A DNA stretch of 64,000 nucleotides from Bacillota bacterium (GTDB lineage Bacteria; Bacillota; Clostridia; Lachnospirales; Lachnospiraceae): positions 1-64,000 of the forward strand of contig JAQXUQ010000030.1 of NCBI GenBank assembly GCA_029224465.1. Direction: 5' to 3'. Shown one piece after another: positions 1 to 64,000 of this stretch (positions are counted from its first letter, which is position 1; the number at the start of each line of letters is the position of its first letter). Both the position numbers and the translations under genes were made by a program. The notes under the pieces were generated by a model. The model had not been told where the DNA came from. It saw only the letters and a list, made by a program, of their open reading frames with translations, and searched no databases.

Positions 1-328
<328 letters not shown>

Positions 329-512
329 TATGTAGAATGTGCGAAGCACGTACGACCAATGAATGTAGAATGCGCGAAGCGCGTTCTATCCGCGAAGCGG
401 ACAAACGGCAAAGCCGTTTGCAATAACTATCATTTGATGTAAAATCTGTATTCAGTTTTGAAGGTATGAGCTTGCATTATTAAATGCAATGTGCTAGACT
501 ACCTAAGTACTT
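329..512 (+). other. Spacer between 23S and tRNA cluster; small hairpins, no 5S
   Basis: No gene is visible. Three short hairpins with purine loops lie side by side at about 388-433: GCGCGAAGCGC, TCCGCGAAGCGGA, and CAAACGG paired with CCGTTTG. An imperfect direct repeat of TGTAGAATG(T/C)GCGAAGC starts near 331 and 366. These could be rRNA processing or antitermination elements. Nothing resembles the 117-base 5S rRNA usually found here. Confidence 0.6.
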
Positions 513-586
513 GGCCTGGTGGCTCAGTTGGTTAGAGCGCCGCCCTGTCACGGCGGAGGTCACGGGTCCGAATCCCGTCCGGGTCG
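513..586 (+). tRNA. tRNA-Asp (GTC)
   Basis: Cloverleaf with acceptor GGCCTGG paired to CCGGGTC, anticodon loop CTGTCAC (anticodon GTC), T-loop GGTCCGAATCC, and discriminator G. CCA is not encoded. It is the first of six closely spaced tRNA genes behind the rRNA operon. Confidence 0.97.
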
Positions 587-610
587 CTTAGTTGTATATT
601 TCTCTTTCGT

Positions 611-683
611 GGGGTCTTAGCTCAGCTGGGAGAGCATCTGCCTTACAAGCAGAGGGTCACAGGTTCGAGCCCTGTAGGCCCCA
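611..683 (+). tRNA. tRNA-Val (TAC)
   Basis: Acceptor GGGGTCT pairs with AGGCCCC. The anticodon loop is CTTACAA (anticodon TAC) inside stem CTGCC/AGCAG, the T-arm GGTTCGAGCC is intact and the discriminator is A. CCA is not encoded. Confidence 0.97.
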
Positions 684-708
684 TCTTTTTTTAGAAATAT
701 ACAATTAT

Positions 709-781
709 GCCGATGTGGCTCAATTGGCAGAGCAGCTGATTTGTAATCAGCAGGTTATCGGTTCGAGTCCGATCATCGGCT
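709..781 (+). tRNA. tRNA-Thr (TGT)
   Basis: Acceptor GCCGATG pairs perfectly with CATCGGC. The anticodon loop is TTTGTAA (anticodon TGT) and the T-arm is GGTTCGAGTCC. The discriminator is T and CCA is not encoded. Confidence 0.97.
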
Positions 782-802
782 TATAGTGCTTCGGCATTAT
801 AT

Positions 803-884
803 GGATGGATTCCCGAGTGGCCAAAGGGGACAGACTGTAAATCTGCTGCGTTTCGCTTCGGTGGTTCGAATCCACCTCCATCCA
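803..884 (+). tRNA. tRNA-Tyr (GTA)
   Basis: Class II tRNA of 82 bases with a long variable arm (GCTGCGTTTCGCTTCGGT). Acceptor GGATGGA pairs with TCCATCC and the anticodon loop CTGTAAA gives GTA. CCA is not encoded. Confidence 0.97.
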
Positions 885-919
885 TTTGGTTATGGTTTTT
901 TACAGACCATATACAACAT

Positions 920-993
920 CGCGGGGTGGAGCAGTCTGGAAGCTCGTCGGGCTCATAACCCGAAGGTCATAGGTTCAAATCCTATCCCCGCTA
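920..993 (+). tRNA. Initiator tRNA-fMet (CAT)
   Basis: The anticodon is CAT. Two features mark it as the initiator rather than the elongator: three consecutive G-C pairs flanking the anticodon loop (GGG-CTCATAA-CCC) and an unpaired first base, C1 opposite T72. Many bacteria have C1-A72; here position 72 is T, so the mismatch is kept in a variant form. CCA is not encoded. Confidence 0.96.
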
Positions 994-998
994 CTTAT

Positions 999-1071
<73 letters not shown>

Positions 1072-1077
1072 CACGAA

Positions 1078-1128
1078 AGAGGCTTCTGTATTAAGTATTT
1101 ACTTGATACAGAAGCCTCTATTTTGTTG
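1078..1128 (+). terminator. Rho-independent terminator of the rRNA-tRNA operon
   Basis: A stem of about 20 base pairs is formed by AGAGGCTTCTGTATTAAGTA and TACTTGATACAGAAGCCTCT with one G-T pair and a very short loop. It is followed by the T-rich run ATTTTGTTGTTTT. Placement right after the last tRNA supports its role. Confidence 0.93.
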
Positions 1129-1299
1129 TTTTGATAAAATTTGCTTGTCAGTCAATACAATATGCCGACACTGCCGCTGATTGCATAGAATATCCAAGAA
1201 GAATCACAAGCAGCGGCACGTATTGCCTGAAAAACCTCAATTTCAATGCAATATGAATAAGCTTCGAGAAAACATCTAGAAAATCTATGCAAATCAAAG

Positions 1300-1425
1300 A
1301 CTCCGGCCTATATTGCATAGTGACGGCTCGAACCGCCATATGCAACAACAAAAAGCTCTGCAAATCTAAGAATAGCCCTGCATTGAATGATCACGGCTTA
1401 AACCGTCATATGCGACAACATATAT
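1300..1425 (-). repeat. Duplicated hairpin at the 3' end of mtnN
   Basis: A near-palindrome (GCGGTTCGAGCCGT read on the minus strand, 1321-1336) and a related one (ACGGTTTAAGCCGT, about 1391-1407) lie 72 bases apart. Each is followed by the same CATATG(C)ACAACA-type sequence. The second overlaps the mtnN stop codon. No long T run follows, so the termination role is uncertain. The rest of 1129-1397 shows no gene. Confidence 0.5.
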
Positions 1426-2099
1426 TCCACGATCGCAGCGCAGTGGCGTGCCGCCTTCGGCTCAAAGATATCGTAGGATTCCTGTACAGACTCGTCTGCT
1501 TTGTCGGAAATCGCACGGATAATCACGAATGGAATTTTATTCAGGTAGGCAGCCTGTGCAATCGCGGCACCCTCCATTTCAGCGCAGAAGCCATGGAAGT
1601 CCCGCATCAACCTCTGCTTGATTTCACGCGATGATATAAACTGATCACCGCTGATCACCTGACCTTCGAAAACCTGCACGTCGGGGGCAGCTTCTTTGAC
1701 AGCCTGCACTGCCGCATGTCTGAGACTTTCATCCGCGGGGAAGGACACGACGCCCATCTGCGGTACTTCACCTTTTTGATATCCGAATACAGTCGCATCG
1801 ACGTCATGGTACATCGCGCTTGATGAAACTACAATGTCACCGATATTGATGTCATTGTTCAAAGAGCCGGCAACACCGGTGTTCAGAACATGCGTAACAT
1901 TAAACAGATCCGCGAGGATCTGCACACAGATACCTGCATTCACTTTACCGACGCCGCTTCTTACGACGACAACCGGCATACTGCCGATGGAACCATCGAA
2001 AAATCCCATCCCTGCCTTTTTCACGTAATTCTTTACGTTCATCTGCTCTCTAAGGTACGCCACTTCCACATCCATGGCGCCGATAATACCGATTTTCAT
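1398..2099 (-). CDS. mtnN: 5'-methylthioadenosine/S-adenosylhomocysteine nucleosidase
   Basis: The 233-residue product hydrolyses the glycosidic bond of methylthioadenosine and S-adenosylhomocysteine, releasing adenine, in the cytosolic methionine salvage and SAM-cycle pathways. The N-terminus MKIGIIGAMDVEV, the central GVGKVNA motif, TGVAGS and the C-terminal EMEGAAIAQ and RAISDKAD segments are typical, and length matches the family. I chose the ATG at 2097-2099 because GGAGG lies 6 bases upstream on the minus strand; the frame stays open 13 codons further without a better start. It stands alone, with a predicted promoter at 2157-2185, and diverges from the LacI-type gene. Housekeeping gene at the edge of the accessory region. 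Confidence 0.95.
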   Translation of the reverse strand: MKIGIIGAMDVEVAYLREQMNVKNYVKKAGMGFFDGSIGSMPVVVVRSGVGKVNAGICVQILADLFNVTHVLNTGVAGSLNNDINIGDIVVSSSAMYHDVDATVFGYQKGEVPQMGVVSFPADESLRHAAVQAVKEAAPDVQVFEGQVISGDQFISSREIKQRLMRDFHGFCAEMEGAAIAQAAYLNKIPFVIIRAISDKADESVQESYDIFEPKAARHCAAIVEYMLSHMTV

Positions 2100-2156
2100 A
2101 AAAAACCTCCGAATATGGGAATCTGAATTCGCGGCCAAACAAGACCGTGCAAGAGT

Positions 2157-2185
2157 AGTTTACGGGTGCGGGATAAAGATGTAAA
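2157..2185 (-). promoter_or_regulatory. Predicted sigma-A promoter of mtnN
   Basis: Read on the minus strand, TTTACA (2180-2185) and TAAACT (2157-2162) are separated by exactly 17 bases. It lies about 60 bases upstream of the chosen mtnN start. Identified by eye. Confidence 0.55.
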
Positions 2186-2224
2186 GAAAGATTTGCGCCG
2201 GAGACGCCCCGGAGCAGGAGGAGA

Positions 2225-2255
2225 CTGACATTTTCCGGGTTTCCTATGGTATAGT
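2225..2255 (+). promoter_or_regulatory. Possible promoter of the LacI-family gene
   Basis: CTGACA (2225-2230) and TATAGT (2250-2255) form a plausible -35/-10 pair, but the spacer is 19 bases, longer than ideal. It lies about 80 bases upstream of the ATG at 2334. Confidence 0.35.
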
Positions 2256-2333
2256 TGCATTTGAATACAGAATGCAGGCAGGAATGAATAGCTTGTGTCA
2301 TCAGCGAAGAGCAGGATACAAAGGGGCACCGGA

Positions 2334-3401
2334 ATGAGATCGGAAAAACAGTCCACAGCGGCAGAAACAGCCAGATACCAGAGAATCACCAGAAAAGATG
2401 TCGCGCGCGAAGCGGGCGTAACGGAAACGATCGTATCATATGTTTTGAATAACAACCGTTATGTCAGCAGCGATAAAAGGCAGCGCGTACTCGCCGCAGT
2501 CAAGAAGCTCGGTTACAGACCGAATACTGCCGCAAGAGCTTTGAAAGGTAAGCGGCTGAATCACATTGTATTCATTGCGGATCAGATCGTCACGGAACAT
2601 TTTTCACTGCTTCTCAGCGAGATGGACGCAAAAGCCTATGATCTTGGATATATGATCTCTCTTTGCCAGAACCGCAATACCGAGGAGTTTGTGAGCAGTA
2701 TTATTTCCAGACAGTTTGACGGTGTCATTATCAGCTCGATCAGTTTTCCAAAGGATTATATCCGTGAAATTATCAATGCGGGTATTCCGGTTGTTTTGCT
2801 GGAAAACAGAGACTACTCGGACATAGAGAACGCCGGAAAAATTGACAACGGTCTGTACGACGGCGCACGGGATGTCATCCGGTATCTGGATTCTCTGGGC
2901 CGCAGGAACATTGTGTACATTGATCGTTTCAGCCGGAACAATCACTTCAGCGATATGAGCGACATGCGTTACCGCGGTTTTATAAATGAAATGAAGGCCA
3001 GGAAGATATCGGAGCAGCCACAGCGGCAGGTTCTCTCAGGCTGCCACAGCCCGGAGGAAATCGCTGAGAAGGTTAAGAAATATCTTACCTCGCATCCGGA
3101 AGTGGATGCCATCTTCGGAAGAAACGATCGGGTGGCCTGCATTGCGATGCATGCAGCGCAGGAGCTGGGAAATAGGATACCGGAAGACATTGCGGTTGTC
3201 GGGTTCGATAACTCACTGCTTGGTCAGTATTCGACACCCTCGATCACGAGCGTCGAAATTCCGAGAGATCTGATTGCCGGGACAGCAATCGACATGCTTC
3301 AGAAAATGATTGTAAATCATGAGATTCCTGACAAAGTCGTCTATCATACAAAGCTGATCTGCAGAGGAAGCACGGATATCAAAGCGGCTGAAACAGACTG
3401 A
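2334..3401 (+). CDS. LacI-family transcriptional regulator
   Basis: A 355-residue DNA-binding regulator. Residues about 17-75 form the LacI helix-turn-helix (TRKDVAREAGV, recognition helix with SYVLN) and the hinge helix AARALKGKRLN that enters the minor groove. The rest is a periplasmic-binding-protein-like sugar sensor ending in VGFDNSLLGQYSTPSITSV, typical of the family. The start is the ATG at 2334, preceded by AAAGGGG; a GTG 39 bases upstream is less likely. It precedes the ABC transporter operon in the same direction, with a promoter and two operator-like palindromes in between, so it probably represses that operon in response to its sugar. No terminator separates it other than the hairpin at 3496-3520. 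Confidence 0.93.
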   Translation: MRSEKQSTAAETARYQRITRKDVAREAGVTETIVSYVLNNNRYVSSDKRQRVLAAVKKLGYRPNTAARALKGKRLNHIVFIADQIVTEHFSLLLSEMDAKAYDLGYMISLCQNRNTEEFVSSIISRQFDGVIISSISFPKDYIREIINAGIPVVLLENRDYSDIENAGKIDNGLYDGARDVIRYLDSLGRRNIVYIDRFSRNNHFSDMSDMRYRGFINEMKARKISEQPQRQVLSGCHSPEEIAEKVKKYLTSHPEVDAIFGRNDRVACIAMHAAQELGNRIPEDIAVVGFDNSLLGQYSTPSITSVEIPRDLIAGTAIDMLQKMIVNHEIPDKVVYHTKLICRGSTDIKAAETD

Positions 3402-3430
3402 AACAGAAGAAATATGCATGGATAGATCTA

Positions 3431-3491
3431 TTGACAGACAATACAGACAGTGATATTGTGATAATACGACAAATACATACGAGTGTATAAT
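3431..3491 (+). promoter_or_regulatory. Promoter region of the ABC/isomerase/kinase operon
   Basis: TTGACA at 3431-3436 with TATTGT at 3454-3459 (17-base spacer) is one candidate. A perfect TATAAT at 3486-3491 is a second -10 box, though its -35 is poor. The TATAAT overlaps the first operator-like palindrome at 3473-3488, a layout expected for a repressed promoter. Which start is used cannot be told from sequence. Confidence 0.6.
3473..3488 (+). promoter_or_regulatory. LacI-type operator O1
   Basis: ATACATACGAGTGTAT is an imperfect palindrome that differs from O2 (3534-3549) at only two positions. It overlaps the TATAAT box. It is most simply the binding site of the LacI-type regulator encoded just upstream. 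Confidence 0.7.
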
Positions 3492-3495
3492 ATTG

Positions 3496-3520
3496 AAAAG
3501 TAAGCATTTTGCTTACTTTT
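3496..3520 (+). terminator. Hairpin between the two operators
   Basis: AAAAGTAAGC and GCTTACTTTT form a perfect 10-bp stem with a 5-base loop, followed by ATTTAACC. It could terminate the LacI-family gene or act in the leader of the downstream operon. It is symmetrical enough to work on both strands, but the T tract is mostly inside the stem. Confidence 0.5.
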
Positions 3521-3533
3521 ATTTAACCTTGAA

Positions 3534-3549
3534 ATACACACGTGTGTAT
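3534..3549 (+). promoter_or_regulatory. LacI-type operator O2 (perfect palindrome)
   Basis: ATACACACGTGTGTAT is a perfect 16-bp palindrome, 61 bases from O1 start to start (about six helical turns) and 27 bases upstream of the transporter start codon. The spacing suits cooperative binding or a repression loop. Confidence 0.75.
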
Positions 3550-3576
3550 AAATGGGGATTTTTCAAGGAGGGAATT

Positions 3577-4935
3577 ATGCAAAAGCAAATCGTTCGTCAG
3601 TGGATCACCATGATAACGGCAGTTTGTCTTGCCGGCGGGATCACTGCCTGCGGCAGCGGCGGAAGTTCTGCGGCAGGCCAGAATGCATCGCAGACAAGCA
3701 AAGAGACACAAGCCGCTGCGACAGAAAACGCAGCGGATAATGCGGAGACGGAAACGGCAGCAGAACCCGTCACCATTAAGTTTGCCAATTATGCTCTGCT
3801 CGAGGATGCTTACACGGATTTCTGGAACGGTGTCAAGGAAGGCTTCGAAAAAGAACATCCGAATGTGACGATCGAGTGGGTAACCGCTCCTTATGGGGAG
3901 ATCACAAGCCAGGTCATCACAATGGCAGGCGCGGGGGATAAATGTGACATTGTTTTTGGCGAGAACACATGGATTTCTACATATGAAGACGCCGGCTACG
4001 CGGTACCTGTGTCGGATGTTCTCGGCGAAGACTTTGTTTCCGGCTTCCATGAAAACGCAGTGGAAAGCTGTTCTGTAGACGGCACAGCCTACGGTGTTCC
4101 GTTGTATGTTTCTCCGTTTATTCTTTACTACAACACGGACATTTTCAAGCAGGCAGGGATCGACAATCCCCCCGCAACCTATGATGAACTTCTTGCGGAC
4201 TGCGAAAAAATAAACGGCATGAAAACTGCTGACGGCAACGTAATTTATCCGTTCGGTCAGACAACCGCATCCGTGCCGATTTCCGGAACCAGCATTAATT
4301 CAATGATTTACAACTTCGGAGGTCAGGTTCTTGATGCTGACGGAAATCTTTCGATTGACAATGACGGTTTTCATCAGACTTTCGAAATGCTGAAGAAGCT
4401 GGATGACAAGGGCTATAATCCGCAGAACGCCAAGCTCAAGGATCTTAGAAACCTGTTTGCGCTCGGACAACTGGCCATGTACTACGACCAGAGCTGGGGA
4501 ATTGCCGGTGTGAAGGCGATTAATAAGGATGCGGAAGCTTTCACGAAATCCGCGGTTCCGTTAAAAGGCGGAAGCGGAGACGGCACTTCGATTTTAAGCG
4601 CCGCGGTCCTTATTCTCGCGGACAACGGTGACGCGAGAAAGGAAGCCACAAAGGAGCTGATCGAATACATTCTGCGGGACGAAGTCCTCGGCGATTATCT
4701 CGCGAATATCGTTCCGGCGTATCCGGCGATGAAGGCGATGTCCCAGCCGGACAATGCGGTGCTTACAGGAGCGGCTGATTCGATCAGCACGGCGGTTGCA
4801 TCTCCTTCGATTCCGCAGCTGAACGACCTGAATCTGGAGCTGGATACACTGGCACAGGCTGTAACTGTTTCAGATGAGGATGTTGACAAGGCGATGGAAG
4901 AGTTCCGCGCGTCGGCAAAAACATTGCTTCAGTAG
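3577..4935 (+). CDS. ABC sugar transporter, extracellular solute-binding lipoprotein
   Basis: The 452-residue lipoprotein is a family 1 (MalE/UgpB-like) sugar-binding protein that captures the sugar outside the cell and delivers it to the two permeases encoded next. The N-terminus has a positively charged, hydrophobic signal peptide and a lipobox (GITAC, Cys about 25), then a Ser/Ala/Thr/Glu-rich tether to about residue 65. The body contains the usual PSF segments such as YGVPLYVSPFILYYN. The ATG at 3577 was chosen over in-frame upstream starts because AAGGAGG lies just before it. The ATP-binding subunit is not encoded nearby, as is common for this class, which can share an MsmK-type ATPase. 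A strong hairpin follows the stop codon. Confidence 0.93.
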   Translation: MQKQIVRQWITMITAVCLAGGITACGSGGSSAAGQNASQTSKETQAAATENAADNAETETAAEPVTIKFANYALLEDAYTDFWNGVKEGFEKEHPNVTIEWVTAPYGEITSQVITMAGAGDKCDIVFGENTWISTYEDAGYAVPVSDVLGEDFVSGFHENAVESCSVDGTAYGVPLYVSPFILYYNTDIFKQAGIDNPPATYDELLADCEKINGMKTADGNVIYPFGQTTASVPISGTSINSMIYNFGGQVLDADGNLSIDNDGFHQTFEMLKKLDDKGYNPQNAKLKDLRNLFALGQLAMYYDQSWGIAGVKAINKDAEAFTKSAVPLKGGSGDGTSILSAAVLILADNGDARKEATKELIEYILRDEVLGDYLANIVPAYPAMKAMSQPDNAVLTGAADSISTAVASPSIPQLNDLNLELDTLAQAVTVSDEDVDKAMEEFRASAKTLLQ

Positions 4936-4957
4936 TGGAAACAGTTCGAAACGCAGA

Positions 4958-4988
4958 TGACAGGCCGGACGAAGAAGCCGGCCTGTCA
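4958..4988 (+). promoter_or_regulatory. Intercistronic hairpin after the binding-protein gene
   Basis: TGACAGGCCGG and CCGGCCTGTCA form a perfect 11-bp, GC-rich stem with a 9-base loop. No T run follows, so full termination is unlikely. It probably protects the 3' end of the binding-protein mRNA and so raises its level over the permeases. Confidence 0.7.
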
Positions 4989-5007
4989 TGCGCAGAGGGA
5001 GGCAGAT

Positions 5008-5943
5008 ATGAACGGGAGGACGAGGCGCGTCAGTCAGAGGTCGCAGATGACGCAGAAAAAGAGAGATCTTGGTTTTTCTCTTCTTCTGCTTCTTCCTGCG
5101 GTTGTAATCACAACCATATTCATTCTGGTTCCGGTCGTTGATTCGGTCCGTGAGAGTTTTCTGGATTACAAGATGAAAAACATCATCTCCGGACGACCGG
5201 GTGAATGGAATCATTTCGCAAACTATATCAAGCTTGCCGCGAATGCGAAGCTCGGGCCGGCGATTGTGCATACGTTTTTGTTTTGCCTCGTGGTCGTGCT
5301 GTTTCAGTTCGTATTCGGAATGGCACTCGCGCTGGTTCTGAATTCCGATATCAAAGGAGCAAGATTTCTGCGCTCGATCATGATGATGCCGTGGTGTGTC
5401 CCGACCGTGATATCCGCTCTTACGTGGATGTGGCTTTTTCAGCCGCAATACGGTTTTATGCGCTGGTTCACAGGCATTGTCACGGGAGGAAGAGTTATGG
5501 ATCTGGCGCTTTTAAATAATCCTTCAACGGCGCTTTCCGGTATCGCGATCGCGGCGCTTTGGAAACAGATACCATTGACGACATTGCTTTTGCTTTCAGG
5601 CCTGCAGAACGTGCCGGATTCGATTGAAGAAGCAGCCATTATGGACGGCGCGAATGCCTGGAACCGCTTCTTTAAAATTACGCTTCCTTATATGAAGAGC
5701 GTCATCAAGGTCGTTCTTTCGATGGCCATCATTGAAAACTTTAAACAGTTCCCTCTTATCTGGACGATGACCGGAGGCGGACCGGACAACAGTACGACTA
5801 CGCTCGCGATTTTAAGCTACAGAGAAGCCTTTGTTTCCAACAATCTGGGAAGCGGCGCCGCGGTTACCACAGTCTGGATGCTTCTGATGATCGTTGTAGT
5901 GATAGTTTTCAATAAGCTCATGGGCGATAATCAGACGACTTAA
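5008..5943 (+). CDS. ABC sugar transporter, permease (MalF type)
   Basis: A 311-residue inner-membrane permease with about six membrane segments, the first at residues about 25-45. The EAA loop that contacts the ATPase is present (EEAAIMDGANAWNRFFKITLP), marking it as a BPD_transp_1 protein of the MalF/UgpA type. The start at 5008 follows AGGGAGG by five bases; an ATG 51 bases upstream lies inside the preceding hairpin and is less likely. It pairs with the MalG-type subunit 14 bases downstream to form the transmembrane channel. Confidence 0.93.
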   Translation: MNGRTRRVSQRSQMTQKKRDLGFSLLLLLPAVVITTIFILVPVVDSVRESFLDYKMKNIISGRPGEWNHFANYIKLAANAKLGPAIVHTFLFCLVVVLFQFVFGMALALVLNSDIKGARFLRSIMMMPWCVPTVISALTWMWLFQPQYGFMRWFTGIVTGGRVMDLALLNNPSTALSGIAIAALWKQIPLTTLLLLSGLQNVPDSIEEAAIMDGANAWNRFFKITLPYMKSVIKVVLSMAIIENFKQFPLIWTMTGGGPDNSTTTLAILSYREAFVSNNLGSGAAVTTVWMLLMIVVVIVFNKLMGDNQTT

Positions 5944-5957
5944 GGGAGGAACAGGGA

Positions 5958-6797
5958 ATGAAAAAGAAAAGAACCGCTTCCAGGATCCTCAAATACCTTG
6001 TACTGGTCATCATCATGTTATTTCTGATGTTTCCGCTGTACTGGGTCATCCTTACCAGTTTCAAATCGAACATGGAAGCTTACATGTATCCGCCGACCAT
6101 GATTGCGAAGAACCCATCCGTGCAGTCCTATGTAAAGCTGTTCCGGCAGAATGCGGAGTTCTTCATATATTATCGGAATAACTTTATCGTCAGCGGCATT
6201 ACGGCGTTTGTTACAACCTTCTGTGCCATACTTGCGGGATACGCGCTTTCCAGATTCCACTACCACTGGAACAGTGTTGTTTCCGGCGTGCTGTATGCGA
6301 GCCAGATGTTTCCCGTTGTATCGAGAATGATTTCTCTGTACGGGCTTCTTGGCAAAGTACATCTCCTCAATACACTCACAGGGTTGATTCTTGCCCTGAT
6401 TGCCGCAATGGTTCCGTTTACAACGATGCTGATGAGCAGCTTTTTTGACAGCATTCCGGTGGACATTGAAGAAGCCGCCAAAATTGACGGCGCCTCCAGA
6501 GTACAGACGATGACGAGTGTTGTGCTTCCTCTCGTAAAGCCCGGCCTTGTCAGCGTACTTATTTACGCGTTCCTGATGACCTGGGATGATTATCTTCACT
6601 GCGCAACTCTGATTCAGAGTGATTCGCTGCGCACCTTGTCTACGGGCGTCGCACTCCGGTATCTGGGAGAACTCTCGTATGACTGGTCGCTTGTCAATAC
6701 CATTTCCGTTGTCGCAATGCTGCCGATGATCCTGATTTTCTTCTTCTTCCAGAAGTATATGATCAAAGGACTTGTGGCCGGTGCCGTGAAGGGGTAA
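5958..6797 (+). CDS. ABC sugar transporter, permease (MalG type)
   Basis: A 279-residue permease, the second half of the sugar channel. It has an N-terminal membrane segment after KKKRTASRILKY, about six segments in all, and the EAA loop (EEAAKIDGASRVQTMTSVVLP). The C-terminus ends GLVAGAVKG, the usual end of MalG/UgpE-type subunits. GGGAGG lies nine bases before the ATG. It sits 14 bases after the MalF-type gene and 20 bases before the aldolase, in one operon. Confidence 0.94.
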   Translation: MKKKRTASRILKYLVLVIIMLFLMFPLYWVILTSFKSNMEAYMYPPTMIAKNPSVQSYVKLFRQNAEFFIYYRNNFIVSGITAFVTTFCAILAGYALSRFHYHWNSVVSGVLYASQMFPVVSRMISLYGLLGKVHLLNTLTGLILALIAAMVPFTTMLMSSFFDSIPVDIEEAAKIDGASRVQTMTSVVLPLVKPGLVSVLIYAFLMTWDDYLHCATLIQSDSLRTLSTGVALRYLGELSYDWSLVNTISVVAMLPMILIFFFFQKYMIKGLVAGAVKG

Positions 6798-6817
6798 GAA
6801 TTAAGAAAGGACAGAAA

Positions 6818-7672
6818 ATGCTGACTACAAATTTAGCAAATCTTCAAAAAGCTTCGCGGGAAGGTTACGCAATCCCTGCGATCAATACGCAGGGCGGCAA
6901 CTACGACATTATTATGGCGTGCTGCAAGGCGGCGCAGGAGATGAACAGCCCGATGATTCTGGCGCACTATGTTTCCACAGGGGCTTTTTCGGGGAATGAC
7001 TTCTTTGTGAATGTCGCGAAGTGGTGCGCAAACAAAGTGGAAGTACCGTGTTCCATTCATCTGGACCACGGCGCCGATTTTGCCACCTGCATGGAAGCTC
7101 TTAAGCTTGGATTTACCAGTGTGATGATTGACGGTTCGATGCTTCCGGTCAAAGAAAACGCGGACGTTACGAATCAAGTGATCAAAGTCGCGAAATGTTT
7201 TGGCGTACCGGTTGAAGCGGAGATCGGTGAACTGCAGCGGCTGGACAACGGCGTGCCGCAGGAGAACAAAAACATCGCGGACCCGGAAATGGTCCGGGAA
7301 TTTCTTGACCTGTGCCGGCCTGATACGCTTGCTATCGGCATCGGCAACGCGCACGGCTATTATCACGGAAAGCCGGATATTCATCTTGACGTTCTGGAAA
7401 ACGTGCGGAAGTTTACGGATATTCCGCTTGTTCTGCACGGCTGCACCGGCATGGACGAGTCTGTTATCAAAGATGCAATCCGTCTTGGCGTAGCAAAAAT
7501 CAATTTCGGTACGGAAATCCGTTATAAATATGTGCAGCACTATCAGGAGGCACTTCAAAACCTCGATCACAAAGGGCACAGCTGGCTTCTGAGCCAGTAT
7601 GCCTCCAATGCTCTTTGCGAGGACATCAAGAAAATCATAGAGCTTTCCGGTTCTGCCGGAAAAGCACGGTAG
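6818..7672 (+). CDS. Class II ketose-bisphosphate aldolase family protein
   Basis: The 284-residue protein belongs to the zinc-dependent class II aldolases (FbaA/GatY/KbaY/IolJ), which split a ketose 1,6-bisphosphate into DHAP and a three-carbon aldehyde. Zinc ligand segments are visible: HLDHG (81-85), NAHG (177-180) and LHG (206-208). The motif after the last histidine, normally GGSG, reads GCTG here, and the aldehyde side of the pocket may therefore differ. With an isomerase and a PFK-type kinase in the same operon it would be the cleavage step. Fructose, tagatose or a C6-modified ketose 1-phosphate are all possible substrates. Confidence 0.88.
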   Translation: MLTTNLANLQKASREGYAIPAINTQGGNYDIIMACCKAAQEMNSPMILAHYVSTGAFSGNDFFVNVAKWCANKVEVPCSIHLDHGADFATCMEALKLGFTSVMIDGSMLPVKENADVTNQVIKVAKCFGVPVEAEIGELQRLDNGVPQENKNIADPEMVREFLDLCRPDTLAIGIGNAHGYYHGKPDIHLDVLENVRKFTDIPLVLHGCTGMDESVIKDAIRLGVAKINFGTEIRYKYVQHYQEALQNLDHKGHSWLLSQYASNALCEDIKKIIELSGSAGKAR

Positions 7673-7684
7673 AAGGGATAATAT

Positions 7685-8413
7685 ATGCAGCACGGCAGCA
7701 TCATGGCAATCGTTATGGCGGCGGCATTTGCCGGAAGTTTCATTCAGGCGGTCGGCGGGTTCGGGTATGCGATTGTGGTGATGTCTGTTTTGCCGCTGTT
7801 TCTCAAGGTGCAGACTGCATCCGTGATCGAAGTGTTTACTTCCTCCGTCATGGTCTGCGTCATAGCTCTGCGTTACCGGAAAAACATCCGATGGAAGCTG
7901 ATCATTCTGCCGGCGCTTGCAAATGCGGTTTTCGGATATATCGGCATCCGTATTCAGTCGGCAGCCCCGGAGCAGCTGCTCCGGCGGATTTTGGGAAGCT
8001 GTCTTATCCTGCTTTCGCTCTGGATGATGAGAAAACATGGCGGGAGAAAGGTCCCGAACCGGCCGGTGGCAGGACTTGCCGCGGGAATGATGAGCGGCAT
8101 TATGGGAGGCATGATGAGCATCGGGGGACCGCCGATGGTGCTTTACTTCCTTGGAGTTACAGATTCCAAGGAGGAGTATACGGCGACGCTGCAGATGTAC
8201 TTTTTCCTTTCAACGCTGTATCTTTTCTTCACCCACCTGCTTATGGGACACATGACAAAAGAAGTGTGGACTTTCAGCCTTTTCGCGCTGCTTGGCCTTG
8301 GCGCCGGAACGGCAGCAGGCATGGCGGTTTTCCAAAGGATCAGACAGGAAACGTTTCGCAAGGTTGTTTACGGATTCATGATCTTTGCGGGCATCTATAT
8401 GTTATTTACATAA
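7685..8413 (+). CDS. TauE/SafE-family anion (sulfite/organosulfonate) exporter
   Basis: A 242-residue membrane protein with about seven or eight hydrophobic segments in two repeats. The motifs AVGGFGYA near residue 22 and IGGPPMVLYF near 140 are the two signatures of the TauE/SafE (DUF81) family. Known members export sulfite, sulfoacetate or related small sulfonates. It starts 12 bases after the aldolase stop and is followed 21 bases later by the SIS gene, so it is a full operon member. An exporter inside a sugar-uptake operon suggests that an anionic end product is thrown out of the cell. Confidence 0.85.
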   Translation: MQHGSIMAIVMAAAFAGSFIQAVGGFGYAIVVMSVLPLFLKVQTASVIEVFTSSVMVCVIALRYRKNIRWKLIILPALANAVFGYIGIRIQSAAPEQLLRRILGSCLILLSLWMMRKHGGRKVPNRPVAGLAAGMMSGIMGGMMSIGGPPMVLYFLGVTDSKEEYTATLQMYFFLSTLYLFFTHLLMGHMTKEVWTFSLFALLGLGAGTAAGMAVFQRIRQETFRKVVYGFMIFAGIYMLFT

Positions 8414-8434
8414 ATTCGAAAGAGAGACAGAACA

Positions 8435-9490
8435 ATGGATCGTACAATGAAAAACAGCACACTGACCTATCATGAAATCTACGGTCAGCCGGATTCTTTT
8501 CAGGCAATATTGGATACTCTTCCGGAGATAGAGGCAACGCTGGATGAGGTATTTGCTGAGAAATATGATCAGCTGATCTTTACAGGCTGCGGTACGAGTC
8601 TGTATCTTGCGCAGACCTCCGCTTATCTCTGGAGGGCTATGAACAGAACGCCGGCAGAGGCAGTGCCTTGCAGCGAGCTGTTGTTTTTCCCGGAAAACTA
8701 TATCAAGGGGAAGCGGACACTCGTTCTGCCGATCACGAGAAAGAGCTACACGACGGAGGTCAGGAAAGCGATTGACCGTGTACACGAGCTGCCGGGGGTA
8801 ACGAGCCTTGCGATCACCTGCGACCAAGACAGCCGCCTCTATAATGAACATTATATTCTGGCACCCGATACAGCGGAAGACAGCGTCATCATGACAAGAA
8901 GCTTTACGGCAATGATTTTCCTCGCGCAGATTCTGAGCATGCATGTTTCGGGGCATGAGGAATGGATCAAAGAGATGGCCGGTTACCGGCAGGAAGCCGG
9001 GAAGCTGCTGAAAGAGTGCGACGCGCTCGCCGAAAAGATCGTCCGTGAAAATCCGGATCTCAATCTTTTCATCACGCTCGGGCAGGGGGCGTACTACGGC
9101 ATCAGCAATGAATGCATGAATAAGATGAAGGAGATGGGCATCTCCAACAGCGAGGCATATTATTCGATGGAGTACCGGCATGGTCCGATGAGTCTGGTGG
9201 ATGAAAATACGCTGCTGATTCTGCTTTCGAACGAAAAAACCGAGAAAACCGATGAGGCGCTGATGGAGCAGATGCAGAGCTTTTCCGGTATAACCTGCGG
9301 CATCGGTCCGCATACGGACTATATGAAAGGCCTTCGCTATCATCTGGCGACGAATCCTTCTTTCAGCGAATACCAGGCTGCAGCGATGATGGGATTCATC
9401 GGGCAGTTCCTCGGTTACTATATTTCTCTGAAAAAGGGTATCAACGCCGATACGCCGCGGCATCTGACGCAGGCGATCGTGCTGAAGTGA
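8435..9490 (+). CDS. SIS-domain sugar isomerase/deglycase-like protein
   Basis: A 351-residue cytosolic protein with two SIS (sugar isomerase) domains, like the isomerase half of GlmS without the glutaminase domain. Visible motifs are FTGCGTSLYLA near residue 50, LPITRKSYTTEV near 105 and the GlmS-like YRHGPMSLVD near 250. Relatives include FrlB (fructoselysine-6-phosphate deglycase) and AgaS (galactosamine-6-phosphate deaminase/isomerase). In this operon it could remove an amino group from a sugar phosphate or isomerise it. Its role alongside a second, unrelated isomerase is unclear. Confidence 0.85.
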   Translation: MDRTMKNSTLTYHEIYGQPDSFQAILDTLPEIEATLDEVFAEKYDQLIFTGCGTSLYLAQTSAYLWRAMNRTPAEAVPCSELLFFPENYIKGKRTLVLPITRKSYTTEVRKAIDRVHELPGVTSLAITCDQDSRLYNEHYILAPDTAEDSVIMTRSFTAMIFLAQILSMHVSGHEEWIKEMAGYRQEAGKLLKECDALAEKIVRENPDLNLFITLGQGAYYGISNECMNKMKEMGISNSEAYYSMEYRHGPMSLVDENTLLILLSNEKTEKTDEALMEQMQSFSGITCGIGPHTDYMKGLRYHLATNPSFSEYQAAAMMGFIGQFLGYYISLKKGINADTPRHLTQAIVLK

Positions 9491-9510
9491 CCGAGTTTAG
9501 GGGGAAGAAG

Positions 9511-10860
9511 ATGATGGAAAACAAACTTCATGTTGGCGTTATTACATCCTGCTCCGGCAGGTGGCCGAGGGAGCTGCCGCAGAAAAGACTGAAAATCTAC
9601 GGCGACTGGTGCAGAGAAAACCTGAAAGAAGCAGACGTACATGTCTTTGACCGGATTGTCGGATCGCAGGAAGAGTTTGCACAGGCAGTGGAATATTTCA
9701 GAGGCTGCGGGACAGATCTTGTTATCCAGGTGATCGGCGCTTTTACCGGTGATGATATCTGCTGCGGACTCTATGAGCAGCTTCGGGTTCCGGTTATTCT
9801 CTGGGCGCCGGAAGAGGACGAATGGAATCGTGATGAAAGAATGTACGCGAACGGGCTGTGCTGCGCGGCAATGAACGGAGCGAGCCTGCGCCGCCTGCAG
9901 GCGCCGCACTATATCGTGTACGGCAACTTTGATGACATAAAAGCCACAGATAAAATCCGGAGGATTGTCCGCGCTTATACGGCAGTATGTGCTCTCCGGG
10001 GAACAACTTTCGGCCTGTTCGGCTACCGGCCGACCGCCTTCTATAACTGCGCGTCCGATGAAGTGCTCCTGCGGAAGACGTTTGGAATCCGTCTTGAAGA
10101 GACGGATCTTAAAGTCCTGTTTGATCAGATGAAAGAGATACCGGAAGAGGAGGTGTCGAAGGAGGAACAACATGTCATGTCCCTCTGGGACACGTCGCTC
10201 ATGCCGCCCGGACATCTTGAGAATCACTGCCGGCTGTATCTGGCGCTGAAAAAACTATATCCTTCGCTCGGCTACGCCTATTCCACGATTAAATGCTGGC
10301 CGGAAATGGGAAACGCGAAGACACAGCCGTGCGCCGTGCTCGGCCGCCTTGCGGATGAGGGAATTCATATCACCTGCGAAGGAGATATCGATGCGGGTAT
10401 TACCGCGTATCTCGAACATGTTTTGACGGAAAAGGTAACCTTCATAGCGGACCTGATCAACCTTTTGGAAGAGGAGAACACAGTGACGTTCTGGCACTGC
10501 GGAAACGGCGCACCGAGTCTGCATAATCAGGAAGACGGTGTCGTGCTCGCGGATCATCCGCTGGCCGGTCAGGGTTCGGCATTCTGGTGTTCCCTGAAGA
10601 GCGGAGCCGTGACGGCAGCACGCTTTTCGAACATTGACGGACAGTACCGCCTGTTTCTGCTTCCGGGTACGGCCGTGCCGACAAAGAGGAATACGAGAGG
10701 ATGCATGGTCAATGTCAAAACAAATACGCCGGTAACCACTCTCGTAGACCATATCGAAGAGACAGGCATGAGTCACCACTACGCGCTTGTCTGGTCTGAT
10801 ATTGCAGAGGATCTTCGAATGATTGCGAAGATTCTCGGCATTCCCGTAGTAGAACTCTAG
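9511..10860 (+). CDS. L-fucose/L-arabinose isomerase family protein
   Basis: A 449-residue protein of the FucI/AraA fold, enzymes that interconvert free aldoses and ketoses with a divalent metal. Typical segments are TDLVIQVIGAFTGDD in the N-terminal domain, GLFGYRPTAFYNC in the middle, and CEGDIDAGITAYL plus FWHCGNGAP in the catalytic half. The ATG at 9511 follows AGGGGG by six bases; a GTG overlapping the upstream stop is less likely. FucI-type enzymes act on unphosphorylated sugars, which fits import by an ABC transporter without phosphorylation. The exact sugar is unknown. Confidence 0.87.
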   Translation: MMENKLHVGVITSCSGRWPRELPQKRLKIYGDWCRENLKEADVHVFDRIVGSQEEFAQAVEYFRGCGTDLVIQVIGAFTGDDICCGLYEQLRVPVILWAPEEDEWNRDERMYANGLCCAAMNGASLRRLQAPHYIVYGNFDDIKATDKIRRIVRAYTAVCALRGTTFGLFGYRPTAFYNCASDEVLLRKTFGIRLEETDLKVLFDQMKEIPEEEVSKEEQHVMSLWDTSLMPPGHLENHCRLYLALKKLYPSLGYAYSTIKCWPEMGNAKTQPCAVLGRLADEGIHITCEGDIDAGITAYLEHVLTEKVTFIADLINLLEEENTVTFWHCGNGAPSLHNQEDGVVLADHPLAGQGSAFWCSLKSGAVTAARFSNIDGQYRLFLLPGTAVPTKRNTRGCMVNVKTNTPVTTLVDHIEETGMSHHYALVWSDIAEDLRMIAKILGIPVVEL

Positions 10861-10870
10861 GAGGAAACTC

Positions 10871-12034
10871 GTGAAAGAACAGAATCTGCTGCTGGTCCAT
10901 GGCGGCGCGCCGACCGCGGTCATGAACGCTTCGGTCTACGGCGTTATCACGGAAGCGCTGCAGAACCCGGAGATTGCACACGTATATGCTGCCATGGGAG
11001 GTTCGGGCGCGATTCTTAAAGAACGGTTCCGCGACCTTTTGCAGATACCGGAGGAAAAACTGCGGCTGCTTCCCCGGACGCCGGCATCGGCTATCGGCAG
11101 CAGCCGTGATCAGCTGGAAACGGAAGACTACAAAATGATCGCGCAGATCCTCCGGAAATATCAGATCCGGTATGTTCTCTTTAACGGCGGCAATGGGAGC
11201 ATGGATACCTGCGGGAAAATTTACCATGTCTGCCGGGACGAAGGACTGGAGATCTGTGTCGGAGGCATTCCCAAAACCATTGACAATGATCTTGCGGTTA
11301 CGGATCACGCGCCGGGATATCCTAGTGCCGCACGCTACATTGCGTCTACAACAGCCAATATCGCGGAAGATGTACATGCGCTTCCGATCCATGTAAGCGT
11401 TGTCGAGGCGATGGGCAGAAATGCCGGCTGGATTACAGCGGCTTCGGTGCTTGCAAGGAATAAAGGGTACGGACCGGATCTTGTCTATCTTCCGGAACGG
11501 CCGTTCCATGAAGAAGAGTTTCTGGAAGATGTGCAGAGATGCATTGACCGGAACCGCTGTGCGGTTGTTGTCTGCAGCGAAGGCCTTCGCGGAGCTGACG
11601 GAGAGCCGATTGTAAAACCGGTCTATCAGACCGGCAGAAGCGTATATTACGGTGATGTCAGCGCGCATCTTGCGGAGCTTGTCATCCGCAGGCTGGGTTA
11701 TAAAGCAAGAAGCGAAAAGCCCGGCATTGCGGGAAGAGCAGGCATCGAGTACCAGTCCCGCGTGGACCGGGAGGAGGCCATTCTCGCCGGACAGGAGGCT
11801 GTGCGCGCAGTCGTGCAGGGGCATACCGGCTTTATGATCGGTTTTCGCCGTGCGCCGGGAGATCCGTATCATGTTGATCCGATCCGTATTCCGATTGAAG
11901 ATGTTATGATGTATGAAAACAAAGTGCCGGAGCGATTTATAAACGCAAGAGGCAACGGTATGAACGAAGCGTTCTGCAGGTGGCTTTCACCACTTCTGGG
12001 AGATCCCTTCCAGCCGTTTTTCCGTTTTGACTGA
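10871..12034 (+). CDS. Phosphofructokinase-family kinase with unusual active-site motifs
   Basis: A 387-residue member of the PFK superfamily that would phosphorylate C1 of a ketose. It starts at GTG with AGGAGG six bases upstream. The ATP/PPi site normally reading GGDGS is GGNGS (106-110), so the metal-binding Asp is replaced by Asn. The catalytic loop is PKTIDND (134-140), with the Lys seen in PPi-dependent and group II enzymes rather than the Gly of classical ATP enzymes. EAMGRNAGW near 177 is conserved. The phosphoryl donor cannot be assigned from these mixed features. It lies between the isomerase and the mutarotase, as expected for the activation step before the aldolase. Confidence 0.88.
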   Translation: MKEQNLLLVHGGAPTAVMNASVYGVITEALQNPEIAHVYAAMGGSGAILKERFRDLLQIPEEKLRLLPRTPASAIGSSRDQLETEDYKMIAQILRKYQIRYVLFNGGNGSMDTCGKIYHVCRDEGLEICVGGIPKTIDNDLAVTDHAPGYPSAARYIASTTANIAEDVHALPIHVSVVEAMGRNAGWITAASVLARNKGYGPDLVYLPERPFHEEEFLEDVQRCIDRNRCAVVVCSEGLRGADGEPIVKPVYQTGRSVYYGDVSAHLAELVIRRLGYKARSEKPGIAGRAGIEYQSRVDREEAILAGQEAVRAVVQGHTGFMIGFRRAPGDPYHVDPIRIPIEDVMMYENKVPERFINARGNGMNEAFCRWLSPLLGDPFQPFFRFD

Positions 12035-12060
12035 AAGGACAAAAGCACGAGGAAGAATCC

Positions 12061-12987
12061 ATGCTGGAAATACTTTATAACGATTACATTGCGGCAGCAG
12101 TCAATACAATGGGTGCGGAGCTTTGGAGCCTGAAACGAAGAGAAGATGACAGAGAGTTTCTCTGGCAAGGCGACAGGGAAATCTGGCCGAGGCGCGCGCC
12201 GCTCCTTTTTCCCATTACGGGGGCTTTGAAAGACGGTAAAATCCGGATAGCCGGAAAAGAGCGGCAGATACCAATGCACGGCTTCGCGCGCGACTATGAA
12301 CATGAAGTAATAAGCGCGGATGCGGAGCGCCTGCGCCTCCGCTTTACGGGAAATGAGACAACGGAAGAAATCTATCCATATCATTACGTACTGGAGATCA
12401 CATATCAGCTTGCGGGGAGAAGACTGGACCAGACAGCCTGCGTCAGAAATACCGGAAGTGAAACCATGTACTTCTCGATTGGCTTTCACACAGGATTTTT
12501 CTGTCCGCCGGGCAGGAGGGGGAGCGCTCCGGACTGCATACTGCGGTTTGCCGATGCGGAGAATCCTCTGTGTTATGACAAAACAAAAGACGGCCTTTTA
12601 ACAGGCACGAAAAGCCCGCTGCCGGCAGCGGGAAACAGAATCCCGGCTGCCGGAGGAATCTTCCCTGACACGCTGATTCTGGATCATCCGAAGTCTTCCT
12701 ACATGGAGCTTTTCAATACTGTGACCCGGGAGTATGTACGTGTCCATATGAAAGATTTCCCGTATTTTCTCTTGTGGTCAAACCGCGCGGATGTGCCGTT
12801 CGTCTGCATCGAACCGTGGTACGGGCTGCCGGACTCTGTCAATGCGGATGGCTGCATGGAAAAGAAACCGGCGATCCTTGCACTCGGACCCGGAGAGACG
12901 TTTGCCTGCACACAGGGAATTGAGATTTCGCCTCCGGGGCAGGCAGAGAATTTGCACCGGGAGAGTTTATCCGGAGCCGTAAGGTAA
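12061..12987 (+). CDS. Aldose 1-epimerase (mutarotase) family protein
   Basis: A 308-residue mutarotase-like protein (LacX/YihR-type branch) that would interconvert alpha and beta anomers of the imported sugar. Visible motifs: LLFPITGAL near residue 60, MHGFARD near 84, and FSIGFHTGFFCP near 145, the histidines being typical catalytic positions. GAGGAAG precedes the ATG. The last 13 codons lie inside a 37-base tandem repeat, so the C-terminal tail (AENLHRESLSGAVR) may be a recent addition. Confidence 0.83.
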   Translation: MLEILYNDYIAAAVNTMGAELWSLKRREDDREFLWQGDREIWPRRAPLLFPITGALKDGKIRIAGKERQIPMHGFARDYEHEVISADAERLRLRFTGNETTEEIYPYHYVLEITYQLAGRRLDQTACVRNTGSETMYFSIGFHTGFFCPPGRRGSAPDCILRFADAENPLCYDKTKDGLLTGTKSPLPAAGNRIPAAGGIFPDTLILDHPKSSYMELFNTVTREYVRVHMKDFPYFLLWSNRADVPFVCIEPWYGLPDSVNADGCMEKKPAILALGPGETFACTQGIEISPPGQAENLHRESLSGAVR

Positions 12988-13045
12988 TTTGCACCGGGAG
13001 TGTTTTTCTGGGGGCATAAAGTAAACTGCACCGGGAGTGTTTTGC
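12949..13045 (+). repeat. 37-base tandem repeat, three copies
   Basis: The core TTGCACCGGGAG or CTGCACCGGGAG recurs with GCACC at 12954, 12991 and 13028, exactly 37 bases apart. Copies two and three share GCACCGGGAGTGTTTT. The first copy is inside the mutarotase gene, the second spans its stop, and the third ends just before the ribosome binding site of the next gene. Confidence 0.85.
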
Positions 13046-13087
13046 AAAAGACGCACAATAGCAGCAGGAAAAAAGAGGGAATACTGT

Positions 13088-14578
13088 ATGAAACATCTGG
13101 ATTTTGAATATGGGGCCGGCACGATGGGGGCGGAGCTGCCGGACTGGACCGACGTATTTATCCCGGGAGTAACCGTGCCGGATCCGCCTTATATTCCGGA
13201 GGATCAGCTTGAAAGAGCATACCGTGAAAGTCTGGATCACCCGATCGGCATGGCTCCCGTAAAGGAATTGGTGCATCAGGGGAGCCGCGTTGTTTTTGTG
13301 ATTCCGGACCGCGTCAAGGGCGGAGAGCAGACGACAAGTCACAGAAAACTTGCCTGCAGGTATATCCTGCAGGATTTATATGAAGCAGGCGTGCAGAAAA
13401 AAGATATACAATTCATCATTTCAAACGGCCTGCATCCAAGAAGCACGGAACAGGACGCGAAGGCGATCTTCGGACCGGAGCTTTTTGACGAGTTCTGGCA
13501 TACAGGACAGATCACAAGTCATGATTCCGAAGATCCGGACAATATGATTGACCTCGGCAAAACAAAGCGCGGTGATCCTGTCTGGATGAACAAAACCGTT
13601 TATGATGCGGATCTTGCGATCCTGATCGGGCACGTTCAGGGGAATCCTTACGGCGGGTACAGCGGCGGCTACAAGCACAGCGCCACGGGTATTACGAACT
13701 GGAGATGTATTGCGAGCCATCATGTACCGGAGGTTATGCACCGGCCGGATTTCACGCCTGTCAACAACGGTTCCCTGATGCGCCATAAATTTGATGAAAT
13801 CTCCATGCATATGGAAGAGAAAATGGGGCATCCGTTCTTCTGCTGCGATGCGGTGCTGGATTCCAGAAGCAGACAGATCGCGATCTATTCCGGGTACGCA
13901 AAGGAAATGATGCCGGAAAGCTGGAAGCTTGCGGATCGGAGGACGTATGTACACTGGGCGGAAAAGAAGTACGATGTCCTTGTCTTCGGCATGCCGCAGA
14001 AGTTCCATTATGGCGACGGCATGGGAACTAATCCGATCATGATGATGCAGGCCCTGTCCGCGCAGGTGCTGCGCTATAAACGGGTGATGAGTGATCACTG
14101 CGTCATTATCTGCTCTTCTTTATGCAACGGCTTCTTTAATGACAGCCGCTGGCCGTATCTGCGGGAACTGTATGACATCTTCCAGCACGATCAGATGAAC
14201 CAGCTGCCAGATATGAACCGCCTTGGCGAGTATTTTGCCACAAACGAAGAGTATATCCGTAAATACCGCTTTGCCAATGCGTTCCATCCGTTCCATGGGT
14301 TCTCGATGATGAGCTGCGGACACATCGCGGAAATGAATACAAGTGCGATTTATATCGTTGGCGCGCAGGACCCGGGATACGCGAGGGGGATGGGACTCAA
14401 GACGAGAGCCACTTTTGAGGAGGCGCTCGCGGATGCGATGAAGAAATTTGTCGGACCTTGCCCGAATATTCTTGCGCTGCCGGGAACATTTAAGACGGCG
14501 GCGGTGCATCTGTGTATGAAGGATCCCGGGATGGATTGTATGGATGCGTATGGGAGGAGCCCGGAGGAGAAAATATAA
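13088..14578 (+). CDS. LarA-like (DUF2088) nickel-pincer racemase/epimerase family protein
   Basis: A 496-residue protein related to lactate racemase LarA, which uses a nickel-pincer nucleotide to exchange hydride at C2 of 2-hydroxy acids. Candidate catalytic residues line up with LarA: His116 in NGLHP, His182 in IGHVQ, and Lys196-His197 in GGYSGGYKH. The family also acts on substrates other than lactate, including sugar acids. The ATG at 13088 follows GAGGG. No larB, larC or larE cofactor genes are in the window, so the cofactor would have to be made from genes elsewhere. It ends the operon, 12 bases before a convergent gene, with no clear terminator. Confidence 0.8.
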   Translation: MKHLDFEYGAGTMGAELPDWTDVFIPGVTVPDPPYIPEDQLERAYRESLDHPIGMAPVKELVHQGSRVVFVIPDRVKGGEQTTSHRKLACRYILQDLYEAGVQKKDIQFIISNGLHPRSTEQDAKAIFGPELFDEFWHTGQITSHDSEDPDNMIDLGKTKRGDPVWMNKTVYDADLAILIGHVQGNPYGGYSGGYKHSATGITNWRCIASHHVPEVMHRPDFTPVNNGSLMRHKFDEISMHMEEKMGHPFFCCDAVLDSRSRQIAIYSGYAKEMMPESWKLADRRTYVHWAEKKYDVLVFGMPQKFHYGDGMGTNPIMMMQALSAQVLRYKRVMSDHCVIICSSLCNGFFNDSRWPYLRELYDIFQHDQMNQLPDMNRLGEYFATNEEYIRKYRFANAFHPFHGFSMMSCGHIAEMNTSAIYIVGAQDPGYARGMGLKTRATFEEALADAMKKFVGPCPNILALPGTFKTAAVHLCMKDPGMDCMDAYGRSPEEKI

Positions 14579-14589
14579 GGCGGGAAGTT

Positions 14590-16404
14590 TTAAACTTCTC
14601 TGCTTAAATATCGCCACATCGTTGTACGGCTGATGCCAAGCTGTCGCGCAGCCGCGCTCTGATTACCATCATTCTGATCCAGCACAGTTTTAATGATGTC
14701 CTTTGTGATCTGATCCAGCGTCCGGTTCAAATCCACGGACCGGATACTGTCAGAAGAGGACCTGCGGCTTTCCTCTCTGGCTGCCCAAAGCTGTTTTTCC
14801 TGATCAATCGCCTTTTTGACCGAGACGGCGTTGATATATGAGCCATTTGTCGTAATACATAATTCATTGATGACGCGGCGCAGCTGTGTAAAGTTGCCCG
14901 GCCAGTCATACTGCAGCATCAGATCAATTGCGTTGCTGTTGAATCCCACGATCTGCCTGCCGATTTCCAGATTGAGAGAAGCCAGATAAAGACTGCAGAG
15001 CGCCTCGAGTTTATCCAGCTGCTGCCGCAGCGGCGGAAGTGTGATATTCACACAGGAAAGTGTGTCAGATAGCTCGTGAATGATGGAATTTCGCGTCCCC
15101 AAGGAAGTGTCCGTGCAGGAAAACACCAGCCGGTTCCTTTCTGTCAGTCTGGTGTCAATGATGATCGAGAGAAGCTGCTGCCCCTGCTCCCCGGTAAGAG
15201 CATCCGGATTTTCAATGTAAATTGTATTGCCGCTGTCATTGAATGGAGAATTGTAGTGATTTGTAAGAAACTCCCAGCTCTTCTCATTCAGCAGCCTGCA
15301 GTTGATGATGACCATCGGATTGCGGCTGCGATCGCTTTTTATATAAAGAAGCCGCGCAATCTGTTCTTTACCTGTTCCCTCTTCTCCGTAAATCATCACA
15401 GGGAAATTGCTGCTGCCCACCTGTTCAAGCTCATCATTCACATGACTCAGATTGATGGAGCCGCTGATGCCATAAAAGCTTTTGAAATACTGCTGCTGCG
15501 CTTCGCTGCGGTCCGTAAACTGAATTCCGTATTTGCTGGAAATCATCGGAACCTTTGACTGTTCCGCGTGAAAAATGTAAAAATTCCCGGTGCCGGAATT
15601 ATACAGTCTTCCATTGACGGAGTACATCGTCTGACCGACCAGGTGAAATGCCTTATAATCTTTATTTGGAAGGACATTAGGAATGCTCTGTCGCAGGAAC
15701 TGTGTCAGTTCTTCGGAGATGGAATGGTCATGCGAAGAGAAAACGACCTTGTGACTTTCATCAAAAATAATTGTATGTTCCTGCATGCTGCGCATGGCAC
15801 TTTCGTACAGGAAATTCTTCTCTCTGATGACGGAATATGTCGAATAGAGAGTAACTGCCTGCTGGAGCGCATTGTGGATGCTTTCGTCTCCGGAAGTCAG
15901 AAGAACTGCGTTCATACCAAGCCGCTTGGCGCACTGCGTTGTGATCATGTCTCCGAGAACCATTGAAATGCCCTGTTCCATCAGAGATTTCAAAACAGGC
16001 TCAACTTCACTCGAATCATGAATGGTTACAGTCTCGATATTGTACTGCAGAATATTCCCGATCAGCTGTGTATTTACGGTTATATTCGGGAAACCTACGA
16101 TCGCGTACCGGCTGGGATAATTATCAATCAGCTTCATGGTCCGCAGAATATCATAGCTTGAAAGAGAAATTTCGACAATCGGAAGATCTGTGACACGCCG
16201 GATATAATTTACTGTGCCGCCGCGGGAAAGAATGACGTTGTAATGCTCCCGCTCATGCCGGCGCACGATTTCCGCTCCCCTCTCAAGGTTTCCGATGTAA
16301 ACATCAAGATGAATCTGCGGATATTTCTCCGCGGCGCGAAGCATCGCATTTTTCATGGAATCATATGGTGCGATTCCTAATATTCGGATAACCGCATCAT
16401 TCAT
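14590..16404 (-). CDS. PrpR-N domain regulator with degenerate sigma-54 activator domain
   Basis: A 604-residue regulator. Residues about 1-190 match the PrpR N-terminal ligand-sensing domain (SRGGTVNYIRR at 60-70). A linker follows, then an NtrC-type AAA+ domain with Walker A GEEGTGKE (340-347) and a Fis-type helix-turn-helix at the end (QSAAARQLGISRTTMWRYL). The GAFTGA loop that contacts sigma-54 is not visible, and the Walker B region reads NTIYIENPD instead of the usual LFLDE. It probably acts without sigma-54. It diverges from the four-carbon acid sugar operon; the shared 284-base gap holds repeated TGTTTCA motifs that may be its binding sites. Confidence 0.88.
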   Translation of the reverse strand: MNDAVIRILGIAPYDSMKNAMLRAAEKYPQIHLDVYIGNLERGAEIVRRHEREHYNVILSRGGTVNYIRRVTDLPIVEISLSSYDILRTMKLIDNYPSRYAIVGFPNITVNTQLIGNILQYNIETVTIHDSSEVEPVLKSLMEQGISMVLGDMITTQCAKRLGMNAVLLTSGDESIHNALQQAVTLYSTYSVIREKNFLYESAMRSMQEHTIIFDESHKVVFSSHDHSISEELTQFLRQSIPNVLPNKDYKAFHLVGQTMYSVNGRLYNSGTGNFYIFHAEQSKVPMISSKYGIQFTDRSEAQQQYFKSFYGISGSINLSHVNDELEQVGSSNFPVMIYGEEGTGKEQIARLLYIKSDRSRNPMVIINCRLLNEKSWEFLTNHYNSPFNDSGNTIYIENPDALTGEQGQQLLSIIIDTRLTERNRLVFSCTDTSLGTRNSIIHELSDTLSCVNITLPPLRQQLDKLEALCSLYLASLNLEIGRQIVGFNSNAIDLMLQYDWPGNFTQLRRVINELCITTNGSYINAVSVKKAIDQEKQLWAAREESRRSSSDSIRSVDLNRTLDQITKDIIKTVLDQNDGNQSAAARQLGISRTTMWRYLSREV

Positions 16405-16481
16405 AAGAGGCCTCCGCTTCTACCTTTCACATCGTGAAGAACTTCCTGAATAACTCTTATATAAGAATATAACATGTTGCT

Positions 16482-16647
16482 AATTGAAACAATAGTATCA
16501 ATTTGAAACATATTAAAGGCGGCAACATGAAAATATGTTTCATAAATAGACATTTCTGGATTCGACGCACCTTGTTTCAGCCTGCGGAATCAGATAATAT
16601 AAGCTCATCAGAAAAGTAGAATACTCTGAATACCCTAATATGTTTCA
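16482..16647 (+). promoter_or_regulatory. Array of TGTTTCA motifs between divergent genes
   Basis: TGTTTCA or its complement TGAAACA occurs five times: about 16484, 16504, 16536, 16573 and 16641. Two copies form a perfect inverted repeat, TGAAACATATT (16504-16514) and AATATGTTTCA (16532-16542). AATATGTTTCA recurs at 16637-16647. The array lies between the PrpR-like regulator and the kinase gene and is the best candidate for its binding region. Confidence 0.7.
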
Positions 16648-16688
16648 ATATAGAACATTTGGATAGTGGTCTGAGAAAAGGTAACAAG

Positions 16689-17957
16689 ATGACGAGACTG
16701 ATGATCATAGCAGATGATCTGACCGGCGCTCTGGACACCGGCGTTCAGTTCGCAGCTGCAGGCGCCTGCGTCAAGGTGATCACCAACTGGACAGAAGATC
16801 TCTTTCATAGTGACAGCACAGCCGATGTGCTGGTCGTGGACACAGAATCAAGGCATATCGCGCCGGAGGAAGCTTACAGAATTGTTTACAACGTGACAGC
16901 CGCGGCAGTAAAAGCCGGAATACCGCATCTGCTCAAAAAGACAGATTCGGCGCTGCGCGGAAATGTCGGCAGTGAACTGGCGGCAATGCTGGATGCAAGC
17001 GGCAGGCCGATCCTCCCTTTCCTTCCCGCCTTTCCGACAATGGACAGGATTACCAAAAACGGATATCAGTACATCGGAGGACACCTGCTGGAGGAAAGCA
17101 TTTTTAACCAGGATCCGTTTGAACCGGCAAAAGAATCCTATGTTCCCAAAATCATAGCACAGCAGAGCGATGTGCAGGTACAGGTTGTTCAGATAAACGG
17201 GAATGAGGACAATGCTGTAAAACATTCCATCGCCGTTTTCGACGCGCAGACCAAAGGACAGCTCCGGGGAATAGCGCAGAGATTGATGAGAGAAGGAAAG
17301 CTTTCGATTATGGCAGGCTGCGCGGGACTGGCATCGGCTCTTCCGGATCTTCTCGGACTGGCCGGGGAACCTGAGGCTGCAGCCTGCAAAGCAGACGCGA
17401 TCCTTACAATCTGCGGCAGCGTGAATCCGATTACCGCAAGGCAGCTGGAGTACGGAGAAGCGCACGGATTTCACAGAATCAGACTTACGACGGCACAGAA
17501 ACTCCAAAAAGATTTCTGGAGCAGCGAGAACGGTAAAAAGGAACTGCGGGAGCTGGTTTCCGAATGTCTGCAGGAAAAGCTTTGTATCTTGGATACAAAT
17601 GACATCCCGGGCGGAGAAAACACAGTGGAGTATACCAGAGCGAACGGTATCAGTTCTGAAACAATCCGGGAAAACATTCCCGAAGCACTTGGGACGATTG
17701 CTTCCGAGCTGATCCGGAAAGGTCTGAAAAGTACAATTGTTGTCATGGGCGGCGACACACTGATCGGCATTCTGAAGAAACTGGGAGTGCAGGAACTGGA
17801 GCCGGTGGCGGAGCTTTTGCCCGGAACTGTTTTGGCGAAATTCAGGTTAAACGGGAACATCTATCAGATCATTACGAAATCCGGCGGTTTTGGAAAAGAC
17901 TCGCTGCTGACAGATCTGGCGCAAAAGATTATTACGGAGGAACAGAAAGATGCTTAG
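16689..17957 (+). CDS. Four-carbon acid sugar kinase family protein (DUF1537)
   Basis: A 422-residue ATP-dependent kinase of the OtnK/DtnK family, known to phosphorylate C4 of threonate or erythronate. The N-terminal ADDLTGALDTG motif, KKTDSALRGN near residue 85, and the C-terminal nucleotide-binding GGDTLIGIL near 360 are all present. The ATG at 16689 was preferred over one ten codons upstream because of the AAAAGG before it. Its stop overlaps the start of the Fe-ADH gene by eight bases. With the PdxA-like gene in the same operon it resembles the D-threonate pathway (kinase then decarboxylating dehydrogenase to DHAP). Confidence 0.9.
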   Translation: MTRLMIIADDLTGALDTGVQFAAAGACVKVITNWTEDLFHSDSTADVLVVDTESRHIAPEEAYRIVYNVTAAAVKAGIPHLLKKTDSALRGNVGSELAAMLDASGRPILPFLPAFPTMDRITKNGYQYIGGHLLEESIFNQDPFEPAKESYVPKIIAQQSDVQVQVVQINGNEDNAVKHSIAVFDAQTKGQLRGIAQRLMREGKLSIMAGCAGLASALPDLLGLAGEPEAAACKADAILTICGSVNPITARQLEYGEAHGFHRIRLTTAQKLQKDFWSSENGKKELRELVSECLQEKLCILDTNDIPGGENTVEYTRANGISSETIRENIPEALGTIASELIRKGLKSTIVVMGGDTLIGILKKLGVQELEPVAELLPGTVLAKFRLNGNIYQIITKSGGFGKDSLLTDLAQKIITEEQKDA

Positions 17958-19110
17958 TAAATATGTACTGCAAATGCCGAAATTCACATATGCAGGGAAT
18001 GACAGCCTTGAAAAAATCCGGGAAATCATAGCGGACTGCAGAAAAATCGCTGTATTTACAGACAAGGGAATTGCCGGTGCGGGACTCCTAGATCTTGTTC
18101 TGGATCAGATCAGGACGGCAGGCAAGGAGTATGTTGTTTTCGATGATCTTGCAACGGAGCCGAGCTACCTTCAGGTTCAGGCGAACGTGGATGAATTCAA
18201 AGCTTCCGGCGCGGATTTCATTATCGCGGTCGGCGGCGGTTCCGTCATGGACGCGGCGAAACTCGCCTCTATTCTTGCTACAGATGAATATAAAGTTAAA
18301 GACCTTCTGGACAATCCGAGACTTGCCAAAAAGGTCATTCCCAGCATGATGATTCCGACGACTGCGGGAACAGGCGCGGAAGTGACATTTAACGCGATTG
18401 TTGCTGTTCCGGAGAAAGAAGTTAAGATCGGCATCGTCAATCCCGAAATGACAACAGATTACATTATCCTTGACGCGAAGATGATCCGGAATCTGCCGAG
18501 GAAGATCGCTGCGTCGACAGGCGTTGATGCTCTGTGCCATGCGGTTGAATGCTTCACCTGCAAAAAGGCCAATCCTTTTTCGGATCTGTTCGCGCTGGAA
18601 GCGGCAGACCTCATTTTCAACAATATCGAGAAAGCCTGTGATGACAAGGATGCAATGGAAGAGAAGAAGGCAATGCAGCTCGCTGCCTTTTACGCGGGGG
18701 AGGCAATTGTCTGCTCCGGCACGACAGCTGTACATGGCCTGAGCTATCCGCTCGGCGGCAAGTATCACATCGCGCACGGCGTTTCCAACGCGATGCTGCT
18801 GGTTCCGGTTATGAAGTTCAATGAGCCGGCGGTCCGGGGCAGACTGGCCGCCATCTATGACCGGGCGGTTCACGGTGCGAAGAACTGTGAAACCGAAGAA
18901 TCCAAGAGCTCGTACATGATCGAATGGATGGAAAAGATTGTGAAACATCTCGACATCCCGACAAGCCTCGAACAGTTCAATGTGCCGAAGGAAGATCTGG
19001 ACTGGCTTGTTTCCGCGGGCATGGAGCAGCAGAGACTGCTTTCGAACAATGTCAGAGAAGTACGGCCGGAGGACGCGAGAAACATCTATCTTTCGGTGAT
19101 GGATTACTGA
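17950..19110 (+). CDS. Iron-containing alcohol dehydrogenase
   Basis: A 386-residue group III (Fe-dependent) alcohol dehydrogenase. GGGSVMDAAK (95-104) is the nucleotide-binding signature. The metal site is formed by GVDALCHAVE near 197 and the histidines of HGLSYPLGGKYHIAHG near 263-278. It overlaps the kinase gene by eight bases, implying translational coupling. In this operon it would oxidise an alcohol group or reduce an aldehyde produced by the aldolase. The substrate cannot be read from the sequence. Confidence 0.92.
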   Translation: MLSKYVLQMPKFTYAGNDSLEKIREIIADCRKIAVFTDKGIAGAGLLDLVLDQIRTAGKEYVVFDDLATEPSYLQVQANVDEFKASGADFIIAVGGGSVMDAAKLASILATDEYKVKDLLDNPRLAKKVIPSMMIPTTAGTGAEVTFNAIVAVPEKEVKIGIVNPEMTTDYIILDAKMIRNLPRKIAASTGVDALCHAVECFTCKKANPFSDLFALEAADLIFNNIEKACDDKDAMEEKKAMQLAAFYAGEAIVCSGTTAVHGLSYPLGGKYHIAHGVSNAMLLVPVMKFNEPAVRGRLAAIYDRAVHGAKNCETEESKSSYMIEWMEKIVKHLDIPTSLEQFNVPKEDLDWLVSAGMEQQRLLSNNVREVRPEDARNIYLSVMDY

Positions 19111-19194
19111 TTTGCGGCCGAATGGTGAATACGGCCGGAGTTTCGCGGTAAAAAGCAAAGTGTTCAATATACAAAAGGGAGGGTTATCAAACAG

Positions 19195-20106
19195 ATGAAG
19201 CAGGTGGATATCAAAGGAATCATTGTTCCGATCCTGACGCCGATGCACGAGGATGAGTCGATCAATACAGAAGTCCTTGAAGAACAGGTTGATCGTATGA
19301 TCGAAGCCGGAATCGACGCGATCTTCGCGTTCGGCACCAACGGCGAAGGATATATCTTGAATGGCCGGGAGAAGAAACTGGTTCTTAAAACGATTGTCAG
19401 GAAAGTAAATGGCCGGGTACCGGTATACGCGGGCACAGGCTGCGTTTCCACTAAAGAAACAATTGAACAGTCCAAGATGGCACAGGACTGCGGAGCGGAT
19501 GTGCTTTCCATTATTACGCCGAGCTTCGCGGCTGCGTCTCAGGATGAAATTCAGAGACACTATGAGACCATTGCGGCGGCAGTACCGGACATGCCGGTTG
19601 TTCTCTATAACATTCCTGCCCGTACAGGCAACAAGATCGAGCCGAAGACAGTCGCGAAACTTGCACAGGTCGACAACATCGTCGGCGCCAAGGATTCCTC
19701 CGGAGATTTCAAGAATATCCTTGGATATATTGATGCCGGCAAAACAAAGAAAAACGGTAAATTCTCTGTTCTCTCCGGCAATGACCAGCTGATCATCTGG
19801 ACACTGCAGGCGGGCGGAACCGGCGGAATTGCAGGCTGCGCAAACGCTTATCCGCATAATATGGCGATGATTTATGACGAATTCATGGCAGGCCACTGGG
19901 ACGAGGCTATGAAATATCAGAACGCAATCGGACCGTTCCGTGCGAATTTCGCCGGCTGCAATCCGAACACCGTTGTTAAAACAGCTGTCCGCCTGATGGG
20001 TTATAACGTCGGACTATGCAGGGCGCCGTTCAACATGATTCCGGAAGCGAAGATCGAAGCGATCAGAAAGAATCTCGAAGAAAACAAAGCAAACGGAATG
20101 TGGTAA
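19195..20106 (+). CDS. DapA-family (dihydrodipicolinate synthase/N-acetylneuraminate lyase) aldolase
   Basis: A 303-residue class I pyruvate-type aldolase with the usual TIM-barrel signatures: GTNGEGY (47-53), YNIPARTG (138-145) and the Schiff-base lysine K166 in GAKDSSGD. The second motif has the TNGEG form rather than the TTGE form of housekeeping DapA. Located between Fe-ADH and PdxA-like genes, it is more likely a catabolic lyase or dehydratase for a 2-keto-3-deoxy acid than a lysine-biosynthesis enzyme. AGGGAGG precedes the ATG. Confidence 0.9.
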   Translation: MKQVDIKGIIVPILTPMHEDESINTEVLEEQVDRMIEAGIDAIFAFGTNGEGYILNGREKKLVLKTIVRKVNGRVPVYAGTGCVSTKETIEQSKMAQDCGADVLSIITPSFAAASQDEIQRHYETIAAAVPDMPVVLYNIPARTGNKIEPKTVAKLAQVDNIVGAKDSSGDFKNILGYIDAGKTKKNGKFSVLSGNDQLIIWTLQAGGTGGIAGCANAYPHNMAMIYDEFMAGHWDEAMKYQNAIGPFRANFAGCNPNTVVKTAVRLMGYNVGLCRAPFNMIPEAKIEAIRKNLEENKANGMW

Positions 20107-20117
20107 GGAGAAGCGCA

Positions 20118-21200
20118 ATGATCGAAAGACCTCTGATTGGAATTACAATGGGTGATCCTTTTGGAAACGGCCCGGAAATCAGTGTCAAGGCACTGAATGA
20201 CAAAAGCCTCTATGAGCGCTGCAGACCGCTTCTTGTCGGCGACCGTTCCTGCATGGAATATGCGCTTGCCGTTTCCAGAAAAGTAAACGGCATTGATCTG
20301 AAGCTCAATGTGATTGATAAGCCTGCGGATGGCAAATATGAATACGGAACAATTGATCTGATCAGCCTTGATATCGTAAAGCCGGAAGACATCCCGAATA
20401 CGCTGGCGGATGCGGAGCCGAAGCCGTTTGGTGTCGGCGCCTGCAAGCTCGGCGGAGAGGCGGCGTTCCAGTATGTGGTGAAAGTAATCCGGCTTGCCAT
20501 GGACGGTGAAATTGATGCGACAGTAACCAATGCATTCGCCAAGGAAGCAATTAATATGGCCGGACACCACTATTCCGGTCACACGGAAGTCTATGCAGAC
20601 TATACGCATACAAAGAGTTACGCAATGATGCTCTGTCACCAAGATCTGCGTGTTGTACATGTTTCCACGCATGTCTCGCTCCGCGAAGCCTGTGACCGCG
20701 TAAAGAAAGACAGGGTTATTGAGTGCATCCATCTCGCAAATGACGCGATGAAGCAGCTGGGCATTCAGAATCCGAAAATCGGTGTTGCCGGCCTGAATCC
20801 GCACTGCGGCGAAGACGGAATGTTCGGCAGGGAAGAAATTGAGGAGATCCAGCCGGCGATTGATGAAGCGCTCGCGGAAGGAATCAATATTCCGGAGAAG
20901 AAGCCAACACCGCCGGATACTGTTTTTTCGAAAGCACTTGGCGGCTGGTACGACGTCGTTGTTGTCATGTATCACGATCAGGGGCATATACCGCTGAAGG
21001 TCAAGGGATTTGTGTACAACAAGGAGCAGAAGCACTGGGAGGCGGTCGCCGGCATCAATATGACGCTCGGCCTTCCGATCATCCGGGTCTCTGTCGATCA
21101 TGGAACCGGATTCGGGCATGCCGGGAACGGGCATGCGAATGAGCTGTCGCTGGTGAATGCGATTGATTATGCGGTGCGGTTTGCGAGGAACAGAAAGTAA
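20118..21200 (+). CDS. PdxA-family dehydrogenase (PdxA2-like)
   Basis: A 360-residue NAD-dependent decarboxylating dehydrogenase related to 4-hydroxythreonine-4-phosphate dehydrogenase. GITMGDPFGNGPEI at the N-terminus, the metal ligands in GHHYSGHTE near 153, YHDQGHIPLK near 284 and SVDHGTGFGHAG near 321 are all present. Beside a DUF1537 kinase it fits PdxA2, which converts threonate- or erythronate-4-phosphate to DHAP and CO2, better than vitamin B6 synthesis. The ATG at 20118 follows AAGGAG; it begins 11 bases after the DapA-like gene. Confidence 0.9.
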   Translation: MIERPLIGITMGDPFGNGPEISVKALNDKSLYERCRPLLVGDRSCMEYALAVSRKVNGIDLKLNVIDKPADGKYEYGTIDLISLDIVKPEDIPNTLADAEPKPFGVGACKLGGEAAFQYVVKVIRLAMDGEIDATVTNAFAKEAINMAGHHYSGHTEVYADYTHTKSYAMMLCHQDLRVVHVSTHVSLREACDRVKKDRVIECIHLANDAMKQLGIQNPKIGVAGLNPHCGEDGMFGREEIEEIQPAIDEALAEGINIPEKKPTPPDTVFSKALGGWYDVVVVMYHDQGHIPLKVKGFVYNKEQKHWEAVAGINMTLGLPIIRVSVDHGTGFGHAGNGHANELSLVNAIDYAVRFARNRK

Positions 21201-21213
21201 GGGAGCTTAGAGT

Positions 21214-22212
21214 ATGAAATTTACAATGACTCAGGCCATTTGTGACGAAGGCATGCAGATGCTGAAGGAACAAGCCCCTGACGTACAGATTTATATAGCA
21301 GATAATCAGGATCCTAATAACTATCTTGATCAGATGAAGGACACGGATGCTATCATCGTTCGTGTAGCAAAGTGTGATGGTCACGCGATTGAAAACAGCC
21401 CGTGTCTTAAAGTAATCGGAAGAACCGGTGTGGGATATGACAGCGTTGATGTAAAAAAGGCAACAGAGCTTGGCATTCCCGTTGTTATTACACCCGGAGC
21501 AAACTCAAGAAGTGTTGCCGAGCACGCAATTGCAATGATGGTTTCACTTTCCAAATGTCTTTATGAGTATCAATTGGAAATGTGCAAAGGCAATTGGGAA
21601 ATCCGCAACGCAAGAAAAGCCTTTGAATTTGAAGGTAAGAGAGTCGGAATTCTGGGGATGGGCGCAATCGGGCGTGAGGTCTGTAAAATGGCGCAGGGAC
21701 TTGGTATGGAAGTCCTTGGATACGATCCGTTTCTCTCACGGGAAAAGATTGAAAATCTAGGTGCCGAATACTTTGAGAATTATGAAGAACTGCTTTGCAA
21801 GGCTGACTTTGTCACAGTACATGTTCCGCTTACAGATGAGACGCGTGGAATGATTTCAATGAAACAGATGAAGGAGATGAAAAAGTCCGCGATTATCATT
21901 AACTGCAGCAGGGGTGGTATTGTTGACGAAAAGGATCTCTATAACGCTCTTACCGAAGGCATTATCGGCGGTGCGGGTCTTGATGTATACGGGCAGGAGC
22001 CTGTGGACATGAACAACCCCCTTCTAACTCTTGAAAATGTAGTGGCGAGCCCTCATTCAGCAGCGCAGACGCAGGAGGCAGTTATCAAGATGGCTCAGAT
22101 GTGCGTGAAAGGATGCCTGGCGATTCTGGATGGTAAGAAATGGCCGTATGTAGCAGACAAGAAAGTTTACGATAATCCCAAATGGGCAGATAAAGAGTGG
22201 GCGGAAGTCTGA
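21214..22212 (+). CDS. D-isomer-specific 2-hydroxyacid dehydrogenase
   Basis: A 332-residue SerA/hydroxypyruvate-reductase-type enzyme. The NAD-binding GILGMGAIG (145-153), the catalytic Arg in NCSRGGIVDE and the His in SPHSAAQT near the C-terminus are present. It starts 13 bases after the PdxA-like stop, with GGGAG upstream. Base composition by eye is more A+T-rich than in the preceding genes, so it may have joined the cluster with the TTT transporter genes rather than with the kinase operon. Substrate unknown; a 2-keto sugar acid is plausible. Confidence 0.9.
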   Translation: MKFTMTQAICDEGMQMLKEQAPDVQIYIADNQDPNNYLDQMKDTDAIIVRVAKCDGHAIENSPCLKVIGRTGVGYDSVDVKKATELGIPVVITPGANSRSVAEHAIAMMVSLSKCLYEYQLEMCKGNWEIRNARKAFEFEGKRVGILGMGAIGREVCKMAQGLGMEVLGYDPFLSREKIENLGAEYFENYEELLCKADFVTVHVPLTDETRGMISMKQMKEMKKSAIIINCSRGGIVDEKDLYNALTEGIIGGAGLDVYGQEPVDMNNPLLTLENVVASPHSAAQTQEAVIKMAQMCVKGCLAILDGKKWPYVADKKVYDNPKWADKEWAEV

Positions 22213-22239
22213 ACGGCGCAGGTTTCGGATATTTTTCGG

Positions 22240-22989
22240 ATGAATACGACATTGCAGAAATTAAAAAGAGGAAGAATGCGGATTCTGATAATGAATCTTG
22301 TGTATTTTCTGGCGATCATAGGTATCGGATATGCACTCTTTATCAAAAATGCTGACAGCATGTGGCTGTATGTCCTGACAGTAGTATTCATTGTGGGATA
22401 TCTGCTTATCGTGAGGCCTTGTACAAAGAGGCATGTCAGAGATGTCCGGAAAGCGATTTTAGAAAATACAACTTTTCATGAACTGAGAGACGTAAAGTAT
22501 TCTCCCAAAGAAGGGGTTCAGCTGCAACAGATAATTAACAGCGGGCTCATAAATGATGAACATCCGAAGAGCTTTATCAGCAGGCAGCATATTGTCGGAA
22601 CGATGGACGGAATCGCGGTAGAGATGGCAGATGTTTCATTTCCGATTCACGAAAAGGGCATGAATAATTTCTTTTCCGGTTTATATCTGCATCTGTATCA
22701 GCCGGGTGCCGCATGCTCTCCGCTCAATATCAGAGAAGGAAACCTGAACAAACTGGAGGGAATTCAACAGCAGCAGAAAAAGATATTGACAGACCTTTGT
22801 TCATTCATTCCGGGAAATTGCTATCTTCATATGGAAGGAGAGCAGGCTGATCTGTTGTTAAGGGGCAGGTTTATTGATTACAGGATTAATCCACTTTTGG
22901 AAATTGTTGAAAAGACATTGACGACGGACCCGATCCCGGAAGTGAAACAAGTGATCAAACTGTTCGTTCTGAGGCAAAATAAGCAATAA
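22240..22989 (+). CDS. Unrecognised membrane-anchored protein
   Basis: I do not recognise this 249-residue protein. It has two N-terminal membrane segments (about residues 15-33 and 40-60) after a basic start, then a soluble domain of about 185 residues with no motif I can name. An alternative ATG at 22276 has a closer AGAGGAAG upstream, so the start is uncertain. It lies between the 2-hydroxyacid dehydrogenase and the TTT transporter. The soluble part is reminiscent of a small PH-like or sensor domain, but that is only an impression. Confidence 0.65.
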   Translation: MNTTLQKLKRGRMRILIMNLVYFLAIIGIGYALFIKNADSMWLYVLTVVFIVGYLLIVRPCTKRHVRDVRKAILENTTFHELRDVKYSPKEGVQLQQIINSGLINDEHPKSFISRQHIVGTMDGIAVEMADVSFPIHEKGMNNFFSGLYLHLYQPGAACSPLNIREGNLNKLEGIQQQQKKILTDLCSFIPGNCYLHMEGEQADLLLRGRFIDYRINPLLEIVEKTLTTDPIPEVKQVIKLFVLRQNKQ

Positions 22990-23014
22990 TGCATTTATAA
23001 GGCAGGTGATTTAT

Positions 23015-23521
23015 ATGGGGAAGAATTATAAGTCGGATATTGTTCCCGGGATTGTGCTGATGGTATTTTCCATATGCTATCTAGCATTGATACCAACTGT
23101 TTCAGAATTCGTGGGACTTGGTTCTACACCGTTGACAAACCATTTTGTGCCGGAACTCTGGGGTGGAGTTCTGTTGTTTCTGGGAATATGGATCTTTGTA
23201 CGAGGGCTGAGGAAACGAAAGAGATTCCTAGCGGAAGGCGGTATCCCTGAGAAAGGCGCCGGCTTCTGGAGTTCGGAAAAAGAAGTGGTGGAGAGTTTCG
23301 TTGCACTGACGATCTATGTTGCATTAATGACGCCGGTCGGATTTGTGATTTCCACGATCTTATATATTACTGCGCAAATTTTAATTCTTACTAAAGTGGA
23401 ATTATGGAAAAAGACATGGCTTCCTGCTTTGATTACCGGAGTGGTTTTCGGTGTAGCACTGGATTATATCTTTAAGGTATTCTTGAATGTTCTTCTCCCC
23501 ACGGGGATTCTGGGATGGTAA
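23015..23521 (+). CDS. Tripartite tricarboxylate transporter, small membrane subunit (TctB family)
   Basis: A 168-residue protein with four predicted membrane segments (about 10-30, 48-62, 92-112 and 128-155), the size and layout of TctB. The ATG at 23015 follows AGGTGA; a GTG three codons upstream is possible. The order TctB, TctA, TctC is seen here with short gaps. The system uses an ion gradient and a periplasmic-type binding protein to import carboxylates. Confidence 0.85.
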   Translation: MGKNYKSDIVPGIVLMVFSICYLALIPTVSEFVGLGSTPLTNHFVPELWGGVLLFLGIWIFVRGLRKRKRFLAEGGIPEKGAGFWSSEKEVVESFVALTIYVALMTPVGFVISTILYITAQILILTKVELWKKTWLPALITGVVFGVALDYIFKVFLNVLLPTGILGW

Positions 23522-23536
23522 TAGGGAGGATATAGG

Positions 23537-25057
23537 ATGATTCTTCAAGGACTTGTAGCGGTTTTTCAACCGCTTACCATACTGCTGATTGCGGTTGGGA
23601 CATTCGTAGGTATAATATTTGGTGCCATTCCCGGGCTTACGGCCACCATGGCAATCGTAATGTTTCTGCCGGTTACATATTCGATGACTGCGTCGCAGGG
23701 AATTTCAACGCTGATGGCCCTTTATATCGGAGGAATTTCAGGAGGCTTGATTTCCGCTATTCTGCTGAATATACCGGGTACGCCGTCTTCCGTTGCAACT
23801 TGTTTTGACGGAAAGCCAATGGCGGACAAAGGCGAAGCAGGAAAAGCCCTGTCAACAGGAGTTGTCTTTTCCTTTATCGGAACAGCGATCGGCATTGCGC
23901 TGTTAATTATACTTGCTCCTGTACTTTGCGATGTAGCCTTGAAATTCCAAGCATATGAGTACTGCGCACTGGCTATATTTTCACTGTCAATGGTTATAGC
24001 GTTAACAGGCCACGATACTCCCAAAGGATTGGTGAGTGCGGTTTTAGGCGCGCTGCTTGCAACCGTAGGTCTTGCTCCGATTGATTCACGGCCAAGATTT
24101 ACTTTCGGATTATACCAGTTGAACAACGGATTTGCGCTGGTTGTTCTTTTGATCGGGCTATTTGCCATTTCTGAAGTTATGGCTTATGCGGAAAATGTTC
24201 GACAGGACCAGAACTTTACGGTAAAAGAAGACTTCAAGATGAAGGGACTCGGATTCACAGCAAAAGAATTCGTATCCAATATTCCAAATGCTATCCGTTC
24301 AGCGCTGATCGGTGTCGGAATCGGAATTCTGCCGGGCATTGGCGGCGGCGTTTCCTGCATGATCTCCTATACTGTATCCAAGAATCTTTCCAAACAGCGC
24401 GAGCTGTACGGTACTGGAATTATGGATGGTGTTGTTGCATCTGAGACGGCTAATAATGCTACCATTGGCGGAGCTATGATACCGCTGCTTTCGCTGGGTA
24501 TTCCGGGGGACGCGGCGACGGCAATGCTGCTTGGCGGTCTTCAGGTACACAATGTCTCTCCCGGGCCATTAATTTACCAGAACAATGGGCAAGTAGTATA
24601 TGCGATTTTCTTTGCCATGATGGTAGCGGCTGTTTTCATGCTTCTGTTCATGATGCTTGGTATGAAGATTTTTGTATCTGTTCTGAAAATACCGAAGAAC
24701 TTCCTTCTTCCGGTCGTTGTTGTTCTGTGCGGAATCGGCGCAATCGGAAATGCGAATATGGCTTTCGATACCTATGTGATGGTAGGCTTTGGGCTGATGG
24801 CTTATCTTATGAAAAAAGCAAAGATACCAAGTGTGCCGATGATTCTTGGATTTATATTGGGACCTATGTTCGAGGAAAATCTCCGGCGTTGCTCACAGCT
24901 TACGAGCTCGGATCCGTTCTATAATCATCCGATATTCATGGTGCTGATTGCGGTTACGGTAGTTGTATCTGTATTTTCTGTCCGTGCGAATCAGAAGGAA
25001 GCAAAGATTGCAGCAGGACAGGAGAAGAAAGCTCTTGAGAATGCTGAAAATCAATAA
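23537..25057 (+). CDS. Tripartite tricarboxylate transporter, large permease (TctA family)
   Basis: A 506-residue permease with about twelve membrane segments. Typical TctA motifs are visible: FGAIPGLTATMAI near residue 28, the repeat LGIGILPGIGGGVSCM near 262, and ANNATIGGAMIPLLSLGIPG near 302. GGGAGG lies eight bases before the ATG. It forms the transport channel with the TctB subunit and takes substrate from the lipoprotein encoded next. Carboxylates such as sugar acids, citrate or short organic acids are typical substrates. Confidence 0.93.
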   Translation: MILQGLVAVFQPLTILLIAVGTFVGIIFGAIPGLTATMAIVMFLPVTYSMTASQGISTLMALYIGGISGGLISAILLNIPGTPSSVATCFDGKPMADKGEAGKALSTGVVFSFIGTAIGIALLIILAPVLCDVALKFQAYEYCALAIFSLSMVIALTGHDTPKGLVSAVLGALLATVGLAPIDSRPRFTFGLYQLNNGFALVVLLIGLFAISEVMAYAENVRQDQNFTVKEDFKMKGLGFTAKEFVSNIPNAIRSALIGVGIGILPGIGGGVSCMISYTVSKNLSKQRELYGTGIMDGVVASETANNATIGGAMIPLLSLGIPGDAATAMLLGGLQVHNVSPGPLIYQNNGQVVYAIFFAMMVAAVFMLLFMMLGMKIFVSVLKIPKNFLLPVVVVLCGIGAIGNANMAFDTYVMVGFGLMAYLMKKAKIPSVPMILGFILGPMFEENLRRCSQLTSSDPFYNHPIFMVLIAVTVVVSVFSVRANQKEAKIAAGQEKKALENAENQ

Positions 25058-25094
25058 TGGGGATTCATAAATGTATTAAAAATGGAGGGTTAAG

Positions 25095-26165
25095 ATGAAA
25101 AAGAAGATGTTGGCAATGGCACTGGCTGGAACGATGGCAGCGCTGGCATTGACCGGCTGCGGATCCGGGAAAGGAAGCGCGGCTGCTTCAAGTGCTGCAG
25201 AAACAACAGCGGCAGCCACAACAGAGGCGGCGAATTCATCCACGGAGACGGAACAGACAGCATCCGCAGGAGACGCATCTGCATGGAAACCTACGAAAAC
25301 CATCAATATCTACTGCACGCATTCCGCAGGCGGGGATACAGATTATATGGCACGACTCCTCGCGAAAAATCTTGAGACGGAACTGGGAGTAACGGTTGTC
25401 GTTTCGAATGTGGCGGGTTCTAACGGGGCAACCTGCATGCAGCAGTATAAAGACGGGCCCAAAGACGGATATACTTTCATTGCCTCCAACACGGCTGCAC
25501 TGAACGGCAACGAGGTAACAGGCATGGTTGATTTTGGCTACGATGCGTTTGAGCCTGTTGCGGTCTATGGTATTCAGTCGGGAGAAAACCTCGTTGTTCC
25601 TGCCAATGCTCCTTATGATGATTTACAGAGTCTGTTGGATGCTACAAAGAAAAATCCGGGACAGATCAAACTGGGTATTTCCACAGGAGGCGGTGTATAT
25701 ATTGAGTCTGCGGTCCTGCAGAATCTTGGAGGAGCTCAATTCAATGTAATTGATGAGGGCGATGCTGCGACAAGATTGACTGCACTTCTTGGAGGTGCGA
25801 TCGATGTTACTTCTCTTCCGTATTCGACAGCAGCAGACTACATTAAAGATGGACAGCTGAAGAGTCTTTGCACGCTGCTTTCTAAGGCACCGACATTGCT
25901 CCCGGATCAGAAGACAGCGAGTGAAACGATTCCTGAACTTAAGATTGATACAGAATATGTACTGCTTGCTCCGAAGGGAACAGACGCGAATGCTGTCGCT
26001 GCAGTAAATGCCGCGATTGTTAATATCAGCAAGACGGACGAATGGAAGGAAGCGGTTAACAGTTACTGCTATCAGGATCCATATGTTCTCAATGTTGACG
26101 ATACAATTCAGAACCTGAAGGAACAGAGAGACCTGTTTATGAGCTTTAAAGACTTTCTGAAGTAA
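25095..26165 (+). CDS. Tripartite tricarboxylate transporter, solute-binding lipoprotein (TctC/Bug family)
   Basis: A 356-residue binding lipoprotein. The signal peptide ends in the lipobox LTGC (Cys about 22), followed by a Ser/Ala/Thr-rich tether to about residue 60. The body carries the Bug-type segment GGDTDYMARLLAKNLE and VSNVAGSNGATCMQQY, where the carboxylate-binding loops lie. AATGGAGGG precedes the ATG. A rho-independent terminator follows directly, so it ends the TTT transcript. Confidence 0.92.
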   Translation: MKKKMLAMALAGTMAALALTGCGSGKGSAAASSAAETTAAATTEAANSSTETEQTASAGDASAWKPTKTINIYCTHSAGGDTDYMARLLAKNLETELGVTVVVSNVAGSNGATCMQQYKDGPKDGYTFIASNTAALNGNEVTGMVDFGYDAFEPVAVYGIQSGENLVVPANAPYDDLQSLLDATKKNPGQIKLGISTGGGVYIESAVLQNLGGAQFNVIDEGDAATRLTALLGGAIDVTSLPYSTAADYIKDGQLKSLCTLLSKAPTLLPDQKTASETIPELKIDTEYVLLAPKGTDANAVAAVNAAIVNISKTDEWKEAVNSYCYQDPYVLNVDDTIQNLKEQRDLFMSFKDFLK

Positions 26166-26170
26166 TTTGT

Positions 26171-26208
26171 AAAAAACGGCCGGTGCAGCGATGCATCGGT
26201 CGTTTTTG
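26171..26208 (+). terminator. Rho-independent terminator after the TTT transporter
   Basis: AAAAACGGCCGGTGCA pairs with TGCATCGGTCGTTTTT around a GCGA loop, ending in a T run. It lies 5 bases after the TctC stop codon. Confidence 0.88.
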
Positions 26209-26258
26209 ATTTCTAAAGATTAACCATGTGCAAAAGACGTACAGAACCGAGGCAGGTA

Positions 26259-27578
26259 ATGGAAAATCCAAACCATCAATTTGAAAATTATTCCGTCATA
26301 GAGCAGATCCTTGAAAATACACCGATTCCCAGAATGTTCCCGGTACATCAGCATTTTAATGATACCCATATTGAGAATCTTGAAAACGAAGTCATGCAGC
26401 AGCTGGAGACAAAGGGCGTAAGCGGCATGCTTCATCCGGGAATGAAAATCTGCATAACGGCATCCAGCAGAGGCATCGACAGGCAGAAAGTGATTTTACG
26501 TACCATTGCCCGCTTCCTGAAAAAGTACGGGTGCAGTCCGTTTATCATTCCGGCCTGCGGCAGCCATGGCGGAGCCTCGGCGGAAGGACAGAAAAAGGTT
26601 CTTGAAGGATATGGAATTACCGAATCATACTGCGAATGCCCGATTATATCTGATATGGAGACAGTAAGACTCGGTTATGTTGAGGAGAACGGCGAGAAGC
26701 TTGAAGTACGAATCGACAGGCACGCGGCAGCAGCTGACGGAATTGTGGTTTTCGGAAGAATCAAGCCGCACAGTGCTTTTCGAGGACCATATGAATCCGG
26801 TCTGATGAAGATGATGTGCATCGGCATGGGAAAACAGTCCGGCGCGGACAGTCTGCACCGTGACGGATTCGGGACGTTCAAAACCAGAATTCCGCTTTTC
26901 GGGAACTTTGTCAGAACGCATGCACCGGTGTTATTCGGAGTCGCAACAATAGAAAATGCTTACGATCAGGCGCAGAAGATCAGCGTTTTGGAAAATGAAG
27001 AGATTCCGGAAAAGGAACCGGATTATCTTAAGTATGCTTTTACCCAGATGCCGCACATTCTGGTTGATAAGACGGATGTTCTGGTTGTGCGTGAAATCGG
27101 TAAAAACTTTTCCGGAAGCGGGATGGATCCGAATGTGACAGGAACGTGGAGTACACCATATGGAGGGGGAGGCCTGCAGCATCAACGCTGCTGCGTGCTA
27201 GATCTTACAGAGGAATCCCACGGAAATGGTCTTGGAATCGGTCAGGCAGATACAACTACCCTGCGCTTCTATAATAAGTTTAACTTTCTGGAGACTTATC
27301 CAAACGCACTTACATCAACCGTCTTTCTGCCGATCAAGCTTGCAATGGTGCTGCGGGACGATAAGATGGCAATTCAGGGGGCGGTTAAAACGTGTAATTT
27401 CGTAACACCGCCGGATCTGGACATGGTTCTGATCCGAAACTCTCTTACAATGGATAAGTTGTACCTGTCGGAATCTTACTGGGAACGGGCGAAGCAGACG
27501 GAAGGAATGGAAATACTGGATGAACCGAAAGAACTTCCGTTTGACGATAAGGGAAATCTCCTTCTCTGGAATGATTGA
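26259..27578 (+). CDS. LarA/DUF2088-like protein, divergent second copy
   Basis: A 439-residue protein with the lactate-racemase N-terminal-like fold in a branch distinct from the one at 13088. The diagnostic stretch is IIPACGSHGGASAEGQ near residue 95, then PIISDMETVRLG, and GRIKPHSAFRGPYESGLMKM near 175, a conserved region in this branch. It lacks the GGYSGGYKH motif of the first copy. The ATG at 26259 follows GAGG by six bases. It follows a terminator, so it is transcribed by read-through or its own promoter, which I could not identify. The substrate is probably a 2-hydroxy or sugar acid. Confidence 0.75.
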   Translation: MENPNHQFENYSVIEQILENTPIPRMFPVHQHFNDTHIENLENEVMQQLETKGVSGMLHPGMKICITASSRGIDRQKVILRTIARFLKKYGCSPFIIPACGSHGGASAEGQKKVLEGYGITESYCECPIISDMETVRLGYVEENGEKLEVRIDRHAAAADGIVVFGRIKPHSAFRGPYESGLMKMMCIGMGKQSGADSLHRDGFGTFKTRIPLFGNFVRTHAPVLFGVATIENAYDQAQKISVLENEEIPEKEPDYLKYAFTQMPHILVDKTDVLVVREIGKNFSGSGMDPNVTGTWSTPYGGGGLQHQRCCVLDLTEESHGNGLGIGQADTTTLRFYNKFNFLETYPNALTSTVFLPIKLAMVLRDDKMAIQGAVKTCNFVTPPDLDMVLIRNSLTMDKLYLSESYWERAKQTEGMEILDEPKELPFDDKGNLLLWND

Positions 27579-27701
27579 TATTTATTGTCATCTGCTTAGC
27601 GGAAAGCGCGGAAAAAATATGTCGAAAAGAATTGAACGAATTATTTACATCAGCAGGCCGTAACCGGCATGCTCTTTTATCGAAAGCAAAAATCGGCAGG
27701 T

Positions 27702-27733
27702 CTGACACGAGCCTGATCATTGTGCTATGATCA
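27702..27733 (+). promoter_or_regulatory. Promoter and palindromic operator of the ROK-type regulator
   Basis: CTGACA (27702-27707) and TATGAT (27726-27731) are 18 bases apart. A 20-bp near-palindrome, TGATCATTGTGCTATGATCA (27714-27733), covers the -10 box, which suggests autoregulation. Confidence 0.6.
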
Positions 27734-27775
27734 ATTATATGAAGGAAAAGGCACAAACCGGGGGCAGGTGACAGA

Positions 27776-28957
27776 ATGATTACGCAGCAGACAATCAAAA
27801 GAGATAACATGAAATCCATCTACCATCTCATTGAAGAGAGGGGAGGTATTTCCCGGGCGCAGATCGCGCGTACAATGAAGCTGAGCAAAACAACAGTTTC
27901 CAGCCTTGCCGACGAACTGATTTCTCTCGGATATATTGAGGACACGGGAACGCAGGAACTGCAGACGGTCGGCAGAAATCCGAACATTCTGAAACTGAAA
28001 CCGTCTTCGCACTATGCCGTGTGCTTTAATTGGGAGCCGGAGGCGGTCAGCGTATATCTGGTAGATATTACAGGTTCGATCGTTTCTTCTGTCACAAAAC
28101 AGAACATATCTAAAACGAACTGTTACATAGCGCTGTCACAAGACGGACTGGCGGAGCTGCTCTCTGATTTCAGATGCCCGGAGAAGATACTGTTTTACTG
28201 CTTTATTATTCCGGGCATGCTCTGCAGCGGCAAGGAATCATTATATACAACCCGTTTGTATATTGATGTTCCGGAACAAACGAAAATTATACCAAGGCTG
28301 AGAAAGATTTTTAAAGATCGTGCCATCATCTTATTGAATGATACCGCGTGTTATGCATATGCGGAACGTAAAATCGCGGGTATCAGGTCGAACTTCGCTT
28401 ATATCAATATGGCAAGCGGCATAGGGGCCGCGATTACAATAGACGGGCATATCCTGGGCGGTGCGACCGGCACGGCAACGCAGCTGGGACAGACGAAATT
28501 GTCTTATAAAGACGCAAGGGACGTGCTGGAAGATGAAATCGGTGAATCTTCCCTGACAAAAACATTGCAGCAGCTCCATATGCGATCTTCTTTAGAGAAG
28601 GTTTCAAAAGTTACTTACCGGGAAATCGGAGAGGCAGTTATGGCATCGGACCCGGGAGCTCTGACGCTGTCAAATTTAATTGCGGAGGATCTGGCGAATG
28701 CCATTTTGAACATTATTACGATCGTCGGCGTTAAGCTCGTTATTCTCGGTGGGAAAAGCCGCTGCCTGGGAGACTTGTTTTTACAGCAGGTGCAGAGTTA
28801 CCTGCGCAAATACGGCTTTCCTGAAATGGTAAAGGATACGGTCATTCAATACGCGGTTCTTGATGAGAATGCGAATATTCCCGGGGCAGTTCAATATTGC
28901 ATTGATAAATATCTTGATCTGGCTGATCCGTATAAACTTGATCATTATATCGGCTGA
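27776..28957 (+). CDS. ROK-family transcriptional regulator
   Basis: A 393-residue repressor. Residues about 15-65 form a MarR-like winged helix (GISRAQIARTMKLSKTTVSSLADELISLGYI). The rest is a ROK (NagC/XylR-type) sugar-sensing domain with ASGIGAAITIDGHILGGATG near 215. The zinc-binding Cys cluster of ROK proteins and the catalytic Asp context of sugar kinases are not evident, so it is a regulator, not a kinase. It precedes the ribose-type ABC operon and probably controls it. AGGTGA lies upstream of the ATG. Confidence 0.88.
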   Translation: MITQQTIKRDNMKSIYHLIEERGGISRAQIARTMKLSKTTVSSLADELISLGYIEDTGTQELQTVGRNPNILKLKPSSHYAVCFNWEPEAVSVYLVDITGSIVSSVTKQNISKTNCYIALSQDGLAELLSDFRCPEKILFYCFIIPGMLCSGKESLYTTRLYIDVPEQTKIIPRLRKIFKDRAIILLNDTACYAYAERKIAGIRSNFAYINMASGIGAAITIDGHILGGATGTATQLGQTKLSYKDARDVLEDEIGESSLTKTLQQLHMRSSLEKVSKVTYREIGEAVMASDPGALTLSNLIAEDLANAILNIITIVGVKLVILGGKSRCLGDLFLQQVQSYLRKYGFPEMVKDTVIQYAVLDENANIPGAVQYCIDKYLDLADPYKLDHYIG

Positions 28958-29097
28958 ATATTCGTAAAGACAACACATTAATGGAAATGTTGTACAATTA
29001 AACCTTCCGACTATATCGAATAGAGAACAAATCAACATTAAATCTTTCTACAAAACATAATAGTAAGTCATAAATTACTATAATATCGCGATAAATA

Positions 29098-29126
29098 TTG
29101 ATTATATGGGCAAAATGCACTATAAT
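29098..29126 (+). promoter_or_regulatory. Promoter of the ribose-type ABC operon
   Basis: TTGATT (29098-29103) and a perfect TATAAT (29121-29126) are separated by 17 bases, 62 bases upstream of the binding-protein ATG. Confidence 0.65.
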
Positions 29127-29187
29127 TAGTTCAGTCGCCGAATTAATAGATAAAAGGCGTTGGGGTAATGTATGGAAGGAGGGTAAA

Positions 29188-30291
29188 ATGAAAAAGTTTT
29201 TAGCACTTTTGCTTGCCGGCGCTATGGCTTGCTCTCTTGCAGCCTGCGGCAGCAGCCAGTCTTCATCCGGAGGAACGTCTGCAGCAGAAGCAAAGACGGC
29301 TTCTACAGAGGCAGCAAGTAAGGCCGCTACGGAAACAGCGGAGGCGGCAACGGAAACTACAGAGGAAAAGTCTTCCAATTCGTCCGCGCTGGCCGACTTT
29401 GACATATCCAAGGTAGATACGTCGAAAATCAAGGTAGGTATCGCGGCGCCTGACGTAACGCACGGCTGGGTAGCCGGAGTTGCGTATTATGCGGAGAAAT
29501 ACTGCAAAGATAATAACCTGACCTATAAGATTACTACTTCGTCCGATGCAGCCGAGATGACTACAGCGCTGCAGGATCTCCAGGCATGGGGAGCAACAGT
29601 CATTGTTTCCTGGCCGCAGTGGTCCGGAATGGAAGACGCGATTCAGGAAGTGATCGATGCCGGAATTCCGGTCGTTAACTTTGATGTTGATGTCAAATGT
29701 GAAGGCATCTATAAAGTAACCGGTGATAACTATGACATGGGTTATCAGTGCGGCAAGTATATTGCTGATAAGGTCGGAGACGGCGCGAATATTGTAGTTA
29801 TGGATGTTCCTTCTTCCGGTTCTGTTTGTGAACTGAGGAAGCAGGGCTTCTATGATTATCTCAAGGAGATTAATTACGATCAGTCCAACATTTTCGAGGT
29901 CCAGGAAGATGCGTTTACCAGAGACGACGGACTTGCGGATATGGCGGATATTCTGGAATCGCATGACAAGATCGATGCCGTTTATTCGATGGATGATGAG
30001 ACTTCCATCGGCTGCATTCAGGCGATTACGGAAGCAGGCCGAACGGACATCAAGGCTATCACCGGCGGTGGCGGAATGCAGGAGTATTTCAAGATGATCG
30101 CGGATGACAAATATACGGATCTTGGACTGGCAACTGCTCTTTACAGCCCTTCGATGGTAGAAGACGCTATTAAGACTGCAATTATTCTGCAGACGGGCGG
30201 CACGGCGGATTCTGTTGTTGTAATTCCGACCACGATTGTAAATAAGGACAATGTGAAGGATTATATTGATCCGAATAACACCGTATATTGA
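29188..30291 (+). CDS. Sugar ABC transporter, substrate-binding lipoprotein (RbsB/LsrB type)
   Basis: A 367-residue family Peripla_BP_4 protein. The signal peptide runs to the lipobox SLAAC (Cys about 20) and is followed by a long Ala/Thr/Glu-rich tether up to residue 70. The body starts IKVGIAAPDVTHGWVAG and has the D-rich hinge segments expected for pentose, hexose or polyol binding. GGAAGGAGGG precedes the ATG at 29188; in-frame upstream starts add an implausible N-terminus. A 12-bp hairpin follows the gene, and the ATPase and permease genes come next. Confidence 0.92.
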   Translation: MKKFLALLLAGAMACSLAACGSSQSSSGGTSAAEAKTASTEAASKAATETAEAATETTEEKSSNSSALADFDISKVDTSKIKVGIAAPDVTHGWVAGVAYYAEKYCKDNNLTYKITTSSDAAEMTTALQDLQAWGATVIVSWPQWSGMEDAIQEVIDAGIPVVNFDVDVKCEGIYKVTGDNYDMGYQCGKYIADKVGDGANIVVMDVPSSGSVCELRKQGFYDYLKEINYDQSNIFEVQEDAFTRDDGLADMADILESHDKIDAVYSMDDETSIGCIQAITEAGRTDIKAITGGGGMQEYFKMIADDKYTDLGLATALYSPSMVEDAIKTAIILQTGGTADSVVVIPTTIVNKDNVKDYIDPNNTVY

Positions 30292-30340
30292 TAAACAAAG
30301 GCTGTCTGACTCATAGTATTTGATCTGACGAGCTGGATCA

Positions 30341-30371
30341 GGGGCTATGGCTTTTCAGCCATAGCCCCTTT
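30341..30371 (+). terminator. Hairpin after the binding-protein gene (partial terminator)
   Basis: GGGGCTATGGCT and AGCCATAGCCCC form a perfect 12-bp stem around TTTC, followed by TTTGTG. The short T tract suggests leaky termination, giving more binding protein than ATPase and permease. Confidence 0.75.
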
Positions 30372-30418
30372 GTGCCGCGGTGCGGTTGTCGGATCAAAAT
30401 GTTCGGAGAATGCCCCGT

Positions 30419-31936
30419 ATGAAGATAGAAATGAAAGAAATCTGCAAATCCTTCGGTGCAAATGAAGTTTTGCAGAATGTGAATTTTACAATTAATACCG
30501 GTGAAATCAGTGCTCTGCTCGGTGAAAACGGCGCAGGGAAGTCTACGCTCATGAACATTCTTGGAGGCGTGCTGCAGCCGGACCACGGTGAGATCATCAT
30601 CGACGGCAGAACTGTGAGTTTCGCGGCGCCGATCGACTCGCTGCATTCCGGCATCGGTTTCATTCATCAGGAACTGAATCTGATCAACGATCTTACAGTT
30701 TACGAAAATCTGTTTATTACAGATTTTCTGAGAAAAGGTGTCTTTCTGGACACGGATACAATGCGCCGGAAGTCAGAAGAGCTGTTTCAAGAGATGGATA
30801 TTGATCTGGATCCCTGCGAAATGGTCCGTAATCTTGACGCGTCTTATAAACAGATTGTCGAAATCTGCAAGGCGTTAATGCAGCAGGCTTCCATCATTAT
30901 CATGGATGAACCGACAACGTCGCTGACTGTCCCTGAAATTGAGCGCGTTTTTAAGATGATGCGTGTTCTTCGCGATAAGAATGTCGGAATTGTTTTCATT
31001 TCCCATAAGCTCGAGGAAGTATTGGAAATCTGTGACAGTTACGTGGTACTGCGGGACGGGAAAGTTGCAGCGAAAGGTGATGTGAAGGAAACGAGCATTC
31101 CCGAGCTGACCTCTTTCATGGTTGGTCATGAGGTAAAACAAGAAAAATCCGTCGGGAGCTGCCATACTACGGGAGACTCACCTGCGCTTGAAATCCGTAA
31201 TTTGTCTGACGGGATGCATTTTCATGATATTTCACTGAAGGTAAGTCCGGGTGAAGTCCTTGGGGTAACGGGGCTGCTTGGAGACGGCAGGACAGAACTT
31301 TTCCAAACTATATTTGGTGCGATGGGCGGAAATTATACCGGAACTGTCCGACTGTGCGGGGAGACCTGTCACTTCACATCTACAGAGAAAGCGCTGGAAC
31401 ACGGGCTGGCATATCTGCCGCGCAACCGGAAGGAGAATGCCATCATCAAGGATATGAATATTCTGGATAATGGATCGATTGTATATTTGCCGCATATCCG
31501 GAACAGATGGATGATCGACATTCCCCGTCAGGAGCAGATGTTCAATAAGCAGGTTAAGGAGTTATCCATTAAGCTGGAAGATATCTATGATCCGATTTCC
31601 AGCCTTTCCGGAGGCAATCAGCAGAAGGTTGTTCTTGCCAAATGGCTGATGTCGGAACCGAAAGTGCTGATTCTCGATAATCCTACGCAGGGAGTAGATG
31701 TCGGCGCAAAGGAAGAAATCTATGAGATCATTGAAGGACTCGCGAGGAAAGGAACAGCCGTAATCGTTCTCTCCTCAGAGGCGAAGGAAATCATACGTTT
31801 ATGCAGCAGAAGTGTTGTGCTGTTCCACGGACGGGAAGCCGGTGAGCTGACAGGAAACACTCTGACAGAACACAATATTATGATTCTGGCAACAGGCGGC
31901 TCGTTGCAGAAATGTGAGGAATCCCATGGGAAATAA
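30419..31936 (+). CDS. Sugar ABC transporter, duplicated ATP-binding protein (RbsA/MglA type)
   Basis: A 505-residue protein with two ABC domains. The first has Walker A GENGAGKST (about 37-45) and Walker B IIIMDEPTTSL, but its signature region reads LDASYKQIVEI. The second has a degenerate Walker A (GLLGDGRTEL), a good signature LSGGNQQKVVLAKWL and Walker B VLILDNPTQGVDVG, the usual asymmetric pattern of this family. The ATG at 30419 lies eight bases after GGAGAA. Its last 11 bases overlap the permease gene. Confidence 0.93.
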   Translation: MKIEMKEICKSFGANEVLQNVNFTINTGEISALLGENGAGKSTLMNILGGVLQPDHGEIIIDGRTVSFAAPIDSLHSGIGFIHQELNLINDLTVYENLFITDFLRKGVFLDTDTMRRKSEELFQEMDIDLDPCEMVRNLDASYKQIVEICKALMQQASIIIMDEPTTSLTVPEIERVFKMMRVLRDKNVGIVFISHKLEEVLEICDSYVVLRDGKVAAKGDVKETSIPELTSFMVGHEVKQEKSVGSCHTTGDSPALEIRNLSDGMHFHDISLKVSPGEVLGVTGLLGDGRTELFQTIFGAMGGNYTGTVRLCGETCHFTSTEKALEHGLAYLPRNRKENAIIKDMNILDNGSIVYLPHIRNRWMIDIPRQEQMFNKQVKELSIKLEDIYDPISSLSGGNQQKVVLAKWLMSEPKVLILDNPTQGVDVGAKEEIYEIIEGLARKGTAVIVLSSEAKEIIRLCSRSVVLFHGREAGELTGNTLTEHNIMILATGGSLQKCEESHGK

Positions 31937-32960
31937 GAAAAAGCAAATGTCATTTACGGAATGGTTTCGGGACAAATGGTCTCATAACGCGATGTTTTCG
32001 ACGATCTTTGCGCTCGTTGTCATGACGATTGTCCAGTCCGTCGCGCTCGGAATGAATGCCGGATCTTTTCTGGGGACATTTCCAAAGCTTGGCATCGCCT
32101 GGATGAACATTCTGCGTAACAATACCTATGCGGGTGTGATTGCGCTGGGAATGTGTTTCATTATTATTTCGGGCGGGATAGATCTTTCCGTCGGATCCAT
32201 GCTCTGCGCGTTGGGCGCCTGCCTGATGTACCTTCTGGATGAGCAGAATGGTCTGCTTGCAGCCATGGGAATAACCGGTGTTCCCGCTTATATTATCGCT
32301 ATTGTCATCGTGCTGATTCTCGGTTGTATTCTTGGCGCATTGAATGGAGTTCTGATTGCTTATGGCAGAATTCCTCCCTTTATCGCAACGCTTGGAACGA
32401 TGAAAATTTTCCGCTCGGTCACGCAGCAGCTGACAAAACAATTCAATCCTACAGTGCCCAAGGGGTTCAAGGCGATTGCTTCAGCTAAAATCGGCGGCCA
32501 GATCTTTCTTCCGATTGTTTACTGGCTGGTGATCGTTATCATCATGCACATCATATTTAAGAAGACACTGTTCGGACGGCAGACGATTGCAATCGGATCC
32601 AATGAGCGGGCAGCGAAACTTTCCGGAATCAGCGTGAAAAAGGTAAAGTGCCGGATTTATTCTCTTTGCGGCTTAATGGTTGCAGTGGGAGCAATTATCT
32701 ATATTGCAAGAATCGGCTCCATGGATTTCGCGAATGCCGGCTCCGGTTATGAAATGGATGCCATTGCTGCAGTTATCGTAGGCGGCACATCGATGTCGGG
32801 TGGACGCGGCAGTCTGATTGGCGCATTTCTTGGAATGATGATCATGGGCGTAATGAACAACTTCCTGAATACAATCGGAGTTCCGACGTTCCTGTGCGAT
32901 GCGGTGAAGGGACTGATTATTATTCTGGCAGTCATGCTGCAGAAGAAAGAAAGCGATTAA
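31926..32960 (+). CDS. Sugar ABC transporter, permease (RbsC type)
   Basis: A 344-residue BPD_transp_2 permease with eight to ten membrane segments and the family motif SGGIDLSVGSM near residue 80, plus GGTSMSGGRGSLIGAFLG near 285. TGAGG precedes the ATG, which lies inside the end of the ATPase gene. It completes a three-gene importer for a monosaccharide or polyol. The nearby Gfo/Idh/MocA and TIM-barrel genes suggest an inositol-like or modified-sugar substrate. Confidence 0.93.
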   Translation: MGNKKKQMSFTEWFRDKWSHNAMFSTIFALVVMTIVQSVALGMNAGSFLGTFPKLGIAWMNILRNNTYAGVIALGMCFIIISGGIDLSVGSMLCALGACLMYLLDEQNGLLAAMGITGVPAYIIAIVIVLILGCILGALNGVLIAYGRIPPFIATLGTMKIFRSVTQQLTKQFNPTVPKGFKAIASAKIGGQIFLPIVYWLVIVIIMHIIFKKTLFGRQTIAIGSNERAAKLSGISVKKVKCRIYSLCGLMVAVGAIIYIARIGSMDFANAGSGYEMDAIAAVIVGGTSMSGGRGSLIGAFLGMMIMGVMNNFLNTIGVPTFLCDAVKGLIIILAVMLQKKESD

Positions 32961-32979
32961 TTCCGTGGAGGTACACAGA

Positions 32980-34023
32980 ATGCTGAATATTGGAATCATC
33001 GGATGCGGAAAAATTGCCCAGGTGAGGCATATTCCGGAATACCGCAGGAACGGAGACGCACAGATCCTTGCTTACTATGATTACAGCTTTGAAAGGGCGG
33101 AGGGAATGGCGAAGCAGTATGGGGGAACTGCCTGCGCGTCGGTGGAAGAATTGTTAGCGATGCCGGAAATTGATGCGGTTTCCATCTGTACCCCGAATGC
33201 TTTTCATGCGCAGATGAGCATACAGGCGCTGCAGGCGGGAAAACATGTCCTGTGCGAAAAGCCGATGGCGGTTACGCTGGAGGAATGTGAGAAAATGGCC
33301 GCGGCTGCCCGGGAAAACGGGAAATTTCTGATGATTGATATGAACCAGGGACTTGCGAAAGCGCATGTCTTTGCGAGGAAGATGATCCGGGAAGGACAGA
33401 TCGGCAGGATTATTTCTTTCCGCACGACGTTTGGTCATGGAGGCCCGGAAACATGGTCGATCACTCCCGGCAAAGATGTCTGGTTTTTTGACCGGAAAAA
33501 AGCCGCCATGGGAGCGATGGCTGATCTTGGCGTCCACAAGACGGACCTGATCGGATTTCTGACGGGAGAAAGAGTTATAGCTACAACAGCCCGTCTGGCT
33601 ACGCTGGACAAAACATATGCGGATGGGGCCCTGATCGGCGTTGATGATAATGCTGTCTGCATTTATGAGATGACTGGCGGAATCATGGGGACTATGACAG
33701 CCAGCTGGACTTACTATGGCGCGGAAGATAACTCTACAGTTCTTTATGGCACGGAAGGGATCATGCATATTTATGATGATCCGGAGCATTCCATTGTGCT
33801 GATTCGAAAAAACGGCGTTAAAGAATATTTTGATCTGGAGCAGATTCAGACTAACGATAAGCAGACAAGTTCGGGGATTATTGATTTGTGGATCGACTGC
33901 CTGAAGAATAACCGGCCGCCTGAAATTTCGGGAGAAAGCGCGCTTCCGGCAATGCGGGCTGTTTTTGCTTCCATTCGCTCATCGGAAGAAGGCAGAAGAG
34001 TGGAAATTCCGGAGAACCGCTGA
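32980..34023 (+). CDS. Gfo/Idh/MocA-family NAD(P)-dependent oxidoreductase
   Basis: A 347-residue oxidoreductase. The N-terminal Rossmann motif is GIIGCGKIAQ (4-13), the conserved sugar-binding EKPMA lies near residue 92, and the region DLGVHKTDLIGFLTG near 185 holds the typical Asp/His pair. Family members oxidise or reduce hydroxyl groups of inositols, sugars and sugar derivatives. GGAGG precedes the ATG at 32980. It is followed 47 bases later by a TIM-barrel isomerase gene; a second, less similar Gfo/Idh/MocA gene lies at 35856. Confidence 0.92.
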   Translation: MLNIGIIGCGKIAQVRHIPEYRRNGDAQILAYYDYSFERAEGMAKQYGGTACASVEELLAMPEIDAVSICTPNAFHAQMSIQALQAGKHVLCEKPMAVTLEECEKMAAAARENGKFLMIDMNQGLAKAHVFARKMIREGQIGRIISFRTTFGHGGPETWSITPGKDVWFFDRKKAAMGAMADLGVHKTDLIGFLTGERVIATTARLATLDKTYADGALIGVDDNAVCIYEMTGGIMGTMTASWTYYGAEDNSTVLYGTEGIMHIYDDPEHSIVLIRKNGVKEYFDLEQIQTNDKQTSSGIIDLWIDCLKNNRPPEISGESALPAMRAVFASIRSSEEGRRVEIPENR

Positions 34024-34070
34024 AAACATAAGCCTCACAGCAGGTACATCATAAATAGGAAGGAGCAGAC

Positions 34071-34991
34071 ATGTTTAAATTCGGATTACTGACTGCAATA
34101 CTGGACGGCTGGAGCCTGGAAGACGCGGTAAAGATTGCGTCTGAAATGGGATTTGAGTGTCTTGAAGTTGCCTGCTGGCCGAAGGGCGGCGCGGAGCGGC
34201 GCTATGCCGGAACATCCCACATAGATGCCGAACGGCTGATTGCGGATGAAAGTTACCGCCGAAGTGTGGAAGACCTGTTTGCCAAATACCATATGTCGAT
34301 CTCTTCTCTTGCTTATTATCCGAATGTGCTGGACCCGGATCAGGAAAAGAGCGCAGCCTGCATTGCACATCTGAAAGCTGTCATTGCCGCCTCTCATCTT
34401 CTGGGCGTCAATCTCGTAACGACATTTATCGGCAGAAACCAGAATCTTGACTTAGAGGCAAATATTGAACTCTTTAAAAATGTCTGGCCGGACATTATTT
34501 CTTACGCGGAATCGCTGGACACCAGAGTCGCAATTGAGAATTGCCCGATGTTGTTTGGACGGGATCAGTGGCCCGGTGGACAGAACCTGATGTGCACGCC
34601 AGTGGTCTATCGCCGTTTGTTTGAGATTATTCCTTCGAAGAATTTCGGATTAAATTTTGATCCCAGCCATTATGTGTGGCAGCAGATGGACTATGTGCGT
34701 ACGCTTTATGAATTTCGTGACCGGATATTCCATATCCATTTCAAGGATATCAAGTTGTATCCTGAAAAACTTGCGGAATGCGGTGTCCTTGCTTATCCGC
34801 TGGATTATATGGCTCCGAAAATTCCTGGACTCGGGGATGTCAACTGGAGCAGATTTATTTCGGCGATGCACGATATTGATTTTCAGGGCTGTGCGGTTAT
34901 TGAAGTCGAAGACAAGTCGTTTGAAGGCTCGAAGGAAGATATCCTCCATTCCATCAGACAGTCTGCCCATTACCTGAGAAATTACATTTGA
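34071..34991 (+). CDS. Sugar phosphate isomerase/epimerase family protein (xylose-isomerase-like TIM barrel)
   Basis: A 306-residue AP-endonuclease-2 fold protein, like IolE, IolI or 3-dehydroshikimate dehydratase. Metal-binding positions are suggested by VAIENCPM near 158, NFDPSHYVWQ near 200, IFHIHFKDIK near 223 and VIEVEDKSF near 283. It would act with the oxidoreductase encoded upstream on keto or enol forms of the sugar. AAGGAG lies before the ATG. Confidence 0.88.
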   Translation: MFKFGLLTAILDGWSLEDAVKIASEMGFECLEVACWPKGGAERRYAGTSHIDAERLIADESYRRSVEDLFAKYHMSISSLAYYPNVLDPDQEKSAACIAHLKAVIAASHLLGVNLVTTFIGRNQNLDLEANIELFKNVWPDIISYAESLDTRVAIENCPMLFGRDQWPGGQNLMCTPVVYRRLFEIIPSKNFGLNFDPSHYVWQQMDYVRTLYEFRDRIFHIHFKDIKLYPEKLAECGVLAYPLDYMAPKIPGLGDVNWSRFISAMHDIDFQGCAVIEVEDKSFEGSKEDILHSIRQSAHYLRNYI

Positions 34992-35009
34992 ATCGGGGTG
35001 AAAGAAGCA

Positions 35010-35828
35010 ATGCAGGATCGTATTATTGCGGTTAATTCCAACTGCTATCATGGATATCCGATTGAAGAGGCAATCCGGGGAATTTCGGAAGCCGGATTCC
35101 GTTATATTGAACTTACGGCAACAAAAGGGTGGACGGAGCATGTTTTTCCGGATCACAGCTTTCGCTCGCTCCTGCGCGTACAGGATCTTCTGGAGAAGTA
35201 TAAGCTGATACCGTTTGCCATGAGCGGGCATACGAATATCATGGATGAAGAGCGCCTCCCGGATTTTATTGATAATATCAGACTGGCTCATTTCTTCGGC
35301 AGCCGATACATTGTAACGTCAATTGGAGAGGCACATCTTAAAGACCGGGCGGAAGCAGCAGATAAAACAGTTGCAGAACATATTAGAACACTCCTGCCGT
35401 GTCTTGAAAAATACGATATGATTCTTGCATTGGAAGTTCATGGAGAGCATGGAACTGGTGCTCGAATCAAGGCTATTGCTGATCTTCTGGACACGGAACG
35501 GGTCTGCATAAACTACGATACGGCAAACGCTGTTTTTTATGGCGGAGCGGATATTCTGCAAGACGCGGAAGCGTGCATGAACCGGATTGGCTATGTGCAT
35601 TTAAAGGATAAGGCGGGGCAGCAGAAAGAATGGAATTTCCCTGCACTGGGAGAGGGGAATCTGCCGCTGACGGAGTTTTGCCGCATGATGGATAAAGCCG
35701 GAAACGACAGTCCGTATTCGATTGAGATCGAATTCACACAGAAGGGAAGCTCGAACATTGAAGAAGTAAATGCTGCGGTCCGGGCGTCTGCCGCGTTTCT
35801 TCAAAATAATGGAATTATGCAGCTGTAA
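35010..35828 (+). CDS. Sugar phosphate isomerase/epimerase family protein, second copy
   Basis: A 272-residue TIM barrel of the same superfamily as the gene before it, but not a recent duplicate: the two share only fold-level motifs. Candidate metal ligands are in LALEVHGEHG near 144, CINYDTANA near 174, GYVHLKDKAG near 203 and SIEIEFTQKG near 239. The ATG at 35010 was preferred over a GTG four codons upstream; GGGGTGAAAG lies before it. Confidence 0.88.
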   Translation: MQDRIIAVNSNCYHGYPIEEAIRGISEAGFRYIELTATKGWTEHVFPDHSFRSLLRVQDLLEKYKLIPFAMSGHTNIMDEERLPDFIDNIRLAHFFGSRYIVTSIGEAHLKDRAEAADKTVAEHIRTLLPCLEKYDMILALEVHGEHGTGARIKAIADLLDTERVCINYDTANAVFYGGADILQDAEACMNRIGYVHLKDKAGQQKEWNFPALGEGNLPLTEFCRMMDKAGNDSPYSIEIEFTQKGSSNIEEVNAAVRASAAFLQNNGIMQL

Positions 35829-35855
35829 ACAGGAAAGGGATGGTCCTGAAAAGAT

Positions 35856-36842
35856 ATGAAAGACGGGAAACTGCTGATCGGGCTTGTCGGCGCCGGAGGC
35901 ATGGGTAAAGTCCATTATGCGAATTATCAGAAGATCGAAGGCTGCCGGGTGGCTGCGGTCTGCGGCGCGTCAAAGGCTGAAAAGGAGATGGCTGAAAAAT
36001 GGAATATCCGGCATTTTGATACCATTTCACAGATGCTGGATGCAGTCCCGGTCGATATTGCAGACATCTGTACACCGACATATACACATCACGATCTTGC
36101 GATGGAAAGTCTGCAAAGAGGAGTGCATACAATTGTAGAGAAACCTGCCGCACTGACGGCCGCGGACGCAGCGGAGATGTTTGAAACAGCAGCAAAACAT
36201 GACTGCCAGCTATATGTCGCGCAGGTATTGCAATTTACAAAAGATGTCGAAAAGCTTAGAGAACTGATCCGGTCAGGCGAATTCGGCAACCCCCTGGAAG
36301 CGGTTTTTGAACGTCTTTCTGCCTGCCCGGAATGGTCCGCGGGAGGCTGGATGTTTGATAAAACGAAATCCGGACTTCTTCCCTACGACCTGCATATTCA
36401 TGATCTGGATGTGATCATTTCTTTATTCGGCAAGCCGCAGTCATTTGCGTGCAGTATGGCTAAAAGAGATACCGCTTCCTACCCGGAAGATCTGAAAGTT
36501 CAGTACATTTATCCGAAATGGAATGTCACCGCAGAGGCGGCCTGGTTTCATGCAAGGTTTCCTTTTACGGCGCGGTGGCGGGTCTGTTTTGAGGATGCGG
36601 TGGTTACAAATGAAGGCGGCCGCATGATCGCATACAGAGCAGGGAAAGACCCGTTGGAATACGACATTCGCGACGAGGTGATCGTATCCACCGGAATCAA
36701 TGTTCCGCCATGCGGCATGTATTACAATGAGCTTCTGCATTTTCTGGAATGTGCGCGAAAGAATGTTCCGACACCTTATGTAACCGAAGAGCAGGTAATA
36801 GCAGTGCTGCAAATTCTGGAACAAATGGAAAAACAGATCTGA
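35856..36842 (+). CDS. Gfo/Idh/MocA-family oxidoreductase, second copy
   Basis: A 328-residue NAD(P)-dependent oxidoreductase with Rossmann motif GLVGAGGMGKVH (6-17), EKPAALTA near 93, and DLHIHDLDVIISLFG near 174. It is 27 bases downstream of the second TIM barrel and ten bases upstream of the N-acetyltransferase. Having two oxidoreductases and two epimerase-like proteins suggests an oxidation, isomerisation/elimination, reduction sequence, as described for modified sugars such as 3-keto glycosides and for inositol. The ribosome binding site is weak. Confidence 0.9.
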   Translation: MKDGKLLIGLVGAGGMGKVHYANYQKIEGCRVAAVCGASKAEKEMAEKWNIRHFDTISQMLDAVPVDIADICTPTYTHHDLAMESLQRGVHTIVEKPAALTAADAAEMFETAAKHDCQLYVAQVLQFTKDVEKLRELIRSGEFGNPLEAVFERLSACPEWSAGGWMFDKTKSGLLPYDLHIHDLDVIISLFGKPQSFACSMAKRDTASYPEDLKVQYIYPKWNVTAEAAWFHARFPFTARWRVCFEDAVVTNEGGRMIAYRAGKDPLEYDIRDEVIVSTGINVPPCGMYYNELLHFLECARKNVPTPYVTEEQVIAVLQILEQMEKQI

Positions 36843-36851
36843 GGACAGTTT

Positions 36852-37619
36852 ATGAAGCTGAGCAGAGAGCAGATTGAAAAATATCTGAACAGAATAGGGA
36901 TGACAATGCCGGAAACAATCGTCCCTGACAGTCGGCTGCTTTCGGAAATTCAGTATGCGCACTGTACGACGGTGCCTTATGAGAATCTGGATATTATCCG
37001 CGGGATACCGATATCACTGAGCCCGGAAGATCTGTATGATAAAATCGTGGAAAACGGCCGGGGCGGATATTGTTTTGAACTCAACGGCCTTCTGGGCGTG
37101 CTTCTTGAAAGCCTAGGATATGAAGTGACGGATTGTTTTGCGCGGTATCTTCGCGGAGAAAGTCAAATTCCGATGAGGCGTCACCGCGTTCTGAAGGTGA
37201 AGGCAAAAGACGGAGTCTTTACATGCGATGTCGGCACAGGAGAAGCGTGTCCAAGGACGCCCCTGCAACTGGTGGAAGGGCTTGTACAAAACAGCTGCAG
37301 CGAACAGTATCGATACGGCAGAGATCCCGTATTCGGGTGGCTGCTCATGGACCATATACACGGGGAGTGGAAGCCGTTCTACTCTTTCGAGGAATTCCAT
37401 GTACTTCCGGTAGACTTTACGGCAGCGAATTTCTATTGTCAGTACGCGGCGGATTCTCCGTTCAATAAAAAGGAAATGTTCTCTTTAAAAACAAAGGACG
37501 GGCGCATTACGCTGGACGGCAATATCTTCAAAAGAATCAGGGGGGAAGAAGTGATTCAGTGCATCGAATATGACAAGGAGCATATGGCGGAGGCGTATGC
37601 ACAGTTCGGGATAAGTTAG
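36852..37619 (+). CDS. Arylamine N-acetyltransferase
   Basis: A 255-residue NAT-family enzyme that moves an acetyl group from acetyl-CoA to arylamines, hydrazines or related amines. The catalytic triad is visible: Cys74 in GRGGYCFELN, His111 in RRHRVLKV and Asp126 in TCDVGTGE. VPYENLD near 41 is the usual N-terminal signature. It starts ten bases after the second oxidoreductase and shares its transcript, odd for a sugar operon; the imported compound may carry an aromatic amine aglycone, or the gene may simply be carried along. A bidirectional terminator follows. Confidence 0.93.
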   Translation: MKLSREQIEKYLNRIGMTMPETIVPDSRLLSEIQYAHCTTVPYENLDIIRGIPISLSPEDLYDKIVENGRGGYCFELNGLLGVLLESLGYEVTDCFARYLRGESQIPMRRHRVLKVKAKDGVFTCDVGTGEACPRTPLQLVEGLVQNSCSEQYRYGRDPVFGWLLMDHIHGEWKPFYSFEEFHVLPVDFTAANFYCQYAADSPFNKKEMFSLKTKDGRITLDGNIFKRIRGEEVIQCIEYDKEHMAEAYAQFGIS

Positions 37620-37723
37620 TAAAGGAGCTGGAAGCAAGTGCATACGGTGCGTCCATTCTTGCACTAGAAAAGTATATTGAGAGATTGTAGTAAACAGCTT
37701 ATTATTCACTCGAACGCATTTTC

Positions 37724-37754
37724 AGAGCGGCCGGTCCCCGGCCGCTCTTTCTTT
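37724..37754 (+). terminator. Bidirectional terminator between NAT and TetR genes
   Basis: AGAGCGGCCGG and CCGGCCGCTCT form a perfect 11-bp stem around TCC, with TTTCTTTT downstream on the plus strand. It separates two convergent genes. Confidence 0.9.
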
Positions 37755-37759
37755 TACAT

Positions 37760-38329
37760 TCATATTTTCTTCACCGTTAACAGATCATAGATCGGCGTCT
37801 TCACAATTCTTATGAAATCATCAGAAAACTGCTCCGGAGGCGTTGGATTTTCCTGAGAAAGCCATGTCTCCAAGATTGCCATTGTAGATTGAATCAGCAG
37901 CTGGACCATGGCTTTGTCAGAAAAGTGATATTCAGAACCGTGCGTATCATAATTATCCAATCCCCACTTTGTATAGATTTCCAAAATGAAACTGCGCCAC
38001 GCTGGATCGATGGCTGTCGTAAAGAAGCATCGGATTAGCTTTCGGTCCGTATAAAACATTGGAATAACACTATAGGCAAAGTAGTCAAATGCGTTCTGTC
38101 CGGAGGAAGGATCATATTGCCTGAAAACCGCAAAGATCTGATCGTTCGTTTGCTTTCGGAGATATTTCACGATATCCGCACAGTTTCTATAGTGTTTTTG
38201 ATAGATAGCCTGACGGGAAATCCCCGCTCGCTTGGCAATTTCACACATAGAAAAGTCGGATTTTGTCGGATTTTCCAGTGCAAGATCAAGAAGCGCTTCT
38301 GCAATTCTAGTTTGTGTATCAATTTGCAA
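37760..38329 (-). CDS. TetR-family transcriptional regulator
   Basis: A 189-residue regulator. The N-terminal helix-turn-helix reads FSMCEIAKRAGISRQAIYQKHY (about 26-47), typical of TetR/AcrR proteins, with a variable C-terminal ligand domain. The predicted start is a TTG at 38327-38329 with AAAGGA about nine bases upstream on the minus strand. It diverges from the lipoprotein and envelope cluster; the palindromes TACGAAA-AG-TTTCGTA in the intervening 359 bases are likely operators. Confidence 0.85.
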   Translation of the reverse strand: MQIDTQTRIAEALLDLALENPTKSDFSMCEIAKRAGISRQAIYQKHYRNCADIVKYLRKQTNDQIFAVFRQYDPSSGQNAFDYFAYSVIPMFYTDRKLIRCFFTTAIDPAWRSFILEIYTKWGLDNYDTHGSEYHFSDKAMVQLLIQSTMAILETWLSQENPTPPEQFSDDFIRIVKTPIYDLLTVKKI

Positions 38330-38454
38330 ACGAAATTTTCCTTTCTTCTCCTCCGGCTGAAAATACGTTGTACGGAGATGACAAAACAGTCTGAATATTC
38401 AATGCACTACTTGTATCTTAGCTCAGGATTGATAAAAGAAGAAGACACATAAAG

Positions 38455-38498
38455 TTGACAGGGTGTAAAGCGGCTGGGCCAAGTTTACACCCTGTCAA
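38455..38498. repeat. 15-bp perfect inverted repeat
   Basis: TTGACAGGGTGTAAA (38455-38469) and TTTACACCCTGTCAA (38484-38498) are exact complements around a 14-base, GC-rich spacer. It may be a strong hairpin or the trace of a small mobile element end. The left arm also contains TTGACA, a potential -35 box. Confidence 0.8.
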
Positions 38499-38540
38499 GA
38501 TTTTGCACCCCCAAAAACAGTCGGAAAATATGGACAATTC

Positions 38541-38585
38541 TACGAAACTTAACTACGATAACGATGAGTTACGAAAAGTTTCGTA
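38541..38585. promoter_or_regulatory. Candidate TetR operators (TACGAAA palindromes)
   Basis: TACGAAAAGTTTCGTA (38570-38585) is a palindrome with 7-base arms. A further half-site TACGAAACTT lies at 38541-38550 and is the exact complement of the right arm AAGTTTCGTA. Arm length and position suit a TetR dimer, and the adjacent TetR gene is the obvious candidate. Confidence 0.65.
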
Positions 38586-38688
38586 TTGCTGATTGCTTTC
38601 ACAGACAAAATCATCCTGTCGAATCGTGGAAAATCATTTGCATATGGAACAGTCAAGTGAATAAGAAATTGCAAAAGAAGGAGATGGG

Positions 38689-40188
38689 ATGAAAACAAAA
38701 AAACTTGCACCTGTGATAAGTGCGTTCGCTCTGGGGATTGTGATGTCAGCCTGCGGAGGCAGGGTATCCGGAGAGAGCGCATCAGCCGCTGCTTCCGCGG
38801 GGGCGTCCGCCGGCATGACGACGGAATCTGAGAAGGCAGCGTCGACAGAACCTGCCACCGAGATTTCTGCGGACGCACTTTCCGCGCAGGTCATTGAAAA
38901 AATGAAGGGAGTCAGCAGCCTTTCACAGCAGTTTTCGCTCCAAATGGAAGCCGAATCTTCATCGCAGAATGACGGTACCGATATTTCCATGGCAATGGAC
39001 CTTGCCACAGATGTCTGCAGCAATCCGTCTGTGACACATACAAAAGGTACTGTCAGCATGTCTTTACTGGGACAGGAAACGTCTTCTGACTTGGAACTGT
39101 ATTCAGAAGAAACGGATGGAAAGTACAGTATCTATTCATCTTCAGACGGAAAAACCTGGACCAGTACGCAGCAGGAAATGCCGAAGAATGAGGATCTGTA
39201 TCCCCGGCAGGTTTATGAGATGATCGCCGGCGGAGATACGAATGCATCTCTGCGCGGCACAACGGAACAGATCAATGGGAAAGAAGTCTATGTAATTGAT
39301 GTCACCTTGAAAGGGGATCTCCTGAAGTCGGCGATGCAGCAGACGGACACGGTGATGAATGGCATGATGGAAGATTCATCGGATGCGGAGGACGCGGCTG
39401 TTCCGGCGCAGGTTTATATCTACAAGGATACGATGTATCCGGCAGGCATTGCGATGGACGCGGAAGAACTGGGAAACGCGATGATCCGCTCTCTGACCGG
39501 GGACATGGATGCCGGATATACCGTCAAAACATATCAGGTTCGCTCAACCTTTGACAATTTTGACAAGACAGGAAAGATTACGATCCCGGAGGAGATCAAG
39601 GCAGCGGCGGTCAGTGCCGAAACCGGAACCGGAGCAGAAGCGTCAGCGGAGCAGACCGGAGATGCCGGCGAAGATCTCAGCGGGAAAAAGTGGCAGGATA
39701 TGGTCTTTTCCATGGACGGAAAGGTGTATCAGATTCCGTTTGCCTACGCCGGAATCAAAGACCGGTGGACGTTTAATCTTTCGGATTACGGCTATGACAA
39801 AGGATATGTGCTTAACCCGGGAGACAAGGTGACCGGCACCATCCAACTGAAGAACAGTAAATACAGTGCGGTCCGCTGTACGGCCGGCTTTATGAATACC
39901 GGGACAGAAGTGAAGGACATTCTGGATACGGATATCTGGTCTTTTACGATGGACATATCCTCTGCCGATCAGTATCCCGAAGTGGAGCTCCCCGGAGGAA
40001 TTACATGGGGATCAACGGAAGACGACATTATCAAAGCGTACGGGAAGCCGGACGAAGACCCGTATGTTTCCAAGGAACTTGGCTATTCAGTCTATAACTG
40101 GTTTGACCATTTTACCTACAAGATGAAGCTGACGGTGTATAAGGACGGCGGCCTCAAGGGCATTATGCTGGAAAACTATGAGAAGTAA
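38689..40188 (+). CDS. Large lipoprotein of unknown function
   Basis: A 499-residue surface lipoprotein: signal peptide to lipobox VMSAC (Cys about 21), then a low-complexity Ser/Ala/Glu linker. Residues about 65-290 resemble the LppX/DUF6612-type lipid- or ligand-binding lipoproteins, with long alternating strands (EVYVIDVTLKGDLL). The C-terminal 80 residues (GGITWGSTEDDIIKAYGKP) look like a small BamE/SmpA-like domain. A second Ala/Glu-rich stretch near 310-330 may separate two modules. AAGGAG precedes the ATG. Function unknown. It starts the envelope cluster. Confidence 0.8.
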   Translation: MKTKKLAPVISAFALGIVMSACGGRVSGESASAAASAGASAGMTTESEKAASTEPATEISADALSAQVIEKMKGVSSLSQQFSLQMEAESSSQNDGTDISMAMDLATDVCSNPSVTHTKGTVSMSLLGQETSSDLELYSEETDGKYSIYSSSDGKTWTSTQQEMPKNEDLYPRQVYEMIAGGDTNASLRGTTEQINGKEVYVIDVTLKGDLLKSAMQQTDTVMNGMMEDSSDAEDAAVPAQVYIYKDTMYPAGIAMDAEELGNAMIRSLTGDMDAGYTVKTYQVRSTFDNFDKTGKITIPEEIKAAAVSAETGTGAEASAEQTGDAGEDLSGKKWQDMVFSMDGKVYQIPFAYAGIKDRWTFNLSDYGYDKGYVLNPGDKVTGTIQLKNSKYSAVRCTAGFMNTGTEVKDILDTDIWSFTMDISSADQYPEVELPGGITWGSTEDDIIKAYGKPDEDPYVSKELGYSVYNWFDHFTYKMKLTVYKDGGLKGIMLENYEK

Positions 40189-40203
40189 CGTGCGGAAAAG
40201 TGC

Positions 40204-41364
40204 GTGACACTGCAAAATCATCGAGAAAAGGAATTCAGTTTCGTGGAAAAGAAAATGTTTCGGTCTGGACGTGTGCTCACGGTCCTGACGTGTATTATCC
40301 TTGCCGTCATGTCAGCCTTTTTTGCCATGCTTATCGCCGGTATCATCAGCCGGTCTGTGTCCGGCAAAGAGATCTCTGAGGCTGACAACTATGGCGACTT
40401 TGTATTTCTGGACGCGGAATACCTGACCGCTTCCTTTGCGACAGATGAAGAGGGAAATGAGTATCTGTTTGCTTCCAGAAAGAAGGGTGACACCTGGTAT
40501 GACTATATCGTGAGTGTTCCGGAGGCTGTATACAACAGTGACGAATTTCAAAAGAAGATCGCTGAAGACAGTGATGATGCCTCTCCGCTGCGGATCAAGG
40601 GCACGCTCCGGCAAACGGACAGTGATCTTGATGCGCTGGCACAGGATGCTTATACGATCTATGCGGGTCTGGATTCCGGAGAAAACGCGGCAGATTACTT
40701 GGGCAATGTCTGCCTTGTATATTCCGCTTCCGGAAACGCTCTTTCCGATATCAGCGCGGGGCTGTGGATTGCGCTCGCGTTTATGGCGCTGATGATCGTT
40801 TTGTGGATTGTGGAGATTATAGGTCTGATCCGACGCCAGAGAAAGAAGGACAGGAAGATCGCGGGTGCGAAAAAGCTGCTGGAAACCAGCGCGGATTATC
40901 AGAACGGCGTAAAACAAACGTCGGAAACCGACGCCCGGCATTTCAAAAACTGCAGGTGTTATGTGACAAGAGACTATGTGGTCAGCTATCAGGACGGACT
41001 GGAAGTATTCCGGATCGACCAGATCAGGGAACTGTATGGATATGATAAGCAAAGATATCATGCGATCCTGAGTTTTGTTTTTGGCGCCTTCGCGGGATTC
41101 AGCATGGAACATTACCTTGTGGCAATCACGGCGGATGGGGAAACGCATCAGTTCGCAAGACTGAATGCCGCTGTGAAAGAACACAGCCGGATTGCGGGGA
41201 CAATTCTTTTGAAGAACCAGAGCATTGTTCTGGGCAGGATGAATCTGACGCTGAGCGCCGCCGGACAGACACCGGACGATCTCAACCTTGCGAAAGTCAA
41301 AGGCTTCTATGGCAGTACGGACATCTGGAAGGGAAGAAGCCTGAACAGCTTTGGCATAGAGTGA
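40204..41364 (+). CDS. Membrane protein with PH/YcxB-like cytoplasmic domain
   Basis: I do not recognise a named family. The 386-residue protein has an N-terminal membrane segment (about 22-46), an extracellular region of about 130 residues, a second membrane segment (about 185-205) and a basic cytoplasmic region ending in a domain with strands like YVVSYQDGLEVFRIDQIRELYGY, as in bacterial PH/YcxB-like domains. The start may be the GTG at 40204 or the ATG at 40255; both have GGAAAAG upstream. It follows the lipoprotein by 15 bases. Confidence 0.7.
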   Translation: MTLQNHREKEFSFVEKKMFRSGRVLTVLTCIILAVMSAFFAMLIAGIISRSVSGKEISEADNYGDFVFLDAEYLTASFATDEEGNEYLFASRKKGDTWYDYIVSVPEAVYNSDEFQKKIAEDSDDASPLRIKGTLRQTDSDLDALAQDAYTIYAGLDSGENAADYLGNVCLVYSASGNALSDISAGLWIALAFMALMIVLWIVEIIGLIRRQRKKDRKIAGAKKLLETSADYQNGVKQTSETDARHFKNCRCYVTRDYVVSYQDGLEVFRIDQIRELYGYDKQRYHAILSFVFGAFAGFSMEHYLVAITADGETHQFARLNAAVKEHSRIAGTILLKNQSIVLGRMNLTLSAAGQTPDDLNLAKVKGFYGSTDIWKGRSLNSFGIE

Positions 41365-41431
41365 GTCTGGTTATGTTTTGCCCTGTCGGATACAGGAACT
41401 GCGGATGAATTACCGGAGAGAAGCTTGTTAA

Positions 41432-41779
41432 ATGAAAAAGCGGAGGATTCGCATCCGCAGGATTGCCATTACTGCAGTCATGCTGGCGGCTCTGGCGTAC
41501 ACAATAAAAATCCATACGTTTACCTTTTATCATGACGCGGCATTATGGTCACATTTTGATGCGGAGCAGATACAGCCGTTGTTTGATTTTGTAGTTGTCA
41601 GAGCGGACGGTGCAGATGCGGGTATTGAATTCACGGATTCCACGGATCCGGGCAGAATTTATTCGGACACGGTCCGGCGCAACCAGATCAAGATAGTCTA
41701 TCTTGATCGCGGGAAATGGTATTTTGTGCGGGAGACCGGAAAGATTTCTGTCCGGTGGATTCATGTAAGAACACGATGA
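41432..41779 (+). CDS. Small membrane-anchored protein
   Basis: An unrecognised 115-residue protein with a very basic N-terminus (KKRRIRIRRI), one membrane segment (about 11-25) and an extracellular or cytosolic tail of about 85 residues. A GGAGAG lies 11 bases before the ATG, so translation may be weak. It lies between the PH-like membrane protein and the flotillin, in the same direction, and is probably part of the same envelope operon. Confidence 0.6.
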   Translation: MKKRRIRIRRIAITAVMLAALAYTIKIHTFTFYHDAALWSHFDAEQIQPLFDFVVVRADGADAGIEFTDSTDPGRIYSDTVRRNQIKIVYLDRGKWYFVRETGKISVRWIHVRTR

Positions 41780-41825
41780 ACAGCCTGTAAATCAAACCGG
41801 CTGATTGAATTATGGAGGGGGACAT

Positions 41826-43418
41826 ATGATTTCTGTAGAAACGATTATAACTGTAATAATTATTGCCGGCATTTTACTCATTCTCATGAGCGGTTATGTA
41901 AAGGCGCCGCCGGACAAGGCGTATATTATTTCCGGTTTCCGCAAGAAACCCAAGATTCTGATTGGAAGGGCGGGAATCAAAGTTCCTTTCCTGGAACGGC
42001 TGGATACCCTGTATCTGGGGCAGATGACCGTGGATATCAAAACAGAACAGTCAGTTCCGACGACCGACTTCATCAATGTCAATGTTGATGCCGTCGCAAA
42101 GGTGCGCATTTCTCCGGACGGGGAGGGAATCGAAAAGGCGTCAAGAAACTTCCTGAATAAAAAAGCAGAGCAGATCGCCATGGATCTGCAGGATTCCCTG
42201 CAGGGCAATATGCGTGAAATCATCGGAACGCTGACGCTCAAGGACATTAATACAAACCGGGATTCCTTCTCGGATCAGGTCATGATGAAGGCCGCCAAGG
42301 ATATGGAGAAGCTCGGCATTGAAATTCTCTCCTGCAACATCCAGAACGTAACGGACGAGAAGGGGCTGATTAACGATCTTGGTGCGGATAATACGTCCAA
42401 GATCAAGAAGGACGCGGCGATTGCCAAAGCACAGGCGGACCGGGATGTCGCAATTGCGCAGGCAGAAGCGAATAAGGCAGCAAATGATGCCCGTGTTCTT
42501 GCTGATACCGAGATCGCGCAGAAGAACAACGAGCTGGCGATCAAACAGTCGGAATTAAAGGTAATTTCAGATACCAAAAAGGCGGAGGCGGATGCGGCCT
42601 ACGAAATACAGAAGCAGGAGCAGCAGAAGAATATTGAGATTGCGACCGTCAACGCGCAGATCGCGAAAGCAGAGCGGGACTCCGAGCTGAAAAAGCAGGA
42701 AGTGTCCGTCATGCAGCAGTCTCTGGAGGCAGAAATCAATAGAAAGGCAGACGCAGAGAAATACCGCGTCGAGCAGGAAGCAGCCGCGGATCTTGCAAAG
42801 AGGCAGAGGGAAGCGGAAGCCAGAAAATACGAACAGGAGAAAGAGGCGGAGGCGAAGAAAACCGTTGCGGATGCCGCGAAGTATGCGGCGGAGCAGGAAG
42901 CAGCCGGCATCCGGGCAAAATACGAGGCGGAAGCGGCCGGTATTGCGCTGAAGGGCCGGGCGGAAGCGGAAGCCATGGAGAAGAAAGCGGAGGCATACCA
43001 GAAGTATAACAATGCGGCCATCGCGGAGATGCTGATCCGGGTACTGCCGGAAGTTGCCGGCGAGATCGCAAGACCCTTGTCGCAGATTGACAAGATCACG
43101 ATTATCGGCGGCGCCGATCAGGAGAACGGCGTTTCATCCATCGCATCCAATGTTCCGGTTGTGATGTCCAAGCTGTTCGAGTCCATGAAGGAAACCACAG
43201 GAATTGATCTCGGGGAGATCATGAAGGCCGGAACCTATGATGCCAAGGTAAACAGAAATGTTCATGTGACGGGGCTGGAAAATTGCGGAGCCGAAAAGAC
43301 GAATGCATCGGACCGGATGTCTGACACCGATTATGATCCGGAAAAACAGGAAACAGTCAAAAGTGAAAATGGTTCTGTCAGTGACAATGGTACTGAGACA
43401 AAGGAGCAGGGGAAATGA
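41826..43418 (+). CDS. Flotillin/SPFH-domain protein
   Basis: A 530-residue flotillin-like (FloT/YuaG-type) scaffold protein. An N-terminal membrane hairpin (about 7-25) is followed by an SPFH domain (about 30-190, with FINVNVDAVAKVRIS) and a long coiled coil rich in Ala, Glu and Lys (about 195-400). The C-terminal part contains MLIRVLPEVAGEIARPLSQIDKITI, the usual flotillin end, plus an acidic tail. It organises membrane domains in known cases. GGAGGGG precedes the ATG at 41826. Its stop overlaps the start of the surface protein as ATGA, so the two are translationally coupled. Confidence 0.92.
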   Translation: MISVETIITVIIIAGILLILMSGYVKAPPDKAYIISGFRKKPKILIGRAGIKVPFLERLDTLYLGQMTVDIKTEQSVPTTDFINVNVDAVAKVRISPDGEGIEKASRNFLNKKAEQIAMDLQDSLQGNMREIIGTLTLKDINTNRDSFSDQVMMKAAKDMEKLGIEILSCNIQNVTDEKGLINDLGADNTSKIKKDAAIAKAQADRDVAIAQAEANKAANDARVLADTEIAQKNNELAIKQSELKVISDTKKAEADAAYEIQKQEQQKNIEIATVNAQIAKAERDSELKKQEVSVMQQSLEAEINRKADAEKYRVEQEAAADLAKRQREAEARKYEQEKEAEAKKTVADAAKYAAEQEAAGIRAKYEAEAAGIALKGRAEAEAMEKKAEAYQKYNNAAIAEMLIRVLPEVAGEIARPLSQIDKITIIGGADQENGVSSIASNVPVVMSKLFESMKETTGIDLGEIMKAGTYDAKVNRNVHVTGLENCGAEKTNASDRMSDTDYDPEKQETVKSENGSVSDNGTETKEQGK

Positions 43419-46408
43419 AGAAAATCCGGCATATAGCGAAAGCGCTGGCGCTGATCATGACATTGGTGCTGCTGGCACAGAGCGGGCAAATGGTTTTTGC
43501 GGCGGAATCATTCCATGCGGAGTCTAAAAGTGTTTTGAACAGTGAACGGACAGAAGCTGCAGACGGAAATGCATCCGGGCAGGCAACGGATGTTTCCCTC
43601 TTGGATGATAAAGATGCACCAGCAGATAAAGCATGTATGGACGAAGAGGCAGCATTGGTGTCTGTCAGTGAAACGGAGGAGGAAACGGATTCTGCCGGCC
43701 AGCAGAAAGCAGATGCAAACGACCAGATCCAGAATGCAGATACCAATAATGCGGCATGCGATGATGGAATCAAGGTTAGAGACGATGCCCCGAAAGAGAC
43801 GCCGGATGCGGCCGCAATTGCAGAAGGTGAACAGGAAACCGTTTCTGGTACAGATGCATCCGGGCAGACACAGTATAACAATACACCCATTACCGGTTCA
43901 GGTAATTCTGGCGGAGTAACTGTAAATGTTAATGCGCCTGCAGGGAGCTTTCCGGAAGGAACGACACTGTCTGTTGTCCCGATGGATGAAAGCGAAACAG
44001 GCAATCTGATATCTGGCCTTTCAGATGTGGCAGCAGCTGCTGCATTCAACATCACATTTACGGATGCTGACGGGAATACAGTGCAGCCGGCGGAAGGAAA
44101 AGCGGTAGACGTTACATTTACAAATGAAGCAAATTTTGACATGACGGGCGGAAAGGAAATCTGCATTTATCATTTCGGAGATAATGGGCTGGAGAAGCTG
44201 GCTTCTCAGACTGTTTCCCAACCTGGAAGCAATTCTTCTATTTCCGTACAGGCTGCAAGCTTTTCACCGTATATTGAAGTATATACACTTGGCCCTGAAA
44301 CTTCCACCGAAGAGACAGCAAATGGTCCATCTTCTATTCAGCAAAAACCGGAAGGATACCTTACACTGCATGTTGAGAAAAAATGGGAAGGTGACGAAAC
44401 ACATCCTGATTCAATATCAGTGCACCTGTCTCCTGCGCTGGGACAATCCAATGATATCGTACTGAATGAACGTAATAATTGGGAAGGGGATTTTGCCGAT
44501 CTTCCTTTGTATGACGCCTCCGGAAAGGAAATAGAATATTCTGTTAGCGAAACTACAGTTGACGGATATACCGCCTCATACAGTTCTGCAACCGAGACAA
44601 GCCGGAAGGATTATTGGGTTATGGTGAATGCCCCGGAAGAGCTGGAGAATGGAAGAAAATATGTAATTGCCGCACAGGACTGGGGACAGGCGATCTATTA
44701 CAATAATCCGAATACATACTATTTTCTTAAAGGATCGGATTCCGGATACAACGGGTTAATCGGTCTCCATAGGATCGAACATACCAATACTGTATTTACC
44801 GGACCCAAAACAGGAAATGGTACACCGGAACTGGTTCTTGGAGGAAAAGCGTATGATGAATACCTTGATCCGGACAGCAGCACGACGAAAGAATTAGCTG
44901 CGAATGAAATGTGGCTTCTTGGGAAGCAAGGCTCCCTATGGATGCTTCAGAATGAAGAAACATCAGAACGCATGACATTGAAGGGCGAGAATAACTGGTG
45001 GGTTTACTGGAATCCGCATGTGTATTCATTTGTATGTTCCAATGAAGATGGCTGGCACGCAGATGAAAACGTGAATTATTCGCAGTTACTGGATATCACG
45101 GATGCGAATGATGGAATGGCCAGAATTTCGAGCAGGCAGGAATGGGGAAATTACGGGACGGATACCAGATATTTATATCTGAATCTGACTTCTTATGCTC
45201 AAACAACCGGTGCTGTCGATAATGCGGATCATGCTGGTCAGTTCAAGTTTTTCACACCGATAACAGAAGTAAAACAAACTATTACCATTACCAATACAAC
45301 CGATGACCAGGTATCAATACCTGTTATGAAGAAATGGGTTGGCCCGGAAAAAGAACAGGTAACGGTAATGCTCCTTGCAGACGGGGTGAAAAAACAAAGT
45401 GCTGTTTTGACCAGGGAAGATAGCTGGAAGACAACTTTCAGTAATCTGCCAAAATATGACAGTTTAGACGGGCAAGAGATTGTTTATTCTATTTCTGAGA
45501 TACCCGTTGATGGATATAGCAGCGTCATTAGTGGAACTGCCTGGGATGGATACACTATTACCAACACGATTGCCGGGAAAATCTCCATTCCGGTAACAAA
45601 AGTCTGGTCCGGCGGAACCGGTAGTAAGGCAGTTGTGCATCTGTTTGCGGACGGAGTAGAAATTGCGAGTCAGGAACTGAACGCCGGCTGTCAGTGGCAG
45701 CATACTTTTGAAAATCTTGATAAATATAAGGATGGAAAGGAAATCAGTTACACATTGACCGAAGACGGCATTCCCGGATACAGTTCTGCGATCACATACT
45801 CTGCCGAACGGGGATTTACGGTGACAAATACGAAGGACCCGGACGGACATCATGACGGTGGAGGCCATGGAGGTGATCACGGTAACGGAAGCGGACCCGG
45901 TGCGGTTGGCCTGTATAAGGTTGATGCCCAGACAGGAGCATATCTTGCCGGAGCGCAGTTCGCCCTGTACCGCTCGGACGGAACCTATATCGGCACTTAT
46001 ACGACTGACAGTAATGGATATTTGAAAGTTCAGAACCTTGCTTACGGCAGCTACTACTTTGCGGAAACAAAAGCGCCTGAAAACTATGTACTTGATCCGA
46101 ATTATGTTAGATTCACGCTGGATAAGGCGCACAGTACAGGAAACGCGTATCCGTGGAACATCAAGGTGTCGAACACGAAATCCGGAGTAAAAACCATCAC
46201 GGTCGGAGGAACCAAGACATGGGAGGAAAACAATAACGGAACAGGTGGACAGAAGACAGTTCCGAGTGCCGGAACGGAAGTATCAAGAAGTGTTGCAACA
46301 GGTGACGATTCACACATGATGCTTTACCTGCTCCTGATGATCGGAAGCCTGATCGTCCTGGCTGCAGATCTGGTTTTCCTGCGGAGACATAAAGAAGCGG
46401 GAAAGTAA
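43415..46408 (+). CDS. Large Cna-B repeat surface protein with C-terminal anchor
   Basis: A 997-residue secreted protein with signal peptide (1-30, AAES after cleavage), an acidic low-complexity region (about 35-150), a beta-rich ZU5-like domain (about 155-290), and four Cna-B/SpaA-type domains: near 315 (VEKKWEGDETHPDS), 630 (VMKKWVGPEKEQ), 720 (VTKVWSGGTG) and 830 (VDAQTGAYLAGAQFALYRSDG). A non-repeat region of about 240 residues lies after the first. The end has ATGDD, a hydrophobic segment and RRHKEAGK, a sortase-type sorting signal with a noncanonical pentapeptide. Adhesin or pilin-like role is likely. Confidence 0.88.
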   Translation: MKKIRHIAKALALIMTLVLLAQSGQMVFAAESFHAESKSVLNSERTEAADGNASGQATDVSLLDDKDAPADKACMDEEAALVSVSETEEETDSAGQQKADANDQIQNADTNNAACDDGIKVRDDAPKETPDAAAIAEGEQETVSGTDASGQTQYNNTPITGSGNSGGVTVNVNAPAGSFPEGTTLSVVPMDESETGNLISGLSDVAAAAAFNITFTDADGNTVQPAEGKAVDVTFTNEANFDMTGGKEICIYHFGDNGLEKLASQTVSQPGSNSSISVQAASFSPYIEVYTLGPETSTEETANGPSSIQQKPEGYLTLHVEKKWEGDETHPDSISVHLSPALGQSNDIVLNERNNWEGDFADLPLYDASGKEIEYSVSETTVDGYTASYSSATETSRKDYWVMVNAPEELENGRKYVIAAQDWGQAIYYNNPNTYYFLKGSDSGYNGLIGLHRIEHTNTVFTGPKTGNGTPELVLGGKAYDEYLDPDSSTTKELAANEMWLLGKQGSLWMLQNEETSERMTLKGENNWWVYWNPHVYSFVCSNEDGWHADENVNYSQLLDITDANDGMARISSRQEWGNYGTDTRYLYLNLTSYAQTTGAVDNADHAGQFKFFTPITEVKQTITITNTTDDQVSIPVMKKWVGPEKEQVTVMLLADGVKKQSAVLTREDSWKTTFSNLPKYDSLDGQEIVYSISEIPVDGYSSVISGTAWDGYTITNTIAGKISIPVTKVWSGGTGSKAVVHLFADGVEIASQELNAGCQWQHTFENLDKYKDGKEISYTLTEDGIPGYSSAITYSAERGFTVTNTKDPDGHHDGGGHGGDHGNGSGPGAVGLYKVDAQTGAYLAGAQFALYRSDGTYIGTYTTDSNGYLKVQNLAYGSYYFAETKAPENYVLDPNYVRFTLDKAHSTGNAYPWNIKVSNTKSGVKTITVGGTKTWEENNNGTGGQKTVPSAGTEVSRSVATGDDSHMMLYLLLMIGSLIVLAADLVFLRRHKEAGK

Positions 46409-46478
46409 CAGTACACATAGCTGCAAAATAACAAAGGATACATAGGACAGGCAGGAAGCCTGCCCGGAAAGGAAGACA

Positions 46479-46754
46479 ATGAATAAAAAAGAACTGACAG
46501 AGGCGGCTGCGTCGCAGAATCGGATTACCAGGGCGGAGGCCGAAAAGGTACTGAAATCTCTTACAGAGATCGTGACAAAGGCGCTTGCCAATGGTGAAAA
46601 AGTTGTTCTCCCCGGACTCGGAACCTTCGAGATATCGGAGCGTCCGGAACGGGACGGGCGGAATCCCCGTACCGGAGAAACGATAAAGATTGCCGCAGCT
46701 AAAACGGTGAAATTCAAACCCGGAAAGTCGCTGAAAGAAAGTATCAATCAATGA
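46479..46754 (+). CDS. HU-family DNA-binding protein
   Basis: A 91-residue histone-like protein with the family layout: helical N-terminus NKKELTEAAASQNRITRAEA, then VVLPGLGTFEI and the DNA-binding arm motif ERDGRNPRTGETIKI, ending FKPGKSLKESI. HU bends and compacts DNA. AAAGGAAG lies before the ATG. It lies between envelope genes, and a terminator follows. It may be a paralogue of the main HU; that cannot be told from this window. Confidence 0.93.
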   Translation: MNKKELTEAAASQNRITRAEAEKVLKSLTEIVTKALANGEKVVLPGLGTFEISERPERDGRNPRTGETIKIAAAKTVKFKPGKSLKESINQ

Positions 46755-46820
46755 TGTTTGCTCCTCAAAGCATTTTGATGAGCGGTGCATTTTCATAGGA
46801 GATGGATAAAACGTAATAGA

Positions 46821-46857
46821 GGCAGGGTACCGGGGAGATCCTGTGCCCTGCCTTTTT
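46821..46857 (+). terminator. Rho-independent terminator after the HU gene
   Basis: GGCAGGGTAC pairs with GTGCCCTGCC (one G-T) around a 12-base loop, followed by TTTTT. It lies 67 bases after the HU stop. Confidence 0.85.
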
Positions 46858-46951
46858 CACATTCACGAATTCACAACGGACAGGACTGGAGACAGCACAT
46901 GATTGCCAGATTTAATGCGCAGTGGAATGAATCTGAAAGGATGCGAAAACA

Positions 46952-47521
46952 ATGAAAAATTATTGCAGGATAGGCAAAGGAGCTGCAATTGTTTTGCTCA
47001 TGCTGCTGTTTTCCGGCTGCGGGGTCAAAAAGAACGCGGAGGAACAGGCTGTAAAATCTGTAACTGCAAAAACAGCGCTAAAAGATGCTGTTCAAACAGA
47101 CTATGGATGCTTCTCCCTTCCGTCAGGATGGGTAAAAAATGAAGAGCATTCCACTGACGATAAGCCATTCTTTGTTCCTGAAGATTATGGTGGCAACGGT
47201 ATTCCGGACAATATATCTGTTGAATACAGTACAAACCATTTCGCAAAAGAGAATATCGATGAATTTGGCAAAGCGATCCTTCGCCAGCTGAGCACGCAGT
47301 TACAGGGTGAGGCAGACGGACAGATCATTGCATCCGGCGGATCAACGGAAAACGGCAATCCATTGCTGGTTTATGAGTTTTCATTATCTGACCGTACCTG
47401 CACGCAATACTATATTGTTGGAGAGCGATGCCATGTGCTGATTTATGAGACAAATTTGGATAACTCCGAAGACTGTGATGCAGCTGCGAAAGAAATTGTA
47501 AATTCTTTCCAGTGGAAATAA
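46952..47521 (+). CDS. Small lipoprotein of unknown function
   Basis: A 189-residue lipoprotein. The signal peptide has a clear hydrophobic core (AAIVLLMLLF) and lipobox FSGC with Cys about 23. The mature part, about 165 residues, looks like a small alpha/beta domain (FSLPSGWVKNEEHST, LVYEFSLSDRTCTQYYIVGERCHVLIYETN), similar in feel to PsbP/DUF-type lipoproteins that fold alone. Followed 42 bases later by a small membrane protein. No function assigned. Confidence 0.7.
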   Translation: MKNYCRIGKGAAIVLLMLLFSGCGVKKNAEEQAVKSVTAKTALKDAVQTDYGCFSLPSGWVKNEEHSTDDKPFFVPEDYGGNGIPDNISVEYSTNHFAKENIDEFGKAILRQLSTQLQGEADGQIIASGGSTENGNPLLVYEFSLSDRTCTQYYIVGERCHVLIYETNLDNSEDCDAAAKEIVNSFQWK

Positions 47522-47563
47522 AAGGACCGGTTTCAGGACGGACGTACGATAAGAGGAGCGACT

Positions 47564-48001
47564 ATGACGAAAGAAGAACGCGCTGAAAAGTGGTTTGAAA
47601 GAGTACCTGGAGCCGATCAGCTTTCCATGGAAGAACGGGTGAATATATGCGACCGCGCCGCCAAGGGGACAGTGGTAATATTCTTTGTCTTTCTTGCGGG
47701 AGAATTCGTGATCTTGTATCTGATGAGCGGCGGAGCAGCTTTTGAATGGCTGGCAGAGCGGATAAACCGTTTTTCGGCAGACAGTCAGGGAACAAGACAG
47801 TATAAATCCTTAGCATGGTTTGGTGCAGTACTTCTTCTGCCGCTTTTGCTGTTGCCGATTGCTGCAGGACTAATCTATAGAAATAAACGCCTTGCTGCCC
47901 TTGTTAAGCAGGCCTGTGCTGACAGTAATAAGGGAACGGTGGAGAGTGAGCAGGTTAACATGCCGGCGATACAAGATGATTCAGTCAGATGTGCAGAGTA
48001 A
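47564..48001 (+). CDS. Small membrane protein, two transmembrane segments
   Basis: An unrecognised 145-residue protein. A charged N-terminal 35 residues are followed by two membrane segments (about 37-55 and 85-106), with basic residues after the second, so both termini are probably cytoplasmic. GAGGAG lies before the ATG. Its last 26 bases overlap the next gene, suggesting that the two are made together. Confidence 0.68.
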   Translation: MTKEERAEKWFERVPGADQLSMEERVNICDRAAKGTVVIFFVFLAGEFVILYLMSGGAAFEWLAERINRFSADSQGTRQYKSLAWFGAVLLLPLLLLPIAAGLIYRNKRLAALVKQACADSNKGTVESEQVNMPAIQDDSVRCAE

Positions 48002-48542
48002 TCCCGGGCAGCATAATATTCAGGAGACGAAATCCATCCTGCTTGCATTTGCGGAGAACAAATTGACCGGGAAATTTCCGGATAATATTGATGATTTAGA
48101 TCTGATGATTGCTTTTAGTCTGGCAGAGAAAGAAATTCGTGTGAGGAACGGTACTCTGGCCGGAGGAAAACATCAGGTGAAGTTTTCGGATATCCGCCGG
48201 GTTAAGTGCATATCAAATGGAACCCTGCGTAATCTCTATATTTATACCAGGGATAAAAGCGGATTCTTTGATGTCCCTGATATGAAAGTACCCGTGAATG
48301 AATTAACCCTGCCGATTCTGGAGGCGGTACTGGTCCGGAATACCGGAAAGGGTATAGACTTCAGCACTGGCGATGGATTCGATCAAAAGACAAGTGAGTA
48401 TATTCTGATTCGATATATGAACGCCAGCTTCTTTGCAAATGAAGACGGAAGCATTACGGATGACTGGCATAAGATTGCTTATGATCAGATCCGGTACTAT
48501 CAATCAGATATTAACATTGCTGAAAATGCCGAGGGTGAATAA
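47976..48542 (+). CDS. Protein of unknown function, PH-like
   Basis: An unrecognised 188-residue soluble protein with beta-strand patterns that recall PH-like domains (EIRVRNGTLAGGKHQVKFSDIRRV, then YIYTRDKSGFFDVPD). It overlaps the preceding membrane-protein gene by 26 bases. The start at 47976 is a guess: no good ribosome binding site is visible, so coupling to the upstream gene is likely. It may read out the membrane protein encoded before it. Confidence 0.6.
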   Translation: MIQSDVQSNPGQHNIQETKSILLAFAENKLTGKFPDNIDDLDLMIAFSLAEKEIRVRNGTLAGGKHQVKFSDIRRVKCISNGTLRNLYIYTRDKSGFFDVPDMKVPVNELTLPILEAVLVRNTGKGIDFSTGDGFDQKTSEYILIRYMNASFFANEDGSITDDWHKIAYDQIRYYQSDINIAENAEGE

Positions 48543-48785
48543 GCAGATAGATGAGGAGGTGTGGAACCGGAAACAGTTATGGAGCTGAAGTGGTAAGCTT
48601 ATTTTGGACAGGAAAGGATTATCAAGCTCCGCCTGTGTTGAGTTTATGAATCTATATTTCCGGCGAAATTCCAAAAGCACAGTCAGGAGGTAAGTAAAGT
48701 ACCAGAACGGATTCAGATGGTTTGCCTTGGCAGTCTTTCTTCAAATCACAACTTTCACTGTCAATGCATTTCAAAGATTGTCTGC

Positions 48786-49166
48786 CTACAAATGCTTTTT
48801 CCTTCTCCGGAGCTCTGCAAGAACAGTTGCTTTGTCTGCTTCCTTTTGGAGATTTTCTGCTATCTTGTCAACATTATTACCAGTTGCCATGACGTTTTCG
48901 ATAAACGATTGCGATTCATCCGGAAGACCGAAATGATCTCCTACCTTGTTGATAGCATTTTTCATACTGGAAGCTGCCAGAATCACAGCATCGATGTCTG
49001 AAGTCATGTTTCGGAAACCGTAATTCAGTAAAACAGAAGAACCACCAATTAGAATCAGCTTGGCAGGCATTCTCTTCCCGACCTGCTTTCGGTATTCTTT
49101 AGCTACTTCTTTCAAATAGATATCAATGTTTTCTCTTATGAATTCCGCATTCTGCTCAGATGACAT
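48786..49166 (-). pseudogene. Truncated nucleotidyltransferase-like gene
   Basis: 126 residues with a typical nucleotidyltransferase/DUF6036-like start (LILIGGSSVLLNYGFRNMTSDIDAVI, the G-S and D-x-D positions near 40-60). Members of this family are usually 180-250 residues, so the C-terminal half appears missing or replaced. Upstream on the minus strand, 49158-49262 encodes a 34-residue tail (ARLKASVYQSFFRAAEFMRF...) whose stop overlaps this start, like the end of a lost partner gene. The pair looks like the remains of an AbiE-like toxin-antitoxin module, but this is weakly supported. It is possibly still expressed. Confidence 0.45.
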
Positions 49167-49392
49167 TACGCACTTCGCTTTCTACGATATTAAATCGCAT
49201 AAACTCGGCGGCCCGAAAGAAAGACTGATACACGGAAGCTTTTAATCTCGCCTCAGTATATCAGTCTAAGCGCGTCGGGTGTCAAAATCGTCGCGTCCTT
49301 ATCTGTGCGCACGGTGTGAGAGGACAGCGGTCAATTACTCCTTCCTATTCGATCTGCTAAATCTTCTTTCCCAATGTCTTCTGATTGAAATA

Positions 49393-50739
49393 TTAACACA
49401 CTCCGATAGACGCAAGAATACAGGCAATCAATGTGACGATCAGAGGAATAACCGTATTCAGCCAGAATACATGAATGTATCCATCTTGGTGCTTCAGATG
49501 AGCAACACCCAGCGCAGCAGCGGTACCGCTTGAATGAGGAAGGGAGTCCAACCCTCCGGAAGCCATAACTGCAATACGATGAATAATCTGCGGATTGATG
49601 CCGAGTGCAAGATATTTGCCTACAAACATATTCAGTCCGATGCCGAGGGCGGCGGATGCGGAACCACAAATGCCGGCAGCTACGTTGACCGCAATAAACA
49701 ACTGGAAGATCGGCGGTCCAGGGATTTTATCCAACGAAGCCATTATGGTAGAGTATCCGCTCGTTGCAGCAGTGACTGACCCAAACCCGACCAGGACACA
49801 GACATTCAAGATAACCATAATGGAATTCTTGATACCATCCGTAAAGGTGCTGGCAAGATTAGTGTGTTCTGCTTTAAGAGCCGGTGCCAGAATGATCAGA
49901 GCGGCCAAAACAGCAATAGCCAGAGAGACAACGGCGTTCAGCTTAAATCCATTCAGAGCGACTAATAAAATAATGGAAGGAAGCAGGCAAACGAAGAGAT
50001 TGATTTTGGGAACATTTCCGGTGGCAATCGCTTCTGATGTTGATACGGAAGAGATTTCCGCTCCTGTTGGCATAAAATGTTCTCCTCTTTTGTCACTTTT
50101 GGTCAGAGCATGGCGGATATAGACAACGCTCAAAATGATGCAGATGACCGTTGAAATCAGCCCCAGAACCGGCGCGGCAGTGGCTTGTGTCCCCAGAACT
50201 TCCATGGGCATCAAGTTCTGTATAGCCGGCGTGCCGGGAAACATAGACATAGTAAAGCCACCGGAACCTATAGCACTCGTCATATACAGATGCCAAGGAA
50301 TATCAAACTCTTCGAACAGCTCTTTTCCAATAGAAACCAGTACGAATACGCAGCAAAAAAGATTGATGCCGCCGAGAGTCAGAATTGCTGTCATGATACC
50401 GATAGAAAGCACGGCAAGCAGACGCTGATATTTCTGCGGGGCAATTCGAACAAGCTTTGCAACACTGACTGCGATAACCTTTGCCGCACCGGAATCACTG
50501 ATGATTTTCGCAAAAATGGAACTGAGCGCAAACATCAGGAAGTAACTCTTCATAAAATTGGCAAATCCGGTCATATATGTATCGGTCATCAATTCCAGAA
50601 TATTTTGACCGGAAAAAGCCGCGACAACCAATGCTGCAAGCGGTGCAAGAATATATAGGGAAATTCCTCTCAACGAGAAGACGACCAGAATAGTTAGTCC
50701 AATGAGTATGCCAATGATGCTTATTATTTCTGCTGACAT
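49393..50739 (-). CDS. GntP-family permease
   Basis: A 448-residue membrane transporter with about twelve to fourteen segments. The family signatures are LGGINLFCCVFVLVSIGKEL near residue 121, GSGGFTMSMFPGTPAIQN near 157, and a C-terminal CGSASAALGIGLNMF near 357. GntP proteins import gluconate and other carboxylates by proton symport. AGGATATT lies upstream of the ATG. It is the second gene after the acetoacetate-decarboxylase-family gene (21 bases between), so the two likely form an operon for a keto acid. Confidence 0.9.
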   Translation of the reverse strand: MSAEIISIIGILIGLTILVVFSLRGISLYILAPLAALVVAAFSGQNILELMTDTYMTGFANFMKSYFLMFALSSIFAKIISDSGAAKVIAVSVAKLVRIAPQKYQRLLAVLSIGIMTAILTLGGINLFCCVFVLVSIGKELFEEFDIPWHLYMTSAIGSGGFTMSMFPGTPAIQNLMPMEVLGTQATAAPVLGLISTVICIILSVVYIRHALTKSDKRGEHFMPTGAEISSVSTSEAIATGNVPKINLFVCLLPSIILLVALNGFKLNAVVSLAIAVLAALIILAPALKAEHTNLASTFTDGIKNSIMVILNVCVLVGFGSVTAATSGYSTIMASLDKIPGPPIFQLFIAVNVAAGICGSASAALGIGLNMFVGKYLALGINPQIIHRIAVMASGGLDSLPHSSGTAAALGVAHLKHQDGYIHVFWLNTVIPLIVTLIACILASIGVC

Positions 50740-50760
50740 AATATCCTCCGGTAAGATTCT

Positions 50761-51639
50761 TTATCTGAGTCTGTATGCACTTGAATAATAAGTGGGGTCG
50801 TTGTATGTTCCGTGTTTACCGCCAAGCACTCTCTTGATCGGGAGAGAAGCCAGCCCGGCCGCAACATAACCGAAATTAGGCCAGTCTTCCCACTTTGGAG
50901 CGTTCAGTCGAATCGTAGCATCTCCAAATTTGAAATCCGGTTTCATAATGTCATATGGATAATCTTCAGGCTTTACCCATTTCGGAATGAAGACAGGGTA
51001 AGATGCATCCGGCTTTGTATGATTCGCTGAAGCGGGCTCATCTTTTTCCTTGACAGCCGGAATATATTTATAGTTCATTTTTCCCTGGGAAGCGGTCTCA
51101 AGAGATTTGATTTTTTCCGCATCTGCAGCAGATTTATCGGTATCGACGATAAGCTCCATGAAATCAAAGGCGGCATTGTGAGCGGTTGCGATATGCCTGC
51201 TTCCAACATTTTGAACAGGTGGAATGTCACAGTATAACTTTGCATATCCGTTTGTGTCTCTCCCGCCGATAATAGGATCTGTCCAGTTCTCGTACATTGC
51301 CATAATCAGATCGCCGCGAACATGATCCCGTTTTCCGTCAAAAGTGACCGGAACGTTGAAATTGATCAGAGAATAGGATTTTCCATTCATATAGCCTAAA
51401 TTAGTAAACTCACAAACGGAGACATTCATATAGGGCTCAGCAAGTTTGTAACAGGGAGGGATCATGGACTCCAGTATTTCATCGTCCGTTTCAAATGTGG
51501 CTGACGTAACGTGGATTATACCGGGTTCATAATAATCTGCCTTGTTTTTTCCGCCGGGCCAAGGCTGCCGCGCGACCCAGTCGTGCCCGAAGAAAACCGG
51601 CATAAGATAGGAACTGTTTTCATCAAATTGCATGGACAT
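50761..51639 (-). CDS. Acetoacetate decarboxylase family protein
   Basis: A 292-residue protein of the ADC fold. The Schiff-base lysine is probably K134 in GRDTNGYAKLYCD, the family's usual lysine motif, and a beta-rich core surrounds it. Known ADCs decarboxylate acetoacetate to acetone; relatives are aldolase-dehydratases. It is translated from an ATG seven bases after AAGGAGG and precedes a GntP permease. The pairing suggests uptake and decarboxylation or aldol chemistry on a beta-keto acid. The TetR gene diverges on the other side. Confidence 0.85.
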   Translation of the reverse strand: MSMQFDENSSYLMPVFFGHDWVARQPWPGGKNKADYYEPGIIHVTSATFETDDEILESMIPPCYKLAEPYMNVSVCEFTNLGYMNGKSYSLINFNVPVTFDGKRDHVRGDLIMAMYENWTDPIIGGRDTNGYAKLYCDIPPVQNVGSRHIATAHNAAFDFMELIVDTDKSAADAEKIKSLETASQGKMNYKYIPAVKEKDEPASANHTKPDASYPVFIPKWVKPEDYPYDIMKPDFKFGDATIRLNAPKWEDWPNFGYVAAGLASLPIKRVLGGKHGTYNDPTYYSSAYRLR

Positions 51640-51971
51640 AGAAATACCTCCTTATTAATACTCTATAAAAATGTGACCTTTATAGAACTTATCTGCAAAC
51701 CGAGTATACGTATTAGAAAATATTCTTAACAATCACATATAATCAGAAAATATCGAGAACTGGACAATAATTGCTAATATGTTGAAAAATATTAACTAAA
51801 AATGACTGCCAGAAGCCAAACATAACTGTGCATTATGAACGTGTGACACCTTACAAAAATAGATGATGTAAAGCAAAATGTGATACTATCTAAAAGATAG
51901 AAAACAGAAAATCAGGATTATTAACAAATAATCCTGATATGTTTCTGGAATAACTGGCAGGAGAGATTTAC
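51640..51971. other. A+T-rich intergenic region between ADC and TetR genes
   Basis: No gene is visible in these 332 bases. A perfect inverted repeat, ATCAGGATTATT and AATAATCCTGAT (51911-51922 and 51927-51938), lies 34 bases before the TetR start, and a smaller CTATCT/AGATAG palindrome is at about 51886-51900. These are candidate regulatory sites. Confidence 0.6.
51911..51938 (+). promoter_or_regulatory. 12-bp perfect inverted repeat upstream of TetR gene
   Basis: ATCAGGATTATT and AATAATCCTGAT flank AACA. As DNA it could bind the TetR dimer; as RNA it is a tight leader hairpin. No T run follows, so it is not a clear terminator. Confidence 0.6.
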
Positions 51972-52595
51972 ATGAATCGAACAGAGAACAGAAACAGAAA
52001 TTTTGAAAGAACAGACAGATTAATCCGAGAGGCACTGCTCCAGATAACCCGCAGGAAACAGATTGATAAAATTACGGTGAAAGATATTACGGAAGAAGCG
52101 GACATTAATCGCACAACCTTTTACTTGCACTATGATACTGTGGATCAGTTGATTCATACGGTTGAAGATGAAGTAATTGATAAGATAGGAGAGGGCTTGG
52201 AACAGCTCGAGAGCAGTCATTATGTTCTTGGCGAACATCCGATTCACACGGACCTGTTCCGTATATTTTCTGAAAATGAAGTTATACTGATGCAGCTGTT
52301 AGGGCCGCATGGGGACATCACGTTTCTGAATCGTTTTGTAAATGCGATTAGTCAACGGAACTATTCTTCATGGCGGGATACGGCATTAAAAGTCAACAGA
52401 AGACTTCCACCGGACCTGGAAGACTATGCGTACTACATTTGCTGCGGCATGTGCGGAATGGTATACAGCCATATTACCAGAAAGAAAACCATCAAGGGGA
52501 AAGAAGAGGAATTTGGAAAATTCGCAGGAGCGGTTACCAACTGGGTTCATGAAAATTTTGTAGTTCGATATCCGGATGTGGATAAGACCATTTGA
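51972..52595 (+). CDS. TetR-family transcriptional regulator
   Basis: A 207-residue regulator with a TetR/DhaS-type helix-turn-helix (IDKITVKDITEEADINRTTFYLHY, about 31-55) and a C-terminal domain with YICCGMCGMVYSHITRK typical of TetR_C_33-type regulators. Located divergently from the acetoacetate-decarboxylase/GntP pair, it likely controls that pair. GGCAGGAGAG precedes the ATG. A strong terminator separates it from the convergent dehydrogenase gene. Confidence 0.87.
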   Translation: MNRTENRNRNFERTDRLIREALLQITRRKQIDKITVKDITEEADINRTTFYLHYDTVDQLIHTVEDEVIDKIGEGLEQLESSHYVLGEHPIHTDLFRIFSENEVILMQLLGPHGDITFLNRFVNAISQRNYSSWRDTALKVNRRLPPDLEDYAYYICCGMCGMVYSHITRKKTIKGKEEEFGKFAGAVTNWVHENFVVRYPDVDKTI

Positions 52596-52613
52596 TAACG
52601 CCCTTTCTTCCAA

Positions 52614-52648
52614 AAAGTCCCGGACAGAGCGAATCTGTCCGGGACTTT
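52614..52648. terminator. Bidirectional terminator between TetR and mmsA-like genes
   Basis: AAAGTCCCGGACAGA and TCTGTCCGGGACTTT form a perfect 15-bp stem with a GCGAA loop and A/T-rich flanks on both sides. It serves convergent genes. Confidence 0.92.
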
Positions 52649-52687
52649 AAAACACTTTCTATTTGTGAGGAACAATGATGGACAGGC

Positions 52688-54205
52688 TTACTGCTCGGTG
52701 CTGCCTTCCCATGTACCGACTGCTCTTTTGCCGGCCTCCTCGTCAAACCAGTGAGTAGTTACGGTTTCCGCTCTGGTGAAGAAACGAACACCGTCCTTGC
52801 CGAGGCAATGAAGATCACCAAAGAAGGAATCCTTATTTCCGGAGAACGGGAAATATGCGGTAGGAACCGGAATGCCGACATTGACACCGACCATTCCTCC
52901 GTCTGTATCCATGACAAACTTTCTGGAATAATATCCGCTTTGCGTGAAAATGCAGGAGCCGTTTGCGAACGGATTAGCGTTCATAATGGCAATTCCTTCG
53001 TCATAATCTTTTACTCTCTTGATACATGTCACAGGCCCGAAAATCTCGCGGTCGCCTACTGTCATACCGGGTTTAACATGATCTAAAATTGTAGGTCCAA
53101 CAAAGAAACCGCCCTCATAACCGGGAACGACAACATTTCTTCCGTCAAGTACGAGTTCAGCGCCCTCATCAATGCCGGTCTGGATCCAGTTACAGATCTT
53201 ATCCTTGTGCTTCTGCGATACAACCGGCCCAAGCTTTGTTTCCGGATCATATGCGCAGCCGATCTTCATTTCCATCGCCTTTTTCTTAAGGAGGGCGACA
53301 AAGGCATCGGCAATGCTGTCCTGAACACAGATAACAGGAAGTGCCATGCATCTCATGCCTGCGCAGCCGTAGGTAGAATTGATAACGGCGTTGACAGTTG
53401 CCTCCAGATTGCAGTCTTCAAGCACAAGCGCATGATTTTTCGCTTCACACTGCGCCTGTACCCGCTTGCCGTGTTCGGCGGCAATGGAGTAAATATGTTT
53501 ACCGACGCCTGTTGTTCCAACGAAAGTGACTGCTTTTACGCGAGGATCCTTCAGGAAGATTTCGGCTTCATCACGGCTTGTAGTGACCAGGTTTACGACG
53601 CCCTTCGGGAAACCGCCCTCCGTATAGAACAGTTCGAGCATGCGCATCGAGGTAAGAGGGGTATTGGAGTTGGCTTTTAATACAACTGTATCGCCGCAGG
53701 CAATAGCCAGAGGAACCATCCATCCCCACGGAATCATGGCAGGGAAGTTCATCGGTACAATGCCGGCCACGACGCCCAGCGGCTTACGCCAAGTCATGGT
53801 ATCATAGTTGGTCGTAACCTGCATTGCGCAGTCGCCTTCGATCAGTGTGGGAATATTGCAGGCTTCCTCGGTGGGCTCTATAGCCTTCTGTACATCACCG
53901 CGGGCCTCGCTTAAGTTCTTGCCAAGTTCCTTGGCGCAGAGAACAGCGAGTTCTTCTTTGTGAGCATAAAGGACATCTCTCCATTTATACATATATTGAA
54001 CTCTCTTGGAAATGGAAAGTCTGGACCATGCAGGAAAAGCTTCCTGCGCAGCAGCGATAGCTGCTTCACATTCTTCCTCTGTGCACTGAGGAACCTCAGC
54101 GATAACTTCTCCGGTGCTGGAATCCGTGATTGGCATATACTTGTCTGTCTTTGACTCCAGCCATTCGCCGCCTACACAATACTTCATTCTCTTTACTTCT
54201 GCCAT
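52688..54205 (-). CDS. mmsA: CoA-acylating methylmalonate-semialdehyde dehydrogenase
   Basis: A 505-residue aldehyde dehydrogenase of the MmsA/IolA type, which converts (methyl)malonate semialdehyde with CoA and NAD to acetyl- or propionyl-CoA and CO2. IVPMNFPAMIPWG (149-161) and the catalytic Cys286 in GCAGMRCMALP are characteristic. FVGTTGVGKHIYS at 229-240 is the NAD-binding loop. GGAG precedes the ATG. In inositol catabolism this is the last enzyme, and an IolC-like and IolJ-like pair lie 3 kb away. It diverges from the IclR gene with operator-like palindromes between. Confidence 0.9.
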   Translation of the reverse strand: MAEVKRMKYCVGGEWLESKTDKYMPITDSSTGEVIAEVPQCTEEECEAAIAAAQEAFPAWSRLSISKRVQYMYKWRDVLYAHKEELAVLCAKELGKNLSEARGDVQKAIEPTEEACNIPTLIEGDCAMQVTTNYDTMTWRKPLGVVAGIVPMNFPAMIPWGWMVPLAIACGDTVVLKANSNTPLTSMRMLELFYTEGGFPKGVVNLVTTSRDEAEIFLKDPRVKAVTFVGTTGVGKHIYSIAAEHGKRVQAQCEAKNHALVLEDCNLEATVNAVINSTYGCAGMRCMALPVICVQDSIADAFVALLKKKAMEMKIGCAYDPETKLGPVVSQKHKDKICNWIQTGIDEGAELVLDGRNVVVPGYEGGFFVGPTILDHVKPGMTVGDREIFGPVTCIKRVKDYDEGIAIMNANPFANGSCIFTQSGYYSRKFVMDTDGGMVGVNVGIPVPTAYFPFSGNKDSFFGDLHCLGKDGVRFFTRAETVTTHWFDEEAGKRAVGTWEGSTEQ

Positions 54206-54241
54206 GATTGCTCCTTTCTAAATTGGTTCATAGATATTCTT

Positions 54242-54344
54242 AAAATTCAATTTTAATTATCAAAACTGGATTCGAAATATATATTATTATAAAAAATAGA
54301 TTATGTCAATCCGAATTATATTTTAATAATTAAAATTTAATTCG
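54242..54344. promoter_or_regulatory. Two 33-bp palindromic operators, 70 bases apart
   Basis: 54312-54344 is a near-perfect 33-bp palindrome with CGAATTA and TAATTCG at its ends and an A+T-rich centre. 54242-54274 is a weaker copy aligned base by base with it, ending AACTGGATTCG. Seventy bases separate them, about seven helical turns. They lie between mmsA and the IclR gene. Confidence 0.7.
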
Positions 54345-54353
54345 AGTAACACA

Positions 54354-54382
54354 TTGACTGAAATCAAAGGAGAGTATAAGAT
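54354..54382 (+). promoter_or_regulatory. Predicted promoter of the IclR-family gene
   Basis: TTGACT (54354-54359) and TAAGAT (54377-54382) with a 17-base spacer, immediately downstream of the second palindrome. Confidence 0.5.
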
Positions 54383-54461
54383 GATTTTAACTATTAAAAT
54401 AAGACGTAATGAAATTCTAATGAGTGCATAAGTTAATTGAAAACTTTGGAACGGGAGAAAT

Positions 54462-55253
54462 ATGGCAAAAGCAACGAATGAGGCGATTCACCAGAGTCTT
54501 TCGTCCGCCAGACTATTAAAAATTATGGAATGTTTGTCTGAAAAACATTTTCCAGTCCGGCTGACTGATTTATCCAGAGAATTGCAAATGACGCAGCCTA
54601 CAGTACTACGCTATTTAAATTCACTTTGCTCAAGCGGGTATGTTTATCAGGACAGTACTTCGGGCGGATATTCACTGACATGGAAAGTTTGCCGGATCGG
54701 CTCAAATGTTCAGAACAGTACGAACATTCGCAATATTGTTGGTCCGTATATCAATCAAATGGCCAATGACCTTGATGTAGGAATGCTGATGGCCGTGGAG
54801 AGAAATGGGGATATTGTCTATCTTGATATGGCGCTGAACCCCGGAAACCCTATGGAAACCCTTCTGCGGATTGGAAAAGATGCACCAATTCACTCTACGG
54901 CCTCGGGCAAGGTCCTGCTCAGCTGCCATTCTGATATAGAGATAGAATCGATTATTAAGAAAAAGGGAATGCAGAAGCTGACGGGGAATACGATTACCGA
55001 TCTTCCAACATTGATGAAGGAAATCGAAAAGATCAGGAAAAACGGATATGCAGTGGATAATGAAGAATGCGAAATGGGACATCGCTGTGTTTCTGTTCCG
55101 ATCTATGATTATACGGGAAAGGCTGCTGCAGCGGTCAGCGCTTTTCATAATACCGATATGCTGGGAGATCAGAGAATAGAAACGCAGATTCTTCCGGCAC
55201 TGAGAAAGGCATCGGCGGAGCTGTCTTATCGTCTGGGGTATCAACCGGAATAA
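54462..55253 (+). CDS. IclR-family transcriptional regulator
   Basis: A 263-residue regulator. The N-terminal winged helix (SARLLKIMECLSE, then RLTDLSRELQMTQPTVLRYLNSL) is followed by the IclR effector domain with YLDMALNP near 124, IHSTASGKVLLS near 144, and the C-terminal CVSVPIYDYTGKAAAAVSAF. GGGAG lies before the ATG. It diverges from mmsA and is followed by the HAD phosphatase gene in the same direction. The nearby AACTGGATT motifs, repeated upstream of the aldolase operon, are likely its sites. Confidence 0.9.
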   Translation: MAKATNEAIHQSLSSARLLKIMECLSEKHFPVRLTDLSRELQMTQPTVLRYLNSLCSSGYVYQDSTSGGYSLTWKVCRIGSNVQNSTNIRNIVGPYINQMANDLDVGMLMAVERNGDIVYLDMALNPGNPMETLLRIGKDAPIHSTASGKVLLSCHSDIEIESIIKKKGMQKLTGNTITDLPTLMKEIEKIRKNGYAVDNEECEMGHRCVSVPIYDYTGKAAAAVSAFHNTDMLGDQRIETQILPALRKASAELSYRLGYQPE

Positions 55254-55290
55254 ACAGACAGCATGAATATACAGGAGAACAGATAAAGAC

Positions 55291-56127
55291 ATGAAGGATC
55301 TGCATGGGACAAAACTGATCACCATTGATATGGATGATACTCTCTTACATACTGACAAAACAATCAGCGAATATACAGTAGAAGTTTTACAAAAAGCATG
55401 TGACAGGGGAATACTAATTGTTCCATGTTCCGGAAGAGCGTATTCCGGACTGCCTGCCGGATTAAAACAAATCCAAGGTATTCGTTATTCGATCAATCTT
55501 AACGGTGGAATCATTACGGATGTTCTTGACGGCCGGATACTGTATGAAAATTCCTTATCCGGGGAAGACGCGAGGACGATTTATGAAAGTCTGGCTATCT
55601 TCCGGTCTCCACGCACTGTATTTACAGATGGACCTGCCCTTATGGCACAGGAAGACAGAGAGCATATCAGGGAATTTGCTTTCCCGGACATGGTTCCATA
55701 TTATTTGAGCAGCAGAACTTTTGTGGAGGATGTTTTTACCGCTCTGCATACCGGCGCATTCAAGCCGGTTAAGATTACAGCCATGATTCATAGTAACGGA
55801 TCTGATCTCCCTATTATCCTGCGGGAACTGGATCGGTATCCTTCCTTCAGCACAACACATTCTCCGGATTGTTTTGAAGTCACGCCCATGGGAGTTACAA
55901 AAGGAAACGGACTTCTGACACTTTGTAAAATCGCAGGCATTGACAGGGAAGATACTGTAGCGTTCGGTGACTCTACTAACGATGCCTCTGCATTGCACGC
56001 AGCCGGATTTGCCGTGGCAGTAGAAAATGCCGTGCCGGAGCTGAAGGAAATTGCAGATGCCGTAACCTCGACCAATGATCATGATGGAGTGGCGAAGTTC
56101 ATTGACAGAATGATTCTGCAAGGATAA
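55291..56127 (+). CDS. HAD-family (Cof-type) phosphatase
   Basis: A 278-residue cytosolic phosphatase of the Cof/YidA subfamily. Motif I is DMDDTLL (14-20), with the nucleophile Asp14, motif II PCSGR near 50, the lysine K205 in the TPMGVTKGNGL region, and motif IV GDSTNDASAL near 233. Such enzymes hydrolyse sugar phosphates or flavin phosphates. It begins 37 bases after the IclR stop. Its stop codon directly abuts the stop of the convergent DeoR gene with no gap and no terminator. Confidence 0.9.
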   Translation: MKDLHGTKLITIDMDDTLLHTDKTISEYTVEVLQKACDRGILIVPCSGRAYSGLPAGLKQIQGIRYSINLNGGIITDVLDGRILYENSLSGEDARTIYESLAIFRSPRTVFTDGPALMAQEDREHIREFAFPDMVPYYLSSRTFVEDVFTALHTGAFKPVKITAMIHSNGSDLPIILRELDRYPSFSTTHSPDCFEVTPMGVTKGNGLLTLCKIAGIDREDTVAFGDSTNDASALHAAGFAVAVENAVPELKEIADAVTSTNDHDGVAKFIDRMILQG

Positions 56128-56910
56128 TTAATCGGCGATTAACAGTGTTGTCCCGCACTGTTTAAAATATTCACGATAAAGTGTTTCAGGCTGCTGGTCT
56201 GTGATGATATATTGAAACGCGTCAGGAGCAGCGAAAGAGAGCAGAGACGAACGGCCCATCTTGGAATTGTCCAGGAGGAGGCAGCGGGTTGAGCTCTTTT
56301 TCATTACGATTCGCTTAATAACCGATTCTTCCGGTGAAGAATTGCAGGCGCCTCCTTCCAGAGAATAGGAAGAGCAGGCCATAAAAACTTTGTCTATAGA
56401 ATTATAATGATCAAGCGCACGTTCCGTCTCACTGCCTACCAGTGAGGCGGTTTTGTTTTTCAGCGTTCCGGGAAGCCCGATCACTGTAAGCTGGGGGCGG
56501 TCGATGCATGAGTACAGGATATAAACACTGTTGGTTAATATTGTCAGATGTTTATCAGGCGCCAGATAATGAATCAGCGGTACTGTCGACGTCCCGGTGT
56601 CAATGAAGATCACGTCATTATCGTGGATAAGGGCAGCGGCTGCCTGCGCTACCCTTTCTTTTTCCCGGGCATGGAGTACGTTTCGTTCCGCATAGGAAGA
56701 AAGCGGATCAGATGCGCTCTGCGTACCGTTATTCTGATGAATTGTTGCGCCGCCATAGATGATGTCTATTTTACCTTGTTTCTGAAGTTCCTTTAAATCA
56801 CGCCGGATGGTATTCGTGGAAACCTGAAATTCGCGGATCAGATCGGCTATAGTAACGGTTTCGTGACGGCTGATATATTTTTCTACTTCCTGGATTCTGT
56901 TGAATCTCAT
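56128..56910 (-). CDS. DeoR-family transcriptional regulator
   Basis: A 260-residue sugar-metabolism repressor. The N-terminal helix-turn-helix (TIADLIREFQVSTNTIRRDLKELQKQG) is followed by the DeoR sensor domain with FIDTGTSTVPLIHYL near 95 and the conserved sugar-phosphate pocket. The ATG at 56910 follows GAGGG by about eight bases; longer in-frame extensions lack a good binding site. It diverges from the aldolase-kinase-TRAP operon and is the likely local repressor. Confidence 0.88.
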   Translation of the reverse strand: MRFNRIQEVEKYISRHETVTIADLIREFQVSTNTIRRDLKELQKQGKIDIIYGGATIHQNNGTQSASDPLSSYAERNVLHAREKERVAQAAAALIHDNDVIFIDTGTSTVPLIHYLAPDKHLTILTNSVYILYSCIDRPQLTVIGLPGTLKNKTASLVGSETERALDHYNSIDKVFMACSSYSLEGGACNSSPEESVIKRIVMKKSSTRCLLLDNSKMGRSSLLSFAAPDAFQYIITDQQPETLYREYFKQCGTTLLIAD

Positions 56911-57227
56911 CTCATTTTCCCTCATTGCTGAATTAAGCGCATTTAATATAAACATAATACTATTAAAATGGATTTTTTGGCAAACGAATAAGTAAATTTT
57001 GGGCATATTATGGTAATATTTGCAATAATGCACAAAATGCTGATTTTGATTTTATTTTAAATGACAAAAATGCTGAAAACATATTGACTGAATTTAATAA
57101 CTGGATTTAAAATCCAAAATGTAATCAAAATAAAAATAGAATATACCAACAGTAATACAATACATGCAAAAACAAACCAATATATAATAAAAAAATACTA
57201 ACTGGAGGGAGAGGACGGGGCACCAAG
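56911..57227. other. Divergent promoter region between DeoR and aldolase genes
   Basis: No gene in 317 A+T-rich bases. A promoter and the shared AACTGGATT motif lie at 57084-57115. The rest of the region shows no structure that I can support. Confidence 0.65.
57084..57115 (+). promoter_or_regulatory. Promoter of the aldolase-kinase-TRAP operon with operator-like element
   Basis: TTGACT (57084-57089) and TAAAAT (57108-57113) are 18 bases apart. The spacer carries AATAACTGGATTT, matching AAAACTGGATTC upstream of mmsA, and GGATTTAAAATCC (57103-57115) is nearly palindromic. Both ATTGACTGAA and AACTGGATT occur in the two promoter regions. Confidence 0.6.
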
Positions 57228-58082
57228 GTGATTGCAACATTGAAGGAACTGCTGAATGAAGCAGCAGAACAGGATAAGGCGGTCGGCTCGTTTACATGCG
57301 CCGACATGGAAATGGTCGTTGGTACGATCAGAGCAGCAGAGGAAGAGAATGCATCTGTTATTATTCAGATAGCGGAAGGACGTCTGGCACATACCCCGTT
57401 GGACTATATTGGTCCCTTGATGGTTCAGGCGGCAAAGGACGCACGCGTAAAGGTCTGTGTACATCTGGATCATGGCTTAACCAAAGAAAAAATTGCGGAG
57501 GCTCTTTCTTACGGATTCACTTCTGTCATGTATGATGGCTCGAGATATGCGCTCGAAGAAAACATCCGACGAACTAATGAAGTAGCTGATCTGGCAAGAC
57601 GGGAGGGGGCCTCCGTGGAAGCCGAGCTCGGCAGCATCGGTGGAAAAGAAGCAACCGATCACGACGAGAAAGCGGTTTATACAGATGTCAGTGATGCGGT
57701 CGAATTTGCTTCCAGAACAGACATCGATGCCCTTGCTGTGGCGATAGGAAACGCCCATGGACACTATAAGGGGGTTCCCCATCTGAACTTCGAACGGCTG
57801 GCTATGCTTCACGATGCAGTTGATCTTCCGCTGGTTCTTCACGGCGGTTCCGGTATTTCGGATGAGGATTTTCGAAGATGTATCGCAAATGGCGTAAGAA
57901 AAATCAATATTGCGACGGCGAGCCTGGATGCGATGACGGATGGAGCCAAAAGATATCTTTCCACGGAGACGGAACACGACTTCTATCACCTGAATGAAGC
58001 AATGGTAGAAGGCGTATACAGAAATGTCAGACATTGCATAAAAGTATTTAACAATAAGGAGAAACTGGATGAAATACATTGA
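57228..58082 (+). CDS. Class II aldolase (FbaA/GatY/IolJ family)
   Basis: A 284-residue zinc aldolase. Metal and catalytic segments are HLDHG (79-83), GNAHGHYKG (174-182) and LHGGSG (204-209), here with the canonical GGSG motif, unlike the copy at 6818. Split of a ketose bisphosphate or 2-deoxy-5-keto-gluconate 6-phosphate (IolJ) is possible; the IolC-like kinase encoded next favours the latter kind of substrate. The start is a GTG, seven bases after GGGG. It overlaps the kinase gene by 14 bases. Confidence 0.9.
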   Translation: MIATLKELLNEAAEQDKAVGSFTCADMEMVVGTIRAAEEENASVIIQIAEGRLAHTPLDYIGPLMVQAAKDARVKVCVHLDHGLTKEKIAEALSYGFTSVMYDGSRYALEENIRRTNEVADLARREGASVEAELGSIGGKEATDHDEKAVYTDVSDAVEFASRTDIDALAVAIGNAHGHYKGVPHLNFERLAMLHDAVDLPLVLHGGSGISDEDFRRCIANGVRKINIATASLDAMTDGAKRYLSTETEHDFYHLNEAMVEGVYRNVRHCIKVFNNKEKLDEIH

Positions 58083-59106
58083 TTTTGAGAAAAACAGAAA
58101 GCTCGATATTATCTTGCTTGGCCGGGTTGCCATTGACTTTAATCCCGCATACAGCGACAAGGTTAAGGAGGAGTTCAAACCTCTTAAAAATGTTCACTAT
58201 TTTGAAAAATACGTTGGAGGGTCACCGGCGAATATCGCCTGCGGTATAAGAAAGCATGGCATGACTGCAGGATTTATTGCAAAGGTTTCGGACGATCAGT
58301 TCGGAGATTATGTCACCGACTATTTTAACGAGAAGGGAATTGACACCAGCCATATCTCGAGAGCTACACACGGAGAAAATCTTGGCCTTACATTTACGGA
58401 GATGCTCTCTCCAAAGGAAAGCAGTATCCTGATGTACCGCAATGATGCGGCAGACCTGAGCCTCTGTGTAGAGGATGTTGATGAAGATTATATCCGTCAG
58501 GCAAAAGCGATTTTTATTTCCGGAACGGCGCTAGCCCAAAGTCCATCAAGGGAAGCGGCAATTAAAGCAGTTATGCTCGCAAAGCGTAACAATACCAAAA
58601 TCATCTTTGACATTGATTATCGGTCATACAACTGGAAAAACGAAGATGAAATTTCGATTTATTATTCTGTGGTGGCAAAAGAGGCGGATGTCATCATGGG
58701 TTCAAGGGAAGAATTCGACCTTACGGAGAAGCTTATCAGACCGGGCATGACAGATATCGAAAGTTCTCAGTACTGGATGTCACAGAATGCCAGAATTGTT
58801 GTTATCAAGCATGGGATGCAGGGATCTACAGCGTATGTCGCTGATGGCGAAAAGTTCAGTATTAAGCCCTTCCCGGTTAAGGCGAGAAAGGGGTTTGGCG
58901 GAGGAGACGGATATGGAGCTGCTTTCTTGTATGGACTGTTCAGTGGATGGGAAATCATTGACTGTCTTGAGTTTGGCTCGGCCGAAGCTTCGATGATGGT
59001 TAAGAGCAACAACTGCTCAGATGACTTGCCGACTACAGAAGAAGTGAAGGAGTTCATCCGTAAAGAGAAGGCGGAATATGGTGAAATGATCGCCAGGGTT
59101 GAGTGA
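58069..59106 (+). CDS. PfkB-family carbohydrate kinase, IolC-like
   Basis: A 345-residue ribokinase-family kinase close to 5-dehydro-2-deoxygluconokinase IolC. The substrate-binding GGSPANIACG (50-59), YRNDAADL near 123 and DIDYRSYNW near 181 are typical of IolC. The anion-hole/base motif that normally reads GAGD is GGGD, with Asp280 kept. It overlaps the aldolase gene by 14 bases and precedes the YcxB-like gene by three. No iolB, iolD, iolE or iolG lie next to it, so the substrate may be a different deoxy-keto-hexonate. Confidence 0.88.
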   Translation: MKYIDFEKNRKLDIILLGRVAIDFNPAYSDKVKEEFKPLKNVHYFEKYVGGSPANIACGIRKHGMTAGFIAKVSDDQFGDYVTDYFNEKGIDTSHISRATHGENLGLTFTEMLSPKESSILMYRNDAADLSLCVEDVDEDYIRQAKAIFISGTALAQSPSREAAIKAVMLAKRNNTKIIFDIDYRSYNWKNEDEISIYYSVVAKEADVIMGSREEFDLTEKLIRPGMTDIESSQYWMSQNARIVVIKHGMQGSTAYVADGEKFSIKPFPVKARKGFGGGDGYGAAFLYGLFSGWEIIDCLEFGSAEASMMVKSNNCSDDLPTTEEVKEFIRKEKAEYGEMIARVE

Positions 59107-59109
59107 GAA

Positions 59110-59697
59110 ATGATTAAATACCGAGCAAAAATAATTTATGACGAAGATACCTTGAGAGAACTTGACCGCGTGCTCACAAGAACTTCTCATCCTCTGCGGC
59201 AGGCAGGCTGGGTTGTGGTTGCGGCTGCAATGATTATATATGGAGTTTCTCTCGGAATTGATAGCATGACAGGAATGCTTTTCACGATTTTCGGGTGTCT
59301 TCTTTTGCCGGTTACGGGAGATATTCTCAGCTGGCGCGGCAACCGGCTGGTACATGTGATGAGGGGGCGACAGCTGACAATATCTTATGAATTCTGCCAG
59401 CTTTATTTTGCGGCGGTTACCAGCGCAGGCAGAACCAACAATAATTATTCAACGATAACCCGGCTGGTCAGAACAAGAGATTATTATTTCCTGTTTCAAG
59501 GCCCTAATAAAGCGTGCATGATCGATAAAAAGACGATCACTCCTCAGAATATGGAGTCGTTTGAGAGTTTTCTTTCGAAAGCAACCGGTCTTGCCTGGGG
59601 CGCTCCTGCGGGGACATTGCAAAAGGCACTGACCGCAAGATTGAGAAGGCACATCGCTTGTTTTCGCGCTCGTGTCAGACGTTATTTAACCTTGTGA
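59110..59697 (+). CDS. YcxB-like membrane protein
   Basis: A 195-residue protein with two membrane segments (about 33-48 and 54-68) after a charged N-terminus and a cytoplasmic domain resembling YcxB-like proteins (FAAVTSAGRTNNNYSTITRLVRTRDYYFLFQGPNKACMIDK). It begins three bases after the kinase stop and precedes the TRAP binding-protein gene by 51 bases, so it is an unexpected passenger in a catabolic operon. Role unknown; similar PH-like membrane proteins occur in the envelope cluster at 40-48 kb. Confidence 0.72.
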   Translation: MIKYRAKIIYDEDTLRELDRVLTRTSHPLRQAGWVVVAAAMIIYGVSLGIDSMTGMLFTIFGCLLLPVTGDILSWRGNRLVHVMRGRQLTISYEFCQLYFAAVTSAGRTNNNYSTITRLVRTRDYYFLFQGPNKACMIDKKTITPQNMESFESFLSKATGLAWGAPAGTLQKALTARLRRHIACFRARVRRYLTL

Positions 59698-59748
59698 TTT
59701 CATAGGAAACTATTAACAACATAATGTGTCGAATAAGGAGGGTTAGTA

Positions 59749-60852
59749 ATGAATTTCAGGAAAGGTATGGCGATCGTTCTTTCTGGAGCAACTGTATTTT
59801 CGCTTGCGGCATGCGGGAGCAATTCCGGATCGACCTCATCAAGCGCATCGGCAACGAAGACAGCAGAAAGTGCCGCTTCCACTTCTACGGCATCGGAGGC
59901 GTCAACAGCGGATTCGGGTGCGGAAAAGTATCCTCAGGAAGCAGATGGATCGGTCGTAACACTTAAATTCAATTTCGTAAAGAGTTCTGCGGATCCGGAA
60001 TATCAGTGGTATGCCGAATATTTCCATGACATTTATGAGGCAACGAATGGAGATGTGGGATATCAGCTGTATCCTTCCGAGTCCCTTGGCGGATCTACCG
60101 ACGTACTTGAAATGGCGGCCAATGGGCAGGATGTCGTGCAGGACTGTGATTTCTCATTCCTGGCAACATACGTTCCGGATATGAGTGTAGCTATGGCACC
60201 ATATCTTATTCAGAAACCCGAACAGCTTGAGACGCTTTGGAATTCCGATATCAAGACGGATTGGGAGACGGCACTGGAGCAAAAGGGACTTCATCTGCTT
60301 GACTGGCACTATTTCGGAACACGAGAGTTGATTCTGAATTCCGAAGCGCATTCCAGAGATGATTTAAAGAGCAAGAAAATACGCTGTGCGGCGACACCTA
60401 TGTGGAACGAAGTAGTTCGGGTACTGGGAGGAAATGCTACAAATACAGCCTGGTCTGAGACATATCAAGCCCTCTCTCAGGGTGTTGCCGATGGCGCGGA
60501 ATCTCCTTATGGACTTCTTTATTCTGCTAAGCTCTATGAGCCCTGCAAGTACCTTATTAAGACAGATCATCTGGTAGCCGCGACAACGGTGGTTATGAGT
60601 CAGAAGACATGGGATAAACTCTCCGCTGAGGATCAGGAAGCCATCAATAAGGTAGCTGCGAATTTCATTTCCAAGCAGGTAGACCGTGTAAATCAGGTAT
60701 CTGATGAGTATGCTCAGAAACTGAAGGATGAAGGAGTGACTTTTATTGAGGTAGACAAGACGCCTTTCATTGAGGCGGCCAAGGAAACCCCGGAGCATTT
60801 CCCGGAATGGTCTGACGGTCTGTATCAAAAAGTACAGGAAGCTATTAAATAA
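59749..60852 (+). CDS. TRAP transporter, solute-binding lipoprotein (DctP family)
   Basis: A 367-residue DctP-type lipoprotein: signal peptide to lipobox SLAAC (Cys about 21), a Ser/Thr/Ala tether, and the DctP domain with YEATNGDVGYQLYPSESLGG and KIRCAATPMWNEVVRVLGGNAT, where the conserved Arg binds the substrate carboxylate. AAGGAGGG precedes the ATG. It delivers an acidic substrate to the DctQ and DctM subunits encoded next. A hairpin lies between it and DctQ. Confidence 0.92.
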   Translation: MNFRKGMAIVLSGATVFSLAACGSNSGSTSSSASATKTAESAASTSTASEASTADSGAEKYPQEADGSVVTLKFNFVKSSADPEYQWYAEYFHDIYEATNGDVGYQLYPSESLGGSTDVLEMAANGQDVVQDCDFSFLATYVPDMSVAMAPYLIQKPEQLETLWNSDIKTDWETALEQKGLHLLDWHYFGTRELILNSEAHSRDDLKSKKIRCAATPMWNEVVRVLGGNATNTAWSETYQALSQGVADGAESPYGLLYSAKLYEPCKYLIKTDHLVAATTVVMSQKTWDKLSAEDQEAINKVAANFISKQVDRVNQVSDEYAQKLKDEGVTFIEVDKTPFIEAAKETPEHFPEWSDGLYQKVQEAIK

Positions 60853-60883
60853 CTGAACCGCCGGTTCGTTTTATCCGTACTTT

Positions 60884-60912
60884 GAGGGGAATTCCGCAAG
60901 AGAGTTCCCCTT
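60884..60912 (+). terminator. Hairpin after the TRAP binding-protein gene
   Basis: AGGGGAA pairs with TTCCCCT around about 13 bases, followed by TTATT. Weak to moderate; probably reduces or stabilises the transcript at the DctP-DctQ junction rather than stopping it. Confidence 0.5.
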
Positions 60913-60947
60913 TATTAAAAATGTATTGCGATGCTGAGGATTGCGGA

Positions 60948-61445
60948 ATGAAGAAGTTTAACAAAAAATTGGATCAGATTACAAGGTTCATAGCCGGGAT
61001 ATCATTTTCGGCTATGATTATTATCACCTCAGTGAATGTGTTTTCCCGTTTTATTTTCAGCAAGTCTTTTGCGTGGAGCGAGGAACTAACATATCTGTTT
61101 TTTAACTGGACGGTGTTTTTTGGAATCTGTGGTGTTTATAAGAGGCAGGGACTCATTTCCATTGATTCTCTTGTGAAAAAACTGTCGCGGAGAGGACAAA
61201 GAATAGCCGCTATTATATCTTTTGGCTTTGTAGCTGCATTGAATATCGCTTTGACGATCTGGGGATGGCAGTTGACGATAGGAGGCTGGGCAAGAAAAAC
61301 GGCTAATCTCATGATCCCGTATACATTTGTGGATATCTGCCTTCCGATAGCCATGATGATTATGTGCTATTACTCTGTTGGTTACATGATTCAGGAGATC
61401 AAGGGACAGACTGTCGAACAGGCATCACTTGAGAACAGATCATAA
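60948..61445 (+). CDS. TRAP transporter, small membrane subunit (DctQ family)
   Basis: A 165-residue four-segment membrane protein. The second segment contains the DctQ signature RFIFSKSFAWSEELTYLFFNW near 30. Together with DctM it forms the membrane part of the TRAP system. The ATG at 60948 follows GAGG by about eight bases, and an upstream in-frame start at 60882 would begin inside the hairpin. It ends 12 bases before DctM. Confidence 0.88.
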   Translation: MKKFNKKLDQITRFIAGISFSAMIIITSVNVFSRFIFSKSFAWSEELTYLFFNWTVFFGICGVYKRQGLISIDSLVKKLSRRGQRIAAIISFGFVAALNIALTIWGWQLTIGGWARKTANLMIPYTFVDICLPIAMMIMCYYSVGYMIQEIKGQTVEQASLENRS

Positions 61446-61457
61446 GGAGAAAAAGAG

Positions 61458-62753
61458 ATGACTTTTTGGACATTCTTCCCGCTGGTACTGATGCTGGTAC
61501 TGTTCTTTTTAAATATACCGGTTGCATATTCGATGATAATGGCAGGTGCCGTTTATTTCCTGTTTGCTCCGGACTCCATGTCACTGGATATGATGATGCA
61601 GAAAATGATTTCTGCCAATTCTTCATTTACTTATCTGGCGATTCCGTTTTTTATCTGCGCAGGTGTGGTATTTGATTACGCGGGTATCACAAGAAGATTG
61701 ATGCATCTCGCGGAACTGTTGGTCGGGCACATTCAAGGCGGTATGGCCCAGGTTAATATCCTGCTGTCATGCATGATGGGCGGTCTGTCGGGATCTGCCA
61801 ATGCTGACGCTGCACTGGAGAGCAAAATGCTTGTTCCGGAAATGGTCAAGCTGGGATATGACCGCGATTTTTCTACTGTTGTAACAGTTGCATCCTCATG
61901 CATTACGCCCATTATTCCGCCGGGAATTATTCTGATTCTCTACGCGTCGGCATCAGATAGTTCAGTTGCGAAGATGTTCTATGCAGGATATATTCCCGGA
62001 ATCATCATCACAGTAGCGATGATGATTATGACCTATTGTATTGCCAGAAAAAGACATTATAAGCCTTCCAGGGACCGTATAGCGAGGGCTTCTGAATTCG
62101 GTAAGGCTTTTCTCAGCGGACTTCCTGCTTTATTTGTTCCCTTTGGACTGGTCCTAGGACTTAGAATCGGACTCTTTACTCCTACAGAAGGCGGTGCCGT
62201 CTGTGTGGTTTATTCGCTGATTATTGGATTTTTTGTCTATCGTGAGATTAAGGTCAGTGATCTGCCCAAGATTGTCGAGGAATCCGTGAGCAGTACAGCA
62301 GGAATCATGTTTATTCTTGCAGGTGCTAATGCTTTGTCCATATATCTTACATGGGAACGTGTGCCGAATCTGATCTCTCAGGCAATTCTGACGAATATCC
62401 ATTCACCGTACGTTTTCCTGTTGATGGTCAATATTCTTCTTCTGATTATCGGCATGTTTTTTGATGGCGGGGCGGCGATGATTCTGCTGGCTCCGCTGCT
62501 GGTTCCGGCAGCGCAGCAACTGGGAATTGATCTGATTCATTTCGGACTGGTGCTTTCTCTCAACCTGACAATTGCCGGTATGTCTCCTCCGTTCGGGGCA
62601 ATGATGTTTGTATCTACATCCATTACAGGAACGACAATTGAGGAGTACGCAAAGGCATGCATCCCGTATATGGCATTGATGATCGGCTGTCTGCTCCTTT
62701 TCACGTACTGCCCTCAGATTGTAATGCTCCTGCCTGACCTGCTTTCAAATTAA
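61458..62753 (+). CDS. TRAP transporter, large permease (DctM family)
   Basis: A 431-residue permease with about twelve membrane segments. Family marks include FFICAGVVFDYAGITRRL near 68, GGLSGSANADAALESKMLVPEM near 112, and MSPPFGAMMFVSTSITGTT near 375. TAAGGAG precedes the ATG. It is driven by a sodium or proton gradient and forms the substrate path. Followed 13 bases later by the mannitol-dehydrogenase-family gene, implying that the imported acid or its ketone is reduced by it. Confidence 0.94.
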   Translation: MTFWTFFPLVLMLVLFFLNIPVAYSMIMAGAVYFLFAPDSMSLDMMMQKMISANSSFTYLAIPFFICAGVVFDYAGITRRLMHLAELLVGHIQGGMAQVNILLSCMMGGLSGSANADAALESKMLVPEMVKLGYDRDFSTVVTVASSCITPIIPPGIILILYASASDSSVAKMFYAGYIPGIIITVAMMIMTYCIARKRHYKPSRDRIARASEFGKAFLSGLPALFVPFGLVLGLRIGLFTPTEGGAVCVVYSLIIGFFVYREIKVSDLPKIVEESVSSTAGIMFILAGANALSIYLTWERVPNLISQAILTNIHSPYVFLLMVNILLLIIGMFFDGGAAMILLAPLLVPAAQQLGIDLIHFGLVLSLNLTIAGMSPPFGAMMFVSTSITGTTIEEYAKACIPYMALMIGCLLLFTYCPQIVMLLPDLLSN

Positions 62754-62766
62754 GAGGGGTATAGTA

Positions 62767-64000
62767 ATGAGATTGTCAATCGAAAATCTACGGGAAATAG
62801 GACGGTTGCCCGGATATCATGTTCCGTCATACGATGTGGAACGTGTTCGGAGCAATACAATTGAAAATCCGCTCTGGCTGCATTTTGGCGGTGGAAATCT
62901 CTTTCGGGCATTTCAGGCGGCAGACGTACAGACACTTATTGAAAGAGATCTCATGACGTCCGGAGTCATCACTTGTGACAGCTATGACGATGAAATCGTG
63001 GATGTATATCATCGAACCGATGATTTGAGTGTTCAGGTAATATTGAACGCCGATGGGTCTGTGGAGAAGAATGTCATTGGCAGTATTGCGCGAAGCTTAA
63101 AACTCGATGCGGACAGGGAACTGGTGAAGGAAATATATTCCAAACCCTCATTGCAGATGATCTCTTTTACAGTAACAGAAAAGGGTTATTTGATTTCGGA
63201 TAATAATGGCGAACTTCTTGGCGCTGTTAAACAGGATATGGACCGAATGCCGGAGCAGGCGGGTACATTTTGCGGAATCCTTGCCTATCTTCTCCTTTAC
63301 AGGAAGAAAACCTGCGGCGTTCCTGTCGCAATGGTTTCCATGGATAACTGTGCGCATAACGGCGACAGGTTGAAATCGGCCATTATGGCTTTTGCCGATG
63401 CCTGGCGAGACAGAAGATACATTTCTGAGGAGGATTATAGGTATGTCTCGGGAAGCGTGACCTATCCGTGGAGTATGATAGACCGGATTACGCCAAGACC
63501 ATCGCCGGAAATTGCCGATATGTTAAAACAAGACGGACTGGAGGATATGAACGTCCGGGTTACATCGCAGGGCACGTTTCTGGCACCTTATGTGAACACC
63601 GAACGTCCGAAGTATCTGGTTATTGAAGATAACTTTCCGAATGGCAGACCCCCGCTTGAGAACGTGGGGGTAATTTTTACAGACCGGGAGAGAGTTGACC
63701 GCTGTGAACTGATGAAAGTCTGCACCTGCCTGAATCCTCCGCAGACGGCGATGGCTGTTCTTGGCTGTCTGCTTGGATATACTTCCATTGCCAAAGAGTT
63801 TGAGGATCGTGATATTCATGAGTTTATCTATCGGCTGTGCTACGACGAGGGCATGCCTGTTGTTGTGGATCCTGAAGTCATCAGTCCTGCGGCTTTCGAA
63901 GCTGAGGTATTTGATGAAAGGCTTAAAAACAAATATATTCGTGACACACCGCAGAGAATCGCCTCCGATACGTCTCAAAAACTGCAGTTCCGTTTTGGGG
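62767..64000 (+). CDS. Mannitol dehydrogenase family oxidoreductase (3' end outside window)
   Basis: At least 411 codons are read without a stop before the window ends. It belongs to the MDH/UxuB/UxaB family of NAD-dependent polyol or hexuronate reductases. The N-terminal Rossmann-like LHFGGGNLFRAF (about 39-50), VSMDNCAHNG near 193, and TYPWSMIDRITPRP near 234 fit the family. GAGGGG lies seven bases before the ATG. It is the last gene seen of the TRAP operon. Fructuronate or tagaturonate reduction is typical for TRAP-linked members, but mannitol-like substrates are not excluded. Confidence 0.9.
   Translation, partial: MRLSIENLREIGRLPGYHVPSYDVERVRSNTIENPLWLHFGGGNLFRAFQAADVQTLIERDLMTSGVITCDSYDDEIVDVYHRTDDLSVQVILNADGSVEKNVIGSIARSLKLDADRELVKEIYSKPSLQMISFTVTEKGYLISDNNGELLGAVKQDMDRMPEQAGTFCGILAYLLLYRKKTCGVPVAMVSMDNCAHNGDRLKSAIMAFADAWRDRRYISEEDYRYVSGSVTYPWSMIDRITPRPSPEIADMLKQDGLEDMNVRVTSQGTFLAPYVNTERPKYLVIEDNFPNGRPPLENVGVIFTDRERVDRCELMKVCTCLNPPQTAMAVLGCLLGYTSIAKEFEDRDIHEFIYRLCYDEGMPVVVDPEVISPAAFEAEVFDERLKNKYIRDTPQRIASDTSQKLQFRFG

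Follow-up and report, generated by a model that had tools for sequence, protein, structure and literature searches.

A Lachnospiraceae operon as a possible half of a two-locus pathway for sugars carrying a sulfur anion at C6

The sulfo-EMP pathway of E. coli (yih) has the logic of isomerase, C1 kinase and aldolase that we propose below for a clostridial operon, but its enzymes YihS, YihV and YihT belong to other families (PF07221, PF00294 and PF01791; PMC9594981). The sulfo-EMP2 trio of Firmicutes, SqvD, SqiK and SqiA, is described as a FucI-family isomerase, a PfkA-family kinase and a class II aldolase (PMC9594981). Pairing the FucI and PFK families, which the first-pass annotation of our sequence had set against the classical yih gene set, is therefore not new. 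The Aga/Nag pathways (NagA, NagB, AgaS, PFK, KbaY) share with our loci the deacetylase, deaminase, kinase and class II aldolase families. Bacteroides uses mucin and glycosaminoglycan sugars sulfatase-first, its S1 sulfatases stripping sulfate during glycan breakdown (PMC10154612). Host sulfated glycans are the likely source here too, and some operons related to ours encode an S1-type sulfatase, but our proposed pathway would retain the sulfate through the aldolase step.

A review states that a Bifidobacterium bifidum sulfoglycosidase frees GlcNAc-6-sulfate from mucin and that B. bifidum does not assimilate this sugar (PMC11186840). An open-access literature search for triose or ketose sulfates gave only unrelated papers and a review. 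Glycerate 3-sulfate was reportedly obtained from glucose 6-sulfate in 1971.

The window, that is, the whole 64,000-nt stretch of Lachnospiraceae DNA analysed, contains the following features.

2337..3401, + strand: LacI-family regulator, probably the operon's own (Pfam LacI/Peripla_BP_3)
3431..3459, + strand: promoter-like site 5′ of the operon (TTGACA-17-TATTGT, 10/12 consensus matches)
3577 (start as taken)..4935, + strand: ABC solute-binding protein, CUT1 type (Pfam SBP_bac_1)
4957..5943, + strand: ABC permease A (Pfam BPD_transp_1)
5958..6797, + strand: ABC permease B (Pfam BPD_transp_1)
6818..7672, + strand: class II aldolase, candidate ketose 1-phosphate 6-sulfate aldolase (F_bP_aldolase PF01116, E 7.5e-76)
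7685..8413, + strand: predicted TauE/SafE-type exporter (PF01925, 1.3e-32)
8435..9490, + strand: SIS-domain protein, GlmD/GlmS-like, candidate hexosamine 6-sulfate deaminase (Pfam SIS, 5.7e-18)
9514..10860, + strand: aldose-ketose isomerase, AraA/FucI fold, distant SqvD/SftI relative (Fucose_iso_C PF02952, 2.8e-11)
10871..12034, + strand: PFK-family kinase, candidate C1 kinase of a 6-anionic ketose (PF00365, 4.8e-47)
12061..12987, + strand: aldose 1-epimerase (mutarotase) (Aldose_epim PF01263, 5.6e-20)
13088..14578, + strand: LarA-like protein (Lar_N, 8.6e-39)

The operon occupies a single strand, from LacI through the CUT1-type importer, aldolase, TauE, SIS protein, isomerase, kinase and mutarotase to the LarA-like gene, all in frame, with gaps of 21, 14, 20, 12, 21, 23, 10, 26 and 100 nt from the solute-binding protein gene onwards. 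Pfam confirmed the gene set named in the first-pass annotation (ABC importer, mutarotase, isomerase, kinase, aldolase, TauE, SIS and LarA-like proteins) and also its statement that hexokinase, PTS, sulfoquinovosidase (GH31) and sulfolactaldehyde reductase (YihU-type) genes are missing among the operon genes, as is DUF4867. LacI is 47-67% identical in many relatives having the same core and 97% identical in locus L032. The promoter-like site is weak alone, since sites of this kind number 18 across the region, where shuffled sequence averages 10.4. Isomerase orthologs were found in 47 named loci; the stretches examined also hold an aldolase ortholog in 43 of these, so that the pairing goes beyond chance, and a solute-binding protein ortholog at ≥45% in 28. 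We propose, at about an even chance, that the operon supplies one half of a catabolic module, divided between two loci, whose substrates are hexoses and N-acetylhexosamines bearing a sulfur anion at C6; an O-sulfate ester is the likeliest such group.

The isomerase had been called FucI-type. Its Pfam domain is indeed that of FucI, but its AlphaFold2 model (mean pLDDT 91.1) is nearest to L-arabinose isomerase, the top-ranked fold match (TMq 0.84, against 0.77-0.82 for FucI entries). Among NCBIfam models it fits best to NF048012, the family of sulfoquinovose isomerases, at 212 bits against a cut-off of 700; this cut-off is not decisive, because the isomerases of two sulfo-EMP2-type clusters, L245 and L246, also lie below it (462 and 481 bits). 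Identity of the window enzymes to those of the two clusters is about 25% for the isomerase, 32 and 36% for the kinase, and 37 and 35% for the aldolase.

In a tree of kinases longer than 330 residues, which takes in 24 of the 28 window-type enzymes, these 24 and 12 of 14 kinases from TIM-containing loci form a clade (support 0.975); both SqiK-type enzymes fall outside it, among the canonical kinases. A window-type kinase match at E ≤ 1e-60 was present in 40 of 41 genomes searched (the window's own, and those that carry 40 of the 47 named loci). The aldolase tree unites 47 window-type sequences with canon_L267, itself window-type and mislabelled, at a weak support of 0.58, again with both SqiA-type enzymes outside, and the motif LHGCTGM is present in 45/45 aldolases. 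PDB entries 8q57-8q5a, which we take to be SqiA enzymes, score lower than several FBP aldolases. To judge from these sequences, the window isomerase, kinase and aldolase are members of the sulfo-EMP2 families but not orthologs of SqvD, SqiK and SqiA. Filing the operon directly under sulfo-EMP2 was rejected on these identities and trees. As regards EMP-type sulfoglycolysis in the broad sense, the three enzyme families are present and sulfur is indicated only by context; the order of isomerase, C1 kinase and aldolase put forward in the first-pass annotation is supported.

The operon may still be a divergent sulfo-EMP2 pathway, converting sulfoquinovose via sulfofructose and sulfofructose 1-phosphate to DHAP and sulfolactaldehyde, a reading that we consider unlikely. 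It would account for the three shared families, for the sulfoquinovose isomerase model as the nearest NCBIfam relative, and for TauE and mutarotase, both of which also occur in L245. In Lucifera (L062), moreover, the aldolase inside a row of TIM-, LarA-, PGI- and PFK-like genes groups with SqiA (support 1.0), which favours a C-sulfonate in that organism. The window trio, however, is not orthologous; L245 has GH31 sulfoquinovosidase, DUF4867 and YihU-type reductase, all of which the operon lacks; and the reading has no place for the SIS protein, the sulfatase or the paralogs of NagA and NagB. Sulfoquinovose is not supported as the likeliest substrate and gains less from the data than the general idea of a non-phosphate anion at C6. 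Our preferred module resembles sulfo-EMP2 in the proposed C6 sulfur anion and in the proposed products, DHAP and a C3 sulfur compound, and differs in its SIS protein and in the NagA, NagB, PGI and TIM paralogs of a second locus.

This second locus (L152, contig C1 of the window's genome, G000), which lay beyond the sequence available to the first-pass annotation, contains in a row an SsuABC-like importer, a sensor, and NagB-, NagA-, PGI-, PFK-, aldolase-, LarA- and TIM-like genes. Pfam assigned no family to the NagB-like protein, which a PF01182 search also missed; NCBIfam TIGR00502 matches it below cut-off (107.6 against 236.9). Among 397 family genomes sampled, the TIM-like gene occurs in 9/9 that bear the isomerase and in 22/388 others (Fisher p 3e-11); of these 22, all except G272 and G373 were examined. 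Amino sugars, too, are suggested as substrates by the operon's SIS protein and by the NagA and NagB paralogs elsewhere in the genome, and sulfoquinovose would not explain these. An amino-sugar enzyme was found in 29 of the 47 loci, and none in the examined stretch of the other 18.

The phosphate sites of these paralogs were compared with ordinary TIM, PGI, NagA and NagB copies, all taken from the same 8 genomes, with the customary roles assumed for the positions in TIM, PGI, NagA, NagB, GlmS, LarA and PFK. The paralog counts include genes taken twice (e.g., L064/L156 and L076/L154); sequences below 150 aa were dropped, the L034 TIM-like copy is truncated, and the L185 NagB frame was left out as misread. 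In the TIM-like proteins YGGG replaces YGGS (18/18; ordinary TIM has YGGS in 10/10), and the loop-8 site reads GGxALT[RQ]F in 18/18, with R in 17; this site alone varies elsewhere, since 2/10 ordinary copies have GR instead of GG. The TIM catalytic residues are kept (Lys 18/18, His 19/19, Glu 18/18). PGI-like paralogs have AKNF[EA]T (6/6) against SKSGTT in ordinary PGI (8/8). NagA-like proteins carry QH in place of HR in 16/17, where ordinary NagA has QH in 0/12 and HR in 8/12, and the NagB motif ATG[ST][ST]P, present in 8/11 ordinary copies, is missing in 6/6 paralogs. All 30 SIS proteins have TRKSYTTE; the two solved relatives, the only comparison made for this family, have SRSGETTE and SRTGNTTE. 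The kinase motifs are PIH (26/27) and EKPG (25/27).

On these alignments the putative phosphate-site motif is swapped for a new conserved one in the SIS, NagA, NagB, PGI and TIM paralogs, and the kinase is altered too. The first-pass suggestion of an anionic group other than phosphate at C6 gains support from the replacement in five families. Phosphate seems an unlikely ligand for the altered motifs; sulfate is not thereby singled out, and the sites might instead take a carboxylate or no anion at all.

An ordinary Aga/Nag-type hexosamine or tagatose pathway acting on sugar phosphates would use the same families as NagA, NagB, AgaS, PFK and KbaY, and a fused PTS IIC-IID protein is encoded in 9/47 loci. 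We regard it as the least probable of the readings discussed. The Aga/Nag-type C6-phosphate motifs are replaced in the SIS, NagA, NagB and PGI paralogs and the phosphate motif is gone in TIM as well, while ordinary copies mostly keep theirs and the SIS site differs from that of its solved relatives; the operon, unlike Aga/Nag, has no PTS or hexokinase step. In L069 a NagA-like gene overlaps the start of the fused IIC-IID gene and the isomerase gene follows directly, so that these neighbours leave no room for IIA or IIB. A PTS-fed pathway via the fused protein was rejected on this arrangement in L069. The gap between the fused gene and the isomerase gene is about 80-140 nt in L050, L053, L055 and L074 (that side only), and in L056 the 0.9 kb on one side of the fused gene holds only a minus-strand frame.

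Genes for a sulfatase, a maturase or TauE accompany 18 of the 47 related loci, with none in the examined stretch of 29. TauE was matched in 8/47 and TauE2 in 5/47. A sulfatase with CSPAR, in which no signal peptide is visible by eye, occurs in 10/47, and its best solved match is the GlcNAc-6-sulfatase 5g2v. Its position inside ten operons could mean that sulfate is removed first. The possibility that sulfatase and TauE exclude each other was rejected, as L064, L068 and L070 carry both. Scores above the cut-off of TIGR03942 mark an anaerobic sulfatase maturase in L070, L162 and L195; the last of these comes from the window's own genome, and there the maturase has a GH3 enzyme and a sulfatase (CVPSR) as neighbours. 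An SsuA-type binding protein in G253 passes the cut-off of 163.5 with a score of 165.3, and one in the window's genome falls slightly short of it at 152.4. The sulfur link drawn in the first-pass annotation thus finds backing in the isomerase's best NCBIfam match, NF048012, and in the sulfatase, maturase, TauE or SsuA-like importer of part of the related loci.

Were sulfate removed first, the enzymes would act on sugars with a free C6 hydroxyl; the kinase would phosphorylate C1, and the aldolase would split the resulting ketose 1-phosphate into DHAP and glyceraldehyde. The cytosolic sulfatase within 10/47 related operons agrees with this, the changed phosphate motifs are compatible with a free hydroxyl, and hexokinase would not be required. 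The replaced motifs, however, introduce basic residues or retain them (Lys in SIS, Arg in 17/18 TIM-like proteins, Lys in PGI-like proteins), which suits an anion at C6; the window operon has no sulfatase but does have TauE; and a TIM-like enzyme would be odd for unsubstituted trioses. Desulfation first is accordingly improbable in our estimation, somewhat more so than the sulfoquinovose route.

The LarA-like protein scores 168 bits against NF052592 (cut-off 740). It has the Lar_N domain and keeps a His/Lys/His pattern, which we take to be the LarA catalytic residues (22 of 24 aligned copies are readable at the motifs). The window's genome, 95.9% complete, gave no match over cut-off to LarE, a LarA-cofactor gene (PMC11796402). 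Among relatives, LarC adjoins the locus in G099, and both LarC and LarE do so in G110. Some LarA-family enzymes act on glycerate (PMC11770544). A carboxylate at C6 would make coherent chemistry and offer a natural substrate for LarA-type 2-hydroxyacid racemases: hexuronates or N-acetylhexosaminuronates would give DHAP and tartronate semialdehyde, the TIM-like enzyme would form hydroxypyruvate, and LarA would handle glycerate. The sulfatase, maturase, TauE and SsuA-like importers would then be unexplained, and we think this reading very improbable, though marginally less so than the Aga/Nag type.

For the sulfur-anion module that we prefer, we infer the substrates, the reactions, the presence of an O-sulfate and how the two loci share the work, as follows. 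The sugar, most likely carrying a 6-O-sulfate from mucin or from keratan or chondroitin sulfate, would be taken up by the ABC importer. Mutarotase and the AraA/FucI-fold isomerase would convert aldose 6-sulfate to ketose 6-sulfate, and the SIS protein would reach this ketose by deaminating hexosamine 6-sulfate. Once the PFK-family enzyme had phosphorylated the ketose at C1, the class II aldolase would split it into DHAP, which would be consumed, and a C3 aldehyde keeping the sulfate (or sulfonate) on C3. The second locus would add another kinase and another aldolase, along with a deacetylase, a PGI-type isomerase and a NagB-type deaminase, and its TIM-like enzyme would carry the C3 aldose to the ketose and back. 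The LarA-like protein might racemise a C3 hydroxyacid, and TauE would carry the leftover C3 product, or sulfur from it, out of the cell. Neither locus has a recognisable reductase or dehydrogenase for this product. That the window locus forms a galacto/tagatose branch and the second locus a gluco/fructose branch is a guess drawn only from the SIS protein and the AraA-like fold. More tentatively than the module itself, and at somewhat less than an even chance, we envisage a complete parallel glycolysis for O-sulfated sugars, the sulfate ester replacing the C6 phosphate from deacetylation through deamination, isomerisation and C1 phosphorylation to aldol cleavage, and the triose sulfate being isomerised by the TIM paralog.

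If this is true, gut Clostridia such as Hungatella, Enterocloster and Gemmiger would use sulfated host sugars without prior desulfation, and GlcNAc-6-sulfate and Gal-6-sulfate released from mucin and keratan sulfate would have the route that has been missing for them. The gut sulfur cycle would receive a small C3 compound, sulfated or sulfonated. At least five sugar-phosphate enzyme families would have been recoded together for another anion, a specificity that is testable enzyme by enzyme.

A single operon on the forward strand encodes LacI, an ABC binding protein, two permeases, a class II aldolase, a TauE/SafE protein, an SIS protein, an isomerase, a PFK-family kinase, a mutarotase and a LarA-like protein. 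Intergenic gaps are 10–26 nt from the binding protein through the mutarotase, and 100 nt precede the LarA-like gene. A close relative occurs in the MAG of uncultured Lachnospiraceae RUG304 (locus L032; aldolase 97%, SIS 96%, isomerase 90%). Because the gene content past LarA differs between L032 and the window, the operon probably ends with LarA. On the reverse strand, at 14590–16404, a PrpR-type sigma-54 regulator is transcribed towards the operon and probably belongs to the neighbouring gene set.

A second, distinct LarA-like protein (26226–27578; DUF2088-type by eye) is accompanied by a TctA/TctC-like transporter, a DUF1537-type kinase (16659–17957) and PdxA-like genes, in what looks like a separate hydroxyacid pathway.

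Scanning genome contigs gave 58 loci, 47 of them with an isomerase at 43–90% identity. Within set identity limits, the stretches fetched around these 47 contain the aldolase (43), SIS (28), kinase (18), LarA (17), NagA-like protein (10), sulfatase (10), fused PTS IIC-IID (9), TauE (8), TIM-like protein (8), TauE2 (5), maturase (3) and PGI-like protein (3); many stretches stop at contig ends, and only 26 of the 47 reach at least 20 kb. The kinase is matched at E ≤ 1e-60 in 40 of the 41 genomes searched (that of the window plus 40 from named loci). In L061 (15737–16929) and L063 (5255–6198) it is divided between two open frames. The fused transporter, a mannose-family PTS IIC-IID protein, is present in L056 (7359–9071) and eight more loci and adjoins the isomerase in several of them.

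Its position in several loci is that of TauE in some others. No PTS IIA or IIB was seen beside it in L069, and it may have kept its transport function while losing phosphorylation.

The system extends beyond the window. Searches with TIM, NagA, PGI and the kinase each matched contig C1 of the same genome, where a second locus (L152) comprises SsuC-, SsuB- and SsuA-like importer genes, a sensor kinase, NagB-like, NagA-like and PGI-like genes, a second kinase (55%), a second class II aldolase, a second LarA (82%) and a TIM-like gene, in that order. Its SsuA-like protein scores 152.4, below the cut-off of 163.5; that of genome G253 passes with 165.3. Much of this set recurs in other genomes examined (L153–L162, L198, L199). 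Twenty further TIM-like loci (L201–L220) carry LarA (20), a kinase (14), NagB-like (12), NagA-like (11), the second aldolase (11), SsuA-like (10), TauE2 (9), PGI-like (3) and the window-type aldolase (2). No other gene accompanies the TIM-like gene as constantly as LarA. In a 397-genome family sample, the isomerase ortholog (at least 48% identity) is present in 9 genomes and the TIM-like gene in 31, including all 9 (Fisher p 3.3e-11, only a guide as the sample is related by descent). By eye, the neighbour of the TIM-like/LarA-like pair is an E1/E2/E3-like dehydrogenase complex in L207; in L218 it is a split transketolase-like pair with an AraD-like protein. The TIM-like/LarA-like pair may function in other C3 or C4 pathways involving sulfur.

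The enzymes of sulfo-EMP2, a published sulfoquinovose pathway, are SqvD (PF02952), SqiK (PF00365) and SqiA (PF01116), according to a 2022 review (PMC9594981). The isomerase, kinase and aldolase of the window belong to the same three Pfam families but are not orthologous to them. The top NCBIfam model for the isomerase is sulfoquinovose isomerase SftI/SqvD (NF048012), at 212 bits far under the cut-off of 700, and its AlphaFold2 model (mean pLDDT 91.1, pTM 0.89) lies nearest to L-arabinose isomerases (top TMq 0.84), followed by D-arabinose isomerase and FucI (0.77–0.82). Two clusters of sulfo-EMP2 type served for comparison: L245, of the class of Pelosinus, with GH31, DUF4867, a YihU-type dehydrogenase and the adjacent trio, and L246, with the trio and a YihU-type dehydrogenase. 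Identities to these are approximately 25% for the isomerase, 32 and 36% for the kinase, and 37 and 35% for the aldolase. In midpoint-rooted FastTree phylogenies, one per family, 24 window-type and 12 of 14 TIM-locus kinases form one clade (support 0.975), outside which fall 2 SqiK-type, 8 canonical and 2 TIM-locus kinases; 47 window-type aldolases form a weakly supported clade (0.58) with both SqiA-type enzymes outside. Because of these low identities and tree positions, filing the operon as sulfo-EMP2 was ruled out; it would be at most sulfo-EMP2-like in its working and, judged by orthology, is no member. Further isomerase candidates beside core genes are AGE/YihS-family and PMI-like proteins in L064, L068 (u31), L060, L072 (u28) and L198 (2982–4070), family support having been checked in L068, L060 and L198.

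The cluster copies of four paralogs of sugar-phosphate enzymes were set against ordinary family copies from one set of 8 genomes. TIM-like proteins have YGGG (18/18 readable) where ordinary TIM has YGGS (10/10), and GGxALTRF (17/18; one ALTQF) for GGxGGA[SA]L (8/10) or GR (2/10); the active-site Lys, His and Glu are retained in all copies reaching them (18, 19 and 18). PGI-like proteins have AKNF[EA]T (6/6) for SKSGTT (8/8). In NagA-like proteins QH replaces HR (16/17; ordinary QH 0/12, HR 8/12), and DGRH is found in 15/17 vs 1/12. NagB-like proteins show CPVGPVG (6/6) and FR[DN]WHRA (all 5 reaching it); ordinary copies have ATG[ST][ST]P (8/11). All 30 SIS proteins read TRKSYTTE, where two solved relatives have SRSGETTE and SRTGNTTE. 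Window-type kinases carry PIH (26/27) and EKPG (25/27), differing from canonical and SqiK-type kinases at positions which in E. coli PFK face the 6-phosphate. GGNG, found in all 24 window-type kinases of the tree set and one of two SqiK-type (canonical relatives GGND, 8/8), suggests ATP over pyrophosphate. Several sugar-phosphate enzyme families of one pathway have thus lost the usual phosphate motif, with basic residues gained or kept, which points to an anion other than phosphate at C6 (and C3). This replacement is the strongest evidence for such an anion, and by itself names no particular one.

The top NCBIfam model for the LarA-like protein is NF052592 (LarAH14/15/16), at 168 well below the cut-off of 740; according to PMC11770544, LarAH15 is a gluconate 2-epimerase. 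LarE had no match over the cut-off in the window's genome, and neither the window operon nor the second locus contains a recognisable reductase or dehydrogenase for a C3 compound.

The sulfatase of 10 of the 47 loci, placed among importer and aldolase genes, carries a CSPAR motif and, on inspection by eye, shows no signal peptide; the sole one tested (L044) has GlcNAc-6-sulfatase 5g2v as its best solved match (201.6 bits). A sulfatase maturase that passes the cut-off of TIGR03942 is encoded in each of L070, L162 and L195. The last is contig C6 from the genome of the window; there, within 2495–8371, the maturase and one further frame are followed by a sulfatase bearing CVPSR and by a GH3 enzyme. 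Further pointers to sulfur are the TauE proteins and the SsuA-like importers. Keratan sulfate and mucin contain both 6-sulfated hexose and 6-sulfated N-acetylhexosamine, the pair of substrates that an O-sulfate reading would call for. The G110 locus (L194) has a glycosidase approximately 3 kb away:

L194, 9457–14868, reverse strand: GH84 enzyme of 1803 aa with F5/8 type C domains

Against this reading, a sulfatase, maturase or TauE is present in only 18 of the 47 loci, and a Lucifera locus bears both an SqiA-clade and a window-type aldolase beside TIM, LarA, PGI and kinase. Since that aldolase is of the SqiA clade, and amino-sugar genes were not found in the stretches read of Pelosinus, Lucifera and Desulfosporosinus, a sulfonate version of the pathway may exist.

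The outline of the first-pass annotation, in which isomerase, kinase and aldolase act on a sugar with a non-phosphate anion at C6, agrees with the replaced motifs and the sulfur gene context. Its substrate, sulfoquinovose, is probably wrong: besides the lack of orthology, the paralogs of NagA, NagB and SIS speak for amino-sugar substrates, and sulfoquinovose accounts for the hexose side only. The operon may represent an EMP-type sulfoglycolysis not identical to known types. Sulfo-EMP2, with the same enzyme families, is already known; glycolysis of O-sulfated sugars is possibly new, and could be a categorically new core.
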